From positions 152,301-216,300 of the forward strand of contig NZ_JAATVV010000002.1 of NCBI RefSeq assembly GCF_013184775.1: a stretch of DNA of 64,000 bases. Direction: 5' to 3'. The number at the start of each line of letters is the position of its first letter. Within the stretch, counting starts at the first letter, position 1. The translations under genes and the position numbers were made by a program. A model generated the notes under the pieces. That model did no database searches. It saw nothing but the letters and a program-made list of their open reading frames with translations, and was not told where the DNA came from. The stretch is from Martelella sp. HB161492. GTDB taxonomy: Bacteria; Pseudomonadota; Alphaproteobacteria; Rhizobiales; Rhizobiaceae. Shown here piece by piece: positions 1 to 64,000 of this stretch.

Positions 1-38
1 ATTTGCAGTCCTCTGCGTAACCACTCCGCCACGAGGCC
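1..38 (-). tRNA. tRNA-Cys(GCA), 5' half (gene runs off the window)
   Basis: Read on the minus strand, positions 38 to 1 give an acceptor strand GGCCTCG, a D arm, and an anticodon stem GAGGA followed by loop CTGCAAA (anticodon GCA, Cys). The next base, at position 1, is T, as expected if the 3' stem TCCTC continues outside the window. The 3' half is not visible. This copy is probably the functional tRNA and is the left attachment site of the prophage. Its 5' half and promoter region lie inside the repeated att sequence, so they are probably phage-derived in the lysogen. Confidence 0.75.
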
Positions 39-102
39 CCTACTTCGGCAAAACCGAAGCGTTGGCGCGGATTTAGACAGATTCTTATCCGAGCGCAAGG
101 GG
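2..102. repeat. attL: 101-bp direct repeat bounding the prophage
   Basis: Positions 2-102 are identical, base for base, to 50207-50307 (constant offset 50205), with mismatches on both sides. One edge of the identity falls at the 3' side of the tRNA-Cys anticodon loop. The repeat includes the tRNA 5' half, the upstream hairpin CTTCGG-CAAAA-CCGAAG and presumably the tRNA promoter. The integrase gene ends about 70 bp from the other copy. This is the expected arrangement of attL and attR of a tRNA-integrating prophage. Confidence 0.92.
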
Positions 103-328
103 CTTTGTTCGAAAAAGTTTCCCCAGAATTTTCGAAAAAGCGTTCAGGCTGCGTTCTGGGTTTCATGAATGACAAGAAAGGCCCGCAGCCGCACACGAAA
201 GCATCACTAGCGAACCCGGAAAAGTTGATATTCGCTCCCACAGCAGTGCGACAATTACCAAAGACGCTTTTTCTGCACAGCGCTTTCGGTAGAATTACGG
301 CGAAAGTCCAAGCCGGGAGATTCGTTGC

Positions 329-2353
329 GTGCAACTTTTGTTCAAACAACCACACCTATCCATTTCTGCGTTTCCCGATATCGAGCTTCCGCCCTTTTCT
401 GTTATCGTTGGCCTGAACGGCAGCGGGAAAAGCCACTTGTTGCAGGCTATAGCTAATGGCAGTGTTTCCAATTCGGTTGTGGAGAATATACAGCCGCACC
501 GCACTGACCCAGCCAACCTCAAAATAAAGCTGCTTGGTCAGGATGCTCGCGCCATTGATCTCGGGCAACCCTATAGCAGTTCTGATGGCAGGAGAGATCC
601 CAAAGCTGTAGCATCAGCATCGTTTGAAACAATTCGGCTTAGGCTCCTGGAAAACCACCGCACGGCGCTTGAGCATGCAGCGAACCGTAAGCTTCAGGAG
701 ATCCTGCGGCCTGGAGAAGACGTCTGGCGACTTGGACCGCAAGAGGTCGCAAATAGGTTAGGTGAAGCGGACGCTAGCCGGTTCGAACGTATTTTTTCCG
801 AAGCTGAGAAAGCGCTCATGTCCGCCGAGAGCACTCTTCGCAGAGGCCCGCGACCGGGCGCGCAGCAGGAAGCTCAGATGGTGGCTGACGTGCGAACAGT
901 CACTAGGAAGACCGGAATCTCACCACTGCTCGTAGATACCGAGCAAATGAAATTGTTCGCATCATGGGGAAAGACTGATCAGTTCTCCACAAGTCTACCA
1001 CTCTTGTTTGGCAGGTATCGCGATGCCCTAGTGAGGAACCGGCTTCTCCGAATCAACGACGATGCCGAGGGCTCGGCAACCGCGTTGAGCGATGAAGATT
1101 TTCTCACGAGCTTTGGCAACCCTCCATGGGACGAGATCAACAAAACTCTCGATGCATTCGGCTTGCCCTATGAAGTTACACGGCCGAGCGTTTCCGGTTT
1201 CGATGTGGTATTCGTAAATCTCAAAAAGGTGGGCACGGATCATATTGTAAGCCCAGAAAATCTCTCTTCGGGTGAGAAGGTACTGCTGCAATTGGCACTA
1301 TCTTTATTCAATTATGATGAAGATCTCATATCCGTGACGCGACCGCAGCTTCTCCTTCTAGACGAGATGGACGCTTCGCTTCACCCTGAAATGGTCAACA
1401 GGTGGCTTGGAGCTCTTCAGCGTGGCTTGGTGAAGGAGCAACATATTCACTGCATAATAACGACACACTCGCCCACCACGGTCGCACTCGCTCCCGAAGA
1501 ATCTCTATTCGAGATGCAGGATGGGCGCGCAGGACTGGAAAAAATTTCCAAGCAGGAAGCGCTGAACAAGCTCACATTTGGCGTACCGACACTTTCGATC
1601 GACTACACAGGTCGTCGACAGGTTTTTGCTGAAAGCGATACAGACGCCGCGATCTATGAGAGAGTCTATTCGATCATCAAGTCGCAGATTAGCTGCGAAA
1701 GGGAATTGAACTTCCTCTCCACTGGCCTGCGCGATAAGGATAACGTAGAAATCAACGCTGGCTGCACGATTGTCAAACAAACCGTCGAACGTCTAGCAGA
1801 ATTAGGTAACTCGTCGGTCTTTGGCATCGTCGATTGGGACGGAGAAGCCTTCTCCACTGGTCGAATCAAGGTGGTGGCTGAAGGCGAGCGCAATGGCATC
1901 GAGAACATACTCCTCGATCCTCTTCTTGTAGCGCTGCTCTTGATGAAAGAGCAACGTTTGCCGAAAGAACTTCATGACATTGATCGCTTCACGGAAGCAC
2001 AACACCTTGCACCTCACAAACTTCAGAGGCTGATTGATGGGATCCAGACTGTCGTATTTCCTGAAGCGACGGAGCGTGTAGAAGTCGCCTATCTTGGTGG
2101 CGCAAAGAGCAAGGTTTTCCGCGCATATCTCGAAGCTGACGACCATGCACTTGAAGATCTTCTTGCCGAAAATTTTCAAGCACTGAATAAATGGAAGAAA
2201 AGAGGTCGGGGTGAACTCGTCAAGGCAGTAATAGAGCATGTTATATATGAGCTCTCGGTCTATTGCCCCGTTGCATTACCAAACGTTTTTGAAGCCATCG
2301 CGAACACCGATACCTCGTCGTTGGGCGCCGGCAGATTGGACGGGCGCTGTTAG
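329..2353 (+). CDS. AAA ATPase with C-terminal TOPRIM-like domain (OLD-like)
   Basis: A 674-residue protein. Walker A GLNGSGKS lies at about residues 28-35, an ABC-type signature LSSGEK near 311, and Walker B LLLLDEMDASLHPE near 340, which is the RecF/OLD-type ATPase layout. The C-terminal half carries AESDTDAAIY near 434 and FGIVDWDGE near 498, matching the E...DxD pattern of TOPRIM or DUF4435 domains of OLD-like nucleases. Such single-gene ATPase-nucleases are often phage exclusion or defence proteins; that role is inferred here. The start is GTG at 329, with GGGAGA upstream. It is the first gene inside attL and is convergent with the TIR gene. A DNA-repair or toxin role is an alternative. 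Confidence 0.8.
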   Translation: MQLLFKQPHLSISAFPDIELPPFSVIVGLNGSGKSHLLQAIANGSVSNSVVENIQPHRTDPANLKIKLLGQDARAIDLGQPYSSSDGRRDPKAVASASFETIRLRLLENHRTALEHAANRKLQEILRPGEDVWRLGPQEVANRLGEADASRFERIFSEAEKALMSAESTLRRGPRPGAQQEAQMVADVRTVTRKTGISPLLVDTEQMKLFASWGKTDQFSTSLPLLFGRYRDALVRNRLLRINDDAEGSATALSDEDFLTSFGNPPWDEINKTLDAFGLPYEVTRPSVSGFDVVFVNLKKVGTDHIVSPENLSSGEKVLLQLALSLFNYDEDLISVTRPQLLLLDEMDASLHPEMVNRWLGALQRGLVKEQHIHCIITTHSPTTVALAPEESLFEMQDGRAGLEKISKQEALNKLTFGVPTLSIDYTGRRQVFAESDTDAAIYERVYSIIKSQISCERELNFLSTGLRDKDNVEINAGCTIVKQTVERLAELGNSSVFGIVDWDGEAFSTGRIKVVAEGERNGIENILLDPLLVALLLMKEQRLPKELHDIDRFTEAQHLAPHKLQRLIDGIQTVVFPEATERVEVAYLGGAKSKVFRAYLEADDHALEDLLAENFQALNKWKKRGRGELVKAVIEHVIYELSVYCPVALPNVFEAIANTDTSSLGAGRLDGRC

Positions 2354-2408
2354 AACTTCCCATGCTGAGACCTAATATCGAAGTGGACGGTTCTTTCGTG
2401 ACCGGTTG

Positions 2409-2426
2409 GGGGCCGACTGCTGACTG
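2409..2426. repeat. 18-bp direct repeat, copy 1 (left of TIR gene)
   Basis: GGGGCCGACTGCTGACTG, identical to 3608-3625. The two copies flank the TIR gene on either side, about 1.2 kb apart. This may be the scar of a cassette insertion or a recombination site. Confidence 0.6.
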
Positions 2427-2516
2427 ACCGGTTCTGGACGAAAAGCTCAGAAACCTGCTGTTCTGCGCGCGAGCCCATACCGGCCAAAAACTTTCGTTAA
2501 GTACTCCGTTGGCAGG

Positions 2517-3473
2517 CTACTTGTCTTTCTTTCCGGTGATCGCGGAGACTATCTGGACGACCATATTTACAATCTGCGGGTCGATCTGGGATGCATCCAG
2601 CGATGAAAAGGTCGATGTGCGATCTATGTTCCAATGTTGGAATACTTCACGGATTTCGATGCTGTTGGCCTTGCTACCGTACGCCCTTAGGAAGAATTTC
2701 CCGAACTGAATCGCATGGATACGATCCGAAGACTTAAGGGATTCGCTCATATAGGATTTGCCTAGCGAGTAAGCATATCGCGCGAGGGCAGCTAAAATCG
2801 CGATGGCAATCACGTTCAGCAGCGATATCGAGATTGTGCGAGCATAGTCGGAGGTCGCCGGTACTCCTATGATTACGGAATACGCAAGGAAAGCGGTGGT
2901 AAGCAGGCCAAGGAGAAGGCTTGCGTATCCAATCATATACCAGCGCCGGGCTGACACTTTATGCTGTGTCTCGTACTGCTGCTGTGTCTTAATCGCTTCA
3001 TCAACAAACTCAGCAAGGTTGCCCCGGACTGCCTGGGCGAGTTCTTCCTGCTGCTTCTCCTGTGCCGTCCGTCGACCTTCAAACGCTGAAATTGCGATAT
3101 CTATATCGGCCACCAAATCGCTGGCTGATCGGTCTCGCGCGAAGATGACCTGAATATCCTGAACGATTGTAGGTAGAGAGAGATCGCCCAATACTATAGG
3201 AAGAATGAGCATTTTGCCCGACGTCTCAGCGTAAGCGCGAGCGGTCCCTAGCTCCATCATAGGAAATTGCGAGTGCATTGCATTCTCTGAAATCAGTATT
3301 ATGAAGACTTCCGCGGCCTTTAGGCCCTGGTTGAGTTCTAGTCGCCAATTAATACCCGGTGTGAGCCGCGCGCCCTCGATGGTAATTTCGTGCCCGGCGG
3401 CGCGCAGACTGCCTATCAGTGATTGCGCGAACAGGTCGTCCCGCATCGTATAGGATACGTAAATCTTGGACAT
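2517..3473 (-). CDS. TIR-domain protein with two transmembrane helices
   Basis: A 318-residue protein. The N-terminus (KIYVSYTMRDD, residues 3-13) and LKAAEVFIILISENA (51-65) are typical of TIR folds. E74 in MMELGTARA sits where the catalytic glutamate of NAD-cleaving TIR domains is found. A charged, probably coiled segment (about 130-172) leads to two hydrophobic helices (about 180-203 and 214-236), then a soluble C-terminal region of about 80 residues. Bacterial TIR effectors deplete NAD or make cyclic-ADP-ribose signals upon phage infection. A membrane-anchored TIR with no partner gene fits a single-gene defence effector, but this is inferred. It faces the ATPase gene tail to tail and is flanked by 18-bp direct repeats, suggesting it arrived as a cassette. 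Confidence 0.8.
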   Translation of the reverse strand: MSKIYVSYTMRDDLFAQSLIGSLRAAGHEITIEGARLTPGINWRLELNQGLKAAEVFIILISENAMHSQFPMMELGTARAYAETSGKMLILPIVLGDLSLPTIVQDIQVIFARDRSASDLVADIDIAISAFEGRRTAQEKQQEELAQAVRGNLAEFVDEAIKTQQQYETQHKVSARRWYMIGYASLLLGLLTTAFLAYSVIIGVPATSDYARTISISLLNVIAIAILAALARYAYSLGKSYMSESLKSSDRIHAIQFGKFFLRAYGSKANSIEIREVFQHWNIDRTSTFSSLDASQIDPQIVNMVVQIVSAITGKKDK

Positions 3474-3806
3474 GCGCCTCTTTCCGGGTCTAAGACCGAT
3501 TTCAAAATTGCTGGAAATACAAGAAAGGCTTCATAGTGTATTCAATAGGGGAACCTACAAGAAAATATCGTATCGCTCAATGAGGCACATTGCGGACTGG
3601 CAGCACAGGGGCCGACTGCTGACTGGCAGGTTTGGTTTCACCAATTAGCGAAGCTGACGTTCGGGCTTTAGAGGCGTATAGTCGCTTTCGGCCCTATCCG
3701 GACATTCGAAAGGAAAGCCATCGCCGCGGTGCAGCTTCCTCGAAACGGCCATTTGCGTCAGCTTGCAGTGCGTGGACTTTGCCAAAGATGTTGAGGTGGA
3801 TTCGAT
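3474..3806. other. Intergenic, no gene supported
   Basis: Contains the second 18-bp repeat copy. A 61-codon rightward frame from 3632 resembles no family known to me and has no good ribosome binding site. The promoters of the TIR gene (leftward) and the nuclease-like gene (rightward) should lie here, but no confident -35/-10 pair was seen. Confidence 0.5.
3608..3625. repeat. 18-bp direct repeat, copy 2 (right of TIR gene)
   Basis: GGGGCCGACTGCTGACTG, identical to 2409-2426. The bases after the repeat are also similar in both copies, so the original duplication may have been longer. Confidence 0.6.
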
Positions 3807-4931
3807 TTGAGCTATAGATCAGAAGGAAAGCATGTCCAGTTTACCTTCAACACGACCCAAGAGTTTATGGATCGCCGGGGCCTAAGCTTGGATGATATCA
3901 AGAGGGTGACGCTGACCCTCGCTCGAATCTTTGGGCTTAAGTACCCTCGTTTCTTTCCTGTCGATATAAAGACGCCCGACATTAATCGGATGCTGAATGC
4001 CGCCGCTATCTTGGAGCCAGTTGAAAGCTTCGCCGGCTTCAAACAACACATCCTCGAGTACAGCAAGGAGTCGTTCGGCAATCATCTATTCACTGCCAAA
4101 ACGGCTTTGTGGCTTGCTAAGCAAGGCCTAGAAATCGAATTCGAGCCGAAGATTGAAGATCAATTATCAAAACCGGACCTAAAATGCACGACAGCATCAG
4201 GTGCGATCGTTTTTGTCGAATGCAAGCGTGTGATGACCGACAAGTTCTTCGATCTCGAACAGAAGCAGGAACTAGCGGATTTGATTTACAAAAAACTGCC
4301 GACCTGCGACCAGTTGAATTTCGACTTGCTGCACGAGAACGCGGCACACAAGGTCCGGCAGTTGGTGTCCGACAAGAACTTCGCGACCCTAATTTCCACC
4401 GCCGGGATGAAGGGGAACGAGACTGTCGTTACGGCCGAGGGTGAGTTCAATGTAACGGTCATCCAGAGGCCGCCGATTATAGGCGGTGAAGAGAATTTCC
4501 CGACAATGACGATCAGAGGCTGGCAGGAAGATGTCGAAACCGGCGTGCGGACGCCGGGTTACACGTTCATGCGCGGCGGCCGATCGATTGCCATCTACGG
4601 GCCGTCCCCGAGCTACCGGAAGATCTTCGAAAGGAACCGCAGTCGCAGTCGCAGGCAATCGGCGCCGGGTTTTCCGTTCATCACCTTTATCCACGACGAC
4701 GACATTCTTGGTGATCCTGCCGATCACTACCGCTATTTGAAAGGGAGCTGGCTGACGAAGGAGTACCCGGAGTTTAGCGGCGTCGCGCTTCTTGGTTTCT
4801 ATGATCTGGCGGGCCAGGGCGTGCGGGCGCAATTCCGCTTTCTTCCAAATCCCGAGGCAGCCCATCCGCTGCCAGAAGGATTCTTCACCGAAGAGGAAAC
4901 CGACTTCAAGGATTGGGAGGTCAAACGATAG
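3807..4931 (+). CDS. PD-(D/E)XK nuclease-like protein
   Basis: A 374-residue protein. Residues 123-140 read PD, then about 13 residues, then ECK (D124, E138, K140). This is the metal-binding signature of restriction-endonuclease-like folds, preceded by a helix (SFGNHLFTAKTALWLAKQG) and the strand EIEFEPK, as in that fold. No other recognised domain. The start is uncertain: the TTG at 3807 has GAGGTGG upstream at good spacing, while the first ATG is at 3870. It stands alone, without a methyltransferase or specificity partner, between the TIR and HEPN-like genes, so an abortive-infection or restriction role is inferred from neighbourhood and fold only. Confidence 0.65.
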   Translation: MSYRSEGKHVQFTFNTTQEFMDRRGLSLDDIKRVTLTLARIFGLKYPRFFPVDIKTPDINRMLNAAAILEPVESFAGFKQHILEYSKESFGNHLFTAKTALWLAKQGLEIEFEPKIEDQLSKPDLKCTTASGAIVFVECKRVMTDKFFDLEQKQELADLIYKKLPTCDQLNFDLLHENAAHKVRQLVSDKNFATLISTAGMKGNETVVTAEGEFNVTVIQRPPIIGGEENFPTMTIRGWQEDVETGVRTPGYTFMRGGRSIAIYGPSPSYRKIFERNRSRSRRQSAPGFPFITFIHDDDILGDPADHYRYLKGSWLTKEYPEFSGVALLGFYDLAGQGVRAQFRFLPNPEAAHPLPEGFFTEEETDFKDWEVKR

Positions 4932-5352
4932 CTTGGCTTGATCTCAGTCTCCTGAGTGGCGCGTGCCCCCGACGATCATTTGAACAGATAGGACTAGTCA
5001 GAGTCAGACGGAATAGGCAGCTTCACATTGATGTTGCCAAACGTGTAACGCAAAGGGTGTCAGCGACCATCGCTTAATTGCCTTCTTGAGGACCATCCCA
5101 TCGTATATTGAAAAAGCGGCGTGGCGCCAATGCCCAGAACGCCCAACCAACGAATTGGTGAAGGTACACTCTCCACCCTTATGCGACGTCACCTTCGGCA
5201 CAAAGAGCGGCGGCTTTGCAGAAGCTGATCATCATCGACGAACGACCGAAATGGCGGACTTTAGGTTGTGGAAAGAATTGGCGCTGCTTCACCCGTCAGC
5301 CGTAGCTCAATAGAATTTTAGCTACCTTTGGCTGCTCTTCTGAAGCGACCAC
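4932..5352. other. Intergenic, 421 bp, no gene supported
   Basis: Lies between two genes that converge from either side. Short frames (for example 5086-5313 on the plus strand) lack ribosome binding sites and family resemblance. No clear terminator hairpin with a T run was seen. Confidence 0.5.
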
Positions 5353-6546
5353 TTATATCTGGTCATCTAGCTTGCTCCAATCGAAGTTCGTTCTGTTCTC
5401 GATCATCTGCCGGATCGTGTCGCGCAAAAGTCCGGCCACTCGCTCGATCTTCGTGCGGTCGTGTTTTTTGTCCACACGTCCTTCATGGGCCGCAGTCGAG
5501 AGCACATCGTAAACGTCACCAAAGAGCTTCTTTAGCTCGGCTTGTTCGTTCTTAGACTTCCCTAGAAGCATTGCTGGACGATGTTTTACCATCCAGGTGG
5601 GGCCGCGCCTTTTTCGACCTCCGCTCGCACTGCATGCGTCCGCAACACTCTTGGCTGGAGGGTGGCAAAACAGCGCCTCCAAGGCGACACGAAGGCTTAT
5701 CAGTTGGTCGTCCAAATGAGAGACCATGCCCATCCTACTAAGATAGCGCGCCGCGACACGGGCTCTTGCCTTCACCTCCTCATTACATGAGGAAAAATCT
5801 TTGTAGAGTTTATCGGCGGACCGCAGGAAAATTTCTATGATTCCATTCTGCATTGCAGGCTTTCCGCTGAATGGGATTGACCAAGAATAGCCGCGCAATG
5901 TCAGCGGAGTGTTGCCGGGGTAGAAATTTGAAAAAGCCGAAAGGACAATTGCGCCATCTACCGGCCTTGAGAGATTGATGCACATCGCGATATCACTGAG
6001 GCGCAGACTATCGCTGTTATCATGCATCGCCGGCCGCACGCCAAAGTGACACTTCTCGACGGCGCTGAACCCAAGATACAAATTCAACCTCTCGTATGGC
6101 AAGCTAGTGAAACTGGATTCTGCAATCTGGGCGAGCAAATTCTGATCGGGGTGCGAACCCACTTTTGCTAGGGTAGTCCCATCATGAAACTGGAAGCTAT
6201 CCAGCCCCGTCCCCATCCATAGGTTTGGAATGAAGGCATAGTGATAACGCTCAAGCGCGGCGACCCTGCGAAACTCGGCTAGCTGCTTCACGACTTCTGA
6301 AGACGCCTGCATCTCACATTGTTCAACCGCCCACTCTATCACGTCGGATATGCTACGGCTTTCCCATCGGTCTCCGATATAAATCAAATCGTTACTGTCG
6401 ATCATGCGCCAAAGTGATCGCAGTGCCGCCATCGCTCTTTCACCCTCGGGGCTCGACTGCCAGCCAATAACGGTGGCTCGATGGCCTCGGAGTTCCGAGA
6501 AGACATCAACATTCGATGTCACTAAAGCATCGAGTGCTGCGGCCAT
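5353..6546 (-). CDS. Hypothetical protein with C-terminal HEPN-like (Apea-type) helical region
   Basis: A 397-residue protein. The C-terminal quarter has the arrangement of Apea/HEPN domains: LRVALEALFC (about 283-292) and then YDVLSTAAHEGRV (about 345-357), like the family pattern of a short helix, a spacer and a helix ending in a conserved His. The usual R-x4-x6-H ribonuclease motif is not complete, since the Arg position is not obvious, so catalytic activity is uncertain. Residues 1-270 match nothing I recognise. HEPN proteins are frequent effectors or sensors in defence islands. The start at 6546 lacks a clear Shine-Dalgarno sequence, but no ATG, GTG or TTG occurs between it and the in-frame stop upstream. 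Confidence 0.5.
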   Translation of the reverse strand: MAAALDALVTSNVDVFSELRGHRATVIGWQSSPEGERAMAALRSLWRMIDSNDLIYIGDRWESRSISDVIEWAVEQCEMQASSEVVKQLAEFRRVAALERYHYAFIPNLWMGTGLDSFQFHDGTTLAKVGSHPDQNLLAQIAESSFTSLPYERLNLYLGFSAVEKCHFGVRPAMHDNSDSLRLSDIAMCINLSRPVDGAIVLSAFSNFYPGNTPLTLRGYSWSIPFSGKPAMQNGIIEIFLRSADKLYKDFSSCNEEVKARARVAARYLSRMGMVSHLDDQLISLRVALEALFCHPPAKSVADACSASGGRKRRGPTWMVKHRPAMLLGKSKNEQAELKKLFGDVYDVLSTAAHEGRVDKKHDRTKIERVAGLLRDTIRQMIENRTNFDWSKLDDQI

Positions 6547-6774
6547 TTCGTCAATCTGATCAGCAACGGGTTCTATCTTTTAGCTCCAGCCAAAATTATA
6601 GTTCGTAATAGCTGGATAAATTCTAGAGCAAGATATTTACTATGCAATGACTGCTTTTGTCTTTCTGGTTTGCGGCATGGAACGGCCGAAATGGGGGCGC
6701 TTATCGGAACACCAGACGAATAACATTCTGCGCCGGCCTCTGCGTGGGCACATTTCGTTGCGCTTTCCGCACCA

Positions 6775-7056
6775 CTAATTGAGCGGCAAATCGGCTTCGG
6801 CTGCATACTCAAGATCTGGGAATGTCGCCATGAAATCATAGGCCGATAAGACATCTGGAAAATAGATGAATGTCGCATCGAAACCAGGCATGGTGCCGCC
6901 GGTCATCGCGAAGCCAGTATGCCCAAGCCTCGCGCGTAACCATCGGTGGATTTCATCAAATCGGAGGCCGAGCCCAAGCTCAGGAATCGCAATCCTGATA
7001 CGAACGGGAAATTTCATTTCTGCATTCTGTTTCAGTCGTGATCGGGAATTTGCCAT
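6775..7056 (-). CDS. Small hypothetical protein
   Basis: A 93-residue protein, mostly soluble, with the segment FPVRIRIAIPELGLGLRFDE followed by a predicted helix and a C-terminal FIYF strand. It resembles small uncharacterised rhizobial proteins of alternating strand/helix form, but I cannot assign a function. The start at 7056 has AGGG eight bases upstream; an internal ATG at 7017 is possible. It lies between the HEPN-like and SIR2 genes in the same orientation, so it may be co-transcribed with the HEPN-like gene. Confidence 0.5.
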   Translation of the reverse strand: MANSRSRLKQNAEMKFPVRIRIAIPELGLGLRFDEIHRWLRARLGHTGFAMTGGTMPGFDATFIYFPDVLSAYDFMATFPDLEYAAEADLPLN

Positions 7057-7239
7057 CTTTCGCCCTACATGACTTTTGTCGGAATTCAGCGCGGAACATA
7101 ACGGGAACTTACATTATGCGCAACTTCCTAACAATGCCCGCCGAGACTGTTTCAACGGAATGACGTCGGCAGATAGTTTGAATCAGACTGCGCCTGTTTT
7201 GCAAAGACACGGTTTCAGTCAGTCAGTCAGGGAAACGCG

Positions 7240-8910
7240 CTAAAGCGCGGCTACGCCGTCAACAAACCACTTCTCTCGAGAGATATTTGAAAGCTCTGTG
7301 TCGTTCTTCATATATTCTGGAGATGGAAGAAGACCTTTCGGCAGCGAATTCTCAAATAATTCCTTTGCACGCGCAATCTGCTGCGACGCGCTGAGAAAGC
7401 AAAGGTAGTTATAAACGAGCTTGTCATCTAGCTTTCTTAGACGCTCCCAGATTTCCTCCACATCGCTAACTGTCTTTTTGTCCGCACCAACCTTCGCAGC
7501 AATCGCTGAATAAACAGCCAAAACATTATAATGTATCAGTGCGTTTTCTGATTGGATCCCGTTATCTTCATAAAAAGAAATCGCTTCCATTAGTAATGAA
7601 AAATCACCTTCAATATTGTAACGTAACGATAGACATATTATTTTGTTTTTTATATTTTCTGAAATTGGCCGAATCCTTACAGATTCCTCAATGTAGAAAT
7701 CCATTTTATCGAGTATATTCACCTTCTCTCGAATTGAAAGTGTTTCCCGATTTTCCAATATATTACACCAAAGATTATGACTTTCCTCAGCCAGAGCCCA
7801 AGAATACAATTTTTTGTGCAGATTTGAGTTTGTAATAGCTGCATTGCATTTGGGAGTGGCGGCTAATTTTATTGCGCCTTTGAAGTCTAAATTTATGATA
7901 TGATTCTCGAATACCTGGAGCTCCTCATTAAAAGTAGCACCGCCCCCAAAGCTGCCGTTGAGCCTCTCCTTCACGAAATCCTTCAAATCAACCTCTGTTT
8001 GAACACCGGAAGATCGAAAGCTTGCCAAATTGTTGACCAACCGCATCGAGAATTTAGGTGGGTCCGCCAACATTATCGGAGGCCAACAACCTAGCTCTTT
8101 GCAAAGCTCTACCATAAACGCATCAAATTTGAGGCTTGCCAAAAAGTGTGTCTGTTTACGCTTAAATAGATTTCTTAAATGTTGGGGCACCGATAATTCT
8201 GTAGATAGCCAAAACAATGAGTTTCGACCTTTTTGATTTTTTTCAAAGAGTTTCAAAAGCTCATCTGCAACTCCGCTATATCCGATAATTAATAATGGAC
8301 TTCTATTCAGCGAATCCTTGATGAGCGGATCTAGCCGCTTTAGGTGAGGAGCCGTTTCACTCTTGGTATGCCGATGTATATATCCATAACTCTGGCCGTG
8401 CAGGTGAATAATGGATGGTAAGACTATTCGTGAGAGATCAGCGTGCGGTGACGTTGAAAAATCGTAAATGCTGGGATGGAAATCAACCAGAGAGCATGCT
8501 TTCTGAAGCTGAGTATCAAAATTCAGAGATAACGCACATTCAATGTAGCCCTCTTCCATTAGCCGGGCCAAGGCTACATATCCCCAACCAATCGGCTTGT
8601 TCGAGACGGATTCCAAAATCAGATCCCGCCGCGTATTCTCGGGAATGGATTCCATCACATCAGGGTATGCATCAAAGCGACTAGTATCTATTGACTTCAC
8701 TGCCGCTGGAAACCGTTTGGCGATTATGTCTACCAACTGAGCAGCTGATGGGATGCCCCCTGACATCGAACAGCCGGCACCAATGAGTATTCTTCCCCCA
8801 ATTCCCTTTTCTCTGCTCGCCCTAAGTTGCTCACTTACGACCGCAACGGCTCTATTGTAATAGGTTTTCAATTTCCTTCTCCGATGGAAATGATATCTTT
8901 TACTTTGCAT
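7240..8910 (-). CDS. SIR2-family NADase-like protein with helical C-terminal region
   Basis: A 556-residue protein. SIR2 landmarks occur in order: GAGCSMSGGIPSA (44-56), LNFDTQLQ (129-136), IHLHGQ (168-173, with catalytic-type H171) and LLIIGYSG (206-213). The remaining 300 residues are helix-rich and contain no named domain I can place; they could be a sensor or TPR-like region. Bacterial SIR2 proteins such as DSR-type and Thoeris/Argonaute-associated ones cleave NAD upon phage infection. No second component is adjacent, so a stand-alone DSR-like effector is likeliest (inference). The gene is markedly richer in A+T than the phage genes to its right, a sign of separate acquisition. Confidence 0.82.
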   Translation of the reverse strand: MQSKRYHFHRRRKLKTYYNRAVAVVSEQLRASREKGIGGRILIGAGCSMSGGIPSAAQLVDIIAKRFPAAVKSIDTSRFDAYPDVMESIPENTRRDLILESVSNKPIGWGYVALARLMEEGYIECALSLNFDTQLQKACSLVDFHPSIYDFSTSPHADLSRIVLPSIIHLHGQSYGYIHRHTKSETAPHLKRLDPLIKDSLNRSPLLIIGYSGVADELLKLFEKNQKGRNSLFWLSTELSVPQHLRNLFKRKQTHFLASLKFDAFMVELCKELGCWPPIMLADPPKFSMRLVNNLASFRSSGVQTEVDLKDFVKERLNGSFGGGATFNEELQVFENHIINLDFKGAIKLAATPKCNAAITNSNLHKKLYSWALAEESHNLWCNILENRETLSIREKVNILDKMDFYIEESVRIRPISENIKNKIICLSLRYNIEGDFSLLMEAISFYEDNGIQSENALIHYNVLAVYSAIAAKVGADKKTVSDVEEIWERLRKLDDKLVYNYLCFLSASQQIARAKELFENSLPKGLLPSPEYMKNDTELSNISREKWFVDGVAAL

Positions 8911-9034
8911 TTCGCTGTAAACTAAAAATCAAAGCGCAGATGCAGACAAACTATAATTTTGAATTCATCTTATTCAAGATTACAATTAATCCAACCCTCT
9001 CAAACCATCCTCCATCGGCATATAGTTTGAATCG

Positions 9035-9072
9035 AAAAAAGCCCGCCGAGCGTTTCCGCCGGCGGGCTTTTT
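9035..9072. terminator. Strong bidirectional intrinsic terminator ending the late operon
   Basis: A run of A, then GCCCGCCG (9041-9048), a loop, CGGCGGGC (9060-9067) and TTTTT. The T run exists on both strands. It touches the stop codon of the last lysis-region gene (stop at 9072), so it closes the leftward late transcript and separates it from the SIR2 and defence block. Confidence 0.9.
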
Positions 9073-9560
9073 CATGGATAGAAATGGGTCGCGGTCAGCC
9101 AGCCGAAATGACATCGGTGCCAGACGATCGCATAGGATTGGTGCTTGAGTTGGTCCGGTGTCAGCATGGTGCCCCAGGGGCCGAAGGCGAAGTCACCTGC
9201 TTCGCGGATCTTGTCCGGCTCATAGAAGGTAATATTCACTTTCACGTCCCCCCTGCCCGTCTTCAGATACCAGTCGACATGGTCATAGCTGCAGGCGCGG
9301 CGCTTCTCGGCGATGCCGTAGAAAATCGTTTCCAGCCGCATTGTGGCCTGCCATTCTGATGGCCGCTCATAGGTGACCGTGCGGGTGATGTCCGTATCTT
9401 CGACCACCGGAAAGGCATAGCCTTCAGCCTTGGGCATTAGATCGGTCGCGAAGACGGCGGCCAGAATGATGGCGATCACCAGCGGCAATCGCATCATCTG
9501 CCAGAGAATGCCCCGGTCCCGCTGCCAAGCGGCCCGGAATGTCTCAAGACTTATTCCCAT
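9072..9560 (-). CDS. Hypothetical phage membrane-anchored protein
   Basis: A 162-residue protein with a single N-terminal hydrophobic helix (LPLVIAIILAAVFATDL, about 24-40). A predicted periplasmic or outside domain follows, rich in aromatic residues and His. No family recognised. GGAG lies upstream of the ATG at good spacing, and the gene overlaps the end of the holin-like gene by 17 bp. As the last gene of the lysis cassette it may be an accessory lysis or exclusion protein; this is position-based inference. Confidence 0.7.
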   Translation of the reverse strand: MGISLETFRAAWQRDRGILWQMMRLPLVIAIILAAVFATDLMPKAEGYAFPVVEDTDITRTVTYERPSEWQATMRLETIFYGIAEKRRACSYDHVDWYLKTGRGDVKVNITFYEPDKIREAGDFAFGPWGTMLTPDQLKHQSYAIVWHRCHFGWLTATHFYP

Positions 9561-9867
9561 TTCTGTCTCCCTTGCGCACGCGCAGTTCCCAGACGCTGAA
9601 GAGATATTGTGCGATGGTCGATCCGCCAGAGCCGATCAGAAACGCCCCGATCGAGGCGATGCTATCGGCCGGCACGGTTTCACCGCCAAGGCCGAAAAGC
9701 GGCATGCCTATCGGCGCCAGCCAGAAGGCTGTCAGCGTGCCGCCGATGACATGAATGATGAACCGCCGGAAAGTGGTCAGCGAGGCAAGCCCGGAAACGA
9801 GCGCACCGCAGAAGCCTGCAATCGCTATCACGACTTTGTCGGAAGCGATCAGGTCAAGTATGGTCAT
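9544..9867 (-). CDS. Holin-like small membrane protein
   Basis: A 107-residue protein starting at the ATG at 9867, with GAGGTG upstream; a longer reading from 9900 is possible. Three hydrophobic segments (about 10-30, 40-56 and 68-90) and a charged, basic C-terminus (RVRKGDRNGNK) suit a class I-type holin. It lies in the cassette with the endolysin and spanin-like genes, so a role in timed membrane permeabilisation is likely. Sequence alone does not prove it. Confidence 0.6.
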   Translation of the reverse strand: MTILDLIASDKVVIAIAGFCGALVSGLASLTTFRRFIIHVIGGTLTAFWLAPIGMPLFGLGGETVPADSIASIGAFLIGSGGSTIAQYLFSVWELRVRKGDRNGNKS

Positions 9868-9955
9868 GTTTCGCGCACCTCGCCCAATGCAGGATTTCAT
9901 CGTGGCGGGCGCGCCGCCGTCCCCATCTCACCCCGGCGCATGGCGCCAGAGCCTG

Positions 9956-10174
9956 TCAGTCGCCGCCATCACCGCAAAGCGAGGCATAGGCTGCATTGTG
10001 TCCCGCAACGTCTGCCGAATCGGTGTCGTCGATCGCGGTGAAGCTTTCGCAGGCCAGCCGCGTGGCAAGCGCCACGATCCGGTCAGCGCCGTCATCCGTC
10101 ACCGTTGCCGTGGTCGCGCAGCCACTCAGCAGCAGCAGCGTCACGGGCAGCAGTCGCCTTGTCGATCTTGTCAT
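9956..10174 (-). CDS. Rz1-like outer-membrane spanin lipoprotein
   Basis: A 72-residue protein starting at the ATG at 10174. Basic N-terminus, hydrophobic stretch and lipobox LLSGC (Cys19), then a short mature domain. The 5' part lies in a different frame inside the 3' end of the upstream gene (83-bp overlap, 10092-10174), which is the usual nested arrangement of Rz/Rz1 pairs. The mature part is not proline-rich as in lambda Rz1, so assignment rests on the lipobox and the overlap. Confidence 0.6.
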   Translation of the reverse strand: MTRSTRRLLPVTLLLLSGCATTATVTDDGADRIVALATRLACESFTAIDDTDSADVAGHNAAYASLCGDGGD

Positions 10175-10334
10175 TGATTTTCGCCTCTGCCTTGTCGACA
10201 GTCTCATCGATGGCGTCCTGCTGATCGCTGACCTTCTTTTGATAGTCAGCGATCAGATTGCTTGCGACGGTGGCAACGATCATTGCCAACGCCTCAAGCA
10301 GCTTTGACCAGGCTGCCGCGAGGATTGCAGCCAT
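10092..10334 (-). CDS. Rz-like inner-membrane spanin candidate
   Basis: An 80-residue protein with a hydrophobic N-terminal segment (about 12-28), then a highly charged helix rich in Asp, Lys and Ala (30-70) likely to form a coiled coil. This is the i-spanin plan. It overlaps a lipoprotein gene in another frame. The stop/start overlap with the upstream gene at 10334 suggests coupled translation. Confidence 0.55.
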   Translation of the reverse strand: MAAILAAAWSKLLEALAMIVATVASNLIADYQKKVSDQQDAIDETVDKAEAKINDKIDKATAARDAAAAEWLRDHGNGDG

Positions 10335-10834
10335 CAGGCAGAAGCGGCGCTGCCTGCCGCCTCCGCATTGTCATCGGCGAAAACCAGCGTGCGGCTTTCA
10401 GCATCCCATGAGATCTCGGCGCCGAGATCCAGCCGGGCGATAATCATTTCCATGATCGCCGCTTCACCGCCCATCCACGTGATCAGCCAGCCAGGCCCCT
10501 TGGACAGCACATAATTGAGGATAGTGTTGACCACCGCATTGCCCGTATCGATCGTCAGGGCCTTGCCCTTGGCGGCGCCGGCGACCGAATTGAAGCCATA
10601 AGTAATGGCTTTTGCCAGCAGCTGTTCGGCCGACTTTGTGTAGAGATACTGTTTCAGCCCGGTCTTGCCCGCCAGCCAGAGGATGACCGCGACAACGACC
10701 ATTGCAATCGTGTCGATATTGGAGGCGACAAGATCACCCCAACTGATCGAGAACGAACCATCGGCCGCTGACGCCGCAAAGGGAAGGAACAGGGCAACGC
10801 CAAGCGCTACCGCAGCAAAAATGAATCTGCGCAT
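10334..10834 (-). CDS. Phage membrane protein with signal sequence
   Basis: A 166-residue protein with a cleavable-looking signal (FIFAAVALGVALFLPFAASAA, ending near residue 24) and a second hydrophobic segment (IDTIAMVVVAVILWLAG, about 40-56). The C-terminus is acidic. GAGG lies at good distance before the ATG. It sits between the endolysin and spanin-like genes. It could be a pinholin/antiholin or an accessory lysis protein; the family is not recognised. Confidence 0.65.
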   Translation of the reverse strand: MRRFIFAAVALGVALFLPFAASAADGSFSISWGDLVASNIDTIAMVVVAVILWLAGKTGLKQYLYTKSAEQLLAKAITYGFNSVAGAAKGKALTIDTGNAVVNTILNYVLSKGPGWLITWMGGEAAIMEMIIARLDLGAEISWDAESRTLVFADDNAEAAGSAASA

Positions 10835-10893
10835 ATCAAACCTCAGATGTTCAGGAAAAATACCGGGAGCCGCCCGGTGCGGTCTGTTGCTGT

Positions 10894-11634
10894 TCAGAGC
10901 CTCGCGGCCTGGACGTGCATCCAGTCGTAATCAGCATGGCGGCCGAGTGAGACCCAGCCTTCCGCCTCCCAGATCTCACGCCACCAGGGCAGCGCATCAT
11001 CATGGGAAAGGCGCGCGGCCGGCGCATGCGTGTGAAGGCCGTTGCGGTCCGGGTCCCAGTCAATCGCGCAGCCGAAGGCATGCATGGACCAGCTTGAGCC
11101 GCCGCGCATCCGACGCTTGGCATAGGAGCCACCACAGAGATCAAGCCCGAGCGTGTGGCGTGCCTCGCTGCCAAAGCGACGCCCGGCCTTTTCAAGGCAG
11201 CGTGCCGCGCTGTCAGCGACCTTTTCATGCAGCCGAAGCCGCGTGATGCGAAGATTAAGGTTCCATGATGCCCGGCAATCCCATGGCACGGGAACCGTGA
11301 CCAGTCGCCCGGGCACATCATTGGCGGGGTCGCCATAGAATGAGATGCAGTCACGCTGAATCGGCCACGGTCCCCGGCCCGCCGAGGTGGTCACAATATC
11401 GCGGTTGGGAATTTCCGCCAGCAGCTTCGAAGCAACGCGAGAGGAAGACAGCCGCAATGCAGCCACGGTTTCCTTATCGGCAACGCCACTGGGCTTGATG
11501 GATTTTGACCGCTGGAAGGCGACGAGCGATGAACGGGCAGCCTCATCAAAGACGCCATCGATCGCGCCAGGTGTAAAGCCGTGCGCCGTCAGACGCCCCT
11601 CAAGCCAGAGAACAAAGGATTTATCATCAGACAT
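10894..11634 (-). CDS. Endolysin: peptidoglycan-binding domain plus M15-type peptidase
   Basis: A 246-residue protein. Residues about 5-60 form a PG_binding_1-like repeat (LEGRLTAHGFTPGAIDGVFD and VAFQRSKSI). The C-terminal half shows the zinc-peptidase pattern: SWSMHAFGCAIDWDP (S-x-H-x-x-G-x-A-x-D type) and the final His in DWMHV. This is the VanY/M15 D-Ala-D-Ala or L-Ala-D-Glu peptidase plan. The ATG at 11634 has GGAG eight bases upstream, better than the ATG at 11640. No signal peptide, so release through the holin is expected. Confidence 0.85.
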   Translation of the reverse strand: MSDDKSFVLWLEGRLTAHGFTPGAIDGVFDEAARSSLVAFQRSKSIKPSGVADKETVAALRLSSSRVASKLLAEIPNRDIVTTSAGRGPWPIQRDCISFYGDPANDVPGRLVTVPVPWDCRASWNLNLRITRLRLHEKVADSAARCLEKAGRRFGSEARHTLGLDLCGGSYAKRRMRGGSSWSMHAFGCAIDWDPDRNGLHTHAPAARLSHDDALPWWREIWEAEGWVSLGRHADYDWMHVQAARL

Positions 11635-11707
11635 GGTCATAGCTCCACCGCCCCACTGGCGCGCAGCCAGCCGGAACGGTCATCAAAAGTTTCAGGAAGG
11701 GATCAGA

Positions 11708-11795
11708 TCAGGCGAAGCGCTCGGCGGGTGTGGCCGGTGCGATATCGAAGGCCGCAAGGCTGGCGGGCACATCGCCGCCAAGGCGCATTTTGATG
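11708..11795 (-). pseudogene. Duplicated 3' fragment of the neighbouring small tail gene
   Basis: These 88 bp align without gaps to 11913-12000, the last 28 codons and stop of the next gene, with about a dozen substitutions. Most keep the encoded residues (DVPASLAAFDIAPATPAERF is present in both). Upstream homology ends abruptly. A 26-residue frame (ATG at 11788, GAGGA upstream) remains open, so it could still be translated. It looks like the remnant of a tandem duplication that was later deleted. Confidence 0.75.
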
Positions 11796-11912
11796 GTCCT
11801 CAAGGAGTAGTAAAATGGTCAGGAAAAGACCTTCAGGGTCTGTTCGTGTTCCGTTGCCGGATTGGTCACGTTTACATGCGCCAGATCAGATATAGGAACG
11901 CATGTTCTCGCC

Positions 11913-12260
11913 TCAGGCGAAGCGCTCGGCCGGTGTGGCCGGTGCGATATCGAAGGCCGCGAGACTTGCCGGCACATCACCGTCAAAACGCATGTTGATG
12001 TGATAACCGATCACAGCCGCCATCTCTGGCCGGCTATTATCTTCGCCAGTTTCCGCATTGACGTCTGTGATGGTGTTGCCCGTGGGCTCGTACACTGTGC
12101 CCGATCCCTGGCCACAGACGTGCAGCACAAAGTCGGTGCCATCAGAAAGCGCGCCCATGGTCGGGAGCTTTTCGTTTTCGGTATCCGGAACGATGCCTTC
12201 GGCAGCGAGAGCAGCGAGCGCGGTTGCTTCATCAGTGAATTTCAGGAAAACATCGTTCAT
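11913..12260 (-). CDS. Small phage protein of unknown function, tail-fibre region
   Basis: A 115-residue soluble protein, slightly acidic. Its start overlaps the stop of the large fibre gene by 4 bp (ATGA), indicating coupled translation. Its 3' end is duplicated at 11708-11795. It could be a fibre chaperone or fibre tip; I recognise no family. Confidence 0.7.
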   Translation of the reverse strand: MNDVFLKFTDEATALAALAAEGIVPDTENEKLPTMGALSDGTDFVLHVCGQGSGTVYEPTGNTITDVNAETGEDNSRPEMAAVIGYHINMRFDGDVPASLAAFDIAPATPAERFA

Positions 12261-13741
12261 GAGATTGCACTCAAAGCTTGGAGCGCCGCGTCGGTCGCGG
12301 CCCCATCGTAGATGGAGAATTCATTGCGGAGGAGGTTATAATAGTTGGCACCAGAGGGAGTGGCGCCAATGCGGCCAGCAACGAACGCAGGTACCGTATC
12401 TGTTAGTGTAGCCGTTTGAACGGCGGCGCCGTTTACGGAGGTCCGCAGCGTTGCGCCATCACAAGACACTGCAAAACGTATCCGACTTGCAAAGGTTGCG
12501 GTTAATGCGGTGGCGATGGAAGCAATGCTATTAGTATCCTTGAAAATACTGAACTGATATACCCCATCCGTAGATCGCGCATACAAGAGGGCTCGATCCC
12601 CAGTGCTAGTTCCCTCAACTCCAAACACACGACTATTTTCAGTACTTGTCCGCTTATACGGCACGAAGTCCAGAACCATGGTCCACTTGGTGCGATTGAA
12701 CAGCGCGATGGCCTTATCTGCGAGCAGGCACTGGTCTTCAGCGCGGACGCCAGCGCTTGAGGTGATGTTCGGAATAATGGACGATTGGCGGCTGCCGGGC
12801 TCTAGCTGTCCGGCATACACGACAACATCTTCGCCAGAGGTTACCGACTCCGGTCCAACTCCAATAGTTATGGATGAAGCATCTGCTATAAGTGTAAATG
12901 CCCCTCCAAACCACCAGTAGTCGTTGCCAAGGTCCAGCGCAAACATGTTCGACACAGAGCCAGCATTTGCCGCAGTTGACGACATAACACCGGTCGCAAA
13001 AGTAACAATAGCGGTGCTCTCTGTGGATGTAGTGCCATTCCTGAAACGAATGCTTGCTGTGGCGCTGGTCCCTTTTCTTACGAGCGCGTGTGCAAAATAT
13101 GTTGTTCCAGAGACTGCGGATGCTGTGTAAGTCCTGAATATTCGTTGGTAGTTTTGCCCTGATGACGCAACACGCAAACCATTAACAAGATCACCATACG
13201 CTGCTGCTTCGTCGGTGGTGGTTGCGCCGGATATTTGCCACAGCCTTGGGTTAGTCTCTGCGCCAGCGAGGCCGCTTGCAGGACCCTCGATTGACAGCTT
13301 GCGATCATCATAGAGCCGTGTAAATGCTGCCTCGCCAGCCGCAGCGATATAGGGCACCTTCGAAGCATCGAAATAAAGCTTCGAGCCAAGCCGCGTGACC
13401 GGTGTGATCGATTCCTGTGCCACCTGCGGCGCCGGGAAATAGATGTCCTTGGTGTCCGCTGTCAGAATGTCTGCTGCGTCAAGCGAGGTCAGCCGGTAGA
13501 GGCTGTCGTTATCGTTTGCCAGCACACCCGGCCAGACATATCCGCTGTCAGCCGTATCCACGCCATAGCCACCATCGGCAATTTCGATCGTGTCCGAGCC
13601 GCCATAGACATGGCTGCCATCGGTCACGCGAAAGCTGATCGGGTAGCTTCCGGGCTCAGTTTCCGGCCGGCGGCGGATCGCCATGCCGTCGACATAGAAA
13701 AAGCCAGACGGATCGTCGGTGATTTCAAGAACCTTTGCCAA
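12257..13741 (-). CDS. Probable tail fibre / receptor-binding protein with LamG-like lectin fold
   Basis: A 494-residue protein. The N-terminal segment (about 1-55) looks like a cadherin-like or phage-structural domain. The C-terminal 180 residues have the strand pattern of concanavalin/LamG jelly rolls (WTMVLDFVP, FSIFKD, IRFAVSCDGATLRTSVNG, RIGATPSG). The distal part is more A+T-rich than the N-terminal part, common where host-range modules are exchanged. Its place after the Mu gp48-like gene and glycine-rich protein supports a fibre role. Confidence 0.7.
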   Translation of the reverse strand: MAKVLEITDDPSGFFYVDGMAIRRRPETEPGSYPISFRVTDGSHVYGGSDTIEIADGGYGVDTADSGYVWPGVLANDNDSLYRLTSLDAADILTADTKDIYFPAPQVAQESITPVTRLGSKLYFDASKVPYIAAAGEAAFTRLYDDRKLSIEGPASGLAGAETNPRLWQISGATTTDEAAAYGDLVNGLRVASSGQNYQRIFRTYTASAVSGTTYFAHALVRKGTSATASIRFRNGTTSTESTAIVTFATGVMSSTAANAGSVSNMFALDLGNDYWWFGGAFTLIADASSITIGVGPESVTSGEDVVVYAGQLEPGSRQSSIIPNITSSAGVRAEDQCLLADKAIALFNRTKWTMVLDFVPYKRTSTENSRVFGVEGTSTGDRALLYARSTDGVYQFSIFKDTNSIASIATALTATFASRIRFAVSCDGATLRTSVNGAAVQTATLTDTVPAFVAGRIGATPSGANYYNLLRNEFSIYDGAATDAALQALSAIS

Positions 13742-13750
13742 GGGAAAACC

Positions 13751-14011
13751 TCACGAAAAATAGGGAACGACAACACCGACCAACCGGTCGCTGTCTGCTT
13801 CCGGCCAGTCCATTCCGCTTGCAGCATCGAGCGCATAGCTTGTGGCGCTGAAGGCAGCTGCCGGATAACCGACAATGGTTGCCGCATCATCTTCCGGCCA
13901 GTCGGTGGCCGTGTTCGGGGAAAGGCGATAGCCGATCAGCCCCCGCCCTGCGCGCAGAACAGAGGGAAATGGCCAGCGCTCAGACCAGCGCGGCGGAAAC
14001 TTCGCCGTCAT
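13751..14011 (-). CDS. Small phage structural-region protein
   Basis: An 86-residue protein containing two similar segments (DWPEDDAATIVGYP and DWPEADSDRLVGVVVP), so it may be an internal duplication. The same DWPE...D pattern appears near the N-terminus of the gp48-like protein (15630-16463). Overlaps its upstream neighbour by 4 bp. Function unknown; a fibre or baseplate accessory is likely from position. Confidence 0.6.
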   Translation of the reverse strand: MTAKFPPRWSERWPFPSVLRAGRGLIGYRLSPNTATDWPEDDAATIVGYPAAAFSATSYALDAASGMDWPEADSDRLVGVVVPYFS

Positions 14012-14286
14012 CGCGCTGCCCTGTCGCCTTCGATGATGGCACCAAGGCTGGTTCCGGCACGCACGAAAATGTTTTCCGTTTCCAGTGGCGAGAAGGAAGC
14101 ACCCGGATAGGCTTGTTCGGACAGCGTGAAATAGCCATCCTCATTAGCTGCCGGCGGATCATCTGCGCCGACATAGACATGCACCGTGCGCCCGCCACGG
14201 ATCTGCAACAGCACATCAGACCAGGTTGCGCCATCGGCGATCTTGACCCATGTGCTGCCGATATCTTTCTGAACAAAGGTTGTCAT
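14008..14286 (-). CDS. Small phage protein, tail region
   Basis: A 92-residue protein starting at the ATG at 14286, overlapping the upstream stop by 4 bp. It contains VQKDIGSTWVKIADGATWSDVLLQI, with a predicted beta-sandwich-like strand pattern as in small attachment proteins. No family assigned. Confidence 0.6.
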   Translation of the reverse strand: MTTFVQKDIGSTWVKIADGATWSDVLLQIRGGRTVHVYVGADDPPAANEDGYFTLSEQAYPGASFSPLETENIFVRAGTSLGAIIEGDRAAR

Positions 14287-14849
14287 GCGCTTGCCCCTTC
14301 TGCAGCTGACGGCCAGATGATGCCGGCGATAATTGCCTGTGCCGCCGCCAGCGTTTCGGCCGAGGCAATATCGGCCTTGGCCTGAAGCCTGATCGCTTCG
14401 ATAGCTGCACCCGTGGTGACCCATGCCAGATAGGCTGCATTGACGGCCGCGGCCACATCACCGATCGTTTCGCCGGTAATGCCCACTTCCGCTGCGAGCA
14501 TGGGATAATCAGCTGTTACCGGATCTGAGGCCGCAAGCCAGGCCTTTGCCTGGGCGGCCTTCTCGGAATAGGCCATGGCCTGCCCGGCGCCGGGTGTGAT
14601 GAAGTTTGCGCGTTCGGTTTCTGCCAGCCGATCAATCAATGCAGTGAGCTGCGTTTTGACAGTCGGAAGATCCACCGTCGCTGCGGCCGTGAATGTCCCG
14701 TCACTGGCTGCAATCATGCCCTCGACAACCGTCCCATCAACCTCAGCAAACGTAGCGGCCACATCCGGATGATACAGCGAAGAAATAAGCTCATCCGTTT
14801 CGATAATCTCGACAACCTTACCGTCATAAATCCGTGCATATCGTGTCAT
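14283..14849 (-). CDS. Phage tail fibre assembly-like protein
   Basis: A 188-residue protein starting at the ATG at 14849. The N-terminus MTRYARIYDGKVVEIIETDE is typical of small tail or fibre-assembly proteins of alphaproteobacterial phages. A helical, Ala-rich C-terminal region follows. It lies 4 bp after the glycine-rich fibre gene and overlaps the next gene by 4 bp. A role as fibre chaperone is inferred from position and N-terminal resemblance. Confidence 0.6.
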   Translation of the reverse strand: MTRYARIYDGKVVEIIETDELISSLYHPDVAATFAEVDGTVVEGMIAASDGTFTAAATVDLPTVKTQLTALIDRLAETERANFITPGAGQAMAYSEKAAQAKAWLAASDPVTADYPMLAAEVGITGETIGDVAAAVNAAYLAWVTTGAAIEAIRLQAKADIASAETLAAAQAIIAGIIWPSAAEGASA

Positions 14850-14853
14850 GATT

Positions 14854-15630
14854 TCACCACCTGATAAGAACAGCACCGGGTGCACCGCTTGATGCCCATG
14901 CCGAAGATGACCCATTGGCAATGACCGATCCGCCACCGCCGGGCCATGTTACGCTGCCGGCGCTCTGTGCTCCCTTGCCGCCGATAGGCCCGGCGCAATC
15001 GCCGCCGATTCCGGCAGCGGCATAGCCTGCAACACCATCAACGCCGGACTGGCCAACAAGGTTGATTGTGCCGCCCGCGCCTGATCCACCTGCGCCGCAA
15101 TAGCCGCCGCTTGTGCCTCCGGTCCCGCCGGTCGCGGAAAGGTAGGCGCCAAAGCTGCTGGTGCCGCCAGAACTTCCACCGGCCGAGCCACTTGTTGCGC
15201 TTGAGCCACCGGCGCCGACCGTGACGGAAACGCTGCTGCCTGCCGTTAGCAACAGCCATTCGCAGGCATAGCCGCCACCGCCGCCGCCTTCTCCCTGCGC
15301 CCCGCCGCTATTCATCGCGCCACCACCGCCGCCGCCATAACATTCAACGAAATACCAGCGCGTTGCCGGAACAACGAAACTGTAGCTTCCGGCGGTGCCA
15401 TAGCCCTGATAGCCATGCGCCAGACCGGACAGGGCAAAGACCTGGGCAAGCTGCGTCAGGTCATCGCCATCCGGCGTCAGCCCGGCGGCTTCAATCGCAG
15501 CGACGATTTCGCGTTGCGGATCTTCAATCGCCGCAGCCGGTGGAACAGACCCCTTTTGGGCCCCGGGCGTGTTGCGGTCGACATAGCTGGCATCGGGATC
15601 AGTCGAGCCATATGGCGGCTTGTATTCCAT
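14854..15630 (-). CDS. Glycine-rich tail protein
   Basis: A 258-residue protein starting at the ATG at 15630, which shares its first bases with the upstream stop. Residues 1-90 are a normal soluble domain. From about residue 115 the chain is dominated by Gly, Ser and Ala (runs such as GGGGGGA and GEGGGGGG), the polyglycine-helix-bundle design of phage tail spikes and adhesin tips. The last residues APGAVLIRW match the usual ending of this family. Probably part of the host-recognition complex. Confidence 0.78.
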   Translation of the reverse strand: MEYKPPYGSTDPDASYVDRNTPGAQKGSVPPAAAIEDPQREIVAAIEAAGLTPDGDDLTQLAQVFALSGLAHGYQGYGTAGSYSFVVPATRWYFVECYGGGGGGAMNSGGAQGEGGGGGGYACEWLLLTAGSSVSVTVGAGGSSATSGSAGGSSGGTSSFGAYLSATGGTGGTSGGYCGAGGSGAGGTINLVGQSGVDGVAGYAAAGIGGDCAGPIGGKGAQSAGSVTWPGGGGSVIANGSSSAWASSGAPGAVLIRW

Positions 15631-16463
15631 TATTCCTCGCTTTCGGTGGCAAGCACCGGAATGCTCCAGGCCGGAGCGAATTGTTTCAGCATGCATAGAA
15701 GACGTTCGGCGGCGCCGAGCGAGAACAGCGGATCGCTGCCAAGCTGGCTTTCGCCGACGCGGAAATAGTCGACCGCCAGATTGCGCACCGTCACGAACCA
15801 GTAGCGTTCTTCTGACAATGGCCCGAGCTCATGCTCGCCGCCGCATTCGGAAAATCCGCACTCAAACACCGCTGGCTCTTCGATGGTGATCTCAAAGCCA
15901 TAGGTCTTGGCGAGCGCGATGAAATCGCCCGGTGTAATCACGGCAGCAGAAAGCAGCTTGGTTTCCAGTTCGCGCAGCCGTTCGGCCGTGGTGCCATTCC
16001 CAACGCCGCAGGGGCCCGGCAATCCGTAATCGGCTTCCCATTGGTCCAGCGTGACAGAGATGCCCTGCACCGTGCTTTCCGAAACAAGCGCGTAGGCCCG
16101 GGCATAGAGATCGATGAACGGCGACAAAAGCACGCGCGTGAATTTGGCGAGCGTTGTCGAAAGCGGCATGGCCTCGCCATCCGGTGTGCCCCAGGCTGCG
16201 CCCTGCGGCCAGAAGGAAAGCGCCGGCGTGATCAGCTCATCATTTTCCGGGGCCGTCAGGCTGTCCCATGGGGCGACCACGCGTGTTTCCCGGTTCTCCG
16301 AACCGTCATAACCAGTCGGCACCACCAGACCGAGATAGAGCCCGTCGTCGCCTTCCGGCCAGTCGGTGACCGCCTCCATGTCGACAGCAAAGCCGGTTGG
16401 CGAACCGCCAATCCGCTCGCTGGCGATCGTGGTGACGGTGTTAAAACCACTGTCACGCGCCAT
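15630..16463 (-). CDS. Mu gp48/YmfQ-like baseplate protein (P2 gpI-like)
   Basis: A 277-residue protein. The central block TLDQWEADYGLPGPCG followed by TAERLRELETKL is the hallmark of the YmfQ/DUF2313 family, which connects the baseplate to tail fibres. The gene directly follows the gp47-like gene (11-bp overlap), as in Mu. An N-terminal extension of about 80 residues carries the DWPEGDD motif also seen in the 86-residue fibre-region protein. Confidence 0.85.
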   Translation of the reverse strand: MARDSGFNTVTTIASERIGGSPTGFAVDMEAVTDWPEGDDGLYLGLVVPTGYDGSENRETRVVAPWDSLTAPENDELITPALSFWPQGAAWGTPDGEAMPLSTTLAKFTRVLLSPFIDLYARAYALVSESTVQGISVTLDQWEADYGLPGPCGVGNGTTAERLRELETKLLSAAVITPGDFIALAKTYGFEITIEEPAVFECGFSECGGEHELGPLSEERYWFVTVRNLAVDYFRVGESQLGSDPLFSLGAAERLLCMLKQFAPAWSIPVLATESEE

Positions 16464-17538
16464 AGGTCACATCTCCGAGTACCGGAAAATTGCCGCCGGA
16501 AAGCAGGATATCGGCGGCAGGCGTCACCAGCTCATGCCGGGTCTCACCGGTTACCCCCGAAATCGCTTCCGAGATCCAGGAGCGAGACAGCGAGAACGGC
16601 TCAGCATCCGTGCCGGGTTTGCACTTGGCAATGAACATGGCGCTTATCGCGGTCGAGATTGCGGCCCGCACATCATCGGTATCATTTTCAAGCCCGTCGA
16701 TTTCGATATCGACAGAATAGGCAACGGGGGCCGATGCAACACTGTCATCAGCCCGGATCAGCCTGCTATCATCTATTGCCGCCTGCACGACGGCCACGTC
16801 GGAAGCGAGCGGAATGTAATCGTCCCGGCCTTCGAACAGGAACAGCACCACAACGCTCGCCGTCCCGCCGGTCATCTGATAGGCCCATGCGGCCTTTACG
16901 CCGGAAACAGCAAGCACGATGCGCTCATAGTCGGTCAGCGTTCCGCCGCCGGGCGGGTTCTGCTTTCGCTGCAGACCGCGCGCGCGCAGGCTTTCCTTAT
17001 CCTCAAGGTCAGCGCCGCCGCCGAGCCCATCGTCATCAACGGTGAAGGTCGATGACAGATCGGAATAGATGCCGCCATCGGAAAGCGCCAATATGCCGCC
17101 ACTGTCACGGTTGCCGGTGCTTCCCTTCACTTCGGCACGCACGGCAAGAACAAGCGTTCCATCGCCTGCAGCCGTCGCCGCTGCCGTCGTCACATAGGTG
17201 ACATTGCCGGAATAGAACCGGATACCGGCCGGATAGGTGGTTGAGGCCGTTCCCGTGCCGGTGATATTGCCGCTCGCACGGGTTGGCTGGTTGCGATAGA
17301 TGCCAACTTCATAGCAATGCGCCTCAATCCAGCTGACAGCTGTTGCCGTGGACAGAAACATCTGCCTTGCAAGCCAGGCCATGCGCAATTCAAATTCATG
17401 CGCCAGCCCGGCAATCACCTTTCCGGTGATGGTGACGAAATTATTGGCGAGTGCGGAATCGGTCCCGGGCAGATATTGCCGGAAAGCGCCGCGCACGCGT
17501 GCCGAAATTTCGGCCAGCGTTCTTGTTGTCCATGCCAT
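16453..17538 (-). CDS. Baseplate J-like protein (Mu gp47-like)
   Basis: A 361-residue protein. The N-terminal RTLAEISARVRGAFRQYLPG and the segment ELRMAWLARQMFLSTA, then a Gly/Thr-rich beta domain, match the Baseplate_J family, the wedge component that holds the contractile tail baseplate together. Length is normal. It lies 6 bp after the gp46-like gene. Confidence 0.9.
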   Translation of the reverse strand: MAWTTRTLAEISARVRGAFRQYLPGTDSALANNFVTITGKVIAGLAHEFELRMAWLARQMFLSTATAVSWIEAHCYEVGIYRNQPTRASGNITGTGTASTTYPAGIRFYSGNVTYVTTAAATAAGDGTLVLAVRAEVKGSTGNRDSGGILALSDGGIYSDLSSTFTVDDDGLGGGADLEDKESLRARGLQRKQNPPGGGTLTDYERIVLAVSGVKAAWAYQMTGGTASVVVLFLFEGRDDYIPLASDVAVVQAAIDDSRLIRADDSVASAPVAYSVDIEIDGLENDTDDVRAAISTAISAMFIAKCKPGTDAEPFSLSRSWISEAISGVTGETRHELVTPAADILLSGGNFPVLGDVTYGA

Positions 17539-17544
17539 GAAAAA

Positions 17545-18069
17545 TCACTCCAAACCGGAGGCCTGATCCCAGAGCAGCGCGAAACGCTGCGAATAGATGA
17601 CGGAACCCGCGCGCCCATAAAGCGAAACGGAAAGGTCGAGCCGCCTTTTTTCCCGCGTAGCGGTGGCGCTCACATCGATCCTGCTGACCGCCTTTTGATC
17701 AAGCAGCGGCTGCAGGGCAGCCCGTGCATAGTCTTCTGCCGTTTGCTCGATACCGTCGACAAGCGCCGACCGGCGCAGCAGCCAGAGCCGCGAGCCGATC
17801 GCGGTTTCATCCTTGGCAAGGTCGAAGCCATCGCCAAACCAGCCGCGATTTTCATCACCGTCGCGAAGCTCGCTTTCATGCACGCGGGCATCAGTCATCA
17901 GACAGATAAGCACCTGTGTCGCAAGCCCCTGCTCTGCCTGAAAATCGCCCGGCGCTTCCGCATGGTCCAGGCCATTGACCACCAGGTCGGCAATCACACC
18001 ATCAAAGACCAGATCCGGCGCGCGGTAGGTTTCGCCATCGTCACCGACAGGCACAATCCTCAGCATCAT
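17545..18069 (-). CDS. Mu gp46-like baseplate protein
   Basis: A 174-residue protein. DDENRGWFGDGF-like text (GDENRGWFGDGFDLAKDE, about 68-85), GSRLWLLRR and the late YARAALQPLLD are diagnostic of the GP46 family (T4 gp25-like function). It overlaps the gp45-like gene by 4 bp, in the Mu gene order. Confidence 0.9.
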   Translation of the reverse strand: MMLRIVPVGDDGETYRAPDLVFDGVIADLVVNGLDHAEAPGDFQAEQGLATQVLICLMTDARVHESELRDGDENRGWFGDGFDLAKDETAIGSRLWLLRRSALVDGIEQTAEDYARAALQPLLDQKAVSRIDVSATATREKRRLDLSVSLYGRAGSVIYSQRFALLWDQASGLE

Positions 18070-18557
18070 GCACCCCCGTCGCCATCACCATCGGTCACCG
18101 ATCCGCCAAAGGTTCCGTTGCCGCTGGCGCCAATATTGCCGTTGACGGTCAGGTCACCATTCAGCGTCAGATTGCCGGTGATTTCGGCATCGCCTGTCAG
18201 CGTCCACTGACCGGCCGTGATCGTGATCGTTCGCCCTGCGACATCGACAACGATGCCGGAACCAATCACCTTGACGATATTGCCGGTGCTGTCATAAAGC
18301 GCAGCCCCGCCGGATGGCAGTGACGGGCGATGCTGGCCGCTTTCACCACCGATGATGAAGGCCTGTTCGGGATTGCCTCTGGGATAGACGACAATGGCCC
18401 GCGCTCCCTTCACCGGAACCGATGCAAAGCCATGCGGCTCTATCCGCAACAGATTGGTGAAGCCGTCATTATAGTGGCCCTGCCCGCTCATGAACTGGCG
18501 GCCGGACTGCACGGAAACATCGCCGTTTAGTGTGATCTGCCGAAGGTTCATCACCAT
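18066..18557 (-). CDS. Baseplate spike protein, Mu gp45/gpV-like
   Basis: A 163-residue protein. The N-terminal OB-type domain contains GHYNDGFTNLLRIEPHGFAS, a signature of Mu gp45. The C-terminal third is a run of short beta repeats (ITGNLTLNGDLTVNGNIG) forming the spike shaft. It ends Gly/Asp-rich, so the metal-binding apex may differ from that of P2 gpV. Piercing of the outer membrane is the family role. Confidence 0.88.
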   Translation of the reverse strand: MVMNLRQITLNGDVSVQSGRQFMSGQGHYNDGFTNLLRIEPHGFASVPVKGARAIVVYPRGNPEQAFIIGGESGQHRPSLPSGGAALYDSTGNIVKVIGSGIVVDVAGRTITITAGQWTLTGDAEITGNLTLNGDLTVNGNIGASGNGTFGGSVTDGDGDGGA

Positions 18558-19636
18558 TCACCCTGCGAACGCTTTTCAACGAATTCCGCCCAGTCGACAG
18601 ACTTCGATTTTCCTTTTGCCTTCGCCTTGTAGGCCTTGCTGGTTTTACCGCGGGGATTTTCCCCGCCGAGCGCGCGCGGATCGCAAAGCGTCAGCAATGC
18701 CACGGTGCCATCGCTTGCCCCGTCCTGCCGCAGGATCGCCCGCTTGATCACCAGCTTGCCATCAACGCCAAGCCACTTGTCCTGCACCAGGATCATCCAG
18801 TTGCGGCGGAAGAGCTGGCCTGCATTGTCGCGCCAGCCAGTGACTGTCAGGTGCACTTCAAGCGCTTTGGCGGCATTGCGTTGCACGGTCCAGACGGCGC
18901 GTTCCTTGGCGCTTTCCGTCCCGGCATTACCATCAAATTTCAGGATCAGCGGCCGGCGGCGGTTCACCGTGTCATCTGTCGCCGTCGCCTGCTTTCGCTC
19001 GGCGGTAATGTCACCCGCTTCCGTTGTCTGCCCGCGAACAATCACCGGACTGTAGCGGCCCTGTTCCGTCAGCGTTGCATCAGCTCTTTCAATGTTGACA
19101 CCCCATAAGCACCCACCGGAAAGCGTGCCTTCCTGTTTGGTTGTCAGCTTCAGCTTTCCCTCTGGCGTGTCATAGATCAGGATACCGCGACCGCGTGCCA
19201 CGCGCTCGATGGCCGCGAACATCGTTTCACCGATTTCGAGCTTCACCTTTGCTTCGGTCGGAAATTCCTCATCGGCAACAATGCCGATATCAAGCGTATC
19301 AAATTCACGGGCAACGGCGTCGATCGTCTTGCCGATAACCTCGCCGCTTTCATGCTCAACCGAACATTCGGTCGCATCGACAGTCCGCGACACGATGGTG
19401 ATATCGAGTGTTCGATTATCCTTGTCATGCCCGGGAACGATGTCGCGCAGATACCCTGTCAGCAACAGATCCGAACCGGCATAGACCTTGACCGCCGTGC
19501 CAGGCTCAAGGTCGAGCCCATCGCCCGGCGGCTTGCAGGATATCCGCACCTGGCTGACGGCCTCTTCGGCCGAGCTTTCGAACTCGAATGTCTTGATATC
19601 AAGATCGAGCCCTTCGAGCCTTACAGTCTCAAACAT
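18551..19636 (-). CDS. Mu gp44 (gpP)-like tail hub protein
   Basis: A 361-residue protein. Its length, beta-rich N-terminus, the GYLRDIVPGHDKDNRTLDIT block and the central IERVARGRGILIYDT region match Mu gpP/late-control-D-type hub proteins that form the central baseplate ring. The C-terminus is strongly basic. Overlaps the gp45-like gene by 7 bp. Confidence 0.87.
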   Translation of the reverse strand: MFETVRLEGLDLDIKTFEFESSAEEAVSQVRISCKPPGDGLDLEPGTAVKVYAGSDLLLTGYLRDIVPGHDKDNRTLDITIVSRTVDATECSVEHESGEVIGKTIDAVAREFDTLDIGIVADEEFPTEAKVKLEIGETMFAAIERVARGRGILIYDTPEGKLKLTTKQEGTLSGGCLWGVNIERADATLTEQGRYSPVIVRGQTTEAGDITAERKQATATDDTVNRRRPLILKFDGNAGTESAKERAVWTVQRNAAKALEVHLTVTGWRDNAGQLFRRNWMILVQDKWLGVDGKLVIKRAILRQDGASDGTVALLTLCDPRALGGENPRGKTSKAYKAKAKGKSKSVDWAEFVEKRSQGEW

Positions 19637-19637
19637 G

Positions 19638-20261
19638 TCAGCTTGCCAGTGCGTTGAAGGTTGTCGGCATCACCAGCGGCGTGCCACTGCCGGCGCCGTC
19701 CACAAGCTCTTGTGCCCGGGTCGGATCGCCATAGAGCTTATGCGCCAGCACGGAAGATGGCAGCGAAAGCGATGTCCTGACGGTCACCATCGGCGTGGCC
19801 GTCGCCGCCAGTTCGGAAACAATGCGTACCGACATGGCGATGACAGAAGCGAGCCAGGCATAGAGGTCATTGCCATCCACCCCCATGGCAGCAGCAACCG
19901 CAACACCGGTAACACCCGCATCGGAAATGCGCTGCCGCGCCGCCCGCGCCGAAGGCCGCGAACGCCAGTCAACACGCGGACCGCCGATCGCAAGTCCGAA
20001 GGATAGCAGAACCTGCATCACCGAAAGCGTATCGTCTGTTGCATCCGGATCGAGCTTGAGAGCGGCAAACTGCACTTCGGTCGAAACGCTTTCACCAATC
20101 ACCTGCATGATCGAAAGCGCCTCTGCAGCCGCATCGTCTGAACCCAGTGCCGCCATTTCTTCAAGGCGCGCGGTGAGATCGCCAAGATCGTCGCTGTCGC
20201 TGACGATGGCCGAGGCCAACCCCGAGAGCCAGTCAATTAAGGTTTCGATATCGGCAGCCAT
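19638..20261 (-). CDS. C-terminal half of a Mu gpN (DNA circulation)-like protein
   Basis: A 207-residue protein, largely helical, with the ending SVLAHKLYGDPTRAQELVDG that resembles the C-terminal part of Mu gpN/P2-type tail proteins with LysM-like folds. In Mu gpN is one polypeptide of about 490 residues; here the DNA_circ_N domain is on the preceding gene (20261-20722), whose stop overlaps this start. The two probably act together. The split could be ancestral in this lineage. Confidence 0.65.
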   Translation of the reverse strand: MAADIETLIDWLSGLASAIVSDSDDLGDLTARLEEMAALGSDDAAAEALSIMQVIGESVSTEVQFAALKLDPDATDDTLSVMQVLLSFGLAIGGPRVDWRSRPSARAARQRISDAGVTGVAVAAAMGVDGNDLYAWLASVIAMSVRIVSELAATATPMVTVRTSLSLPSSVLAHKLYGDPTRAQELVDGAGSGTPLVMPTTFNALAS

Positions 20262-20722
20262 CAGAACAGTCCCGAGAGGGCGGATTGTGCCGCCGAGAAC
20301 CCGGCGGCTACGACAGAATCAAGATTGCCGAGCGAAAGCCCGAGCGTGGCCGAAACAGGTTGCGGCACATAGCTGATATCGAAGGCGATATAGCCCATGC
20401 GATCCTTCGCCCGTGAACGATAGTAGCGCTCAACCGTCGCCATCATCAGGCCATCGACAGGAAGGATCAGCGCCCCCTTCCCCGGCAAATCAAAGACGGC
20501 GCGAAGCGCGATCGCATATGTGCTGGAATCATCCCCGATCACATAGGCGGTGATATCGTGGCCGGGCGTTGTCAGGCCGAGTTCTTCCGTCTCGGAAACA
20601 TAGCCCCCGGCAACCTCATGTTTTGCCAGCCGCTTGCCACCGGAGAGGCTTTCATAATCGACCCAGAACGGCACGCCATTGAAGCTGGCGCGCCGCAGGC
20701 TATCCGGCCAGTATCGCATCAA
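20261..20722 (-). CDS. DNA circulation N-terminal-domain tail protein (Mu gpN-like)
   Basis: A 153-residue protein. SLRRASFNGVPFWVDYESLSGGKRL and the later EELGLTTPGHDITAYVIGD match the DNA_circ_N family (Mu gpN/gp43). It ends soon after this domain, with the rest apparently encoded by the next gene. Overlaps the tape-measure gene by 4 bp. Confidence 0.8.
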   Translation of the reverse strand: MMRYWPDSLRRASFNGVPFWVDYESLSGGKRLAKHEVAGGYVSETEELGLTTPGHDITAYVIGDDSSTYAIALRAVFDLPGKGALILPVDGLMMATVERYYRSRAKDRMGYIAFDISYVPQPVSATLGLSLGNLDSVVAAGFSAAQSALSGLF

Positions 20723-22680
20723 TAGGCCCCTTCTGGTGCGTTATCCCGTGGCTTCATCGATTGCCCGGTGTTGACATTGGCCCTGCCACCATGACGCGCC
20801 GCCTTGCGCTCTGCGGCGCTCATCGCGCCTTCGACGGTCCGGCTGAAGCGCTGCGCTGCGCCATCAATGGCGCTAGCAGCATCAGCGCCCGCCCGGCGGA
20901 TTGCATCGGCGCTGTCGCTGACAGATCGCCCGGCATCGGTTCCCGCTTCGCGGATCTTCTCGGCGCCGAGCTGCAGGGTATCATCCGGCGTGGCATGCCG
21001 GGCTGCTTTTCGCTGTTGCGGCGACATTTTCTGATCGGCCGGCGTGACCCCGATCCAGTCTTCCCATTGCCCCCAGACACCATTACTCGATGGCGATTCA
21101 CCGTTGTCCGGGCCATGCCGGGCCGATGACCTTTGTTCTGGCGACATTGGCGGAACGACAATTTCGGGGGGCATAGGCATGGTTTGAACAGGCAGTGGTC
21201 TGCCCTCATTCCAATAGCGCTGCATCTGCTCTTGCCAGTCTTTGGTATCGCCAAAGGCAGCATGTTCCTGTTCCGTTAGGGAATTTTGAACATATCCGGC
21301 AACCCAACTGAGAATGTCAGTACCATTCGGAACCTTCAGCCACTCGTTAATGTCCCGGCCACGATACTGCCCTTGATATCCCCCCAGGATCGCCATTGCG
21401 ATGGCTCTTTGGGATGGTTCTCCCCATCCTGGAGGCGGTACTTTCGCGGCTTCCTGTGCGGCAAATAGGTCATCCCCAGTCAGCCCAAGAGTCGCAATAT
21501 ATTTGTCCTGCGCCCTCTTGAAATCCAGCTGATCGCTTGCACCATTCAGAACCGGCGTTACGGCCTCTGCGAGGCCAGTCCCGACCTTATTGATGAACCG
21601 ATCCCATTCGCTTTCCATCTTGTCGATAGAAGCCTGTGAATCCCCAAGCACCCGTTGAAGGTCGCGATCGACAGTCCCGGCAACATCGGGCGAGTTAGCA
21701 ACATCGAGATAGGTCTGATAGCTGTCCTTCTTTTGCAGCAGCGATGTCATGCCGTCACGGAACTGCTTATCTGTGAAGAGCACAGGCATTTTGGTCATGT
21801 TGTCATCAAGTGCCGTTTCAGAAAGCTTGATAAAGGCTTCGATCGGATCAGCGCCCGCCTTCACAGCTGCATCCATTTGCTTGCGCAGATCAATGCCGAA
21901 CTTCTTGAACGCCGTCACCGTCGTTTCGGAATACATCTTGCCGAAGATATCCGAAGCCTGCGTGGCCGCGCTTGATGCATCCCCCGTTGCTTCTCGAAGA
22001 GTTTGGAGAACAGACAGCAAATTGCCGAGCCCCTGCGTTCCTTCATAGCCAAGATTGGCAAATGCTGGCGCGAGGTTCGGAATAAACGAAGCCATGTCCT
22101 TCAGCTCAAATTGACCAGCCTTGCCCATCGCAGCCATGAGATCAAAGGCGTCGGCCATCTGCCCCGCAGAGATCTTTAAAGCAGAAGATGTTTTCAGGGC
22201 TGTGTTCGAAATATCTACAGCTTCAGCACCAGTTGCCTGCGTCGTTGCCAGAACAGCCGGCAGAAAGTTCATAGCTTCCTTCAGATCCATACCAGAGGCG
22301 GTTAACGTGTCGATAGCTTCCACGCCATCCTGAAAACTGAGTGCAACCCCCTTGGTCATTGACCTGATGGCGTCACCTGCGGCTTTTGTTTCTTCAGCAG
22401 TCGCACCTGCAGTGATGCCGATACGGTTCATCTGCCGCTCAACTTCTGCCGCATCCTTGATGACCTTCGCAGTGCCGACAGCTGCCAGAGCCGGCAAGAG
22501 CCCTCGCGTAAACATCACCCCGGCGCTCTGCGCGGCCTGGCCTGCACGGCTATAGGCTGCGTTAACCTGATTTGCCCGGCTGCTGACCATACCCAGCCTC
22601 TCCGCAATGCGTGAGAAGACACCAGAGGTGCGATCATAGGCCGTGATCTTCAGCCGTGCTTCAACTTCCTTGTTCGCCAT
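20719..22680 (-). CDS. Tail tape-measure protein
   Basis: A 653-residue protein, the longest of the tail cluster. The N-terminal coiled coil (KITAYDRTSGVFSRIAERLG), the hydrophobic segment near 50-65 and TAEETKAAGDAIRSMTKG with ALKTSSALKISAGQMADAFD belong to the TP901-type tape-measure family. Its length sets the tail length and it is ejected with the DNA. It follows the frameshifted chaperone pair, the standard position. Confidence 0.92.
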   Translation of the reverse strand: MANKEVEARLKITAYDRTSGVFSRIAERLGMVSSRANQVNAAYSRAGQAAQSAGVMFTRGLLPALAAVGTAKVIKDAAEVERQMNRIGITAGATAEETKAAGDAIRSMTKGVALSFQDGVEAIDTLTASGMDLKEAMNFLPAVLATTQATGAEAVDISNTALKTSSALKISAGQMADAFDLMAAMGKAGQFELKDMASFIPNLAPAFANLGYEGTQGLGNLLSVLQTLREATGDASSAATQASDIFGKMYSETTVTAFKKFGIDLRKQMDAAVKAGADPIEAFIKLSETALDDNMTKMPVLFTDKQFRDGMTSLLQKKDSYQTYLDVANSPDVAGTVDRDLQRVLGDSQASIDKMESEWDRFINKVGTGLAEAVTPVLNGASDQLDFKRAQDKYIATLGLTGDDLFAAQEAAKVPPPGWGEPSQRAIAMAILGGYQGQYRGRDINEWLKVPNGTDILSWVAGYVQNSLTEQEHAAFGDTKDWQEQMQRYWNEGRPLPVQTMPMPPEIVVPPMSPEQRSSARHGPDNGESPSSNGVWGQWEDWIGVTPADQKMSPQQRKAARHATPDDTLQLGAEKIREAGTDAGRSVSDSADAIRRAGADAASAIDGAAQRFSRTVEGAMSAAERKAARHGGRANVNTGQSMKPRDNAPEGAY

Positions 22681-23106
22681 GGCTCATATTCCGTTGAAAT
22701 TCAGACCAGCGCTGCACCCAGAAAAGCATTTGGGAAATCGTCATTCGCTCGATGCGGCCTGTGTCCCATCCGAGCCTGAAGGCGAAGAAGTCTCCGACCC
22801 TGTCGAGGTCGGAACATCCGAAAAAAAACCGATGACACCCCGCTTCAGTTTCTTCGAATCCTGCGCAGATAGCTTTGCGATATGCTCGTATCCTGGCTCG
22901 ACAATCAGGCGCTGAAGGTATTGGTCGATCGTTTCCCAATAGACAAGCTGGACAACACCGCCACCCTTTGCCGGCTGCCATTCAACCGGCTCACCGAGGC
23001 CGCTCATATAGATATCGGCATAGGTCGGTTCGCGGAGCACCACCTTGGCAAAGGTCTTGTCACCGGCCGGGTAGCTCTTGGAGAGTGGGACTGTAATCTC
23101 CCCCAT
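22661..23106 (-). CDS. Frameshift product of the tail assembly chaperone gene (G-GT type)
   Basis: Ribosomes that slip -1 on the T8 tract (22828-22821) leave the gp41-like frame after 95 codons and read 53 more in the overlapping frame, ending at 22661, for a 148-residue product. The extension holds FFAFRLGWDTGRIERMTISQ and MLFWVQRWSEFQRNM, the helix with conserved aromatic residues typical of Mu gp42/P2 gpE+E' extensions. Tail assembly requires both products in fixed ratio in lambda and P2; here this is inferred. Confidence 0.75.
22741..23106 (-). CDS. Tail assembly chaperone, short form (Mu gp41-like)
   Basis: A 121-residue protein. VPLSKSYPAGDKTFAKVVLREPTYAD is the family signature of Mu gp41/tail assembly chaperones. 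Read without frameshift it ends in a Ser/Thr-rich tail. Between tail-tube and tape-measure genes, as expected. Confidence 0.85.
   Translation of the reverse strand: MGEITVPLSKSYPAGDKTFAKVVLREPTYADIYMSGLGEPVEWQPAKGGGVVQLVYWETIDQYLQRLIVEPGYEHIAKLSAQDSKKLKRGVIGFFSDVPTSTGSETSSPSGSDGTQAASSE
22821..22828 (-). other. Programmed -1 frameshift slippery tract
   Basis: On the coding strand the frame-0 codons GGT TTT TTT TCG contain the canonical heptamer T TTT TTT. Slipping back one base gives TTC GGA and joins the second frame, which stays open to 22661. Confidence 0.75.
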
Positions 23107-23474
23107 CAGCTGTTATCCCGCTTGTAATTATCCGCATTCAGCGTGAGGCCGGTCACCTCGCCGGTCATCCGGTTCGCCTGCGGATCGCCCGTGAAGAATG
23201 CCCCGGTGAAATAATGCGCGACTGAGGTATGTTCTTCGATGATGGTGACGGACTCTGCATCGGCGAGCAGCAGAGCTTCAAAGTCCTGCCCGTCATCCTT
23301 GAAGGTCACTTCAGCCGTATTCGGCTTCGGTGTCAGAATGCGATCGGTGCTGCCATCCTGGTTGGTCTGCGTTTCAGACGAGATCCGCGAGGCCTTCAGG
23401 TTGAAGGTCCCGCGCATGGTCATCAGCACACCGCTGGACAACCTGACGCTCATACGCCCGGCAAATTTGCTCAT
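23106..23474 (-). CDS. Tail tube protein (Mu gpM-like)
   Basis: A 122-residue protein. Family-length beta protein with MSVRLSSGVLMTMRGTFN near the start and TGAFFTGDPQANRMTGEV near the end, matching Mu gp40/gpM tubes. It lies after the sheath gene. Its last base overlaps the first base of the chaperone gene. Confidence 0.88.
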   Translation of the reverse strand: MSKFAGRMSVRLSSGVLMTMRGTFNLKASRISSETQTNQDGSTDRILTPKPNTAEVTFKDDGQDFEALLLADAESVTIIEEHTSVAHYFTGAFFTGDPQANRMTGEVTGLTLNADNYKRDNS

Positions 23475-23537
23475 CTCATAATTCCTTGAAAAGGCGGCGC
23501 CGCCTTAGCGGCCACCGTCAGACGATAAGGGAAAGGC

Positions 23538-25013
23538 TCAGTTGATCTGGCTGTAGATCTTCGCGACACCGGCGAAGATATCGAGCGGGTTCACGACATC
23601 GATCTTCAGCGATGCATTCACCCGGTTCGCATTCTCGCTGTCACGCGTGACAACCAGGTTTGACAGGAACGTCGCCGGGTTCTCGATCACGCCCGGCATG
23701 CCGGCGGCTGAATGGTAGAGCGTGGCCTTGATGTCCTTGACCGTCGAAATCGCATCGAGGTTGCCCGGGTTATCGTCAGCGATGGCTTTGTTTCCGTGTT
23801 CGGACGCAAGGTCAGCACGGAATTTCTTCAGCGCATAAGTGAGCTGATAGGGCACCTGAATGTCGCGGAAGGTCGTATCCGGAACATCATCCGTCGTCAT
23901 GCCCTGCGTGATGATCTTGTCGATCGTCACATCGCCTGAACCATCGACCGTCAGCGTCGAGACACCATTCTTCAGCAGCACGTTGCGGGTCGCATAGTCC
24001 ATCCAGTAGGCGCGGTCACGCGGGGCCGCCACATCCTGCACCACAAGGCCGGTCTGGTTGCGCGACACATCACCGGAGGAACCGCCGCCAAGCCATTCGG
24101 CAATCGTGCCGACGACGCAGGCCACCCGCAGATATTCCGGCGTGGCATTGCCGCCATTGGCAAGCATGGAAATATTCGTCACATGCCAGTTGTCCTGCAG
24201 CGCGGCCTTTGCCACCAGTTCAGCCGAGGTGCCGGTGAAGGGATAGAAGGCATGTCCATAGAGCTGCTGGGCATAGGACCAGCGGCCCGTATCTTCATTC
24301 AGAAAGTCCTTCAGCAGCGCGACATTGGCTGCATCGCCAAAGGCCGAAATGATGATTTCGAACATGTCATCATTCATCGCGGCGATGATGTCGGAGAGAT
24401 CAGGTGCCCCGGCGCCCGCCGTGGTCGTGGCAAAGGTGAAGAGCCCGGAGAAGGCATTCACCCGGTCGAGAACCGGAACATAGACATCGATGTCCGTGGC
24501 ATAGGTGCCCTTGTGGCGCGCCGTCAGCGTCACGACATTGGTTGCCGCCGTCGCGGTGAAAGGCAGCGAATAGCCCTTATATTCATCGTAGAAATCATTG
24601 GTCGCGGCGGCAAGCGCCGTCGCCAGATCATTGGCCGTCATGCCGGCCGAAAGCTCGACACTGACATTGTTGCCAGCAATCTGCAGCACGCCCTGCCCGC
24701 CAGCCGCAGGCGGTGTTCCGATCGTGATCGTGCGGATCTCGGCCGTGCCGCTATCGGCAACCCGGGCAAGATAGATCTGTTGCGTCGGAGCATTCCGCAG
24801 AAGGCCGATGAACATCGTTTCCAGCATCGAACCGCGACCGGCAAGATTGCGCGCTTCCGTCTTCGACGTGCAGAGCGCGATTTCGCCTTCGCCGAGCGAA
24901 CCGGCCGCAAGCCCGTGTGCCAGGATAATGGCCTTGGTTTCAGAACTGAAGGCGCCGCCGGACTGCACATCAAAGGTGAAGAGCGGCGCGACAAGATTGG
25001 TCGGGATCGTCAT
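23538..25013 (-). CDS. Tail sheath protein (Mu gpL-like)
   Basis: A 491-residue protein. Early segment LFTFDVQSGGAFSSETKAI, central RWSYAQQLYGHAFYPFTG and the C-terminal LVVTRDSENANRVNA...KIDVVNPLDIFAGVAKIYSQ are diagnostic of contractile sheath proteins. This proves a myovirus tail. Start overlaps the DUF2635 gene by 4 bp. Confidence 0.93.
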   Translation of the reverse strand: MTIPTNLVAPLFTFDVQSGGAFSSETKAIILAHGLAAGSLGEGEIALCTSKTEARNLAGRGSMLETMFIGLLRNAPTQQIYLARVADSGTAEIRTITIGTPPAAGGQGVLQIAGNNVSVELSAGMTANDLATALAAATNDFYDEYKGYSLPFTATAATNVVTLTARHKGTYATDIDVYVPVLDRVNAFSGLFTFATTTAGAGAPDLSDIIAAMNDDMFEIIISAFGDAANVALLKDFLNEDTGRWSYAQQLYGHAFYPFTGTSAELVAKAALQDNWHVTNISMLANGGNATPEYLRVACVVGTIAEWLGGGSSGDVSRNQTGLVVQDVAAPRDRAYWMDYATRNVLLKNGVSTLTVDGSGDVTIDKIITQGMTTDDVPDTTFRDIQVPYQLTYALKKFRADLASEHGNKAIADDNPGNLDAISTVKDIKATLYHSAAGMPGVIENPATFLSNLVVTRDSENANRVNASLKIDVVNPLDIFAGVAKIYSQIN

Positions 25014-25201
25014 TCCGTGGATCCTTTCGAGGTGGAGGCCTTGGCCGTCTTCACGGTGGCCTTGACGAGATCGCCGTCCTTGACGAGCCGGCTTTCATAG
25101 GGGTTGGCAAAGTTCACCGCGCGTCCCGCCTGCGGCCAGTCGGGCTGACGATAGGGCATGGGAATGCGCATGCCGTCACGCGGCACATAGAGATCGGCCA
25201 T
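25010..25201 (-). CDS. DUF2635 protein (Mu gp38-like)
   Basis: A 63-residue protein starting at the ATG at 25201 (an in-frame ATG at 25213 is less likely). DLYVPRDGMRIPMPYR and SRLVKDGDLV match the small DUF2635 family always found before the sheath gene in Mu-like phages. Role unknown. Confidence 0.8.
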   Translation of the reverse strand: MADLYVPRDGMRIPMPYRQPDWPQAGRAVNFANPYESRLVKDGDLVKATVKTAKASTSKGSTE

Positions 25202-25225
25202 CAGGCCCTCCATCAGATGTTTGGA

Positions 25226-25957
25226 TCAGGGATCGGTTGTAAGGCTGGCCTCGAAAGCCAGACCACTGCCGATATCGCCGTGGATCACCTCAAGCGGTGT
25301 CCGCGCATCGACTGTGAAATGTGAGGCGAGCGCTGCAAGCTTTTCCTTGGCATAGGAGTTTTCCGGCAGCGCATTGAAGACGGAAAGCAGCGGTTCCGGC
25401 AGACCGCCATTCTCAAGATCGAATTCATCATCCGCGATATCGCAGACGAATGTCAGCAATGTGCGGTGATAGCGCAGCCCGAGTTCCGGCGAGGCAAAAG
25501 CCTGTTCCCGAACCTCTGCCACCTGCTTGACCACCCGCCGCCAGGCAAGCCCGGCATTGCCATATTGCAGCAGGCAGCGCACCTGCGAACAGAGTGCGGC
25601 AAGCACAAGCCGGGCGTCGGTATCCGTCTGCGCCATATCGGCCGCATCGGCAAATTCGCCGTCCCCGTCCTGCGCCACCACAGCGAGCTCTGCAACGATT
25701 TCAAGCGTTGCACGCGCCGAAGTGTCCCCCATCGCTGCCGCCTCGCCCATGGAGGATGCATGGCTTTCCGAGGTGAAGAGCGCCAGCGTCGGCGTATAAT
25801 CCCGCGTCCGGTCGAGATCTTCGAGCGCGATAGAGCGGCTGTCATAGACAAACTTCCCCGCAAGCGTCGGGAAAGCAATCGTCCCGGCATTCGCCGCCGT
25901 CGGGTTCAAAGCCTCCATAGCCGCCAGTCGCATTGCTTCAGCTGCCAGCACGTTCAA
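25226..25957 (-). CDS. Phage structural-region protein (Mu gp37 position)
   Basis: A 243-residue protein, mainly soluble, in the position of the Mu gp37 tail-terminator gene between the head-tail joining and sheath genes. I see only weak resemblance to known terminators. Overlaps its upstream gene by 20 bp. Assignment as tail terminator or connector is positional. Confidence 0.55.
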   Translation of the reverse strand: MNVLAAEAMRLAAMEALNPTAANAGTIAFPTLAGKFVYDSRSIALEDLDRTRDYTPTLALFTSESHASSMGEAAAMGDTSARATLEIVAELAVVAQDGDGEFADAADMAQTDTDARLVLAALCSQVRCLLQYGNAGLAWRRVVKQVAEVREQAFASPELGLRYHRTLLTFVCDIADDEFDLENGGLPEPLLSVFNALPENSYAKEKLAALASHFTVDARTPLEVIHGDIGSGLAFEASLTTDP

Positions 25958-26345
25958 CTTCCTTCATCAGAAACCAGGCAGGACGAGAGCCGCCATCCGC
26001 GATCTTTGCGGCAATCTTGTAGACCTCGCCGGTGGCATCAACGATCACCCGGTCATTGCGCTTCGGCTGGTAAGGCCAATCGGAAATGAGCGCCGTCAGG
26101 ACGGCATCATAAGCGACGGATGGCCCTGCCTTCGGATCGGCAGGCTTATGCCTCGCGATGACCTCCATCGGCGGCTCAAGTTCGATACTGCCGACGAACG
26201 AAAAGGTTGCCCGGTCAGGATCATCCTGCGGAGGATGGTTTACCGTCAGGACCTTGGCACGCGGTTGAAGCGTCAGATCGACGGTATCGAAAATGCCCGC
26301 GCAGCTTTCTTCCGTCAGAGCTTCGACAGTCACCCAGTCAACCAT
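25938..26345 (-). CDS. Head-tail joining-like protein
   Basis: A 135-residue beta-rich protein. The segment YQPKRNDRVIVDATGEVYKI resembles the central strands of small head-tail joining/stopper proteins of siphovirus and lambda-type heads. Positioned between head and tail genes. Inference from fold pattern and position. Confidence 0.55.
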   Translation of the reverse strand: MVDWVTVEALTEESCAGIFDTVDLTLQPRAKVLTVNHPPQDDPDRATFSFVGSIELEPPMEVIARHKPADPKAGPSVAYDAVLTALISDWPYQPKRNDRVIVDATGEVYKIAAKIADGGSRPAWFLMKEVERAGS

Positions 26346-26356
26346 ATTGGCCGGCC

Positions 26357-26737
26357 TCAGGCAGAAAGCGCGGCGAGAGCGGCTTCAGCCGCTTCAAGGG
26401 CGGTCTTAGCAGCAGCCTTGCTGTCATCGTCAGTTGCGAGCTCGAGCGCGGCCTTGGCATCTTCAAGCGCCTTCTCAGCCTTCGCCTTTTCGGCAGCGGC
26501 CTTCTTTTCGGCCTTGGCCTTTTCGGCTGTAGCTTTCTTTTCGGCCTTGGCGGCATCCGTTTCAGTGACGGTGTCGACCTTATAGGCGAACTTGTCTTCG
26601 ACCAGATGCTGACCATAAGCCGCCGGTACGGTCACAGCCTCATGGGGCGCAACGCTTTTATCTTTGCTTTCGCCGATCACGCTTGCGGGGATTTTGCCGC
26701 CATGCTTGAAGGCGATCCGCATGTTCTTGTCTGCCAT
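26357..26737 (-). CDS. Ala/Lys/Glu-rich coiled-coil phage protein
   Basis: A 126-residue protein starting at the ATG at 26737 (AAGGA seven bases upstream). An N-terminal domain of about 55 residues is followed by tandem heptad-like repeats of AEKAKAEKKA type (about 63-125), a long charged helix. The repeat region is also repetitive at DNA level (GGCCTTGGCCTTTTCGGC variants), so length variation among relatives is likely. Possibly a head decoration or internal protein; unknown. Confidence 0.6.
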   Translation of the reverse strand: MADKNMRIAFKHGGKIPASVIGESKDKSVAPHEAVTVPAAYGQHLVEDKFAYKVDTVTETDAAKAEKKATAEKAKAEKKAAAEKAKAEKALEDAKAALELATDDDSKAAAKTALEAAEAALAALSA

Positions 26738-26781
26738 TGGAATGTCCTTTCCGGTTGCCGAAACCAATCAGCCATTGATCT

Positions 26782-26812
26782 CGAAAACCGGAACCGGTCT
26801 GTTAACCGGTTC
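26782..26812 (-). terminator. Weak intrinsic terminator/attenuator after the capsid gene
   Basis: Dyad GGAACCGG (26789-26796) and CCGGTTCC (26805-26812) with GGTTTTCG following on the leftward strand. Its place just after the major capsid gene could raise capsid over downstream gene expression. Confidence 0.45.
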
Positions 26813-26847
26813 CGCTATTAGACTGATAATAAACGACGATATTAAAA

Positions 26848-27858
26848 TCAGGTCAGCGTCAACTTGCGCAGCGTTTCCGGCATGGTGCAAATCGAAATCG
26901 CATTCATCTGGGCTTCATAGTCATAGCCCTTGCCGTTCAACATCTCGATTGCCTTCGAGTAAAACGGCAGGCCCATTGTGTTGACCGTTTCGTTGTAGTC
27001 TGCCGGCGCGAACCGCGTGATGTAGAGACCGGGAACGCCAGTCATGCAAACGCGGGCCTCATTAGCAGCGATATAGGCCGATCCGAGATTGGCCGTCGCC
27101 TTGGTGCCGGTTTTGTAGCGCTCCCATGTCGCCCCGCAGAATTCGAAGACATCCGGAACATCATTGCGCAGGACGGCAGCACCGGCATTGTACATGAAAG
27201 TTTCGCGAACGGACTTGTGCGTCCAGAGCGCCTTATGGAAATCCCGGCCGGTGAAGACATGAATGCCGTCATAGGGCTGATCGAGCGCATCCTCGATTGC
27301 GTAGCGGACATCCTGGAAGAGGTCCGACACGATGGTGGTGTCGACATCCAGTTCAAGCGAAACCGCTGCAGGAAGCGCAATGCCGAATGCCGAATAGAGA
27401 TCCAGCAGCGTGCCGCCGGATTTCGAGGTCACGATACCCTTGATGGCGCCGACACGCTGATGCTCAAGCGTCATCGTCAGATCCTGACCATGGCGCCGGT
27501 CACGGGCGGCAAGGCGGCCTTCGATCGTTTCCGGTGTGTTATCGGTCCCGAAGGCGCGAACATTCTGCACCTCATCGGCCTTGATAGCATCGTCCCGCTG
27601 ATAATGCGGAATCTTGATCGGAACGCCGTCGCGGTCTTCCTGATCCGTCGTCTCGCCAGGACCACCACGTTCGGTCGGGTCGACCAGACCAAGCTTTCCG
27701 TCCTGCCGTTCGATCGAAATCATAGTGGTGGTGACACCATCTTCCTCGAAGAGACCGAGAGCCGAGATCTGCCCCGGGCGATAGGGCTGGCGATTGATCG
27801 ACGCTGTGCGCGTTTCAAGGCTGAAGGGGTCGCCGGTATAGGGATTCGGGTTCGACAT
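26848..27858 (-). CDS. Major capsid protein (lambda gpE family)
   Basis: A 336-residue protein. PYRPGQISALGLFEEDGVTT near the start, VQNVRAFGTDNTPETIEGR, and the late YITRFAPADYNETVNTMGLP with KGYDYEAQMNA are characteristic of the phage major capsid protein E family, HK97 fold. Family-normal length. Directly follows the decoration protein, as in lambda. Confidence 0.93.
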   Translation of the reverse strand: MSNPNPYTGDPFSLETRTASINRQPYRPGQISALGLFEEDGVTTTMISIERQDGKLGLVDPTERGGPGETTDQEDRDGVPIKIPHYQRDDAIKADEVQNVRAFGTDNTPETIEGRLAARDRRHGQDLTMTLEHQRVGAIKGIVTSKSGGTLLDLYSAFGIALPAAVSLELDVDTTIVSDLFQDVRYAIEDALDQPYDGIHVFTGRDFHKALWTHKSVRETFMYNAGAAVLRNDVPDVFEFCGATWERYKTGTKATANLGSAYIAANEARVCMTGVPGLYITRFAPADYNETVNTMGLPFYSKAIEMLNGKGYDYEAQMNAISICTMPETLRKLTLT

Positions 27859-27870
27859 GGTGTGTTCTCC

Positions 27871-28251
27871 TTACCGTGCCTTGATGCGGACAGCGGCAAG
27901 CTGTGTCAGCTTCGCCGTGCGCTTGGTGGTGTCATCGACGCTGTCATCAAAGATCAGCATCGGATCTTTGACCTCTGCGTCATTGGTGATGCAGGCAACA
28001 TCGACATCCGCGTCGGTCGCATCGACCGTATAGCCGCAGATCGCAGTTGCCGTTTCCGCACCTTCAATGCCGGTAGTCTCGGCATCCGGCGCCGGTGCAT
28101 ATTTCCCCGAAGCCGTGATCTTGCCGATCGCGGTTCCGGCTTCGACGATGCCGCTGCCCGCGGCAATCGTCAGCACTTCGCGCGAACGCCTGCCGTTCGC
28201 TTCGGACAGGACAAAGCCCAGGGCACGGGCCTTTTCGGTGACTGGCGCCAT
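27871..28251 (-). CDS. Head decoration protein (lambda gpD-like)
   Basis: A 126-residue protein. SREVLTIAAGSGIVEAGTAIG and the Ala/Asp-rich middle, ending in KLTQLAAVRIKAR, match the HDPD family that trimerises on the expanded capsid. Lies 2 bp after the scaffold-like gene. Confidence 0.87.
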   Translation of the reverse strand: MAPVTEKARALGFVLSEANGRRSREVLTIAAGSGIVEAGTAIGKITASGKYAPAPDAETTGIEGAETATAICGYTVDATDADVDVACITNDAEVKDPMLIFDDSVDDTTKRTAKLTQLAAVRIKAR

Positions 28252-28253
28252 GA

Positions 28254-28775
28254 TCAGGCCCCCTTGTTGACTGCGGCGCGACGGCTATAGACCGTTGCCG
28301 GGTTGAGATCATCGTTGGCCTCAGCGGGCTTGCCGCCTGCAACCGGCTTTGCCAGCCCGGACGGATCAGCCGCCCGTTGCTGTTCATAGCTTTTCGGGGC
28401 GCCCACCTTGTCGCCCTTCGGCGCCGTCGCCATCAGCGCAATGGCTGCATCAGCCGACATGTCGGTGTCGAAAGCCAGGTGACTTGCCATCGCGCTGCGG
28501 CCATCGGCCTCAGCACTGGTGGTGATGGCCTTGATACGGGCTTTGGCAGCATCGGCCGCTTCCTTCCGCATCGCGGCCATATCCGCATCGGCGGCGGGTT
28601 TTGCTGCGCCGGGCGGTGTCTTGTCGTCAGACATATGACGGTCCTTTTCATTGGCGGCCGGATCAGCCGCCGGTTCAACATTGGACGCTCCCGCGCCCGG
28701 CTCTCCCTGCAAAAGGGAATCGTTGATCGCACCGGACGTGACCGCCCGGTGGATGACTTCCAGAAAACCTGCCAT
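28254..28775 (-). CDS. Scaffold-like protein (Nu3-type region, separate gene)
   Basis: A 173-residue protein. Residues about 60-125 (EAADAAKARIKAITTSAEAD, then MASHLAFDTDMSADAAIALM) match the C-terminal scaffold region usually fused to phage S49 peptidases. Here it is a free-standing gene starting 2 bp after the peptidase. An internal ATG at 28634 with AAGGAC upstream could give a 126-residue short form (MSDDKTPPG...), reminiscent of the nested C/Nu3 genes of lambda. Confidence 0.7.
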   Translation of the reverse strand: MAGFLEVIHRAVTSGAINDSLLQGEPGAGASNVEPAADPAANEKDRHMSDDKTPPGAAKPAADADMAAMRKEAADAAKARIKAITTSAEADGRSAMASHLAFDTDMSADAAIALMATAPKGDKVGAPKSYEQQRAADPSGLAKPVAGGKPAEANDDLNPATVYSRRAAVNKGA

Positions 28776-28777
28776 GA

Positions 28778-29698
28778 TCAGCCCTTGTTGATTGCCTTGA
28801 CGAAGGCGTCGAAGGCCTGCGTCGGATCCCCGATCGCATCGATCAGCCCGCGCTCAAGTGCTTCGCGGGCGGTGAATGCCTCAGCTTCAGTCGCCAGAAC
28901 CTTGGCCTTTGTGGTGCGACCGCGACGGCCCTGCCCGACGATCTCTGCGAAACGGTCGCGCATGAGATCAGCTTCAGCCTGCCACTTGTCCTGCACATCT
29001 TGCGGAAGAGGCTCATAAGGATTTCCATTGGCCTTCTTGGTGCCGGAACGAATGATCGTGACCGCAACGCCTTCCTTCTCCAGGTAACCGCTGTAGTCGG
29101 CATGCAGCATGATCACGCCAACCGAACCCGCACCGCCGAATTCCGGCGCCACAACTTCCCGGCACTGGCTGACCTGGGCAAAGGCTGCAGAGAATGCAAA
29201 ATCCGTCAGAATGCCGATCGTCGGTTTGACCTTCGAAAGCGCTGCGATCATCCGCGCAGTCTCAAAGCAACCGGCAACTTCGCCGCCAAAACTGTCGACC
29301 TCGAAAACAACACCCTTCACGCGGTCGTCCCGTGTCGCCAGAGCGATCTGTGTCTGCAGCCCCTCATAAGAGGTTACCCCGGAAGACTGACCAATGAATG
29401 TCCCCTTGTGTACGAGGGTTCCCTCGATCGGGATAACGGCGACACCATTCTGAACGAAGAGTTTGGCGCCAGCCCAGATGGACTCTCGCTGGGCAAAGGA
29501 ATCGCCAAGCCTGCCGGCGGAAGGCCTGCCGTTTTCAAAGGCCGTGTGATGAACGGCATTGCCACCATTCACGATGACAACATCGCTCCCGGAAATCCTT
29601 CCTCCGAGGCCGAGAACAAAGTCTTCAGCCTTCCGCTCATCATAGGCGAGCGGTGTATTGAACAGCCGCTGCGCGATGTGCCCCATGGCAATCGACAT
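28778..29698 (-). CDS. S49-family (SppA-like) prohead protease
   Basis: A 306-residue protein. FEVDSFGGEVAGCFETA, then FAFSAAFAQVSQC (probable catalytic Ser in SAA), then GGAGSVGVIMLH and GTKKANGNPYEPL (probable Lys) follow the S49 order. In lambda-type heads such a protease trims portal and scaffold. Length is that of the protease domain only. Confidence 0.9.
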   Translation of the reverse strand: MSIAMGHIAQRLFNTPLAYDERKAEDFVLGLGGRISGSDVVIVNGGNAVHHTAFENGRPSAGRLGDSFAQRESIWAGAKLFVQNGVAVIPIEGTLVHKGTFIGQSSGVTSYEGLQTQIALATRDDRVKGVVFEVDSFGGEVAGCFETARMIAALSKVKPTIGILTDFAFSAAFAQVSQCREVVAPEFGGAGSVGVIMLHADYSGYLEKEGVAVTIIRSGTKKANGNPYEPLPQDVQDKWQAEADLMRDRFAEIVGQGRRGRTTKAKVLATEAEAFTAREALERGLIDAIGDPTQAFDAFVKAINKG

Positions 29699-29712
29699 AT
29701 TTTAGCTCCTGA

Positions 29713-29979
29713 TCAGAACCGCAACGACCAGCGTCGACCGACGCGGCGTGTGCCGTTCTTCACCGCACATGCGGTCTCGAGGCGGGCGATTTCCTGTTCG
29801 AGATCGGAAATCGATGTGGTCGCAAGCTTAATGCGACGCTTGCCAACCGGTGACTGAATTTCGCTTTCTTCGACCGCCTCACCGGCAATCCGCTTCAACC
29901 GGACAGCGCGCAGCGCGCTTGCCATCGCGCACGGATCATCAATGTCGACAGCAGTGCCGTTGATTTTAACTGTTGCCAT
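29713..29979 (-). CDS. gpW-like head-tail joining protein
   Basis: An 88-residue protein starting at the ATG at 29979. Short helical protein with ISDLEQEIARLETACAV and a basic C-terminus RRVGRRWSLRF, as in lambda gpW relatives placed beside the portal gene. Overlaps the portal gene by 14 bp. Confidence 0.65.
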   Translation of the reverse strand: MATVKINGTAVDIDDPCAMASALRAVRLKRIAGEAVEESEIQSPVGKRRIKLATTSISDLEQEIARLETACAVKNGTRRVGRRWSLRF

Positions 29980-31585
29980 TGGTGGCGCTCCCGCTATCGG
30001 AACCACTGGTGGCATCAGCCTTTGGCGTGCCGGTATTGCGGTCAAAGGGTGATGTCATGCCAGCAGCCTTGTAGCGTTCGTGCCAGCGCTTGCGGCTTTC
30101 GAAGACCTCTTCAGGGTCGTAGCCAATCTCGGCGCATTCTGCCTCTACCGTAGATGTGCCGTTCTGCAGGCGCTCAGTCGCGGCATCTGCCCGCTTCTTG
30201 TCGTCTGCTGTTGGCTTGGATGGTCCAAAACAAAGCGCCCACTGCACTGCGTCCCGATTCGCCCGATAGGCCTCATATCCGCCCTTGAAGGGAATGCGCT
30301 CTTCCCCAATTTCCTCATCCAGCCAGGCACCATAGGGCACCAGCATATGAGGTGCTGCTATCCGATCGGTGCGCCGCTGCGAAATCGGCCAGAGCGCCGA
30401 ATTTTCCATCATCGTCGAGGCATAGGTTGCTCTGGTATAGTCGAGCGTATAGCCGCCATATGACATGCCGAGTGCCCGGGCTGTTTCCCGATGCATCGCG
30501 GCCATGAAGTCGGAGTATTGAGCACCGGGCGCGGAGAGCTGCTTGAAGTCCAGGCTTTCGCCCGGCGCAAGCTGCGATACACCGGCCCCGGCCCCAAGCT
30601 TGATTTCGCTTTCAGCCGCCCGTTCAAGCTGGGCGCCGAAGTAGTTTGCAAAATCCGCGGCAATATCGGCGGCGTTCTCGGCGCCCGTATCCTTCAACGC
30701 TTCCAGGGCCTCAAAGGCTTCAGCCGATGGCTTGTCGCTGGTCAGGATGATCGAATAGATCGTCTGCAGAAAGAACAGCTGTGCGGTGGCATCATCGACA
30801 TTTTCGGCGAGAAGATACTTGCGAAATGTCGGCGTCAGCGGCGAGACGCCGCGCACATCCTCTGCACTGAAGGGGTCAAAGGCATGCATGACAAGCTGCC
30901 TGCCCTCGCTGTCACGCGCCGGATAGTCGACCTTTACGGTCATGCCATCGCGCTCTTCCTGAACACGATAGGCAATCGGCCGGCCGAACGCATCGTGAAT
31001 GATGCCCTGATACAGCCCCTCAAATTTCGATGTGTCCTGCACCAGCCTGTGCGGTGAGAACAGCAGAAACTTGGTTCCCGTTCTCGTCCCCGCCAGCCGC
31101 TGGCTTCGCGGAAGGTACTGGATCACGCCGAGGCTTTCGCCGAAGGCAAGCCAGTTGCGAATGCCCGCGTCGGTGAGCTGTGGCAAGGTGAACTTCGCCC
31201 GGTAATCACACTCAAGCGGGTTCCATGCCCAGACCTTGAAGCGATCCTTGATCAGCTTGATCAGGTCCATCGCTTCCTTGTCGTCATAGCCAAACGCCCG
31301 AAGATCGGGTTTCGGATTGAGCGACAATTCAACGCCAACCGTATCGGCAATGATCTGATCAGCCGCACCACGCAGGCGGCCGGAATTTTGCAGCATGTCC
31401 ATCGCAAGGCCAGCCGCCCGGGTCCAGACGCGGCGGACCTCATCGCGGTGTTCCCGCAACGAGGCGGGACGGGAGGCAATCACGCCGGATTGCGTGTCCC
31501 GCATATAGCTACCCTGCGCACTTCCGGCCTTCACGCGGATGCGCGGCTTTGCCGGTGCAATGCTCAGACTTTCCGTTTGCGCCAT
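29966..31585 (-). CDS. Portal protein (lambda gpB family)
   Basis: A 539-residue protein. GYDDKEAMDLIKLIKDRFKV, WLAFGESLGVIQYLP, HAFDPFSAEDVRGVSPLTP and REtARALGMSYGGYTLDYTR-type text match the phage portal, lambda family. It forms the dodecameric DNA gate. Overlaps the terminase gene by 22 bp. Confidence 0.93.
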   Translation of the reverse strand: MAQTESLSIAPAKPRIRVKAGSAQGSYMRDTQSGVIASRPASLREHRDEVRRVWTRAAGLAMDMLQNSGRLRGAADQIIADTVGVELSLNPKPDLRAFGYDDKEAMDLIKLIKDRFKVWAWNPLECDYRAKFTLPQLTDAGIRNWLAFGESLGVIQYLPRSQRLAGTRTGTKFLLFSPHRLVQDTSKFEGLYQGIIHDAFGRPIAYRVQEERDGMTVKVDYPARDSEGRQLVMHAFDPFSAEDVRGVSPLTPTFRKYLLAENVDDATAQLFFLQTIYSIILTSDKPSAEAFEALEALKDTGAENAADIAADFANYFGAQLERAAESEIKLGAGAGVSQLAPGESLDFKQLSAPGAQYSDFMAAMHRETARALGMSYGGYTLDYTRATYASTMMENSALWPISQRRTDRIAAPHMLVPYGAWLDEEIGEERIPFKGGYEAYRANRDAVQWALCFGPSKPTADDKKRADAATERLQNGTSTVEAECAEIGYDPEEVFESRKRWHERYKAAGMTSPFDRNTGTPKADATSGSDSGSATNGNS

Positions 31586-33540
31586 CGGTTTTCTTTTTTC
31601 GGCTTTGCGGCGGCGGCCGGTTCTGGCTGCGCCTTGTTTTCTATTTTCGGTGCAGCGGCAACCTGTACAGGCGCCGGTGAAAAAAGATCGGCAACGGGCG
31701 CACCTTCAAGCTTACGCCTCAAGGCAGCCCAGTCAGCCGGAGAGTTGGACGACAGGCCCATATGTTCTGCCATGGCCATTGCGTAGATCCGGCAATCAAG
31801 CCAGTGATTGTCCGCACGCCGTGGCTTCCATTCCTCGTAGAGCTTGCCGCGTCTGATCTCATGGACGAAATATTCGCCCGTGATCTGCTGGAAATATTCT
31901 TCGCCGAGTTCCGTGTGGAAATGGCAGTAACCAGGCGGGTCGCATGGCTCACCGGCAGATAGTCCGGGCTTGTGAAGGTTTCCGTAGAACTCGCCCTTCA
32001 GTGACCATGTTCCAACCGGCCACGACATGGTCGAGCCAAAGCGCTTGCGTTTGCCCCGCCTTGTGACGGATTTGCGTTGCGGCTGCGATATCGCCGGAAT
32101 GCCACGGCCGCCAACACCCTTCACCGCATAGGTATCGGCATGTCTGCGACACCATTCCAGAACTGCATTGGTGTTGAAACCGGAGTCGACGGCGAAGGCA
32201 TCGAAGCGGCGAAGAACCCCGTTCGCATCGGGAAATTCCATGTACAGGAACTTCTCAAGTTCAAGCCATGCGCCGGCACTCGGATTATCTGTTGCCCCCT
32301 TGAAGTAGAGAGCCTCGACACACCAGCTCTGCCGATCTTCTGAAAAGGCAACGGCCTCGGCATAGATGCCGTGCCCCTGCACGTCGGCAGCACCAGTAAA
32401 GACAAGCCCACCGGCCGGGATGGTCGCTTTCGGATACCCCTCGCGGCGCTCCATGAGCCGCACGTGGTCGGGCGCATTTCCCTTCATCAGGTAAGGCAGC
32501 GCCAGCACCAGATTGCTGTAGTCCTTCGCGCCAGTCTCGCCCTTGCCTTCAGAACTCAGCTTGTCCTCAGCGATGGCACCGTATGACATCATCAGCGACA
32601 TGAAAGCATCGACATGAAAGCCCGGATGCCGGTCCGGTTCCGTGAAAGTCGGAATATAGCGCCCCTGCTTTACCGCGATGACGCGTTCTGATTCTGAAAT
32701 CTCATGCGTGCAGCTGATGCAGCGCATGCGCGATTTATGCGGATGCTCCCGGTCAATGATCAGGTTGACATCCTGTTGAACCTGCTCCGTTCCGCACTCA
32801 GGACAGCGGATATACCAGAACCGTTGATCTGATCGCCGGAACGAGCGGTCAATACGGCAGTGCCCCGGTCCGTCTCCAAGCTCATCGCCGCTGTCAAGTT
32901 CTGGCGTTGATAGCTCAAGGATCTTGTAGTTCTTCATCCGCCGGAAAGCGGTGAAGCGGCCGAAGAACAGCGTTTCCGGGTCTGAACCATCCGGGTAAAG
33001 CTCCCATTTTGAGAGCTCATCCTTGACACCATAACGGCATGTCTTGCCGGAAAGATCCTTTTTGGTGTTGGCATTCCCGAGATAGATATAGGTCTCTGTG
33101 CCAATCTTTTTGGTGTAGGTCGAAGAGTTCGCCAGATCGACAATGCGTTTTTCTGTCTTGCGCTGCCAGGCCTCAATCATCGGGTTGAACTTGCCGGTGT
33201 TCAGATCCTGCAGGAGGTCTATGCCTGGCGCTGCATAAAGCGCGTTGTCAGGGCACATCTCAGCGAGATACAGCATCCATGACATGGCAAGGATGGAAAC
33301 GCCCGTCTGCTGCCCCTTGCGCACAGTTACCAGATTGCACGGGTGTTCCTGACTAAGGCATTCGGCAATCTCAACCAGATAGGGCGCATCTGCTGCGGAC
33401 CACATATCTCCCTTTTTGTTGCCATCCACCAGGACGATGTTTTTCCCGATCCACTCATGAAACGAGACAGGCGGAATGGGCCTGATCGCTTCGGCGAGGT
33501 TCGAATAGACCAGCCGAAACGCGCTCGGATGCGCATTCAT
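31564..33540 (-). CDS. terL: Terminase large subunit (lambda GpA family)
   Basis: A 658-residue protein. Motifs in order: FHEWIGKNIVLVDGNKKGD, the variant Walker A VRKGQQTGVS, Walker-B-like YGVKDELSKW, a zinc-ribbon-like CPEC...CISC, and the nuclease-region AVDSGFNTNAV. All are typical of the GpA family, which cuts at cos and drives packaging. The C-terminus is short, basic and low in complexity. Confidence 0.94.
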   Translation of the reverse strand: MNAHPSAFRLVYSNLAEAIRPIPPVSFHEWIGKNIVLVDGNKKGDMWSAADAPYLVEIAECLSQEHPCNLVTVRKGQQTGVSILAMSWMLYLAEMCPDNALYAAPGIDLLQDLNTGKFNPMIEAWQRKTEKRIVDLANSSTYTKKIGTETYIYLGNANTKKDLSGKTCRYGVKDELSKWELYPDGSDPETLFFGRFTAFRRMKNYKILELSTPELDSGDELGDGPGHCRIDRSFRRSDQRFWYIRCPECGTEQVQQDVNLIIDREHPHKSRMRCISCTHEISESERVIAVKQGRYIPTFTEPDRHPGFHVDAFMSLMMSYGAIAEDKLSSEGKGETGAKDYSNLVLALPYLMKGNAPDHVRLMERREGYPKATIPAGGLVFTGAADVQGHGIYAEAVAFSEDRQSWCVEALYFKGATDNPSAGAWLELEKFLYMEFPDANGVLRRFDAFAVDSGFNTNAVLEWCRRHADTYAVKGVGGRGIPAISQPQRKSVTRRGKRKRFGSTMSWPVGTWSLKGEFYGNLHKPGLSAGEPCDPPGYCHFHTELGEEYFQQITGEYFVHEIRRGKLYEEWKPRRADNHWLDCRIYAMAMAEHMGLSSNSPADWAALRRKLEGAPVADLFSPAPVQVAAAPKIENKAQPEPAAAAKPKKENRWRKRKV

Positions 33541-34154
33541 CCCTCATCTTCCTCAAACATCGGATCTTCGGCCGGCGCTGCCTCTGCCAGTTTTCCAAGG
33601 CGATCAGCGATACTGTTGCCGAATTCATCGGCGATCTTGCGCAACGCGATACGCGCACCATGTGCCCCTTCCTTGGAAACCGCGATCGCAACATCATCCG
33701 CCCGGTTCTGCAGCTTCCGCAGTATCTGCTGAATGTCGCTACCGGCCTGCCGGATCGCCTCGCCCATCAGGTCAGCCCGAACAAGCTGGCCGATTGCTTC
33801 CTGATGGCGGATCTTCTCGCGCCCGACCTTCAGCCATTCGGACTGGCGCCGTGCTTCCTCGAAACTGTCTTTGACGCGAAGCCCGCCTTCAGCGGCACCA
33901 CTGTCCGCAACGGGTTCTTCCGCAAGGGTGCGGATCGGGGCTTTGGTCTTTGCCGGGTTCGAATGACGCGAACGGAATTCGTCGTAGTGGGCGAGCGACA
34001 CCCGCATCACCCGTCCCTGCCCGTCGCGCTCGATCGGTGTGTCAGGCTTGGCCTCAGCCAACTTTTTGACGGCCTTTGAAACCGCCATCTTCGACACGCC
34101 ATCACGTTCAGCGATCGCGGCGATCGTCCACATGATCAGCGGTGTGTCGTTCAC
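33537..34154 (-). CDS. Terminase small subunit-like protein (Nu1-type HTH)
   Basis: A 205-residue protein. An N-terminal helix-turn-helix (IAAIAERDGVSKMAVSKAVKKL, about 11-32) and a long helical middle as in Nu1/terS proteins; it overlaps terL by 4 bp. The start is GTG at 34154 with AGAGGG upstream. Iterated TAAACC motifs lie immediately upstream and may be its binding site. Confidence 0.8.
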   Translation of the reverse strand: MNDTPLIMWTIAAIAERDGVSKMAVSKAVKKLAEAKPDTPIERDGQGRVMRVSLAHYDEFRSRHSNPAKTKAPIRTLAEEPVADSGAAEGGLRVKDSFEEARRQSEWLKVGREKIRHQEAIGQLVRADLMGEAIRQAGSDIQQILRKLQNRADDVAIAVSKEGAHGARIALRKIADEFGNSIADRLGKLAEAAPAEDPMFEEDEG

Positions 34155-34157
34155 GGT

Positions 34158-34195
34158 GTAAACCCTCTGTGTAAACCGTATAAACCCCGTAAACC
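34158..34195. repeat. Iterated TAAACC motif before terS (possible packaging site)
   Basis: Four copies of (G/A)TAAACC begin at 34158, 34171, 34180 and 34189 (on the leftward strand GGTTTA(C/T)). They end three bases before the terminase small-subunit start codon. GpA-type terminases recognise repeated sites near the terS gene, so this is a candidate cosB-like site. Confidence 0.45.
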
Positions 34196-34300
34196 CAAAA
34201 ATCGGACCCCATTTTCGGACGGCGCCCCGGGGTCGCCTCGGCCCGTCGTCGGGCCTCGATTTCTACGGTCCCTAAACCCGGAGGGGGTGTTGCAGACCGG

Positions 34301-34846
34301 TCACATCGGCCGACCGGGCAAAATCCGGTCGAGTTCGTGAAGGAAACGCGGTGCGAGGTTTTCCTGAATGATCTCTGCCAGGGCCTGCATGTAGACATCG
34401 GGGTTGTTCGTGATCGCATGCGCCGGGTTCGGTCCGAACATCTCCCTGATTGGCGTTCTTTCCTTGCCAACCCTGCGGAAGACACCGGAATGCCCGCTTT
34501 CCATCTTTGCAATGAACATGCCCTTGTACGATCCGCGCGTCCTGACGCGAACGCCGCGCCGGGTCTGCCTTGCACCGAGCTTGAAGAGCGGTATCCATCC
34601 GGACTTCTCGACCAGCTCAATCGTGTTGCCGCCAGCGTTGAAGTAGGCAGTCGTCTGCTCACGAATGATACGCTGCGGCAGTTTGGTATGTTCGGCATTT
34701 CGCTTGACGACACGCGTTCGGGCCATCGTGGTCATGCGGCGCATGGCACGGGCCATGGCCTTTGTCTTGATCTCGCCCGGAAGCTTGGCGATTGCCCGCG
34801 ACAGCGCTTCGATTTCCGACGCGTCGAAATGGACTTCAGCGACCAT
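34301..34846 (-). CDS. Minor tail protein Z-like / tail completion protein
   Basis: A 181-residue protein starting at the ATG at 34846 (AGAGGGG upstream at good spacing). Basic N-terminal helix MARAMRRMTTMARTRVVKR, then a central FKLGARQTRRGVRVRTR and FVAKM-like strands (GMFIAKMESGHSGVFRR), as in lambda gpZ/HK97 gp10-like tail completion proteins. Its place before the terminase genes, away from other tail genes, is unusual. Confidence 0.7.
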   Translation of the reverse strand: MVAEVHFDASEIEALSRAIAKLPGEIKTKAMARAMRRMTTMARTRVVKRNAEHTKLPQRIIREQTTAYFNAGGNTIELVEKSGWIPLFKLGARQTRRGVRVRTRGSYKGMFIAKMESGHSGVFRRVGKERTPIREMFGPNPAHAITNNPDVYMQALAEIIQENLAPRFLHELDRILPGRPM

Positions 34847-34868
34847 GAAAATCCCCTCTTCCCTATAA

Positions 34869-34892
34869 CGCGAAAGGCGAACCGCTTTCGCG
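34869..34892. terminator. Hairpin without T run, between tRNA-like gene and late genes
   Basis: CGCGAAAG and CTTTCGCG with an 8-base loop. It lacks a clear T tract, so it may be a processing or antitermination element rather than a terminator. The rest of 34847-35024 shows no gene. Confidence 0.35.
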
Positions 34893-35024
34893 ATCCGCCT
34901 TCCGGCCCGTTCTGTTCTCGGGCGTCCTCCCGGTTCCGCGCCGGGCCGCCTACTCACTCGCTCCAATATCGGTTCGGAATGTATCACCCCGATATCTTCA
35001 CCGCTTGCTTTCGCTTGGAATTGC

Positions 35025-35161
35025 CAACGAAGGATGGATTTGAACCACCACACACAGTCGGCGACTAACCCGACTGCTTTGCAGTCTACTACGCCAGTCT
35101 AGCGCAGCGCCGCTATGTCTGCCGGGGTCACCGGCACGCTCTCCCATTGAGCTACTTCGCT
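35025..35161 (-). tRNA. Atypical tRNA-like gene with about 65-nt insertion before the T arm
   Basis: On the minus strand, 35161-35155 AGCGAAG pairs over all seven positions (one G-U) with 35032-35026 CTTCGTT. Between them lie TA, a consensus D arm (GCTC-AATGGGA-GAGC), an anticodon arm TGCCG-GTGACCC-CGGCA (anticodon GAC), and at the end a T arm GGTGG-TTCAAAT-CCATC. The normal 4-5-base variable region is replaced by about 70 bases that can fold into hairpins, including CAGTCGG/CCGACTG (7 bp) and GACTG/CAGTC. The 3' end reads GGCA, not CCA. It could be a tRNA with an inserted element, a fusion of two tRNA genes after deletion, or a decoy. Normal charging is doubtful unless the insert is removed. 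Confidence 0.5.
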
Positions 35162-35184
35162 GTTAACGCGCCCTTTCGAGCATG

Positions 35185-35261
<77 letters not shown>

Positions 35262-35290
35262 TTAAAAGTCTGGAAATCTCATAGCTTACG

Positions 35291-35390
35291 CACTGACCCT
35301 CACTCAGTGTGCGCCGATTGGCTGACCGTGAGGGCGGGGAGCGAAGGGCTTGCCGTGATCACCCCTCCGGGGTCAGCCGACCAGGTCGGC
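35291..35390. promoter_or_regulatory. Hairpin cluster downstream of the NusG-like gene
   Basis: Perfect dyads follow each other: CACTGA/TCAGTG (35291-35309), overlapping and mutually exclusive with CCCTCAC/GTGAGGG (35297-35334); ACCCC-TCC-GGGGT (35361-35373); GCCGACC-A-GGTCGGC (35376-35390). No gene in 35262-35432. Competing hairpins in a leader just before tRNAs and the late operon suggest an attenuator or an antitermination target. Confidence 0.45.
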
Positions 35391-35432
35391 ACGGTAGCGT
35401 ATGGTACGACGCTTCATCCGCTGGAAAATAAC

Positions 35433-36071
35433 TCACACCTTCTCAATGAAAGCAAGTGGAATTGGAATGTCGACCTTTCCGGCGAACATCGTGGCCTTGA
35501 TCGACGCAACCATTTTTCGCTTGTTTACCGTCCGAACGAATGCCCGAATTCCAGCGAATGGCCCCTGTATGATCTCGACAAAGTCACCCGCAACGATCGA
35601 GCATGTTTCATGACCTAATTGTTCATCAATGTCCCGTAACACCATGAACCTACTGACCGTTTCTTCAGAAACGACATATGGCGCTTCAGCTGCAGTGTGA
35701 AGAACATCGATCACACCGCTGACCAGCTTCAGTCCTGCAAAGGAAGCTGCTCCGATGACACATTTCACCATCACATAGCCGGGCATGAGCGGTTTCATCC
35801 GGACGATCTTTTTATGGGTGAGACTGTGGATAACGGTTGTTTTCATCATCGGCATGAAGCTTTCAACGTCCGAATCGGCGAGAGACTGGACAACAGAAGC
35901 AGCTTTGCGACCATCCACCGACAGCACGATCCAGCGCGCCAGCTCCGGCTTGTCCTGCCAGTGACGGCGCGCGGCTGCATCGATGAAATGCGCTTCCATG
36001 CGCCGCATATGCGCAATCTTTTCGAGCTTCAGAAGCCCCGCACCGCTCACCTTGCCGTCAAACTGTCGCAT
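35433..36071 (-). CDS. NusG/RfaH-like transcription elongation factor, phage-encoded
   Basis: A 212-residue protein from the ATG at 36071 (GAGGCGG upstream). An N-terminal extension of about 40 residues precedes an NGN-like domain (RWIVLSVDGRKAASVVQSL...FMPMM, about 46-125, with PLMPGYVMVKC as in NusG PLFPGYVFV). A KOW-like C-terminal domain follows (GDFVEIIQGPFAGIRAFVRTV, 162-182). NusG paralogues such as RfaH recruit to specific operons and let polymerase read through terminators. Located at the end of the early operon and immediately before the late leader, it probably controls late transcription. Overlaps rep by 14 bp. Confidence 0.85.
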   Translation of the reverse strand: MRQFDGKVSGAGLLKLEKIAHMRRMEAHFIDAAARRHWQDKPELARWIVLSVDGRKAASVVQSLADSDVESFMPMMKTTVIHSLTHKKIVRMKPLMPGYVMVKCVIGAASFAGLKLVSGVIDVLHTAAEAPYVVSEETVSRFMVLRDIDEQLGHETCSIVAGDFVEIIQGPFAGIRAFVRTVNKRKMVASIKATMFAGKVDIPIPLAFIEKV

Positions 36072-37407
36072 CAGCATCCGCCTCTCCATCGTTGATGATT
36101 GACCGCGCTGCCCGCGCGAAATCGTCCAGATCATCCGGCCCGCCCGCCGGGAAATAGACCACGCTCATGCTTCCCGGATCCGGCACAAAGGCAAACCCGT
36201 TCTCCGCATGCCAGGCTTCCCACCGCGCCCACATGTCGGAATGCACCGGCACAGGCTCCATCAGCGGCTTGAGCGCCTGCAGCTCTGTCGGAACGGCGAT
36301 TGACTGACGCCCGCGCGCATCCGCATCGAGCTTGTGGACGAGCGGATAGCCTTCAGTCGGTATCCGCCGCGCCCGTTCCTGCGCCTCGAAATCATCGGGG
36401 AAAATCAGCGTGCCATCAGCCCCGACAGACAGGTTTCGCTCTTGAAGGAATGCCAGCGCCTTTCGCTCGCCCATGCGCTTGGCGATCGCATAGCGACCCT
36501 GCATGGACCGGTGAATGTCATCCCCCAGTTCGACTTCGACAGGGCCATCGAGCAACGCCAGCATGCGCCGTGCCGCCCAGATCGGGCCGAATGGTGCCTG
36601 CCGTGCCGTCTCCACCGTGGTGGCCGCTTGCGATGATCGTTCAACCAGCCTTGGCGCCGATGCCATCACATCGAGGAACTTCTTTTCCCGAAGATAAACG
36701 CCGATCGCCACGGGCTTCGGCTCGCCCTTGTTCGGGCCACGTTCGACCTTTGGGCAGATCCTGAGATAGGGTTCCCGGCAGTCTTCTGCCTGCCGGCGCT
36801 CTTCCGCTGTCAGCGCCTTGAACTGTTTCAAGCCCCAACCACTGGACGAACTGAAAGCACCCGGCCACGGCTTCCAGCCGATCGCGGTGTCGCCCATCTC
36901 AAGCCGCTTGAACCGCTTTTCGAGCGCTTTCGGTGTTTCGTTCGGATCATCTTCAAAATCCTCGCGCGCACCCTCTCTCTCAGTTACTGGTTCATTTACT
37001 GGTTCCCTTACAGGGTTACTGTCCAAATTTTGGACACGGCCAGCCTCGTTTTTTGGACACGGCGAGGCCTCATTTTTGGACACGGTTTCCGCCCCTTCGC
37101 CGTGTCCAGAATTTGCACATGGTGAACGGGCAAAATCGGCTTCAAAAGCAAGACGATATCGCGTGCGCTCTTGCTGCCCGTTGCCACGCCGGCGAACCTC
37201 GCGCGCAATCAGTCCGCGCGCTTCCAGGTCAGCCAGATGATTGTTAAGCGATGACCGCGACATTTCGCAGTCTTCAGCAAGGGTGTCCTGTGAAGGGAAG
37301 CACCCGAAATCGCTGTTATAGCGGTCACACAGATACCAGAGCACGATTTTCGTGGCCGGTTTCAAGCCGCGCTGAAGGATCGCCCAGTTGGTCGCCTGAT
37401 GGCTCAT
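36058..37407 (-). CDS. Replication-initiation-type protein with winged HTH
   Basis: A 449-residue protein. The N-terminus (LKPATKIVLWYLCDRYNSDF...PSQDTLAEDCEMSRSSLNNH, about 15-60) is the HTH_36 winged helix found in plasmid and phage Rep proteins. The middle (about 95-150) is low-complexity and is encoded by DNA containing regularly spaced iterons, the arrangement of lambda O and its origin. No helicase or primase gene is nearby, so host DnaB is presumably recruited. Start overlaps the upstream stop by 4 bp. A transcriptional-regulator role is the alternative. Confidence 0.7.
   Translation of the reverse strand: MSHQATNWAILQRGLKPATKIVLWYLCDRYNSDFGCFPSQDTLAEDCEMSRSSLNNHLADLEARGLIAREVRRRGNGQQERTRYRLAFEADFARSPCANSGHGEGAETVSKNEASPCPKNEAGRVQNLDSNPVREPVNEPVTEREGAREDFEDDPNETPKALEKRFKRLEMGDTAIGWKPWPGAFSSSSGWGLKQFKALTAEERRQAEDCREPYLRICPKVERGPNKGEPKPVAIGVYLREKKFLDVMASAPRLVERSSQAATTVETARQAPFGPIWAARRMLALLDGPVEVELGDDIHRSMQGRYAIAKRMGERKALAFLQERNLSVGADGTLIFPDDFEAQERARRIPTEGYPLVHKLDADARGRQSIAVPTELQALKPLMEPVPVHSDMWARWEAWHAENGFAFVPDPGSMSVVYFPAGGPDDLDDFARAARSIINDGEADADATV
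37021..37110. repeat. Iterons inside the rep gene: candidate phage origin
   Basis: Three direct copies of TTTTGGACACGG have their TGGACACGG cores at 37031, 37054 and 37077, exactly 23 bp apart. An inverted copy CCGTGTCCAGAA starts at 37100. Copy 1 also sits in the perfect 15-bp palindrome GTCCAAA-T-TTTGGAC (37021-37035). As 23 is not a multiple of 3, the copies are read in different codon phases, so the repetition is kept at DNA rather than protein level. Confidence 0.65.
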
Positions 37408-37574
37408 AGCGGCACGTCCCTCCTGTCGATAATCCGGCAGACTTCCTCTTCAGACAGGTCAACGACCGCAGCAATCCGATCAGTCGACATGTCGCCGCGC
37501 CGCCAAAGCTCAATCACACGCTGGCTGGCGCGGGCAGACCGTGCCGTTTCCTGCCGGTTCATGCCTTCATTCAT
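37404..37574 (-). CDS. Small helix-turn-helix protein
   Basis: 56 residues from the ATG at 37574 (37577 or 37562 also possible). ASQRVIELWRRGDMSTDRIAAVVDLSEEEVCRIIDRR is a single HTH of the kind also repeated in the GcrA-like protein upstream. Both ends overlap neighbours, so it is translationally coupled. Probably a small DNA-binding regulator. Confidence 0.6.
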   Translation of the reverse strand: MNEGMNRQETARSARASQRVIELWRRGDMSTDRIAAVVDLSEEEVCRIIDRRDVPL

Positions 37575-38253
37575 CATGCCCGCCCCCGAAGAGCTCAGAT
37601 TGCCGGGCATCTTTCCGATCGAGCATGCGAATAGCTGTTTCGCCGACCCATGCTTTGTCCCACACAAACCAACCGTGGTTTGTCGGCGGCGATCCCTGCC
37701 CTGTGAAATCAATCTTCCAGCGCATCAGATAAGCGCATGCGGGTGGATACTTTTCCCACAAGGTCGCCATGCCCGCAGCCCCCGGCCAGCTCCACGGCAA
37801 CAGAAGCGCCATGTACTCAATCTCGAGCACTTCCAATGCGTGATAGATCCACCGCGCACGGCCATCACGCCAGTTGCATTCCTGAAAAGGTGGATTAGTG
37901 ACGATCGCACGGCACAGCCGGTCATGCGGCGTAAAGTCGTAGAAATCGCGGATCACCGCATCGCAGCCACGGTCAACGAGATCTGACCGGAACACGTTTA
38001 GCCCGACCGTTTCCATTTCTCGCGCCATTGCCCCGTCACCGGCTGCCGGTTCCCATATCGTGGCAAAGTCTCGCAGCCGCCGTTGTTCAGCATGCAGAAA
38101 TGCCCGCGTCGGTTCCGGTGGTGTCGGGTAGAAATCATCCTTTTCGCGGGCTCGGGCTTCCGTTTCGGCTATCTCGCCATCGATCAGGTCAAGGACTGGC
38201 TTGGCAGTCTTTCCCATGGCGCGGAACAATCCGCGTGCTGAAGTCGCGCTCAT
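37567..38253 (-). CDS. N6-adenine DNA methyltransferase (Dam-like)
   Basis: A 228-residue protein. DFYPTPPEPTRAFL (40-53), SAM-binding motif I WEPAAGDGAMA (67-77), and catalytic motif NPPF (120-123) identify a phage adenine methyltransferase. A region WFVWDKAW near 190 resembles the family end. Target sequence unknown. It overlaps the GcrA-like gene by 4 bp. In Caulobacter-type bacteria GcrA acts at adenine-methylated promoters, so the pairing is suggestive. Confidence 0.85.
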   Translation of the reverse strand: MSATSARGLFRAMGKTAKPVLDLIDGEIAETEARAREKDDFYPTPPEPTRAFLHAEQRRLRDFATIWEPAAGDGAMAREMETVGLNVFRSDLVDRGCDAVIRDFYDFTPHDRLCRAIVTNPPFQECNWRDGRARWIYHALEVLEIEYMALLLPWSWPGAAGMATLWEKYPPACAYLMRWKIDFTGQGSPPTNHGWFVWDKAWVGETAIRMLDRKDARQSELFGGGHDE

Positions 38254-39017
38254 GCCGCCACCGCCATTTCACCGCGCGGGCGATAGGCAAGCTTCATGTG
38301 GGCCGTGCAATATGACCTTCCTTCAGCAACACACAGTCCGCAACAAGGCATATCCGGCCCGTTCGGCTCATCGATATCCGTCAGCGGAAAATGGCACTGG
38401 TCATGGTCGAGATCGCGGAACAGCACCGGCTCAGCACCATTGATCGCCCTGCCCTTATGGCAGCCGGTGCGATCCAGCTTCATCACGTCCGCGCCATTGT
38501 CCTGCGCATCGCTTCCGGCCTGCGCCTTCAGCAATTCAACGCGTGCATTCTTGCCACCGCGCGGCAGAAAGCGTTCGCGATGGCGTTCGGTGAAGCCGCA
38601 GACCTTCCCCCGCGAAATGCCGAGCTGATGCGCAATGGCGTTGATGGTCAGCCCATCATCCCAAAGCTTTGCCGCAGCTTCGACCAGCGCGGTCTGATCT
38701 TCCGGCGGGCGCAGCGGAAAGGCATCGCGGTTGCCATCCATGAAATTCGCCATCCGCGCATAGCCAACACCGAAATGCGCAGCCATGGCGCTGATGCTGG
38801 CGCCATCGGCCCACATGGCCCGCGCCTCATCCATCCGCGCCGTGGGCACAGCCGGTTCAATACCGGCATCGCCAATACCCATCCTGCTACGATTTCGGGA
38901 TACGAGCCCGGCAATGGCGTTTTTCGGCACACCGAAAAATGCCCCGATTTCCGCCTGGCTTTTGCCGAGCCGGATCATCCCGCCGACCAGGTCGATTTTC
39001 TCATCAGTCCAGATCAT
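38250..39017 (-). CDS. GcrA-like regulator with three tandem HTH units
   Basis: A 255-residue protein from the ATG at 39017 (or 39020). Residues 3-45 (WTDEKIDLVGGMIRLGKSQA, EIGAFFGVPKNAIAGLVSRN) match the GcrA N-terminal HTH. Two more HTH-like units follow at 62-102 and 111-152, each ending in an NR/HR-x-x-F/M pattern. The C-terminus has the GcrA Cys/His cluster (C208, C225, C226, C229, C237, H240: CHFP...CCGLCVAEGRSYCTAH). Host GcrA, about 170 residues, has one HTH and binds sigma-70. This longer form may bind DNA more specifically while keeping the polymerase contact; inferred. Confidence 0.82.
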   Translation of the reverse strand: MIWTDEKIDLVGGMIRLGKSQAEIGAFFGVPKNAIAGLVSRNRSRMGIGDAGIEPAVPTARMDEARAMWADGASISAMAAHFGVGYARMANFMDGNRDAFPLRPPEDQTALVEAAAKLWDDGLTINAIAHQLGISRGKVCGFTERHRERFLPRGGKNARVELLKAQAGSDAQDNGADVMKLDRTGCHKGRAINGAEPVLFRDLDHDQCHFPLTDIDEPNGPDMPCCGLCVAEGRSYCTAHMKLAYRPRGEMAVAA

Positions 39018-39378
39018 CATGCCCCACCCCCTCAAAGTCGAAGCAGGACTGCATGCCAGCAGCGGCAAGATAGCTGTCAAATTCCATCTCGCCTTCACGC
39101 CACGATGCACCGCCGTCTTCCCGCAGCTTCCGTAGGCGGTTAATCATTTTCGGGTTCAGCCCACGCGCCTTGATTTCATGGCCAACTTGCGTCTTGAGCT
39201 CACGGATTTCCTTCCCTTCCTCATCCAACCGATCGAGCCGGTCACAAAACTCAAGGATTTCTTTGCCGATAAGGCTGTTTCCGGACTCGGATACAACGGT
39301 CGTTTTGGTCTTCTTGCTCTTCGCCGTCTTCGCCGCAGGTTTGCCATTCACGGCCATGGGGTTGAAATCATCAGCCAT
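39004..39378 (-). CDS. GapR-like (DUF2312) nucleoid-associated protein
   Basis: A 124-residue protein. Residues about 38-108 (GKEILEFCDRLDRLDEEGKE, LKTQVGHEIKARGLNPKMI, RLRKLREDGG, YLAAAGM) follow the DUF2312/GapR pattern. A Lys-rich leader of about 30 residues precedes it. Host GapR clamps overtwisted DNA and helps replication. A phage copy could act on phage replication or the host nucleoid. Overlaps the GcrA-like gene by 14 bp and the upstream gene by 8 bp. Confidence 0.82.
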   Translation of the reverse strand: MADDFNPMAVNGKPAAKTAKSKKTKTTVVSESGNSLIGKEILEFCDRLDRLDEEGKEIRELKTQVGHEIKARGLNPKMINRLRKLREDGGASWREGEMEFDSYLAAAGMQSCFDFEGVGHDDLD

Positions 39379-39589
39379 ATCGCTGACCTCCCTTCACGGG
39401 CTTCATTCCCGGCCCGCCGTTCAAAAAGCTGGATTTCGGGCGCCAGTCGCGCGCCCCTTCGATCTGTTCGCGGATCGCATCGTCGGTGAGATCGCAGACC
39501 ATCAGCCTGTCACCCGGCCAGTCGCTGCCCTTGCAGGTGTTACAGGCAGTCACACCGCCGCCACTGATGATTTTGCAGGGCGCATTCAT
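39371..39589 (-). CDS. Small Cys-containing phage protein
   Basis: A 72-residue protein with cysteines at 5, 16, 19 and 32 (CNTCKG), possibly a zinc-binding knuckle, and DWPGDRLMVCDLTDD. Function not recognised. ATGA overlap with the upstream gene indicates coupling. Confidence 0.6.
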   Translation of the reverse strand: MNAPCKIISGGGVTACNTCKGSDWPGDRLMVCDLTDDAIREQIEGARDWRPKSSFLNGGPGMKPVKGGQRYG

Positions 39590-40089
39590 GGCTGATCATC
39601 CGCCACAACCCGCAGCTTTGCCGCGCCGCCGCCATTGGCCTTGATGGCCGCGAGACTGCGATGCACTTCCGAAATGGCCGCTTCCAGTTTCGCCAGCGGG
39701 CGTTCGCAGGTTGTCGCCTCAGTCGGCGTCACATTCCCGTCAGCAATCGAATTGCCGAAGGCATTCCCGAACTCGCCCCAATGGCGCATCATTTCAGAGA
39801 CGGAACGCAGCAGCCCGGCTTCCGCCGCCCGCTCTTCATCCGGGTCCGTCAGCCGCCGGCCATTGGCTTCGGCCAGAACGGCCGTCACCAGCGCCACACC
39901 GGCATCCTCTTCAAGCGCTACAATCGCGTTGACCGGCATCAGCTCGGCATCGGTCGGGCTGTTCCACCGCCCCACCTGCGATTTTGAAAAGTTGGTGATT
40001 TCCACCGCCCGCATAATACCGCCGCATCGGGTGATCAGATCCCGCTGGGCGGCCTTGATCCGGTGATGAAAGGCATCAGAAACAGCCAT
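39586..40089 (-). CDS. CII-like phage regulator
   Basis: A 167-residue protein from the ATG at 40089 (GGAGG seven bases upstream). HRIKAAQRDLITRCGGIMRA, VEITNFSKSQVGRWNSPTD and MPVNAIVALEEDAG follow the pattern of a family of alphaproteobacterial phage regulators with a CII/Cro-type HTH. The helical C-terminal half may mediate oligomerisation. It is the first gene of the coupled early block and lies after terminator-like hairpins. Confidence 0.65.
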   Translation of the reverse strand: MAVSDAFHHRIKAAQRDLITRCGGIMRAVEITNFSKSQVGRWNSPTDAELMPVNAIVALEEDAGVALVTAVLAEANGRRLTDPDEERAAEAGLLRSVSEMMRHWGEFGNAFGNSIADGNVTPTEATTCERPLAKLEAAISEVHRSLAAIKANGGGAAKLRVVADDQP

Positions 40090-40109
40090 TATTGCCTCCG
40101 CAAAGCGTA

Positions 40110-40158
40110 AAAAAATTCCCGCGCCGGGAAAAACCGGCGGCGTTTCCCGATGTGGGAA
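40110..40158. promoter_or_regulatory. Two TTCCC-N5-GGGAA dyads upstream of the CII-like gene
   Basis: TTCCCGCGCCGGGAA (40116-40130) and TTCCCGATGTGGGAA (40144-40158), centres 28 bp apart, share half-sites with the repressor operator region. Leftward, the first also makes a hairpin (TTCCCG-GCG-CGGGAA) followed by seven T, so it may equally be an intrinsic terminator. Both readings are possible. Confidence 0.5.
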
Positions 40159-40635
40159 GGCGCTCAAGCGCTTAAGTTCCAGGTCAGTTCAACGGGGTAA
40201 CGCGCCCCGCTTTCGCAGCTACGGAGGGTAAAGTGATCGTGGTGACCAGAGCAGTGTGTCAGGCAGAACGCGCGTTACCCGCGACAAAGGAAAAGCGCCG
40301 CGCCGGGCTGACGGGAGGAGGAACCAGCCGCGGCGCGGCCCTGCCGGTCCGCAAGGTTGAAGCGGCAGGAAGAGAACAAGAGAAATGGCGCGCCGGATGG
40401 CTCCCGATGCGGACAGGAAATCCCGTCCCAGCCACATCACCATCCGGCGATTGCTCAAGCCGAAGCGGGAGATACGCCCCGGCGAGCGAAGACGTGAAAA
40501 GCAAACGGGCACAGACAGCCGCCCCCGCACAAAACCTTCAAAGCACGCTGCGGTCGGCGAAACCCTGTGGGCGAGAAAACGAACCGTATGAACAATTTGA
40601 TAGAAACCGCATGCAACCATTGCTATCGTTAGCTC
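40159..40635. other. Non-coding, structured region with long inverted repeats
   Basis: No convincing gene. Two long dyads occur: GCCGCGCC (40297-40304) with GGCGCGGC (40332-40339), followed leftward by GCGCTTTTCCTTT, like a terminator; and CGCCGGATGG (40391-40400) with CCATCCGGCG (40440-40449), a 10-bp arm with a 39-base loop. A 68-codon basic frame at 40385-40591 (plus) lacks family resemblance. Confidence 0.5.
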
Positions 40636-41178
40636 ATGCAACTGAGCTTCGAAACAATTGCCCTGTCCGTTACCGCCATATGCTCGGCCATTGCCGCAAC
40701 TGGGACAATCTGGCAGGCAATCACCACACACCGAAGCGCCCAAAGGCAAAGGCCCTCTTTGCTGGCCGATTTCCGCCCATTCGACGGACACCCAGGCTGG
40801 GTGCATGTCAGAATATGGAAATCTGGCGAAAAGCAGCTTCCCTTTTCGCTTGCCTCTGCAAGGCTCATGAAGCCGAGGGGATCTCAGGGCTTGCGGCTTT
40901 CCGCCACTCAGGGCGAACCGCAATCTGTAAACCACCACATTCCCGCCATCGCTCCATCGCTGAAACAGGCGCAGCGCGGCGACACCCCGCTCGAACCGGT
41001 CTCCTATGCTTTCGGATACGAGGAGCTTTTCAGGTTCGAATCCCTGTTTTACCATCAGGCATTCAGGAACTCTCTGCCCCCCCTGCTGGATATCTGCGTG
41101 ACTTGGCAGTGGGCCGATCAGCCGCGCCACAACCGCAAGATTTCGGTCACCGCGAGACAAAGCAAAATGAACGACTGA
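40636..41178 (+). CDS. Hypothetical membrane-anchored protein
   Basis: A 180-residue protein. The N-terminal hydrophobic helix (FETIALSVTAICSAIAATGTIWQAI, about 5-29) followed by a charged THRSAQRQRPSL and a cytoplasmic domain is a common plan in small phage or host membrane proteins. The gene points against the surrounding leftward operon, as morons often do. No strong ribosome binding site, so the start is uncertain. Confidence 0.5.
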   Translation: MQLSFETIALSVTAICSAIAATGTIWQAITTHRSAQRQRPSLLADFRPFDGHPGWVHVRIWKSGEKQLPFSLASARLMKPRGSQGLRLSATQGEPQSVNHHIPAIAPSLKQAQRGDTPLEPVSYAFGYEELFRFESLFYHQAFRNSLPPLLDICVTWQWADQPRHNRKISVTARQSKMND

Positions 41179-41246
41179 AGACCCGCCATCCATTTCAGAA
41201 AAGTGAGTTGCTCGGCGAGTACCGGCAGCGTAGTTGCCACGTCCAT
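41118..41246 (-). CDS. Short single-helix membrane peptide
   Basis: 42 residues from the ATG at 41246 with GAGGATC at good spacing upstream. A hydrophobic helix MAGLQSFILLCLAVTEIL spans the second half. Overlaps the end of the opposing gene by 61 bp. It may be a real early-operon gene, but the evidence is limited to the Shine-Dalgarno match and the hydrophobic pattern. Confidence 0.4.
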   Translation of the reverse strand: MDVATTLPVLAEQLTFLKWMAGLQSFILLCLAVTEILRLWRG

Positions 41247-41360
41247 GGAATTGATCCTCATAATCTTCGTGTGAAAAGCTAACGGGCGCGCCGGCCCAGC
41301 GTGAAACCGGCGCACCCGCTGTCTGCCTGCGCAACGTCCCTGTATACGCAGGCGGAAGAG

Positions 41361-41405
41361 AAAAAAGGCGGCGCGCACGACGCAAGACAGGCTGCGCGCG
41401 CCGCC
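41361..41405 (-). terminator. Intrinsic terminator downstream of the Cro-like gene
   Basis: Perfect 10-bp stem GGCGGCGCGC/GCGCGCCGCC (41367-41376 with 41396-41405) followed leftward by TTTTTT. A further 7-bp dyad GCGCCGG/CCGGCGC lies at 41288-41313. They would limit leftward readthrough beyond the Cro-like gene unless antitermination occurs. Confidence 0.8.
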
Positions 41406-41456
41406 AGTTGGCTGACCCGGCTCGATAGGCCAGCGTGGGGAAGAACAAACCCGCCA

Positions 41457-41720
41457 TCACTGCACCGCCCCTTCAGGCTGCAGCAGCACCGGGCGCGGCA
41501 CATCATCCGGCCAGGGCGCATCTTCGGGCCAGTTCTCTGAGAACCACGTCACGACACGGTCATAGGTCGCGACGGTGAACGAGGTGTGCCCATCTCGAAC
41601 GCGGCGGAAGAACCTGCCATCGCCAACAGTAAGGCGACCAGTCGTGCTTTCTGCGCGTCCGGTTTCGGCCGTGTAGCGCCCGACGAGCGCCAGCATGTGA
41701 GATCGAAGCAAAGTTTCCAT
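41457..41720 (-). CDS. Cro-like small regulator
   Basis: An 87-residue protein. MLALVGRYTAETGRAESTTG, RLTVGDGRFFRRVRDGHTSF and VATYDRVVTWFSENWP follow a rhizobial family of short HTH regulators. It is divergent from the repressor and shares its operator region. A -10-like TACAAT (41740-41735) puts the transcript start only about 7 bases before the ATG at 41720, so the mRNA may be nearly leaderless, which fits the missing Shine-Dalgarno sequence. Confidence 0.65.
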   Translation of the reverse strand: METLLRSHMLALVGRYTAETGRAESTTGRLTVGDGRFFRRVRDGHTSFTVATYDRVVTWFSENWPEDAPWPDDVPRPVLLQPEGAVQ

Positions 41721-41734
41721 GCTTCAAATTTGTA

Positions 41735-41791
41735 ATTGTATTTTTCCCACTTAGCAATGGGAAATCTAGAACTCGGGAAAAAGTGGGAAAT
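41735..41791. promoter_or_regulatory. Operator region between repressor and Cro-like genes
   Basis: Half-sites TTTCCCACTT (41743-41752), ATGGGAAATC (41756-41765), CGGGAAAAAG (41774-41783) and AGTGGGAAAT (41782-41791). The first and last are exact inverted copies of each other over ten bases. They overlap the leftward promoter (TTCCCA, 17 bp, TACAAT) and the probable start of the repressor gene, so autoregulation is likely. Confidence 0.65.
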
Positions 41792-42488
41792 GACCTACAA
41801 TCTTGATATGGATTTGAAAGATATCGTCACGACCCGCCTGGCCGAACTTGGACTGGGCCCCGTTGAGGCCGCTAACCGTAGCGGCCTTAAGACTAATTTT
41901 ATTGCCGATATCATTTCCGGACGCAAAAGCAGCATCCAGTCACGCAACCTCGCCAAGCTCGCCGAAGCGCTCCACCTCGATCCGTCTGCCCTTGCTGATA
42001 GCCGTATTGTCCGCACGGACACAGCCCCGCCCGCTCAAGCCCCCGCCGCCGCGCTTCCATCGACAGAAGCACGCACCGTTCATATAGCTGGCACCGTTGC
42101 CGCGTCCTACACGCAAGGCACATCGTTTGAACCCGGAAAGCGGCTTGGATACCTGCCTTCACCGCCAGCGATGGCGCATATTTCCGGGATCTATGCGCTT
42201 TACGTTGATGGCCGCAGCATGGAGCCGCAGTTCTTTCCGGGCGACCTGATATTCGTTCACTCTATGCGCCAGCCCCGTTTTGGCGATTGCGCCGTCGTCG
42301 TCACAGATCACGGACAAGGACCACAGAGGACGCTCGGCATATTCAAATCCGAGGCAGCAGAAACTATCACCCTGTTCAAACGTGTGAGCGACAGCGACCC
42401 CGGAAAGGGCGCAGACATCACAATCCCCAAACAGTTCGTCACAGCAAAGCACAAGGTCCTCACCGTAAACGAGATGTTCGGCGGCTGA
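41790..42488 (+). CDS. Prophage repressor, HTH plus S24/LexA-type peptidase domain
   Basis: 232 residues if started at the ATG at 41790; 41808 is an alternative and neither has a clear Shine-Dalgarno. HTH at about 10-62 (LGPVEAANRSGLKTNFIADI). The C-terminal domain has YVDGRSMEPQFFPGDLIFV, with Ser143 as the expected nucleophile and a Lys near 186. This is the RecA-stimulated self-cleaving repressor plan, so SOS induction of the prophage is likely. It faces the Cro-like gene across the operators. Confidence 0.9.
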   Translation: MTYNLDMDLKDIVTTRLAELGLGPVEAANRSGLKTNFIADIISGRKSSIQSRNLAKLAEALHLDPSALADSRIVRTDTAPPAQAPAAALPSTEARTVHIAGTVAASYTQGTSFEPGKRLGYLPSPPAMAHISGIYALYVDGRSMEPQFFPGDLIFVHSMRQPRFGDCAVVVTDHGQGPQRTLGIFKSEAAETITLFKRVSDSDPGKGADITIPKQFVTAKHKVLTVNEMFGG

Positions 42489-42552
42489 AATGCTTGCCCG
42501 CGAGCACAATCAGAAATAGGCTGATTCAGCACTTCTGACGTCGGGGGATATC

Positions 42553-43446
42553 ATGTATCGCAAATTTGCTGCCGCCCTTGCCTGTTCCGCTATGTTGGCC
42601 GTGCCGGCACATGCCGACTTCAGACTGATGCGGTGGAGCACATCCATCCAGGAAGATCCGTTTGACGGCAAAGGCCGGTTGACGGCAGCCTATTTTGACA
42701 GCCTCAAAAGCGGTGTCATGTTCATTTGCCAAAAGGGCAGCGACGAAATCAGCCTGCGGGTTGCCTTCCCTTTCGATAGCGACCAGCTGGGCACCGCATA
42801 CGACGGCGCCAAGGTTCGCATCAAAATCGACAATTTTGACGAGATCACGGCAACCGCAACTGCCGTCACTCTCCAAAACGGCAATGCTGGTATTGATGCC
42901 CCCATCTATGGATATGAAGCATGGCAAGCCCTTGAAAATCTTCGCGATGGCATCAAGTCGCTCTACCTCAAAATCGGCGATGCGGATACTGTTTCAATCC
43001 CGCTGACGGGCTCCACTGCCGCTGCAAAACAGGCCATTCCATTCTGCCTCACTGATGCCTCAAAGCAGAAGCCAGCCATCGACTGGAGCAAGGAAGCAGC
43101 CTCAAGCACCGATGGTGATGCAGCGCCTCCGATCGACGAAACCAAAAGAGCAAACGCCTTGCACAACATCGCTTCTATTCAGGCCATTGCTTCACTTTGC
43201 CCGTCGAGAAGGCCCAACGATGTGCTCATTTCCGCCGTCGCATCGATGTGGAAAATCGACCTTTCCGAAGGCAGCCAGGACCAGCAGACCATTGCCAATG
43301 ATGAACGCGATCAGATCGCCTCTGTTCAGGACTCCCTCAACAAGGCAGGTACCGATGATGTGGCACTAGCCGCATGCACATTGGCTGATCTCTTCTATGG
43401 CAAAGACGGAACCCAATTGAAGAATATGGTTGTTCCATCCCCTTAA
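42553..43446 (+). CDS. Secreted/periplasmic protein, probable lysogenic-conversion gene
   Basis: A 297-residue protein with a clear signal peptide (YRKFAAALACSAMLAVPAHA, cleavage after about 21). The next 90 residues (LMRWSTSIQEDPFDGKGRLT, SGVMFICQKGS) recall VasI/invasion-associated-type periplasmic domains, but only loosely. No lysis or structural motif. It lies 64 bp behind the repressor in the same direction, so it may be transcribed in the lysogen as a moron altering the host envelope or superinfection. Confidence 0.7.
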   Translation: MYRKFAAALACSAMLAVPAHADFRLMRWSTSIQEDPFDGKGRLTAAYFDSLKSGVMFICQKGSDEISLRVAFPFDSDQLGTAYDGAKVRIKIDNFDEITATATAVTLQNGNAGIDAPIYGYEAWQALENLRDGIKSLYLKIGDADTVSIPLTGSTAAAKQAIPFCLTDASKQKPAIDWSKEAASSTDGDAAPPIDETKRANALHNIASIQAIASLCPSRRPNDVLISAVASMWKIDLSEGSQDQQTIANDERDQIASVQDSLNKAGTDDVALAACTLADLFYGKDGTQLKNMVVPSP

Positions 43447-43587
43447 CGCCCGCCCACTGAACGCCATGAAAAGCAGACGAGCCGCGATAAACAACTGATT
43501 CGTCTTCTATATTAAGCTTTCTCAACCCATAAGATATTGGCCCAACCTCTGCGCCAATTTGTAGCTGCGCGACGGTGCTATTGTATA

Positions 43588-43632
43588 TTTCCCACTTTCC
43601 AATTGACACATGGGATAAATACAACTTATCTT
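43588..43632 (+). promoter_or_regulatory. Rightward early promoter with repressor half-sites
   Basis: Consensus -35 TTGACA (43603-43608), 18-bp spacer, -10-like TATCTT (43627-43632). Half-sites TTTCCCACTT (43588-43597) and ATGGGAT (43610-43616) flank the -35. The stretch TTGTAT-x-TTTCCCACTT also occurs at the repressor operator, supporting shared control. Confidence 0.6.
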
Positions 43633-43746
43633 CCCCTCATCAGCTCACGTTCCCCCGCGTGGCCTGATGTCCCCAACAGCCCGCCGCCGCGACCCTCACC
43701 CCCAGGCAAGAGGCGGCGGCGGGCGAACAACCGGGAAGGATGGAAG

Positions 43747-43959
43747 ATGAATGTTTTCAAGTTTGCGATCGGCCAGCGTGTGATGCTGTCCATGTCCAAG
43801 GAAAAGGGCGAGGTCATCGGTCGCGCTGAATATCTCGAGCGGGACCCGCTCTATTATGTCCGGTATGTCGCCGGCGATGGCCGCCAGGTTGAAGAATGGA
43901 TTTCCGGCAATGCCATTGTCGCCGATGATGATGGCAACAAGGCTGCGGCAGCGGCATAG
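43747..43959 (+). CDS. Small SH3-like phage protein
   Basis: A 70-residue protein with AAGGA before the ATG. IGQRVMLSMSKEKGEVIGRA, LYYVRYVAGDGRQVEEWI form a likely five-strand barrel. First gene of the rightward operon. Unknown role. Confidence 0.65.
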   Translation: MNVFKFAIGQRVMLSMSKEKGEVIGRAEYLERDPLYYVRYVAGDGRQVEEWISGNAIVADDDGNKAAAAA

Positions 43960-44031
43960 GCCCCGGCATCCGCTGCGGTGTCCGGCCCCTTTGTGGACCG
44001 GCATCCGCAACGGAACCGGGAGGCGAAAGCC

Positions 44032-44304
44032 ATGGACATTGCCAATATTTCCCCGCCGCGCCGGCGGTTCTCCGGCACCATCAGAATTGAAGCGAACAGC
44101 CGCGAAGCGCTCTGCAGCCTTCTGCTCGAGATCGCAAACGGCCTCCACCGCAAGGAAGGCTTTCCCCTTCAGGCTGTCATCGATCAGCCGGATTGTTCGG
44201 CTGGACTCGATATCTCGGATGATCCGCGCCTGAACGCATGGATCTACAGCCGCCACCTTGAGGCCTACCACGCCGCCATCGCCGCAGCGGGAGGCCTGGC
44301 ATGA
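44032..44304 (+). CDS. Small hypothetical early protein
   Basis: A 90-residue protein from the ATG at 44032 (GGAGG upstream). Predicted alpha/beta, with GTIRIEANSREALCSLLLEI. Overlaps the ASCH gene by 4 bp. No family recognised. Confidence 0.6.
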   Translation: MDIANISPPRRRFSGTIRIEANSREALCSLLLEIANGLHRKEGFPLQAVIDQPDCSAGLDISDDPRLNAWIYSRHLEAYHAAIAAAGGLA

Positions 44305-44717
44305 CCCCCCTTCCAGAACTCGCCATTTCGATCCGTCAACCATGGACGCACTGCATCATGGAGCTTGGCAAGGATATCGAAAACCGGAACTGGAAGACAA
44401 ACTTCCGTGGCCGGATCTGCATTCATGCCGCGCTCGGCATGACACGCGACGAACATGCCGACTGTCTCGCAACCGTCGCTGCAATCAACCGTCTCTTCCC
44501 CGACAGGGTGATGACCGTCCCGACACGGGCAAACCTGCAGCGCGGCGGCATCATCGGCACGGTCGAGATTGTCGATTGCGTTTCGGATTCTGATAGCCCG
44601 TGGTTTTTCGGGAAGTATGGCTTTGTCCTTCGCGATCCGCAGCCAGTTCCGTTCATCCCCGCCCGGGGCGCGCTCGGCCTGTTCAAGTGGCAGCCGCTGG
44701 AAGGCGGTGTGGCATGA
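44301..44717 (+). CDS. ASCH-domain protein
   Basis: A 138-residue protein. ELAISIRQPWTHCIMELGKD, IENRNWKTNFRGRICIHAA and GIIGTVEIVDCVSDSDSPWF, ending in RGALGLFKW, are the ASCH/PUA-like signature. Such proteins bind or process RNA or modified nucleosides. In phages they often sit beside DNA-modification genes, as here upstream of a C5 methyltransferase. Confidence 0.85.
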   Translation: MTPLPELAISIRQPWTHCIMELGKDIENRNWKTNFRGRICIHAALGMTRDEHADCLATVAAINRLFPDRVMTVPTRANLQRGGIIGTVEIVDCVSDSDSPWFFGKYGFVLRDPQPVPFIPARGALGLFKWQPLEGGVA

Positions 44718-45133
44718 GCACCACCGTCAACCGCCACCTTTCAGACCCGCATTTCAACCGCATAGACCACGCTCTTGGCCGCCCGGTTGATCCGCTGGCT
44801 GAAACATATCGAAGCCACTATGCCATTCAGGAAGTCGACCAGCGCTTTACAGAGCTGGCGTCATCGCCCCACTGGGAACGCGGCCAGACCGTCAATGGCC
44901 TGACGTTCTTTTACGTCACAGAGTCTGGCCGAAAAGCACTGGCCGAACACCTTCTGTCAATCAAGGACCGGAACAGGCTTTTCGTCGTCACATGGCGCGG
45001 CATGCCGGCCGAGTACGCGACCACGACAGGGCGAAAGGCAAAAGCAGCCGCTTGGCGCGATGCCCGCGACGCTTTTCCATCTTTGAAGTTTGGCGAATTC
45101 GTGAGGGAAGCAACGGTTGAGGTCGCGCCATGA
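44714..45133 (+). CDS. Hypothetical early phage protein
   Basis: A 139-residue protein with ATGA overlaps at both ends. Contains FFYVTESGRKALAEHLLSIK, which resembles small phage helix-turn-helix-like proteins with a winged segment. Function not assigned. Confidence 0.55.
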   Translation: MSTTVNRHLSDPHFNRIDHALGRPVDPLAETYRSHYAIQEVDQRFTELASSPHWERGQTVNGLTFFYVTESGRKALAEHLLSIKDRNRLFVVTWRGMPAEYATTTGRKAKAAAWRDARDAFPSLKFGEFVREATVEVAP

Positions 45134-45285
45134 CCCACCGTCACCCCCTCACCCTTGCCGATTGCCGCTTTCTGCGCCGCGCATCGCACGCCCTGCTTTG
45201 GCCGCTGGCGGCATTCGCGCTCTCCCTCACCATCCACCAGCTTTTCGTGATGGAAGCAGCCCTTGCGGCTGCCAGTGGGGTTTGA
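45130..45285 (+). CDS. Short membrane peptide 1
   Basis: 51 residues. ATGA overlap with the upstream gene. One helix, LLWPLAAFALSLTIHQLFVM. Confidence 0.5.
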   Translation: MTHRHPLTLADCRFLRRASHALLWPLAAFALSLTIHQLFVMEAALAAASGV

Positions 45286-45288
45286 ACC

Positions 45289-45405
45289 ATGGCCGCGATG
45301 CTGCTGCAGATCCTCGCCGCTGTCACCGTTTTCGTCGCACTCGCCGGCGGCTGCTTTGTCTATGCCGCCATTCGGCAGAAGGACCACCTTCATGAACCCC
45401 GTTGA
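45289..45405 (+). CDS. Short membrane peptide 2
   Basis: 38 residues. GGGG eight bases before the ATG. One helix, LQILAAVTVFVALAGGCFVY, with a charged C-terminus. Overlaps the next gene by 14 bp in another frame. Confidence 0.5.
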   Translation: MAAMLLQILAAVTVFVALAGGCFVYAAIRQKDHLHEPR

Positions 45406-45547
45406 AGCCCTGTTCGCTGCCGCAGCAGCTCACCCGCTCATCGCCATTCTGGCAACCGGCTTCAGCTATTGGGGCCTGCGCCTGATGCTGCGCGGCTTTC
45501 GCCAGGGCGGTGACGAACTCAATTCAAACAGGCGGCGGGAGGACTGA
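45392..45547 (+). CDS. Short membrane peptide 3
   Basis: 51 residues. AGGA upstream of the ATG. A hydrophobic first half (EALFAAAAAHPLIAILATGF) and a basic end (SNRRRED). Lies 4 bp before the methyltransferase start codon. Confidence 0.5.
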   Translation: MNPVEALFAAAAAHPLIAILATGFSYWGLRLMLRGFRQGGDELNSNRRRED

Positions 45548-45551
45548 GCCC

Positions 45552-47615
45552 ATGAAAATGATGGACTCGCTCTTTGAAGGCTTTGTTTCGCAGCGCTCCA
45601 CCCGCATGGCCGGTTTCGGCGGCAACGGCCCGCTGATCATCGACAGCTTTGCCGGTGGCGGCGGAGCTTCCACGGGCATCGAGATGGCGCTTGGCCGCTC
45701 GCCGGATATCGCCATCAACCACAATCCGGTTGCCCTTGCCATGCATGAGGCAAACCACCCGGATACGCTGCATCTGTCAGAGAACATCTATAAGGTCGAC
45801 CCACTCGACTATGTCGCCGGGCAGCATATCGGCCTGGCGTGGTTCTCACCGGATTGCAAGCACTTCTCCAAGGCCAAGGGCGGCAAGCCGGTTGAACGCA
45901 ATATCCGCGACCTCGCCCACATCATTCCGGCATGGGTCGAGCGGATCCAGAAGTCCGGCGGCCGGATCGATGTGATCGTGATGGAGAACGTCGAAGAGTT
46001 TTCGACCTGGGGCCCGCTCATCAAGACTGAAAAGGGCGACGTTCCGGACCCGGACCGCAAGGGCGAGACATTCCAGAAATGGTGCAAGACGCTGCGACGG
46101 CTCGGCGGAAAGCTGGAAACGCGCGAGCTTCGGGCCTGCGACTATGGTGCGCCGACGATCCGCAAGCGCCTGTTCGTCATCATCCGCTTTGATGGCAGGC
46201 CCATCGTCTGGCCGCAACCGACCCACGGCGCACCGGATGATGCCGATGTCTATTTCGGCCACAGGAAACCATGGCGCACCGCAGCCGAAATCATCGATTG
46301 GTCGCTGCCCTGCCCTTCGATCTTCGACACGGCCGAAGAGATCATGGATAAGCACGGCCTCCGCGCAGTCCGCCCGCTCGCAGACAACACGGAAGCCCGC
46401 ATTGCCAGAGGCATGCAGCGCTATGTGATCGAAGCGGAAACACCGTTCATGGTCAACCTCACCCATGGCGGTCGCGTGGAAAGCGCGGGCGAGCCCTTCA
46501 AGACGCTGACAGCAGCGCACCGCGGCGAAAAGGCTGCCATCGTTCCATCGGTCATGCGTTTCAATACCGGCGCGACCGGCAGCGCGATTGATGAACCATT
46601 GCCCACCATCACCGCGAACAGCTTCATCAAGCGCCCGGGCGGTGCTGCGCCGCTTGGCATCATGTCAGCATTCGTGTCCCGCCAGTTTGGCAAGTCCATC
46701 GGCCATGGGCTTGATGCTCCTGCCGCCACCGTGACGGCTGGCGTCAATAAGTCGGCACTGATCACCCCCGTCGTCACCTTTGCCCAGCATGGCGGCGCAG
46801 TGCGCCCGGCCGATGCACCGTTTCATACCATCACCGCCAGCAAGAAAGATCAGAACGCAGTCATTTCACCGCTGCTTATGAGCCTGAAGGGCGAGACACG
46901 CCGGGCAAGCACCGTATGCGCGCCGCACCCGACCATCTGCGCCGAGGGCAATCATTCCTCGCTCATCACCCCGACCCTCATTCAGACGGGCTATGGCGAA
47001 CGTCAGGGGCAAGCCCCGCGTTCGCTCGATTTCGCTGCATTCGTTGCCCAGCACAATAACGACAGCCGGCGCATTGGTGGCGTCAATCCGGGACGCAGCA
47101 TGGCACTACCGCTTTCAACAGTCACAGCCAGCGGCTCGCAGCAGGGTACCGTTGCCGCCTATTGTGCCAAATATTTCGGCACTGGCGACGGTGCCCGCTA
47201 CAGCGAACCATGCCACACGGTCACAACGAAAGACCGCTTCGGACATATTCAGGCGGCATTGGACGTTCCGCCCTTCACCGAAGCACAGGCCGAGCGTGCC
47301 CGGCAGGTTGCCGCCTTTCTGCGCAAATATGGCTTCTGGGATGAACGCGAATTCGTCACGTTGGAAATCAACGGCAACACCTATGTCATTGTCGATATAG
47401 GCATGCGCATGCTCACCCCGCGCGAGCTGTTCCGCGCCCAGGGCTTTCCCGAAGACTACCAGATTGACCGCGCTCCGGACGGAACGCTGTTCACCAAATC
47501 CGCGCAGGTTTCCGCTGTCGGCAATTCCGTCTCGCCGCCAGTGGCCGCCGCAATCATCGGCGCGAACTGCGGCCACCTGATCGCTGAACTGTTTGGTCTG
47601 GAGGCGGCTGCATGA
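45552..47615 (+). CDS. C5-cytosine DNA methyltransferase with repeat-rich target-recognition insert
   Basis: A 687-residue protein from the ATG at 45552 (GGAGGA upstream). Motif I DSFAGGGGASTGIEMAL (31-47), catalytic Cys in WFSPDCKHFS (C102), ENV (145-147), QxRxR-type APTIRKRLFVI and the C-terminal motif X. Between motifs VIII and IX is an insert of about 280 residues made of repeated units ending in P-x-x-T-(I/V/L)-T-A (KTLTAA, PTITAN, ATVTAG, HTITAS, STVTAS, HTVTTK). Phage methylation of its own DNA against restriction is likely. Overlaps the next gene by 4 bp. Confidence 0.88.
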   Translation: MKMMDSLFEGFVSQRSTRMAGFGGNGPLIIDSFAGGGGASTGIEMALGRSPDIAINHNPVALAMHEANHPDTLHLSENIYKVDPLDYVAGQHIGLAWFSPDCKHFSKAKGGKPVERNIRDLAHIIPAWVERIQKSGGRIDVIVMENVEEFSTWGPLIKTEKGDVPDPDRKGETFQKWCKTLRRLGGKLETRELRACDYGAPTIRKRLFVIIRFDGRPIVWPQPTHGAPDDADVYFGHRKPWRTAAEIIDWSLPCPSIFDTAEEIMDKHGLRAVRPLADNTEARIARGMQRYVIEAETPFMVNLTHGGRVESAGEPFKTLTAAHRGEKAAIVPSVMRFNTGATGSAIDEPLPTITANSFIKRPGGAAPLGIMSAFVSRQFGKSIGHGLDAPAATVTAGVNKSALITPVVTFAQHGGAVRPADAPFHTITASKKDQNAVISPLLMSLKGETRRASTVCAPHPTICAEGNHSSLITPTLIQTGYGERQGQAPRSLDFAAFVAQHNNDSRRIGGVNPGRSMALPLSTVTASGSQQGTVAAYCAKYFGTGDGARYSEPCHTVTTKDRFGHIQAALDVPPFTEAQAERARQVAAFLRKYGFWDEREFVTLEINGNTYVIVDIGMRMLTPRELFRAQGFPEDYQIDRAPDGTLFTKSAQVSAVGNSVSPPVAAAIIGANCGHLIAELFGLEAAA

Positions 47616-48154
47616 ACCAGCCACAAGCCACCCCGTCGCAGAGGATTGCCCAATTTCGCGCCCAGCTGAACGCGATCAGCGGTGAAACGGAAGTGTTTAC
47701 CGATGCGGATGGCATGCGGCTGCAGACGCGCATCATGGACGAGCTTGAAGATATCCTGATCGTTCCGGCATCCAGCCCGATCGATGATCAGCAATTTTAT
47801 CTCAGTGCCCCGAAGATCGTTCGTTATCTGCTGGACCTTGTCGACAAGATGGCCGACCGGATCAAGGCGCTTAAGGCCGAGATCCGCGCACTGCGCCAGC
47901 AGCAGGAAGACGCTGGCGGTAAACCGGCAAAGGACTATGCCGCCGAATGCGCGATGAAATGCGCAGAGCCGCCCTTCCAGCGCTACCTCATTGAGCGCCG
48001 TGGCATGCCCTACCCGACCGACAAGAACAAGGCGATGACCCGCGTGAAGTTCATTCTGGCGATTGCAAGCCTGAAGCTCTTGAACACGGACCCCGACGCC
48101 GCCGCCCGCTGGCGCGAACTGGTCAAAGATTTTCAAAGGTGGATGCGATCATGA
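47612..48154 (+). CDS. Hypothetical early phage protein
   Basis: A 180-residue, mostly helical protein. LLDLVDKMADRIKALKAEIRALRQQQED (about 71-98) is a coiled coil. The later YLIERRGMPYPTDKNKAMTR is conserved-looking but unassigned. ATGA overlap with the methyltransferase gene suggests a linked role. Confidence 0.65.
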   Translation: MNQPQATPSQRIAQFRAQLNAISGETEVFTDADGMRLQTRIMDELEDILIVPASSPIDDQQFYLSAPKIVRYLLDLVDKMADRIKALKAEIRALRQQQEDAGGKPAKDYAAECAMKCAEPPFQRYLIERRGMPYPTDKNKAMTRVKFILAIASLKLLNTDPDAAARWRELVKDFQRWMRS

Positions 48155-48336
48155 AACAGCGCGAAGGCCTTTCACTAACCCGCGAGAACGGAAGAGTCCG
48201 AATAAAACTTCACGGCTTTCCGATCACATTCCATGGCGGAAGTTATTCGGAAGCATTGATGCGTGCCGGTGTGTTTCTCGACAAATCAGCAGCCGAGACA
48301 GACAGGATCATGGAGAAACTCGATGTGCAGAGATGA
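48151..48336 (+). CDS. Small phage protein
   Basis: A 61-residue protein from the ATG at 48151 (an in-frame ATG at 48139 is also possible). ENGRVRIKLHGFPITFHGGS then a short helix. Overlaps both neighbours. Unknown. Confidence 0.5.
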   Translation: MKQREGLSLTRENGRVRIKLHGFPITFHGGSYSEALMRAGVFLDKSAAETDRIMEKLDVQR

Positions 48337-48676
48337 TAATCATTTCTACATCGTCGACATGCGCCCTGATTTCCTTGGCGGGCGCTATCTGACCTTCTGG
48401 AGGCCGAACAACTCAAACTATGCCTATCCGCTCTCATGGGCCGGGAAATACACCGCCGGGCAGATCGAGGATGGATTGCTCTACTATACCGTCTCAAACG
48501 GCCGGTCACTGATCCGCTTTGCGGTGCCATGCCACATTGCCGATGCGCTGGCCGAACCACCAGAGCCAGGCACGATCGATGGTGATGCCAGTCCGGTTGT
48601 CAGCAACACCCGAAGGAACCGCCGAAAGCTTCGCGAAGCGGCATTTATTCCCGTCGGATGGAGGAAACACGGATGA
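48323..48676 (+). CDS. Small phage protein upstream of xis
   Basis: A 117-residue protein. YIVDMRPDFLGGRYLTFWRP, NYAYPLSWAGKYT: beta-rich, aromatic, basic C-terminus (NRRKLREAAF). ATGA overlap with the excisionase-like gene. Unknown function. Confidence 0.55.
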   Translation: MCRDDNHFYIVDMRPDFLGGRYLTFWRPNNSNYAYPLSWAGKYTAGQIEDGLLYYTVSNGRSLIRFAVPCHIADALAEPPEPGTIDGDASPVVSNTRRNRRKLREAAFIPVGWRKHG

Positions 48677-48918
48677 CCCGCCTTTCACTTATTCCAAATG
48701 GTGTCTGGCCGGCCGTGCTTCGCGACGAACTTGCGGCCGGCTATGTCGGTGAGAAATCAGTTGACACATTTCTGTCGCGCGTCGGAACAATATGACCTCA
48801 GCCCTATATCGACGAAGGACGCGGCAAGGGAAGGTTTCGGGCGTGGCGCAAGAGCGATCTGGACAAGGTGATAGACCCGACAAGCGGGGGCGTCGGCGCA
48901 GACCCGGAGGCACATTGA
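48673..48918 (+). pseudogene. Excisionase-like (HTH) gene interrupted by an in-frame TGA
   Basis: Reading from the ATG at 48673, the first 40 codons give a HTH half (PNGVWPAVLRDELAAGYVGE, KSVDTFLSRV) and then TGA at 48793-48795. The same frame stays open for 40 more codons and reads PQPYIDEGRGKGRFRAWRKS then DLDKVI, which is exactly the wing half expected of AlpA/Xis-type excisionases, before TGA at 48916-48918. That last stop overlaps the integrase ATG (TGATG), so coupling requires translation of the second half. Either a nonsense mutation (TGG or CGA to TGA) or readthrough. The 246-bp frame has no other defect. Confidence 0.75.
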
Positions 48919-50135
48919 TGGTTCCGATGAAGATGCCGCGCTACACTTTTTTCAGAGAGCGGAAATCAGGACTTTCGTTTTTCTGGGCCTGTCCATCAGC
49001 CTTCAAGAAGCAGGGTGCACCATTTGGGTGCGTCTCGCTGGGCCACGACCTGACCCAAAGGGAACTTTCCGAATCAGCCGGGATCTGGAATGCCCGCCTT
49101 GATGCCTGGCGCGAGGAACGCAATCCGCTTGCCCGCCCCGCGCTTGATCGCTATGCCACCGTTGAATGGCTGGTCAACAGCTACCTGCGGCATGACAGCT
49201 TTCTTCAGCATGTGTCCGAATATTCGCGGCCGGACTATCGCCGCATCCTCGACCGCCTGTGTGACACCGAAATCAAGTCAGCAGCCACGGGCAAGCCGGT
49301 GCGCGTCGGAGACATGAAGCTGAATACGCTCGCCGTCTCGACTGCCGAGAAGATCTATGCGCAGTTCGTTGAGACAGGCGCCGCCCGAACATCTGAAAAG
49401 CTGGTGACCTATGCAAAGGCATGCTGGAAACGCATGTGGCCGCATCATCCGGATCTGTTTCGAAAAGACACACCCAATCCATGGGAGGGCGTAACGCTGC
49501 GCCGGCGGCAAAAGAAGGTGAAAGCGCATGTGACGCGGCAGCAGGTCTATGCCTTCACCGCCGGCGCGATCGCGCAGGATCGCCCGGAACTCGCCGCAGC
49601 GGCCGTTCTGGCATTTGAATTTCTCATGCGCCCGTCATCGATCGGCGCCGGATTTGCCGCATGGAGTGGCTACAGGAGCGAAAGCGCGCCCGATAAGCTG
49701 GTCATCGGCCATCGTAAAACGGGACAGCGGGCCGAGCATCCGCTCGAATATCTCGACGAGAATGGTCAACCGGTCCTGCTCTATCCGGATGCAGAAGCCG
49801 TGCTTGCCACCACACCGCGCCGTGGCATGGCAATTGTCTGCCAGCGCAACGGAACTCTGTTCGGCGATGGCACACGCCTTTCGCAGGATGTGCGGGCTAT
49901 TGCTGACAAGATCGGCATGCCTGGCTTCACTCTTGATGCCGCCCGCCACGGCGGCATGACCGAGCTGGAAGAGCGCGGACTGACCGAGGGTGAAGGCCGG
50001 GCGCTGTCAAAGCACAAGACGGGAACTGCCTATCGCGGCTACGCCAAAGAGACGGAAGCACGCATGCTTTCGGCCACAAAAAAGCGCATGGAAATATTCG
50101 AAAACTCGAAAAAAGCGTTAAAAAACAAAGGCTGA
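48918..50135 (+). CDS. Tyrosine recombinase integrase
   Basis: A 405-residue protein from the ATG at 48918, overlapping the excisionase-like stop. Catalytic-type residues: R238 in FLMRPSSIGAG, R343 in TLDAARHGGMTEL, the conserved KH in SKHKTGTAYRGYAK and Y375 (or Y372). The first residue of the usual H-x-x-R box is Asp (D340). It ends 70 bp before attR, the common position for tRNA-integrating phages, and is the last gene of the rightward operon. Confidence 0.92.
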   Translation: MVPMKMPRYTFFRERKSGLSFFWACPSAFKKQGAPFGCVSLGHDLTQRELSESAGIWNARLDAWREERNPLARPALDRYATVEWLVNSYLRHDSFLQHVSEYSRPDYRRILDRLCDTEIKSAATGKPVRVGDMKLNTLAVSTAEKIYAQFVETGAARTSEKLVTYAKACWKRMWPHHPDLFRKDTPNPWEGVTLRRRQKKVKAHVTRQQVYAFTAGAIAQDRPELAAAAVLAFEFLMRPSSIGAGFAAWSGYRSESAPDKLVIGHRKTGQRAEHPLEYLDENGQPVLLYPDAEAVLATTPRRGMAIVCQRNGTLFGDGTRLSQDVRAIADKIGMPGFTLDAARHGGMTELEERGLTEGEGRALSKHKTGTAYRGYAKETEARMLSATKKRMEIFENSKKALKNKG

Positions 50136-50171
50136 AAAATCGCAAAATCACCGCAAAAATGCGATGTTTTT
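50136..50171 (+). terminator. Terminator after the integrase
   Basis: ATCGCA (50139-50144) and TGCGAT (50160-50165) flanked by A-rich and T-rich runs, ending in GTTTTT. Weakly bidirectional. Confidence 0.55.
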
Positions 50172-50206
50172 CGAACATTCATTGATTTTATTGGATTATG
50201 TGTGGC

Positions 50207-50243
50207 TTTGCAGTCCTCTGCGTAACCACTCCGCCACGAGGCC
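50207..50243 (-). pseudogene. Orphan 5' half of tRNA-Cys(GCA)
   Basis: Same 5' tRNA half as at 1-38, but the bases following the anticodon loop (minus strand GCCACAC) cannot close the anticodon stem GAGGA, so this copy is not functional. It still has the presumed host tRNA promoter, which may now read leftward into the phage. Confidence 0.75.
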
Positions 50244-50307
50244 CCTACTTCGGCAAAACCGAAGCGTTGGCGCGGATTTAGACAGATTCTTATCCGAGCG
50301 CAAGGGG
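50207..50307. repeat. attR: second copy of the 101-bp repeat
   Basis: Identical to 2-102. To its left the sequence is phage, with the base after the anticodon loop differing from that in attL. To its right is chromosomal sequence leading to the antiporter gene. Confidence 0.92.
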
Positions 50308-50588
50308 GTTATGGAATGGTAAGGCGTTTTTCTTCGCCAGGCCGTTCCTGCGGCGATCCTGTCCTGTGGATCGTCCCTGCCGCAAAGCCGCCAGACGATC
50401 ATGAGAATGCCTTAAGGCGCATCGGCTTCCGCCGATCTCACAACAGGCAGGACCATCACAACAGCGTGATCGCGCAGCTATCCTTAATCAATTTCCGATA
50501 GGAGCTTCCGCGACCGGTTGGGCTTTTGTAAACTGCTTCCGGACTGATCAATGAAACCCGCAAAAATCACATGTGGCAATCCCGATAA

Positions 50589-53180
50589 ATGACACTGACA
50601 ATCCTGATCGCCGTTGCTGCCGGTATCTTTATCGTTATCGGATTAAGTGAACCGCTTGCAGCAAGGCTTAAGCTTCCATTTTCGGTGATCCTGGCAGCCA
50701 TGGGTATCGCCATCGGCGTCGGCGCGGCCTTTTTCTGGCAGACGGACCTGACGAATGCGCTCAACCCGCTGGCGCTCGTGATTCTCAATCTGCCGATCCG
50801 TGCAAGCTTCTTCCTGAACGTCTTTCTGCCGCTGCTGGTGTTTCAGGTTGCGCTCAATATCGATATCCGGCGCATGCTCGACGACTGGGTTCCGATCCTG
50901 GTTCTGGCCGTTCTGGCTGTTGCAGTGGCCATGCTTGCCATCGGATTCACGCTCTATCCGGTGGCAGGCTTGCCGCTGGCCGGCTGCCTTCTGGTTGGCG
51001 CCATCGTCTCGACCACCGACCCGTCCGCGGTGGTCTCGATCTTCCGTGCCACGCCGTCGCCGCAGCGTCTTGCCCGCATTGTCGAGGGTGAGAGCCTCTT
51101 GAATGATGCCGCGGCGATCGCGTTCTTCTCGCTCTTCCTCGGCTTTGTCATGACCAATGCCGACAATCCGAAGATCTCATCCGCCCTGCTGACCTTCCCC
51201 TGGATCGTTGGTGCGGGCAGTGTGATCGGCATTGCTGCCGGGCGGCTTGCCGTCGAAATCATGGCACGGATGCCGGATTTCCCGCGTGGTCAGATCGCCG
51301 TGTCGCTGGCCATTCCGCCGCTCACCTATCTTCTGGCCGAGGAGGCCTCGGCGTCGGGCGTAATCGCCGTGGTCGCAACGGGGCTGACGATCAACCTGCA
51401 TATGACCGCACGCTTCACGCCGGCGATGAACGTGCTTTTGCGCGAAAGCTGGGATCTCATCGCCCATATGGCCGGCTCGCTCATTTTTCTGCTCGCCGCG
51501 ATCCTGATACCGAAACTGCTGTCGCAATTCGTGCCCTATGACCTGTTTCTGGTCGGTCTTGTGGTTGTTGCAGCCCTCGTCGCCCGCGCGGTCATCCTGT
51601 TCGGCGTTCTGCCGGTGCTGACATTCCTGAAGCTGTCGCCGAAAATCGAGGCGCCCTATTGCGTCGCCATTCTGTGGGGCGGCCTGCGCGGCGCCGTCAC
51701 GCTGGCGCTGGCGCTGGCTGTGACCGAAAACCGCTTCGTTCCGCCGGAGATCAAGCATCAGGTTGGCATTCTTGCCACCGGCTTCACGCTCTTCACCCTG
51801 ATCGTCCAGGGTACGACGCTCAGATGGGCGATCGCCAAGCTCAGGCTTGATCAGCTGAGCCCTCTGGATATCGCGCTGGGCAAGCAGGTGATCGCCGTGG
51901 CGCTGCAAAGCGTGCGCGAGCAGGTTTCGGAGACGACCCGCGACTATGCCCTGACCCGTGACATTGTCCGCGACGAGGCCAAACGCTTTGCCGAACGCGT
52001 CGACGATGCCGTGGAACAGACCGGCGCCAGCGAACAGCTGCAGGATCGCGACCGCGTGACGCTCGGGCTTCTGGCCCTTGCCGCCCATGAACGCGACACG
52101 GTGCTGGAGGAATATCGCAAGCAGGTGATCTCGCCCGATCTGGCCGAACGCCTCGTCATCGCAGCCGATCGCATCATTGAAGCAACCCGCACCGGCGGCC
52201 GCGCCAGCTATCGGGAAGCCGGGCGGCGCGCCTATGGCACCGGCCGGTTCTACCGCTTCGCCACATTCGCCCATAATTATTTCGGCATTCGCCGGCTGCT
52301 TGCGCGCCGGATCGAAGACAGGTTCGAGATCCTGGTCTCCTACAGCATGATCCTGCCGCGTCTTGAGGAATTTCTCGACGAGCGGATCCGCCGCATCCAT
52401 GGGCGCCGGGTTGCCGATCTGCTGCACGACCTCCTGAACCGACGTCTGGAGGAAGTGCGTCAGGAACTTGAACAGCTGCGGCTGCAATTTCCGGGCTATG
52501 CAGAGGATCTCGAGCGCCGCCTGATCCGCCGCACGACGCTGCAGCTTGAAGAGCGTGAATATGACGCGCTGACCGAAGACGGGCTGATCGGCCCCGAGCT
52601 GCGTGCCACGCTGGGCACCGGTGTCGACAAACGCCGTGCCGAACTCAACAACCGGCCGATGCTGAACCTGAAGCAGCAGAAGAAGGACCAGATCAACAGC
52701 TTCCCGGCCTTTGCCGATTTTGACGAGCGCGAGTTGAAACTGTTGCGCCGGCGGATTCGGATCGCCTATGCCGCGCCCGGCCAGCATATTCTTCAGCGCG
52801 AGAGCTCTTCGCGCGAGGTCTGGTTCATCGCCTCCGGCACGGTCAATGTCCTGACCGACGGCGTGAAAATCAGACTGTCGCGCGGTGACATGTTCGGCCA
52901 GTTCGCGGTCCTGGCGCGGCGACGCAAGCCGATCCAGGTCTCCGCGGTCGCGGACTGTATCCTGCTTGCCCTCGACGAGCACAGTTTCCGCAAATTGCTG
53001 ATAAGGCCCGGCGCCTTCAGAAGCGCCGTGATCGCAAGCGCGAAAAAGCGCGGCGTGACCTTTGAGGAAGAGCTGTTCGACCTGCCCGCAGCCGAGCTGA
53101 CGGCCCAAGTCCGGGCCAGTCTGGTTCAGGCCGGCTCACTCAGGGTCAAACTGCAACGGATGAACCGGAAGGCCGGCTGA
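50589..53180 (+). CDS. Cation/proton antiporter (CPA1/NhaP-like) with cNMP-binding-like domain
   Basis: An 863-residue protein. Residues 1-410 are about 12-13 membrane helices with the Na+/H+ exchanger landmarks TDPSAVVSIFRATPSPQRLA, VEGESLLNDAAAIAFF and the GGLRGAVTLALALA block. Residues 430-720 are a helical cytoplasmic region. Residues about 730-830 (GQHILQRESSSREVWFIASG, LSRGDMFGQFAVLARRRKP) form a cyclic-nucleotide-binding-type beta roll. Probably pH/Na+ homeostasis. It is the first chromosomal gene right of attR; 50308-50588 holds no gene. Confidence 0.9.
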   Translation: MTLTILIAVAAGIFIVIGLSEPLAARLKLPFSVILAAMGIAIGVGAAFFWQTDLTNALNPLALVILNLPIRASFFLNVFLPLLVFQVALNIDIRRMLDDWVPILVLAVLAVAVAMLAIGFTLYPVAGLPLAGCLLVGAIVSTTDPSAVVSIFRATPSPQRLARIVEGESLLNDAAAIAFFSLFLGFVMTNADNPKISSALLTFPWIVGAGSVIGIAAGRLAVEIMARMPDFPRGQIAVSLAIPPLTYLLAEEASASGVIAVVATGLTINLHMTARFTPAMNVLLRESWDLIAHMAGSLIFLLAAILIPKLLSQFVPYDLFLVGLVVVAALVARAVILFGVLPVLTFLKLSPKIEAPYCVAILWGGLRGAVTLALALAVTENRFVPPEIKHQVGILATGFTLFTLIVQGTTLRWAIAKLRLDQLSPLDIALGKQVIAVALQSVREQVSETTRDYALTRDIVRDEAKRFAERVDDAVEQTGASEQLQDRDRVTLGLLALAAHERDTVLEEYRKQVISPDLAERLVIAADRIIEATRTGGRASYREAGRRAYGTGRFYRFATFAHNYFGIRRLLARRIEDRFEILVSYSMILPRLEEFLDERIRRIHGRRVADLLHDLLNRRLEEVRQELEQLRLQFPGYAEDLERRLIRRTTLQLEEREYDALTEDGLIGPELRATLGTGVDKRRAELNNRPMLNLKQQKKDQINSFPAFADFDERELKLLRRRIRIAYAAPGQHILQRESSSREVWFIASGTVNVLTDGVKIRLSRGDMFGQFAVLARRRKPIQVSAVADCILLALDEHSFRKLLIRPGAFRSAVIASAKKRGVTFEEELFDLPAAELTAQVRASLVQAGSLRVKLQRMNRKAG

Positions 53181-53206
53181 GCCGATCGCCGGCCTGGCCG
53201 AGCCCC

Positions 53207-54001
53207 CTATTCATGCACCCGCTTCTCACCCGCCCGAATGGCAAAGGGCAGAATATTCTGCGCGGGCGGCAGCGGGCAGGCGGCAAATTCGGTGAAGGCA
53301 CAGGGCGGATTGATCGCCTTGTTGAAATCAAGCGTGATCTCGGTTTCGCTGACATCTTCACCGAAGACAAAACGGGCCGGCGGATAGGTCTCGTCTCTTG
53401 CCGTGCTATCGCGGAACACGAATTGCGGCCGCTCGGCCGTGCCATAGGTCGAAAGCAGCTCAACCGTCTGTCCGTCATGGTCGAACCGGGCCATGTGGGT
53501 GACGCCGACCTTTGTCTTCACACCGACAACCGTATCGAGCATGATCTCATCAGGGCTTTCAAGTGCGATCCATTCGGCGCGGATCCGCCATGCCGGATCG
53601 GTCGGGTAATGCGGAATGGGCTGAAGCTTTGCCGGTTCCTCGGATTCCATGTCGCGGACGCGCAGCGCCAGCGATCCGTCCATCGAGGTGATTTCGAAGG
53701 TGAAGCGGTCAACGCGAAACATCACCGGAAAATGGCTGTCGAGCCCGATGCTCTGTTCGACAGCGCCTCGGGCATTGCGGAAGATCAGCCCCTCGCCCGC
53801 CGAAAGCGCCAGACTGCCGGCAAGCGCCGGACCAACGGACAGCACGATATCGCAATCGGGTGACGACCCGACGGTCACGGTGCCGGGCTCAAGCCACCAG
53901 CGGCCGATCAGCGACAGCCAGCCACCGGCCGACATCAGCACCGCATGCCGGTCACGCCGCCAGGTTTCAACGGATGCCGGATAGTTTTCGATTTCAGTCA
54001 T
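53207..54001 (-). CDS. DUF1684 family protein
   Basis: A 264-residue protein from the ATG at 54001. The ending FNKAINPPCAFTEFAACPLP, PAQNILPFAIRAGEK is diagnostic of DUF1684, and the middle GTAERPQFVFRDSTARDETY fits too. Soluble, no signal. Biochemical role unknown. Downstream of and possibly co-transcribed with the ABC operon. Confidence 0.88.
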   Translation of the reverse strand: MTEIENYPASVETWRRDRHAVLMSAGGWLSLIGRWWLEPGTVTVGSSPDCDIVLSVGPALAGSLALSAGEGLIFRNARGAVEQSIGLDSHFPVMFRVDRFTFEITSMDGSLALRVRDMESEEPAKLQPIPHYPTDPAWRIRAEWIALESPDEIMLDTVVGVKTKVGVTHMARFDHDGQTVELLSTYGTAERPQFVFRDSTARDETYPPARFVFGEDVSETEITLDFNKAINPPCAFTEFAACPLPPAQNILPFAIRAGEKRVHE

Positions 54002-54025
54002 GGAAAGGCCTTTCAATCCGCATCG

Positions 54026-54772
54026 TTATTGCGGCATGCGAGGAATACTGTCGAGAAGCCTGCGCGTATAGGCGTGCTGCGGATTGCGAATGATTTCCTT
54101 GGTCAGCCCCGCCTCGACGACGCGGCCTTTCTCCAGAATCACCATCTCTTCGCAAAGTGCTGCCACGACCCCCAGATCATGCGAGACAAAAACCAATGTC
54201 ATGCGCTCGGCAAGCTTGCGGAACAATTCGACAATCAGAATGCGTGTTGACAGATCGAGGGCGCTGACCGCCTCATCCGCCAGCAGCAGCTTCGGCCGGG
54301 CCGCGATCGCCCGCGCAATGGCGATGCGCTGACGTTGGCCGCCCGAAAATTCATGCGGATAGCGCCCGCCCGCATCCGCCGGCAGGCCGACATCCTCCAG
54401 CGCTTCGGCAAGGATGGCATCATGATCGCCGGGAATGGCAAGTGAACGCAACGGCTCTGCGATGATCGAGCGTATTTTCTGGCGCGGGTCGAGCGAGGAA
54501 TAGGGATCCTGAAACACGGCCTGAACCGAGCGGCGATACTGACGCATGAAGGCACGGTCTGACGGGTTCAGCGTTGCGCCCTCGAAGCGGATTTCGCCCG
54601 CCTGTTGCCGGGCAAGCCCCAGCATCAGCCTGAGGATGGTCGATTTTCCCGAGCCGCTTTCGCCGACGAGACCGACACTGTGACCGGCCGTCACCGAAAG
54701 GGAAACGTGATCCAGTGTCGTGCGGCGGCGATCATAGGAAAAGCGGATATCGCTGAGGTCCAGCAGGCTCAT
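54026..54772 (-). CDS. Peptide-type ABC transporter ATP-binding protein (DppF/OppF-like)
   Basis: A 248-residue protein. Walker [10 protein letters not shown], signature SGGQRQRIAIARA, Walker B LLLADEAVSALD. It lacks the C-terminal extension of OppF but pairs with the DppD-like gene it overlaps by 4 bp. Energises uptake of peptides or similar substrates; the substrate is unknown. Confidence 0.9.
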   Translation of the reverse strand: MSLLDLSDIRFSYDRRRTTLDHVSLSVTAGHSVGLVGESGSGKSTILRLMLGLARQQAGEIRFEGATLNPSDRAFMRQYRRSVQAVFQDPYSSLDPRQKIRSIIAEPLRSLAIPGDHDAILAEALEDVGLPADAGGRYPHEFSGGQRQRIAIARAIAARPKLLLADEAVSALDLSTRILIVELFRKLAERMTLVFVSHDLGVVAALCEEMVILEKGRVVEAGLTKEIIRNPQHAYTRRLLDSIPRMPQ

Positions 54773-55578
54773 AATGCCTCCCCGAAATAGGCGTCGAAGG
54801 CATGGGCGGCGGCCACCAGCGATCGCGTATATTCATGTGCTGGCGCGGCGAAGACGTCATTCACCTCGCCTGTCTCAACCAGCCTTCCCTGCTGCATCAC
54901 GGCAACGCGGTTGACGACGGAGGCAACCACCGGCAGATCATGGCTGATGAACATCAGCGCCATATTGTATTCGCCCACCAGCCGGTCGAGCAGCTTCAGG
55001 ATTTCCGCCTGTGTCGTCACGTCCAGCGCCGTTGTCGGCTCGTCGGCAATCAGAAGCTTTGGCCGACAGGCAAGCGCCAGTGCAATCGCCACACGCTGAC
55101 GCTGACCGCCGGAAATCTCGTGCGGATAGGCCTTCATGATCCGCTCGGGTTGCGGCAGGGCAACGTGATCGAGAAGCTCGAGCACCCCACGGCGGATCGC
55201 CGCCCGATCGGCGGAAGCGCCCTCGCGCTTCAGCCGCCGCGCCAGCGGAATGGCGACCTGCCGGCCGATTTTCATCAACGGGTCGAGCGCTGTCAGCGGC
55301 TCCTGAAAGACGACGGCAATATCGCGCCCGCGCATGCTGTTCAGCACGCGCTCGGGCGTATTGACGATCTGCTGGCCGTTGACGGTGATCGAACCCTCGG
55401 CGCGGATCGCCCGCGGCAGCAATCCGGTCACGGCCATGGCCGTCAGCGATTTACCCGAGCCCGATTCGCCGATCAGGCCGAAACGCTCTCCCGCAGAGAT
55501 CGAGAAAGAAAGGTCAGAAACGAGCCTGCGCGCGCCGGTGAAAATGTCGAGGCTCTTCACCTCAAGCAAAACACTCAT
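54769..55578 (-). CDS. Peptide-type ABC transporter ATP-binding protein (DppD/OppD-like)
   Basis: A 269-residue protein. [28 protein letters not shown] and LLIADEPTTALD. Shorter than typical OppD at the C-terminus. 4-bp overlaps on both sides tie it to the permease genes. Confidence 0.9.
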   Translation of the reverse strand: MSVLLEVKSLDIFTGARRLVSDLSFSISAGERFGLIGESGSGKSLTAMAVTGLLPRAIRAEGSITVNGQQIVNTPERVLNSMRGRDIAVVFQEPLTALDPLMKIGRQVAIPLARRLKREGASADRAAIRRGVLELLDHVALPQPERIMKAYPHEISGGQRQRVAIALALACRPKLLIADEPTTALDVTTQAEILKLLDRLVGEYNMALMFISHDLPVVASVVNRVAVMQQGRLVETGEVNDVFAAPAHEYTRSLVAAAHAFDAYFGEAL

Positions 55579-56438
55579 CGCGATGCCCTCCGCGCCGGAT
55601 CGGCAATATCACGCAAACCATCGGCCAGAAGATTGACGCCGACCACCAGGCTGAGAAGCGCCACGCCGGGTGCAATCGCGCCGAGCGGCGCGGTATAGAC
55701 CGTGCCCTGCGCCTCCTGCAGCAGCCGCCCCCAGGATGTGTTGGGAAGCGGCGCGCCAAGACCGAGATAGGACAGCGACGCCTCGGCAATGATCGCCACG
55801 CTGAACTGCAATGCGAAATTCACCGCCATGGTCGGCCAGATATTCGGCAGGATGTGCTGGAAGATGATGCCCGCCCATGACGTGCCGGAAATGCGTGCGG
55901 CGGTGATGTAGTCACGGCCAAGCACCTGCTTGACCAGAATGCGGGTGAGCCGCGAAATCACCGCCGACATGGCAATGCCGAGCGCCAGCGTTGCCGTCCA
56001 CAGGCTGGCCTCGCTGCTGGCGGCAACCACCAGCATGGCGATCAGCAGCACCGGAAAGGCGATCATGATATCAAGGGCTGCCGCCAGGATGTCGTCCAGC
56101 CATCGCGTTGCAAAAGCGGCGGCAAGGCCGATCGTCACCCCGATCACCGCGCCGATGGCGACCGCGCCGACGCCCACAATCAACGCAATGCGTGAGCCGA
56201 TCAGCACCAGGGTCAGATAGTCGCGGCCCAGACGGTCCGTGCCCAGCCAGTGCGCCAGTGACGGCGCCTCCAGCCGGCCGCCGCTCATGCCCATCGGATC
56301 ATAGGGCGTCCAGAAGAACGTCATGAGCGCGATGACAACATGCAGGCCAACGAGGAACAGGCCGATTTCGAAGGAGAGCGAACGCCGGCGTTTCGCCGGC
56401 ACCACGCCCGGAACTGTTTCATTCTGGGTCATGCTCAT
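55575..56438 (-). CDS. Peptide-type ABC transporter permease (DppC-like)
   Basis: A 287-residue protein. One N-terminal helix, then the LGTDRLGRDYLTLVLIGSRI signature and five further helices with the EAA-like loop (YITAARISGTSWAGIIFQHI). Standard second permease of the system. Confidence 0.9.
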   Translation of the reverse strand: MSMTQNETVPGVVPAKRRRSLSFEIGLFLVGLHVVIALMTFFWTPYDPMGMSGGRLEAPSLAHWLGTDRLGRDYLTLVLIGSRIALIVGVGAVAIGAVIGVTIGLAAAFATRWLDDILAAALDIMIAFPVLLIAMLVVAASSEASLWTATLALGIAMSAVISRLTRILVKQVLGRDYITAARISGTSWAGIIFQHILPNIWPTMAVNFALQFSVAIIAEASLSYLGLGAPLPNTSWGRLLQEAQGTVYTAPLGAIAPGVALLSLVVGVNLLADGLRDIADPARRASR

Positions 56439-57337
56439 GGCCGTGCTCCCGATGCCTGCCTGAGCCGCGGATCAATGACGCGCTGGGAGATGTCGGCGAG
56501 AAAGCCGACGAGCAGCACCAGCAGCGTGGAGACAAACAGCACGCCCTGAACATTGGGATAATCGCGCTGTTCAATCCCCATCAGCAGCATCGAACCGAGG
56601 CCAGGCAGCGAGAAGACCTGTTCAATGACGACGGCGCCGAGAAAGGCGGTGCCAAGCTCGATGCCGAGGATCGAAATGACCGGAATGGAGCCGTTGCGAA
56701 TGCCGTGGCGCCAGAAGGCAGTGCCGAAACTGGCCCCCAGTGCGCGCGCCGTGCGCAGATAGTCGCTGCCAAGAACATCAAAGGTCGCCGCCCGTACATA
56801 GCGCAGCAGCGATGCGGACATGACCAGCGCGATGGTGACCACGGGCAGCACCAGCGCATGCAGTGCTTCAAGTGGCGCATCCCACCCCTTGGGCGGAAAG
56901 CCGCCGGACGGGAATAGCCTGATCTGAATGGCAAAGACAATCACCAGAAGGATACCCATCCAGAAGGCCGGAACAGCAATGCCAAGCTGCGAGACGGCCG
57001 AAATCACCCCAGCATACCAGCGCTCGCTCTTGACGGCAGACATAACCCCGAGCGGCACGGCAATGAGGATCGCCAGCAGGAAGGCAAGCACGGTGAGCGG
57101 CAGCGTGATCGAAAGCCGTGCCGCGATTTCAGCCGCGACCGGCGCATTGGAGACGAACGAGGTGCCAAGATCGAAGCGGGCCAGAGAGCCGAGAAAGCGC
57201 AGAAACTGCTGCCAGAGCGGAAGGTTCGAGCCAACCTGCTCGCGCGCCGCCTCGATCTGCGCCGGATCTGCACCGACGGACACAAGTGCATTGGCGGGAT
57301 CGCCCGGCAGAAGCCGCAGGAGCACAAACAGCACCAT
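56435..57337 (-). CDS. Peptide-type ABC transporter permease (DppB-like), start uncertain
   Basis: 300 residues from the ATG at 57337: LRLLPGDPANALVSVGADPA, then five helices and the EAA-like DYLRTARALGASFGTAFWRH. Family members begin about 20 residues earlier. The same frame upstream reads LTYLIRRGLILLLSLLVAA, a proper first membrane helix, but contains no ATG, GTG or TTG before the stop at 57416-57418. A non-canonical start (CTG at 57403, or ATT at 57397 with AGAGGG seven bases upstream) is therefore possible. Confidence 0.85.
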   Translation of the reverse strand: MVLFVLLRLLPGDPANALVSVGADPAQIEAAREQVGSNLPLWQQFLRFLGSLARFDLGTSFVSNAPVAAEIAARLSITLPLTVLAFLLAILIAVPLGVMSAVKSERWYAGVISAVSQLGIAVPAFWMGILLVIVFAIQIRLFPSGGFPPKGWDAPLEALHALVLPVVTIALVMSASLLRYVRAATFDVLGSDYLRTARALGASFGTAFWRHGIRNGSIPVISILGIELGTAFLGAVVIEQVFSLPGLGSMLLMGIEQRDYPNVQGVLFVSTLLVLLVGFLADISQRVIDPRLRQASGARP

Positions 57338-57471
57338 GGCAGCGACCAGGAGCGACAGCAGAAGGATCAGGCCACGGCGGATGAGATAGGTAAGAATGGA
57401 CAGGCCCTCTCGGTCTCAAAACCAGTTCTGCAGGAGCGCCGCGCTATAACCCGACGCTCCATGCCTTTTAA

Positions 57472-57482
57472 AACAAATTGTT
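57472..57482. promoter_or_regulatory. Palindrome AACAAATTGTT (copy 1)
   Basis: Matches AACAA-N-TTGTT, also present at 59123-59133. The two flank the solute-binding protein gene. Possible operator pair; only two occurrences seen, so weak. Confidence 0.3.
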
Positions 57483-59007
57483 AGTCGTCTTTCTTGATGT
57501 CATAGGCGAAGAACTGCGAGTTCAGGCCATTGAGCGGATAGCCGCTGACATTCGAGCGGGAAACCACGATCTGCGGGTTCAGATAGAGCCAGACACTGGC
57601 TGCATCTTCGGCGATCTGCTTGTTGGCTTCGGTCAGCTTCTCAACCTGTTCGGCTTCCGAGCCCGCCGTTTCCGACGAGGCGATCAGATCGACGACCTTG
57701 GGGTTGTTGTAGCCCCAGTAGAAATCGGGATTGCCATAAAACAGGATATCGCGATGGTTCACATGTTCCTGCAGCGTCGCTTCGAAGTCGTGCTGCTTGT
57801 AGATCTTGTTGAACCATTCATTGGCGGTGATGATGTTGATCTTCACATCGATGCCGACCTTGGCGAGATCGGTCTTGACCACCTGGGCGACCAGCGGATG
57901 CGGATCGTAATTCGGCGTATCCAGCGTGAAGGAGAAGCCATCAGCATAGCCGGCCTTGGCCAGCATGTCCTTTGCGCTTGCCGGATCATAAGGGTCAACC
58001 CCGTTGAGATCGACATACCAGGGATCGGTTGGCGGCACGAAGGAACCGATCAGCGTGCCGTAACCGCCCCAGATCGCATTCAGGAGCTTCTTCTTGTCAA
58101 TCGCCCGGCTGACGGCCTTGCGGACCTCGACATTATCGAAGGGCGCAACGCGGTCGTTGAAGGCCAGCACTTCCTTGGTGGTGGACTTGCCTTCCTCGAC
58201 GGTGAATTGCGGGTTGTTGGTGAACTGGCCGAGCGAATCCGGGCTCTGAACGCTGGTGATGATATCGATGGCGTTGGTCAGAAGCGCATTGTTCAGCGCC
58301 GTCGCGTCACTGAAATATTTGAACACGACATTGGCGTTGGTGGCCGGCGTGCCCCAATATTTGTCGAACCGCTTCATGGCGAGATAGGAACCGCGGCGCC
58401 AGCTGTCGAGCTCATAAGGGCCAGTACCATCTTCCTTGGCAGAGATATCACCGGCCGTGTCATTCACGATCCAGATGTAGCTCAGATAATAGGGCAGCGA
58501 GATCGAACGCGAAGACAGATGGATCACCACGGTGAGATCATCCGGCGTATCGATCGAGGCAATGGTCTTGAGGCTGCTCTTGCGCGAGCTCTTCGAATCG
58601 GGCGCCATGATGCGCTCGATGCTGAACTTGACGTCGGCTGAGGTCAGCGGATCGCCGGAATGGAATACGATGCCGGGCTTGAGCTTGAACGTGTAGGTCA
58701 GGCCGTCATCGCTCATCGAGTAGTCATCGACGAGCAGCTTTTCGACCGAACCGCCATCGGTAAGCTTGAACAGCGATTCGTAGACATTGCCGTAAAAGGC
58801 CTCATGAATGCCCTGAACGCCGCCACCGACATTATCGAGGCTCTGCGGCTCATAAAGCGAACCGATGTTGATGGTGGCGTCCGCATCATAGTCGGCGGCA
58901 AAGACCGCCGGGCCGGTTGCAGTGGCACCGATACCGGCAACGGCCAGAAACGACATGAAGAACACGGTGCGTTTGAAGCGCGAGCGCGCAGTGCGCGTTA
59001 AGGTCAT
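57481..59007 (-). CDS. Peptide-type ABC transporter solute-binding protein (SBP family 5)
   Basis: A 508-residue protein. Sec signal peptide (residues 1-36, ending AVFAAD), then NIGSLYEPQSLDNVGGGVQG, LKPGIVFHSGDPLTSADVKF and SIERI typical of SBP_bac_5. First gene of the leftward operon SBP-permease-permease-ATPase-ATPase. Ligand may be peptides, opines or sugars; unknown. Confidence 0.9.
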   Translation of the reverse strand: MTLTRTARSRFKRTVFFMSFLAVAGIGATATGPAVFAADYDADATINIGSLYEPQSLDNVGGGVQGIHEAFYGNVYESLFKLTDGGSVEKLLVDDYSMSDDGLTYTFKLKPGIVFHSGDPLTSADVKFSIERIMAPDSKSSRKSSLKTIASIDTPDDLTVVIHLSSRSISLPYYLSYIWIVNDTAGDISAKEDGTGPYELDSWRRGSYLAMKRFDKYWGTPATNANVVFKYFSDATALNNALLTNAIDIITSVQSPDSLGQFTNNPQFTVEEGKSTTKEVLAFNDRVAPFDNVEVRKAVSRAIDKKKLLNAIWGGYGTLIGSFVPPTDPWYVDLNGVDPYDPASAKDMLAKAGYADGFSFTLDTPNYDPHPLVAQVVKTDLAKVGIDVKINIITANEWFNKIYKQHDFEATLQEHVNHRDILFYGNPDFYWGYNNPKVVDLIASSETAGSEAEQVEKLTEANKQIAEDAASVWLYLNPQIVVSRSNVSGYPLNGLNSQFFAYDIKKDD

Positions 59008-59122
59008 GATCCCAATCCTGTCTGATGGGCGGCGCTCGACTGCACCGCATGCAATGGGCCCTCAAGGCCGCTGGAAAGCCTGAGCTTAAACACATTACCA
59101 AAACCGAAACAACGGCTTGGGC

Positions 59123-59133
59123 AACAAGTTGTT
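59123..59133. promoter_or_regulatory. Palindrome AACAAGTTGTT (copy 2)
   Basis: Lies about 115 bp upstream of the solute-binding protein start, where an operator would be expected. Pairs with the copy at 57472-57482. Confidence 0.3.
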
Positions 59134-59250
59134 CAGGTGTCAACATTTCGGAGAGACCGACGACAACCCTGCGTCACGTGTAGGCATCACATGCTCGCCC
59201 GAATGAATTGCATCCGCCCTTTTGCGGCCTGCAGCCGGACCTCGTCCCGC

Positions 59251-60156
59251 TCAGAAATCAGGCCTGTAGTCCTTCAACGCCGCCGCCACCCGCATGGCGA
59301 AACGCGCCGAGGCAACCGGCAGTGCGCGACCACGCATCTGCCCGAGGATCAGACTTCCCGCCGGGACGTCACGCTCGGATATCGGGCGGAACACCAGCGA
59401 ACCATCGGCTGGAGCGGAAAGTCCGATCGGAATCTGAAAGCCAATCACATTTTCATGCAGCACATAGTGGCGGATCAGCTCGAAGCTCTCGGTCTCGATC
59501 AGCGGTGACACCCGGCGTGAGGTCAGCCGTGCCGCGAAATCAAGCAGATGGCGGACGCCATATTTGGCGGCCGGTGCGACATGTGGCCAGTCGAGGCATT
59601 CGCGCAGGCGCACTTCCTTCTGGACGGCAAGCGGATGATCAGCACGCAGGATCGCATAGACATGTTGCGGGATCGCATGAATGACCTGAAAATCGACCAG
59701 ATAGATCGGCTCGAAGACCAGAGCCAGATCCGACGAATAGGAGGCAAGCTCCTGCTCGGCCTGGGCGCGGTCGCGGATATTGACGGTGAAGGTTACGCCC
59801 GGATGCTCCTGCCGGTAGCTGGCGATCTGCTGGGGCAGGAAATAGGGCAGCATCGCCTGCGAACAGGCAATCGAGACATGGCCGCGCCGCTCACCCGACA
59901 GGTCGGCCACCTGGCCCTGTACCCGCGAAAGGTCCGACGCCGTGGCACGGTAGTGGTGCAGAACCAGTTCGCCAGCGGGATTGAGCCGCACGCCGCCCGG
60001 CAGCCGCTCGAACAGCTCGGCCCCGAATTCAGCCTCAAACCGGTTGATCCGCCGGACCAGTGCCGAAGGCGTGATGTTCATGTCCTCGGCCGCCTTGCGC
60101 ATGGAACCGGCGCGCGCCACCGCCTCGATCAGACGAAAAGTCAGCAAGTGCTTCAC
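59251..60156 (-). CDS. LysR-family transcriptional regulator
   Basis: A 301-residue protein. N-terminal HTH (TFRLIEAVARAGSMRKAAED, MNITPSALVRRINRFEAEFG) and an effector domain (HVSIACSQAMLPYFLPQQIA) as in LysR/GbpR-type regulators. Divergent from the second ABC operon with a 133-bp gap containing a dyad; it probably controls one or both transporter operons. Confidence 0.9.
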   Translation of the reverse strand: MKHLLTFRLIEAVARAGSMRKAAEDMNITPSALVRRINRFEAEFGAELFERLPGGVRLNPAGELVLHHYRATASDLSRVQGQVADLSGERRGHVSIACSQAMLPYFLPQQIASYRQEHPGVTFTVNIRDRAQAEQELASYSSDLALVFEPIYLVDFQVIHAIPQHVYAILRADHPLAVQKEVRLRECLDWPHVAPAAKYGVRHLLDFAARLTSRRVSPLIETESFELIRHYVLHENVIGFQIPIGLSAPADGSLVFRPISERDVPAGSLILGQMRGRALPVASARFAMRVAAALKDYRPDF

Positions 60157-60185
60157 GGAACCCCCTCCGGCGGTGGTGCATTTTT

Positions 60186-60202
60186 TTCACCGCAATGGTG
60201 AA
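60186..60202. promoter_or_regulatory. Dyad TTCACC-N5-GGTGAA in the LysR/ABC divergent promoter
   Basis: A 17-bp perfect dyad fitting the T-N11-A type sites of LysR regulators, 30 bp before the LysR start and 88 bp before the solute-binding protein start. Likely the autoregulatory site. Confidence 0.5.
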
Positions 60203-60289
60203 ATCATAGCAATTTTCTCGAACGCAAAAAAGACGCAACTTGATTTTCGACAGAGCCGGATAACGCGGCTTGCGAACGAGGGGCACAAG

Positions 60290-61894
60290 ATGACCATCAC
60301 AAGACGGAATTTTCTGACAGCAGGTGCAATCATTGCCGGAAGCATGCCTTTCGCGCGGGTTCTCTCCGCCAATGCCGCCCCGGCTGACACGCTTGTCGCG
60401 GTTTACGGCCAGAGCATCAATTCGCTGGATCTGCACCGCACCGGCACCAACCGCGCCAGCTACCAGATTGCGGTCAACTGCTATGATCGGCTGATCACCT
60501 TCGGTTCAAAATCCGGGCCGGATGGCAGCCTTTCCTACGACTATTCCAAGATCGAGCCCGAGCTTGCCGAAAGCTGGACGATCTCTGATGACGGCCTGAC
60601 GATCACCTTCAAGCTGAAAGCGGATGCGACCTTCCAGGATGGCAGCAAGGTGACTGCCGCCGACGTCAAATGGTCCTTCGACCGCGCCGTCACCGTCGGC
60701 GGCTTCCCGACGACGCAGATGCAGGCTGGCGGTCTGGTGCGCCCCGACCAGTTCGAGGCGGTCGACGATCTGACCTTCGTCGTCAAGCTCGACAAGCCGT
60801 CAAAGCTGTCCCTGCCCGACCTTGCCGTGCCGGTGCCCTTCGTCATCAATTCGACGCTCGCCAAAGCGCATGCGACCGCCGAAGATCCGTGGGCGATGGA
60901 ATATCTGCACAAGAACACCATCGGCTCAGGCGCCTACAAGGTGACGCGCTGGGATCAGGGCCAGCAGGTCGTCTATGAGCGTTTCGATGGCTGGGTTGGC
61001 GGTCCGAAGCCGGCTGTGCGCCGGGTGATCGTCCGCGAAGTCCCCTCGCCCGCGACATCGCGCGCGCTGATCGAGCGCGGCGACGTGCAGATCGCCTATG
61101 ATATCCCGGACAAGGACGCCTCGGAACTGGCCGACAAGCTGACCGTCTATTCAACGCCGGTCGACAATTGCATCAACTGCCTGTGCTTGAACTTCAACTT
61201 CGTGCCCTTCCAGGACCCGGACGTGCGCAAGGCTGTCGCCTATGCCGTGCCCTATGAGGCGATCTTCAAGACCGCCGCTTACGGTCGCGGTGCGCCGCTT
61301 TGGGGTGGCTCAGCCGAAATCAACGACACCGCATGGCCGCGCAAGACGCCCTATGACACCGACATGGCCAAGGCCAAGGAGCTGATGGCCAAGTCCAAAT
61401 ATCCCGATGGTTTCGAGACCACCCTGTCCATTTCCAGCGATCTTGGCTGGATGGAACCGGCGGCCATTCTGGTTCAGGAAGCCGTTGCCCAGCTTGGCAT
61501 CAAGGTGACGATCGACAAGATCCCCGGCGCCAACTGGCGCACTGCAAGCCTGGTCGAAAAGCGTCTGCCCTTCCATTTCGAGAATTTCGGCGGCTGGCTC
61601 AACACGCCCGATTATTACTTCTTCTGGGCCTATCAGGACGGCCACCTGTTCAACTCCTCGAACTATCACAATGACGAAATCGAGACGCTGACGGCCGAAA
61701 CCCTGCCGATGGCCATGGATGATCCGGAATATGCCAAGAAGATCGAGCGCATGTACGAGATTGTGCTCAATGATCTGCCGCGCATTCCGCTCTATCAGCC
61801 GGCGCTCAACGTTGCCGTCAACGGCGCTGCGGGTTACGAATTCTGGTTCCATCGCATGCTCGATATCCGTTCGCTGACCATCGTCGGTAGCTGA
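60290..61894 (+). CDS. Second SBP family 5 solute-binding protein (Tat-type signal)
   Basis: A 534-residue protein from the ATG at 60290. TRRNFLTAGAIIAGSMPFA is a twin-arginine-like leader. LAESWTISDDGLTITFKLKA, DATFQDGSKVTAADVKWSFD identify SBP_bac_5. Starts a rightward operon parallel to the first transporter but not a recent copy of it. Confidence 0.9.
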   Translation: MTITRRNFLTAGAIIAGSMPFARVLSANAAPADTLVAVYGQSINSLDLHRTGTNRASYQIAVNCYDRLITFGSKSGPDGSLSYDYSKIEPELAESWTISDDGLTITFKLKADATFQDGSKVTAADVKWSFDRAVTVGGFPTTQMQAGGLVRPDQFEAVDDLTFVVKLDKPSKLSLPDLAVPVPFVINSTLAKAHATAEDPWAMEYLHKNTIGSGAYKVTRWDQGQQVVYERFDGWVGGPKPAVRRVIVREVPSPATSRALIERGDVQIAYDIPDKDASELADKLTVYSTPVDNCINCLCLNFNFVPFQDPDVRKAVAYAVPYEAIFKTAAYGRGAPLWGGSAEINDTAWPRKTPYDTDMAKAKELMAKSKYPDGFETTLSISSDLGWMEPAAILVQEAVAQLGIKVTIDKIPGANWRTASLVEKRLPFHFENFGGWLNTPDYYFFWAYQDGHLFNSSNYHNDEIETLTAETLPMAMDDPEYAKKIERMYEIVLNDLPRIPLYQPALNVAVNGAAGYEFWFHRMLDIRSLTIVGS

Positions 61895-61895
61895 C

Positions 61896-62921
61896 ATGGG
61901 TACACGCAGCCGCGCAGTTCTCATCCGTATCGGCCAGGCCGTGCCTGTCCTCTTCGGTGTGGTCATCATCAGCTTTGTGCTGACCCGGGCCTTGCCCGGG
62001 GACCCTGCCGTCCAGTTCGCCGGTGTCATGGCGACGCCGGAATCGATCGAGCAGACCCGGGTCAGTCTGGGTCTCGACAAGCCGCTGCCGCAGCAATTTC
62101 TGATCTATCTTGAGGAACTTGCCCATGGCGATCTCGGCCAGTCGGTCTCGACCGGACGGCCGGTGGCCGAGGATCTGGCAGACCGGATGCCGGCTTCGCT
62201 GGAACTGACGCTGACGGCGCTCATCCTCTCCTGCCTGGTGGCCATTCCGCTCGGTGTGCTGGCGGCGACAAGGCCCGGAAGCCTTGTTGACCAGCTCTGC
62301 CGCGTGCTGGTCACCGCCGGCGTGTCGCTGCCGACCTTCTTCACCGGCATCGTGCTGATCTATGTGTTCTACTATCTTCTCGGCATTGCGCCATCGCCCC
62401 TGGGACGTCTCGATTTTGCCTATCTCGATCCGCCGCATGTCACCGGCTTCTTCCTGATCGATTCGGCCCTCGCCGGAGACTGGGAAACCTGGCTTGGTGC
62501 GCTGAAGCAGCTGATTCTGCCCGCCATCACGCTTGGGCTGTTCACGCTTGCCCCGATTGCCCGCATGACCCGTGCCGCCATGCTCTCGGCACTCAGCGCC
62601 GACTATATCCGCACGGCGCGGGCGGCCGGTCTCAACCGCCGCAAAGTGCTTTACGGCTACGCCTTCCGCAATGCGCTGCTGCCGGTGATCACCACGCTTG
62701 GCATGGTGTTCTCCTTCGTGCTCGGCGCCAATGTGCTGGTCGAAAAGGTCTTCGCCTGGCCTGGAATCGGCTCTTATGCCGTCGAAGCGCTGGTGGTCTC
62801 GGACTATGCGGCGGTGCAGGGCTTCGTGCTCGCCATGGCACTTCTCTTCGTTACCCTCAACCTTGTGATTGATCTCGCTTATTCGATGATCGATCCGCGC
62901 TTCGGGACGGCTGCGAAATGA
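61896..62921 (+). CDS. Peptide-type ABC permease (DppB-like)
   Basis: A 341-residue protein with the complete N-terminus (LIRIGQAVPVLFGVVIISFV, LTRALPGDP), six helices, and DYIRTARAAGLNRRKVLYGY. Starts one base after the binding-protein stop. Confidence 0.92.
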   Translation: MGTRSRAVLIRIGQAVPVLFGVVIISFVLTRALPGDPAVQFAGVMATPESIEQTRVSLGLDKPLPQQFLIYLEELAHGDLGQSVSTGRPVAEDLADRMPASLELTLTALILSCLVAIPLGVLAATRPGSLVDQLCRVLVTAGVSLPTFFTGIVLIYVFYYLLGIAPSPLGRLDFAYLDPPHVTGFFLIDSALAGDWETWLGALKQLILPAITLGLFTLAPIARMTRAAMLSALSADYIRTARAAGLNRRKVLYGYAFRNALLPVITTLGMVFSFVLGANVLVEKVFAWPGIGSYAVEALVVSDYAAVQGFVLAMALLFVTLNLVIDLAYSMIDPRFGTAAK

Positions 62922-63820
62922 CCAATGTCGAAACCATCAAGGCCGACGATCCCGCAAAGGCTGCCCGCAAGGCACCCAACGGAACATTTGGCCATTTTCT
63001 CTATGTCCTAAAGGAAAATCCGGTCACCGCCCTTTCCTTCGGCCTGTTCGCCTTCTTCATTCTGTCGGCAGTCTTCGGGCCCGCCCTGGTCCCCTACAGC
63101 CCGCTTTCAACCGATGCCGCCGCGGCGCTGCAGCCGCCGTCGCTCAGCCACTGGTTCGGCACGGATAATCTCGGCCGCGACATCTTCAGCCGCGTGATCG
63201 TGGCAACGCGGCTTGATCTCATGATCTCGGTGACCGCCGTTGCGCTTTCCTTCGTCATCGGCTCGGTGCTCGGCGCCATTGCCGGCTATCGCGGCGGCAT
63301 GATCGATACGGTGCTGAACCGGATCCTCGACACGATCATGGCTTTCCCGCTGTTCGTGCTGGCCATGGGCATTGTTGCCGCACTCGGCAATTCGGTCTCG
63401 AACATCATCATCGCCACGGCGATCATCAACATTCCCTTCTATGCCCGCCTGGTGCGCGCCGAGGTCAATATCCGCCGCGAGGCAGGCTTCACCCTTGCCG
63501 CCAAGCTGGCCGGCAACTCCGATAGCCGGGTGCTCGCCTTCCACATCTTCCCCAATGCCCTGCCGCCGATGATGGTGCAGGTTTCGCTCAATCTTGGCTG
63601 GGCCATCCTCAACGCCGCCGGGCTCTCCTTCATCGGCCTCGGCGTGCGTCCGCCAGCGGCCGAATGGGGCATCATGGTCGCCGAGGGTGCGAACTACATC
63701 ATCTCCGGCGAATGGTGGGTGGCGATCTTCCCCGGCATCTGGCTGATGCTCGCGGTCTTCACCTTCAACCTCATGGGCGACGGTCTGCGCGACATTGTCG
63801 ATCCCCGCCGCCGCACCTAG
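62918..63820 (+). CDS. Peptide-type ABC permease (DppC-like)
   Basis: A 300-residue protein. [20 protein letters not shown] and the EAA-like region [20 protein letters not shown]. 4-bp overlap with the preceding permease. Confidence 0.92.
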
Positions 63821-63836
63821 GAAGGAAGGCTCACTC

Positions 63837-64000
63837 ATGCTGTCTATCAAGGATCTTCAGGTTGCCTTCAAGACCCGCCGCGGCGAAGTCAATGCGGTCA
63901 AGGGCATCAGCTTCGAACTGGCCAAAGGCGAACGCCTCGGCATCGTCGGCGAGAGCGGCTCCGGCAAATCAGTCACCTCCTATGCGCTGATGCGCATTCT
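63837..64000 (+). CDS. Peptide-type ABC ATP-binding protein (DppD-like), cut by window end
   Basis: The first 54 codons are visible: [40 protein letters not shown] and Walker [15 protein letters not shown] lies upstream of the ATG. Continues beyond 64000. Confidence 0.92.

Follow-up and report, generated by a model that had tools for sequence, protein, structure and literature searches.

Why should a temperate phage carry relatives of the proteins with which its alphaproteobacterial host reads the state of its own DNA? The locus considered here raises this question, with three overlapping minus-strand genes that encode a GapR-like protein, a GcrA-like protein, and an N6-adenine methyltransferase (MTase); all three frames were confirmed where the initial annotation had placed them (Table 1). 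That annotation suggested that the phage rewires the host cell cycle, which we consider possible. In the explanation that we prefer, the genes belong to an early lysogeny-and-replication operon, lambda-like in layout, of a temperate phage of Alphaproteobacteria, and the phage serves its own early transcription and replication with three acquired proteins, each a phage-adapted form of a host-type DNA-state protein; we give this explanation a probability of about 45%. Published work is cited below by PMC number.

The window, that is, the whole stretch of 64,000 nucleotides analyzed (G000:C12:152301-216300), belongs to a genome of 5.28 Mb (52 contigs). The ~44.8-kb prophage also has an IMG/VR entry, a contig of 44,783 bp, and arithmetic from the coordinates of that match places its limits at positions 5353-50135 of the window. 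The early genes on the minus strand are arranged in the order p87, CII-like gene, p72, GapR, GcrA, MTase, small HTH gene, Rep, and NusG-like antiterminator, and 3' of the last lie a tRNA-Met, a tail completion/Neck1 protein, a putative small terminase, and the large terminase. All junctions from CII to Rep overlap: CII/p72 by 4 bp, p72/GapR by 8 bp, GapR/GcrA by 14 bp, GcrA/MTase by 4 bp (ATGA), MTase/HTH by 8 or 11 bp (for an HTH start at 37574 or 37577, respectively), and HTH/Rep by 4 bp. The overlaps among the three genes and their position upstream of Rep, both described previously, hold, with one small HTH gene lying between the MTase and Rep. The CII-like frame is open as far as 40167, and its start was taken as the ATG at 40089, which has GGAGG upstream. 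The p72 product had no family match in Pfam, PHROG, or NCBIfam searches, and its relatives separate CII from GcrA in locus L065 and CII from GapR in L067 and L069. Every NCBIfam match of the NusG-like antiterminator was under the cut-off. Among 13 genomes of the same genus, a complete match to the operon DNA was found in its own genome alone, and short fragments were found in two others. The prophage also encodes a second methylase, a C5 MTase at 45510-47615.

Table 1. Coordinates of the features discussed (positions in the window).
Feature	Position	Strand	Basis and remarks
CI-like S24 repressor	41736-42488	+	PF00717 E 2e-8; PHROG 4 "transcriptional repressor" E 1.1e-14
p87, small gene in Cro position, divergent from CI	41457-41720	-	PHROG 7669 E 9e-23, no function annotated
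CII-like regulator	39586-40089	-	PHROG 101 E 6.9e-17
p72, small protein between CII and GapR	39371-39589	-	
GapR-like protein, 124 aa	39004-39378	-	PF10073 E 5.5e-9, 35.9 bits (cut-off 22.6)
GcrA-like protein, 255 aa	38250-39017	-	PF07750 E 3.4e-19, 70.2 bits (cut-off 26.9)
N6-adenine MTase (NPPF), 228 aa, catalytic domain only	37567-38253	-	PHROG 799 "DNA methyltransferase" E 5.5e-53
Small HTH protein	37404-37577	-	Weak HTH matches under cut-off; likely start 37577 or 37574
Rep, phage replication initiator	36058-37407	-	PHROG 270 "replication initiation protein" E 1e-43; PHROG 345 "O-like" E 1.1e-22
Iterons, putative phage origin, inside rep	37028-37111		Three direct TTTTGGACACGG(C/T) copies, 23-bp spacing, and one inverted copy
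NusG/UpxY/LoaP-like antiterminator, 3' of Rep	35433-36134	-	PF02357 E 1.4e-11; PHROG 6386 E 1.4e-31
Putative small terminase	33537-34154		Frame assigned by our reading

A putative phage origin was assigned inside rep on the basis of four iteron copies with 0-1 mismatch within 84 bp; with up to three mismatches allowed, the motif was not commoner in the window (22 occurrences) than in shuffled sequences (19.6). Repeats were also considered as GcrA operators, and this candidate was rejected, the only ones that stood out being the CI-operator-like copies (41735 and 43580) and the rep iterons. The CI-operator-like motif, with mismatches allowed, showed no excess over shuffled sequences (14 vs. 13.5).

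The GcrA-like protein passed the Pfam cut-off, as the initial annotation led one to expect. A domain scan divided it into three HTH repeats (residues 1-45, 56-98, and 107-149) and, at the C terminus, a sigma-interacting domain (SID; 194-245). The E-values of the repeats are flattered, since the repeats were themselves among the seeds of the HTH profile. Its AlphaFold model (mean pLDDT 80.4, pTM 0.37) contains three tri-helical units and a weakly modeled linker at about residues 151-190. Residues 1-44 superposed on the DNA-binding domain (DBD) of Caulobacter GcrA (5yiu; Z 7.5, rmsd 1.2, 44 residues aligned, 34% identity), which ranked first of the 846 aligned chains in the fold search; since a Z below 8 is only moderate and several other HTHs came within 1 Z, the sequence identity bears part of the weight here. 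The SID is scarcely covered by structure because the fold-search rows span mainly residues 1-102. Its residues C208, C226, C237, and H240 were invariant across 17 rows, host GcrA among them, and the solved GcrA 7ye1 was matched both by the window protein alone (E 3.5e-4) and by a 13-row profile that included host GcrA (E 4.1e-19).

Caulobacter GcrA consists of a DBD (1-45), a linker (46-107), and a SID (108-173), the last of which is the part bound to sigma region 2 (PMC7403470). The window protein shares with it the N-terminal DBD fold and the C-terminal SID with its C..C..C..H pattern, but it is longer, has three HTH repeats instead of one, places its linker after the third repeat, and differs at some DBD residues, K39 and H41 of Caulobacter GcrA being L38 and S40. 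It missed the threshold of the NCBIfam equivalog for cell-cycle GcrA (NF050816; 38.5 vs. 280 bits). Judging from its sequence, it is a member of the GcrA family and not an orthologue of cell-cycle GcrA. Relatives have already been grouped in PHROG 16311 (E 5.1e-24), for which no function is annotated. Among 25 phage GcrA-like proteins scanned (host GcrA apart), the window protein alone had three scored HTH units; eight had two, ten had one, and six had the SID only (L253, L269, L297, L304, L241, and L281). In our explanation, the protein would bind sigma-70 region 2 via its SID, the HTH repeats would steer it to chosen promoters, probably those of the phage, and it would thus act as a sigma-70 cofactor in early transcription. 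The three-HTH form looks new, and it widens the GcrA family from one DNA-reading unit to three.

The GapR-like protein, for which the DUF2312 assignment was borne out by Pfam, combines a phage-type N-terminal tail with the GapR DNA-binding domain (residues 41-108). Solved GapR chains matched residues 35-108 without gaps (E 2.1e-4), and the tail motif D-x-(F/Y)-(N/D)-P-M-A-V is common to the window and L067 proteins. In Caulobacter GapR, three lysines of helix 2 (K56, K59, and K66) face the DNA backbone, and R65 has a structural role (PMC7373187). K49, K56, and R65 are kept in the window protein as K70, K77, and R86, whereas K59 and K66 are replaced by N80 and E87, with the basic residues R81 and K84 nearby. 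Two of the three DNA-facing lysines of helix 2 are lost, so DNA binding may be changed, and we regard binding by the phage protein as plausible but altered. The threshold of the NCBIfam equivalog for nucleoid-associated GapR (NF052541) was missed (21.0 vs. 140 bits). GapR is common in phages, the L067 protein having 255 relatives in viral contigs. The GapR of Erythrobacter phage R34L1 has been called the first in a phage genome (PMC12185513), and members of the family (UPF0335/DUF2312) also occur in S. meliloti prophages (PMC12429752); the window protein is likewise phage-borne and has the same GapR_DNA-bd domain, but it differs in N80 and E87 and in adjoining GcrA. We propose that it coats the overtwisted DNA of phage forks that set out from the rep iterons.

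The third protein stood as an adenine MTase on its PHROG match and its NPPF motif, but not as a member of the Pfam D12/Dam families, because it had no Pfam match to E 1; nor was there an NCBIfam match to E 0.1. It carries the motifs EPAAGDG and NPPF, and G72, G74, N120, P121, and P122 were invariant in 27 rows. The model (mean pLDDT 83.8, pTM 0.77) has a class I fold, and its fold matches include RNA and DNA m6A enzymes (1wy7, Z 14.4; METTL5, Z 14.2; M.TaqI, Z 13.4). The match covers only the catalytic half of M.TaqI, so a separate recognition domain is not seen in the model. The phage enzymes phiLM21_p027 and phi2LM21_p21 are tested MTases of GANTC, the CcrM site, and lie within replication modules (PMC5537653). 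The window enzyme resembles them in its homologous NPPF catalytic domain and its placement in a replication module (26.4% identity, E 2e-4, to phiLM21_p027; 31.8% to phi2LM21_p21), and is more similar to the enzymes of AmM-1 (61%) and Pben1 (48%), whose group is stated, with no accompanying test of those two enzymes, to target GANTC (PMC6536676). In our tree, a clade of 18 rows (support 100/100) united the window MTase with POI1126, AmM-1, and Pben1 and contained none of the tested enzymes. The tested GANTC enzymes were on the other side, beside relatives from Listeria and Streptococcus phages; the tree was midpoint-rooted, and phiLM21_p027, a long branch, is unsurely placed. GANTC specificity of the window enzyme is a prediction from homology, because the tested enzymes fall outside its clade. 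The enzyme would add m6A to phage DNA and possibly to host DNA, perhaps at GANTC; the mark would protect phage DNA and may flag promoters for GcrA.

That the host possesses the corresponding system was borne out by a search of its chromosome, which encodes GcrA (E 7e-57), GapR (E 4.2e-34), and one RAMA-domain protein; CcrM carries a RAMA domain. The host has two further GcrA-like genes, each 3' of a CII-like gene. The prophage has few GANTC sites (46 vs. 210 expected from dinucleotides), and the rest of the window is likewise poor in it (29 vs. 102). Three sites occur in 35433-41800, one in the NusG-like gene, one in GapR, and one about 950 bases before CII; none was found between CI and p87 or in the 900 bases before CII. 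GANTC autoregulation of the operon was rejected as a candidate, there being no site near its likely promoters, and the lack of sites at these predicted promoters weighs against methylation control of the operon. On the repressor side, intergenic GANTC sites are present at 42523 and 43497, and we take them as no more than a lead.

The co-occurrence of the three genes was surveyed at 160 MTase-anchored loci (the best 80 of at least 553 viral relatives and the best 80 of 151 GTDB relatives), where a neighbor is a gene on the same strand within 3 kb and the window's own copy (L070) is included in each count. The MTase family has a SID-bearing GcrA as a neighbor at 9 loci (8 of 136 clusters at 95% identity) and GapR at 31 (26 of 136 clusters). 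One or the other was found at 39 loci, both only at L070. These counts are raw, with no enrichment P value claimed, and loci ending at contig ends undercount neighbors. Six of the nine linked loci have GcrA upstream of the MTase and three have it downstream, and the GcrA-linked MTases are not one group on the tree, many forks of which are unresolved. No GcrA or GapR was found on the opposite strand within 3 kb of the MTase in the 160 loci; L201 has an opposite-strand GcrA 4.9 kb away.

The count of nine depends on how the SID is recognized, since the strict pattern gave four loci (L070, L149, L156, and L161), and reading 20 proteins together with a wider profile gave nine. The L112 protein, with Cys for the last His, is SID-like on reading and was missed by the wider-profile rule, which also did not pick weak whole-profile matches at L116, L139, L180, L183, and L197. 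HTH-only proteins at L091, L092, L105, L121, L122, L129, L130, L144, and L146 match the whole-GcrA profile, have no SID, and were not counted; nor was the neighbor of GcrA at L057, GapR-like by eye and with no Pfam match. Pfam placed six of seven non-window SID loci (L100 left out) over the GcrA cut-off and L161 under it (23.1 bits). Among 12 neighboring GcrAs put through Pfam, nine were over the cut-off (L088, L090, L104, L138, L149, L156, L253, L304, and L269) and L161, L241, and L281 were under it; of the five SID-only proteins put through Pfam (all but L297), L253, L269, and L304 are thus over and L241 (96 aa) and L281 (63 aa) slightly below.

From the other side, 80 GapR-anchored viral loci (the best 80 of 255) have GcrA or a SID on the same strand within 3 kb in eight cases (L241, L242, and L244 apparently represent a single phage), and the MTase family in three; all three genes on one strand within 3 kb were found in none of the 80. 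At L269, L297, and L304 the gap between GapR and GcrA is 3 bp, and an NPPY protein with a weak match to the MTase profile is encoded divergently, on the opposite strand, 3.6-4.1 kb off. Pairs therefore recur (GcrA with MTase, and GapR with GcrA). A conserved module of all three was rejected because, in the 160 loci, both partners accompany the MTase only at the window's own copy; in the related phages surveyed, the three genes thus come close to never co-occurring.

Searched against 50,697 phage records, the window GcrA had 17 matches, GapR one, and the MTase 101, and in 297 genomes of the family the window GcrA was matched at E ≤1e-8 in nine, its own included. A GcrA profile run on 397 genomes of the order matched in 25, mostly once each; these look like host GcrA and were left out. 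Thirteen prophage stretches were compared, ten with GcrA (two from the own genome) and three with GapR. A CII-like gene lies within 250 bp upstream of GcrA in eight of the ten (two from the own genome), with a 4-bp overlap in four and p72 in between in one, and the order CII-p72-GapR is found in two of the three GapR stretches, both from one genome.

We favor the uptake of the three proteins for the phage's own early transcription and replication because GcrA and GapR exceed their Pfam cut-offs, the SID residues are invariant, and the first HTH fits a solved DBD, and also because GcrA and GapR follow CII, the MTase linkage is on the same strand, and tested GANTC MTases lie in replication modules (PMC5537653). 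Against it stand the lysine losses of GapR, an MTase clade without a tested enzyme and with relatives in Listeria and Streptococcus phages, the lack of GANTC between CI and p87 and in the 900 bases before CII, and the uniqueness of the trio, which weakens any claim of joint function; in addition, predicted GcrA sites were reported to show no asymmetry in any subset of phage genomes (PMC9437464). A rival, in line with the initial annotation, is a self-contained scheme in which the MTase methylates GANTC as CcrM does, the mark is read by phage GcrA, and GapR aids forks, so that the three jointly override or time the host cell cycle. That scheme could draw on the GANTC activity of related phage MTases (PMC5537653) and the target stated for the AmM-1/Pben1 group (PMC6536676), on the conserved GcrA DBD, on the presence of GcrA, GapR, and a RAMA-domain protein in the host, and on the recurrence of GcrA-MTase neighbors. 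We nevertheless consider it unlikely, with a trio seen once in 160 loci, no GANTC at likely operon promoters, an MTase clade without tested site specificity, two changed DBD residues (L38 and S40), and no asymmetry of predicted GcrA sites (PMC9437464). A portable epigenetic switch, in which the phage MTase writes GANTC or another m6A mark, the three-HTH GcrA reads it and recruits sigma-70 RNA polymerase to promoters so marked, GapR eases fork stress, and hemimethylation made by replication times phage transcription without host CcrM, appears quite improbable.

The three genes may instead be independent pieces of a mosaic, the MTase serving anti-restriction, GcrA being a methylation-blind regulator, and GapR a drifting nucleoid protein, in an early region that collects such genes. 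The MTase has only one of the two partners, GcrA or GapR, at 38 of the 39 loci where it has either, the MTase family is rare beside GapR, the DNA-facing lysines of GapR are lost, and the prophage has a C5 MTase besides; yet GcrA and MTase recur as neighbors in both orders and GapR and GcrA do so in several contigs, which is not decisive, and we think this explanation somewhat doubtful. Interference, in which phage and host GcrA compete for sigma-70, the regulon of the host protein is blocked, and the host programme is thereby switched off, is highly improbable. The SID is conserved, and the 96- and 63-aa GcrA relatives of phages with GapR (L241 and L281) are barely more than a SID, but the window protein retains three predicted HTH repeats, superfluous for a decoy.

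GcrA homologues have been described in phiCbK-like phages and in Agrobacterium phage Atu_ph08, and the idea that phage GcrA alters the replicative state of the host has already been published (PMC3556154; PMC6630229; PMC9437464). Those proteins and the window protein are alike phage-borne members of the GcrA family. In Atu_ph08, GcrA (gp5) is near a cytosine methylase (gp7), whereas the window phage is temperate and its GcrA gene adjoins those for GapR and an adenine MTase in a CII-Rep operon. The searched text of PMC3556154 makes no mention of GapR. A gene table of S. meliloti prophages has both GcrA and UPF0335, the GapR family, with adjacency unstated (PMC12429752), and our literature search returned no paper with both words GapR and GcrA. 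GcrA, GapR, and GANTC methylases are all on record from phages; the three together look unusual, and the GapR-GcrA-MTase run looks new. A single operon together with recurrent pairs offers a compact system for asking why phages of Alphaproteobacteria carry cell-cycle factors, and a simple test bed for phage use of the host's methylation-read gene control. In the literature, "DUF2312" and "phage" were mentioned together in one paper, on a coral symbiont.

Variants of the GcrA-like protein were found in other loci, both those anchored on relatives of the adenine methyltransferase of the window (the MTase family) and those anchored on viral GapR. The small one-HTH proteins of four MTase-anchored loci (L092, L121, L122, and L129) have similar tails, around K-V/I-T-L-P-R/A, and no GcrA sigma-interacting domain (SID) was present in their sequences as read. 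The short proteins of the GapR-anchored loci L241 and L281, which are encoded near phage GapR genes, scored marginally below the Pfam cut-off. A fusion of a GcrA domain with a Rha phage regulatory domain is encoded in another MTase-anchored locus (L156:7672-8862), and this gene shares a 4-bp overlap with a MTase-family gene.

Within the rep gene of the prophage (window 37028-37111), TTTTGGACACGG(C/T) occurs as three direct copies with 23-bp spacing and one inverted copy, and these repeats are likely to be a phage replication origin. The Rep-NusG gene pair is also found in five of the fetched GcrA or GapR stretches (L063, L064, L066, L067, and L069) as well as in several GapR loci. Both TTTCCCACTT-type stretches are possibly operators of CI, the S24 repressor-like protein.

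Coordinates of additional features in the window and in related loci
Feature	Position	Remarks
Second DNA methyltransferase of prophage	45510-47615	PHROG 116
Scarcely more than SID	L241:5573-5863	
Scarcely more than SID	L281:5367-5558	
Small one-HTH (GcrA-like)	L092:2927-3274	
Small one-HTH (GcrA-like)	L121:12608-12886	
Small one-HTH (GcrA-like)	L122:10931-11263	
Small one-HTH (GcrA-like)	L129:8345-8893	
TTTCCCACTT, inverted partners, operator-like	41735-41792	CI gene start
Similar TTTCCCACTT stretch, inverted partners	43580-43619	Upstream of frame near 43624
Prophage-borne protein, SIR2-like part	7240-8910	PADLOC Aga_SIR2 models, E 2.4e-15
AAA ATPase (AAA_21)	329-2353	Just beyond prophage; weak AriA/PtuA matches
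TIR-domain protein	2517-3473	Just beyond prophage
NusG/UpxY/LoaP-like phage antiterminator	35433-36134	After Rep (36058-37407)
tRNA-Met gene	35185-35261	Between early operon and packaging genes

The SIR2-like protein, whose Pfam SIR2_2 score was below the cut-off, may be anti-phage defence cargo of the prophage, and the AAA ATPase and TIR-domain protein are encoded by possible defence genes. Judging from its motif as read, the second methyltransferase appears to be of the cytosine type.
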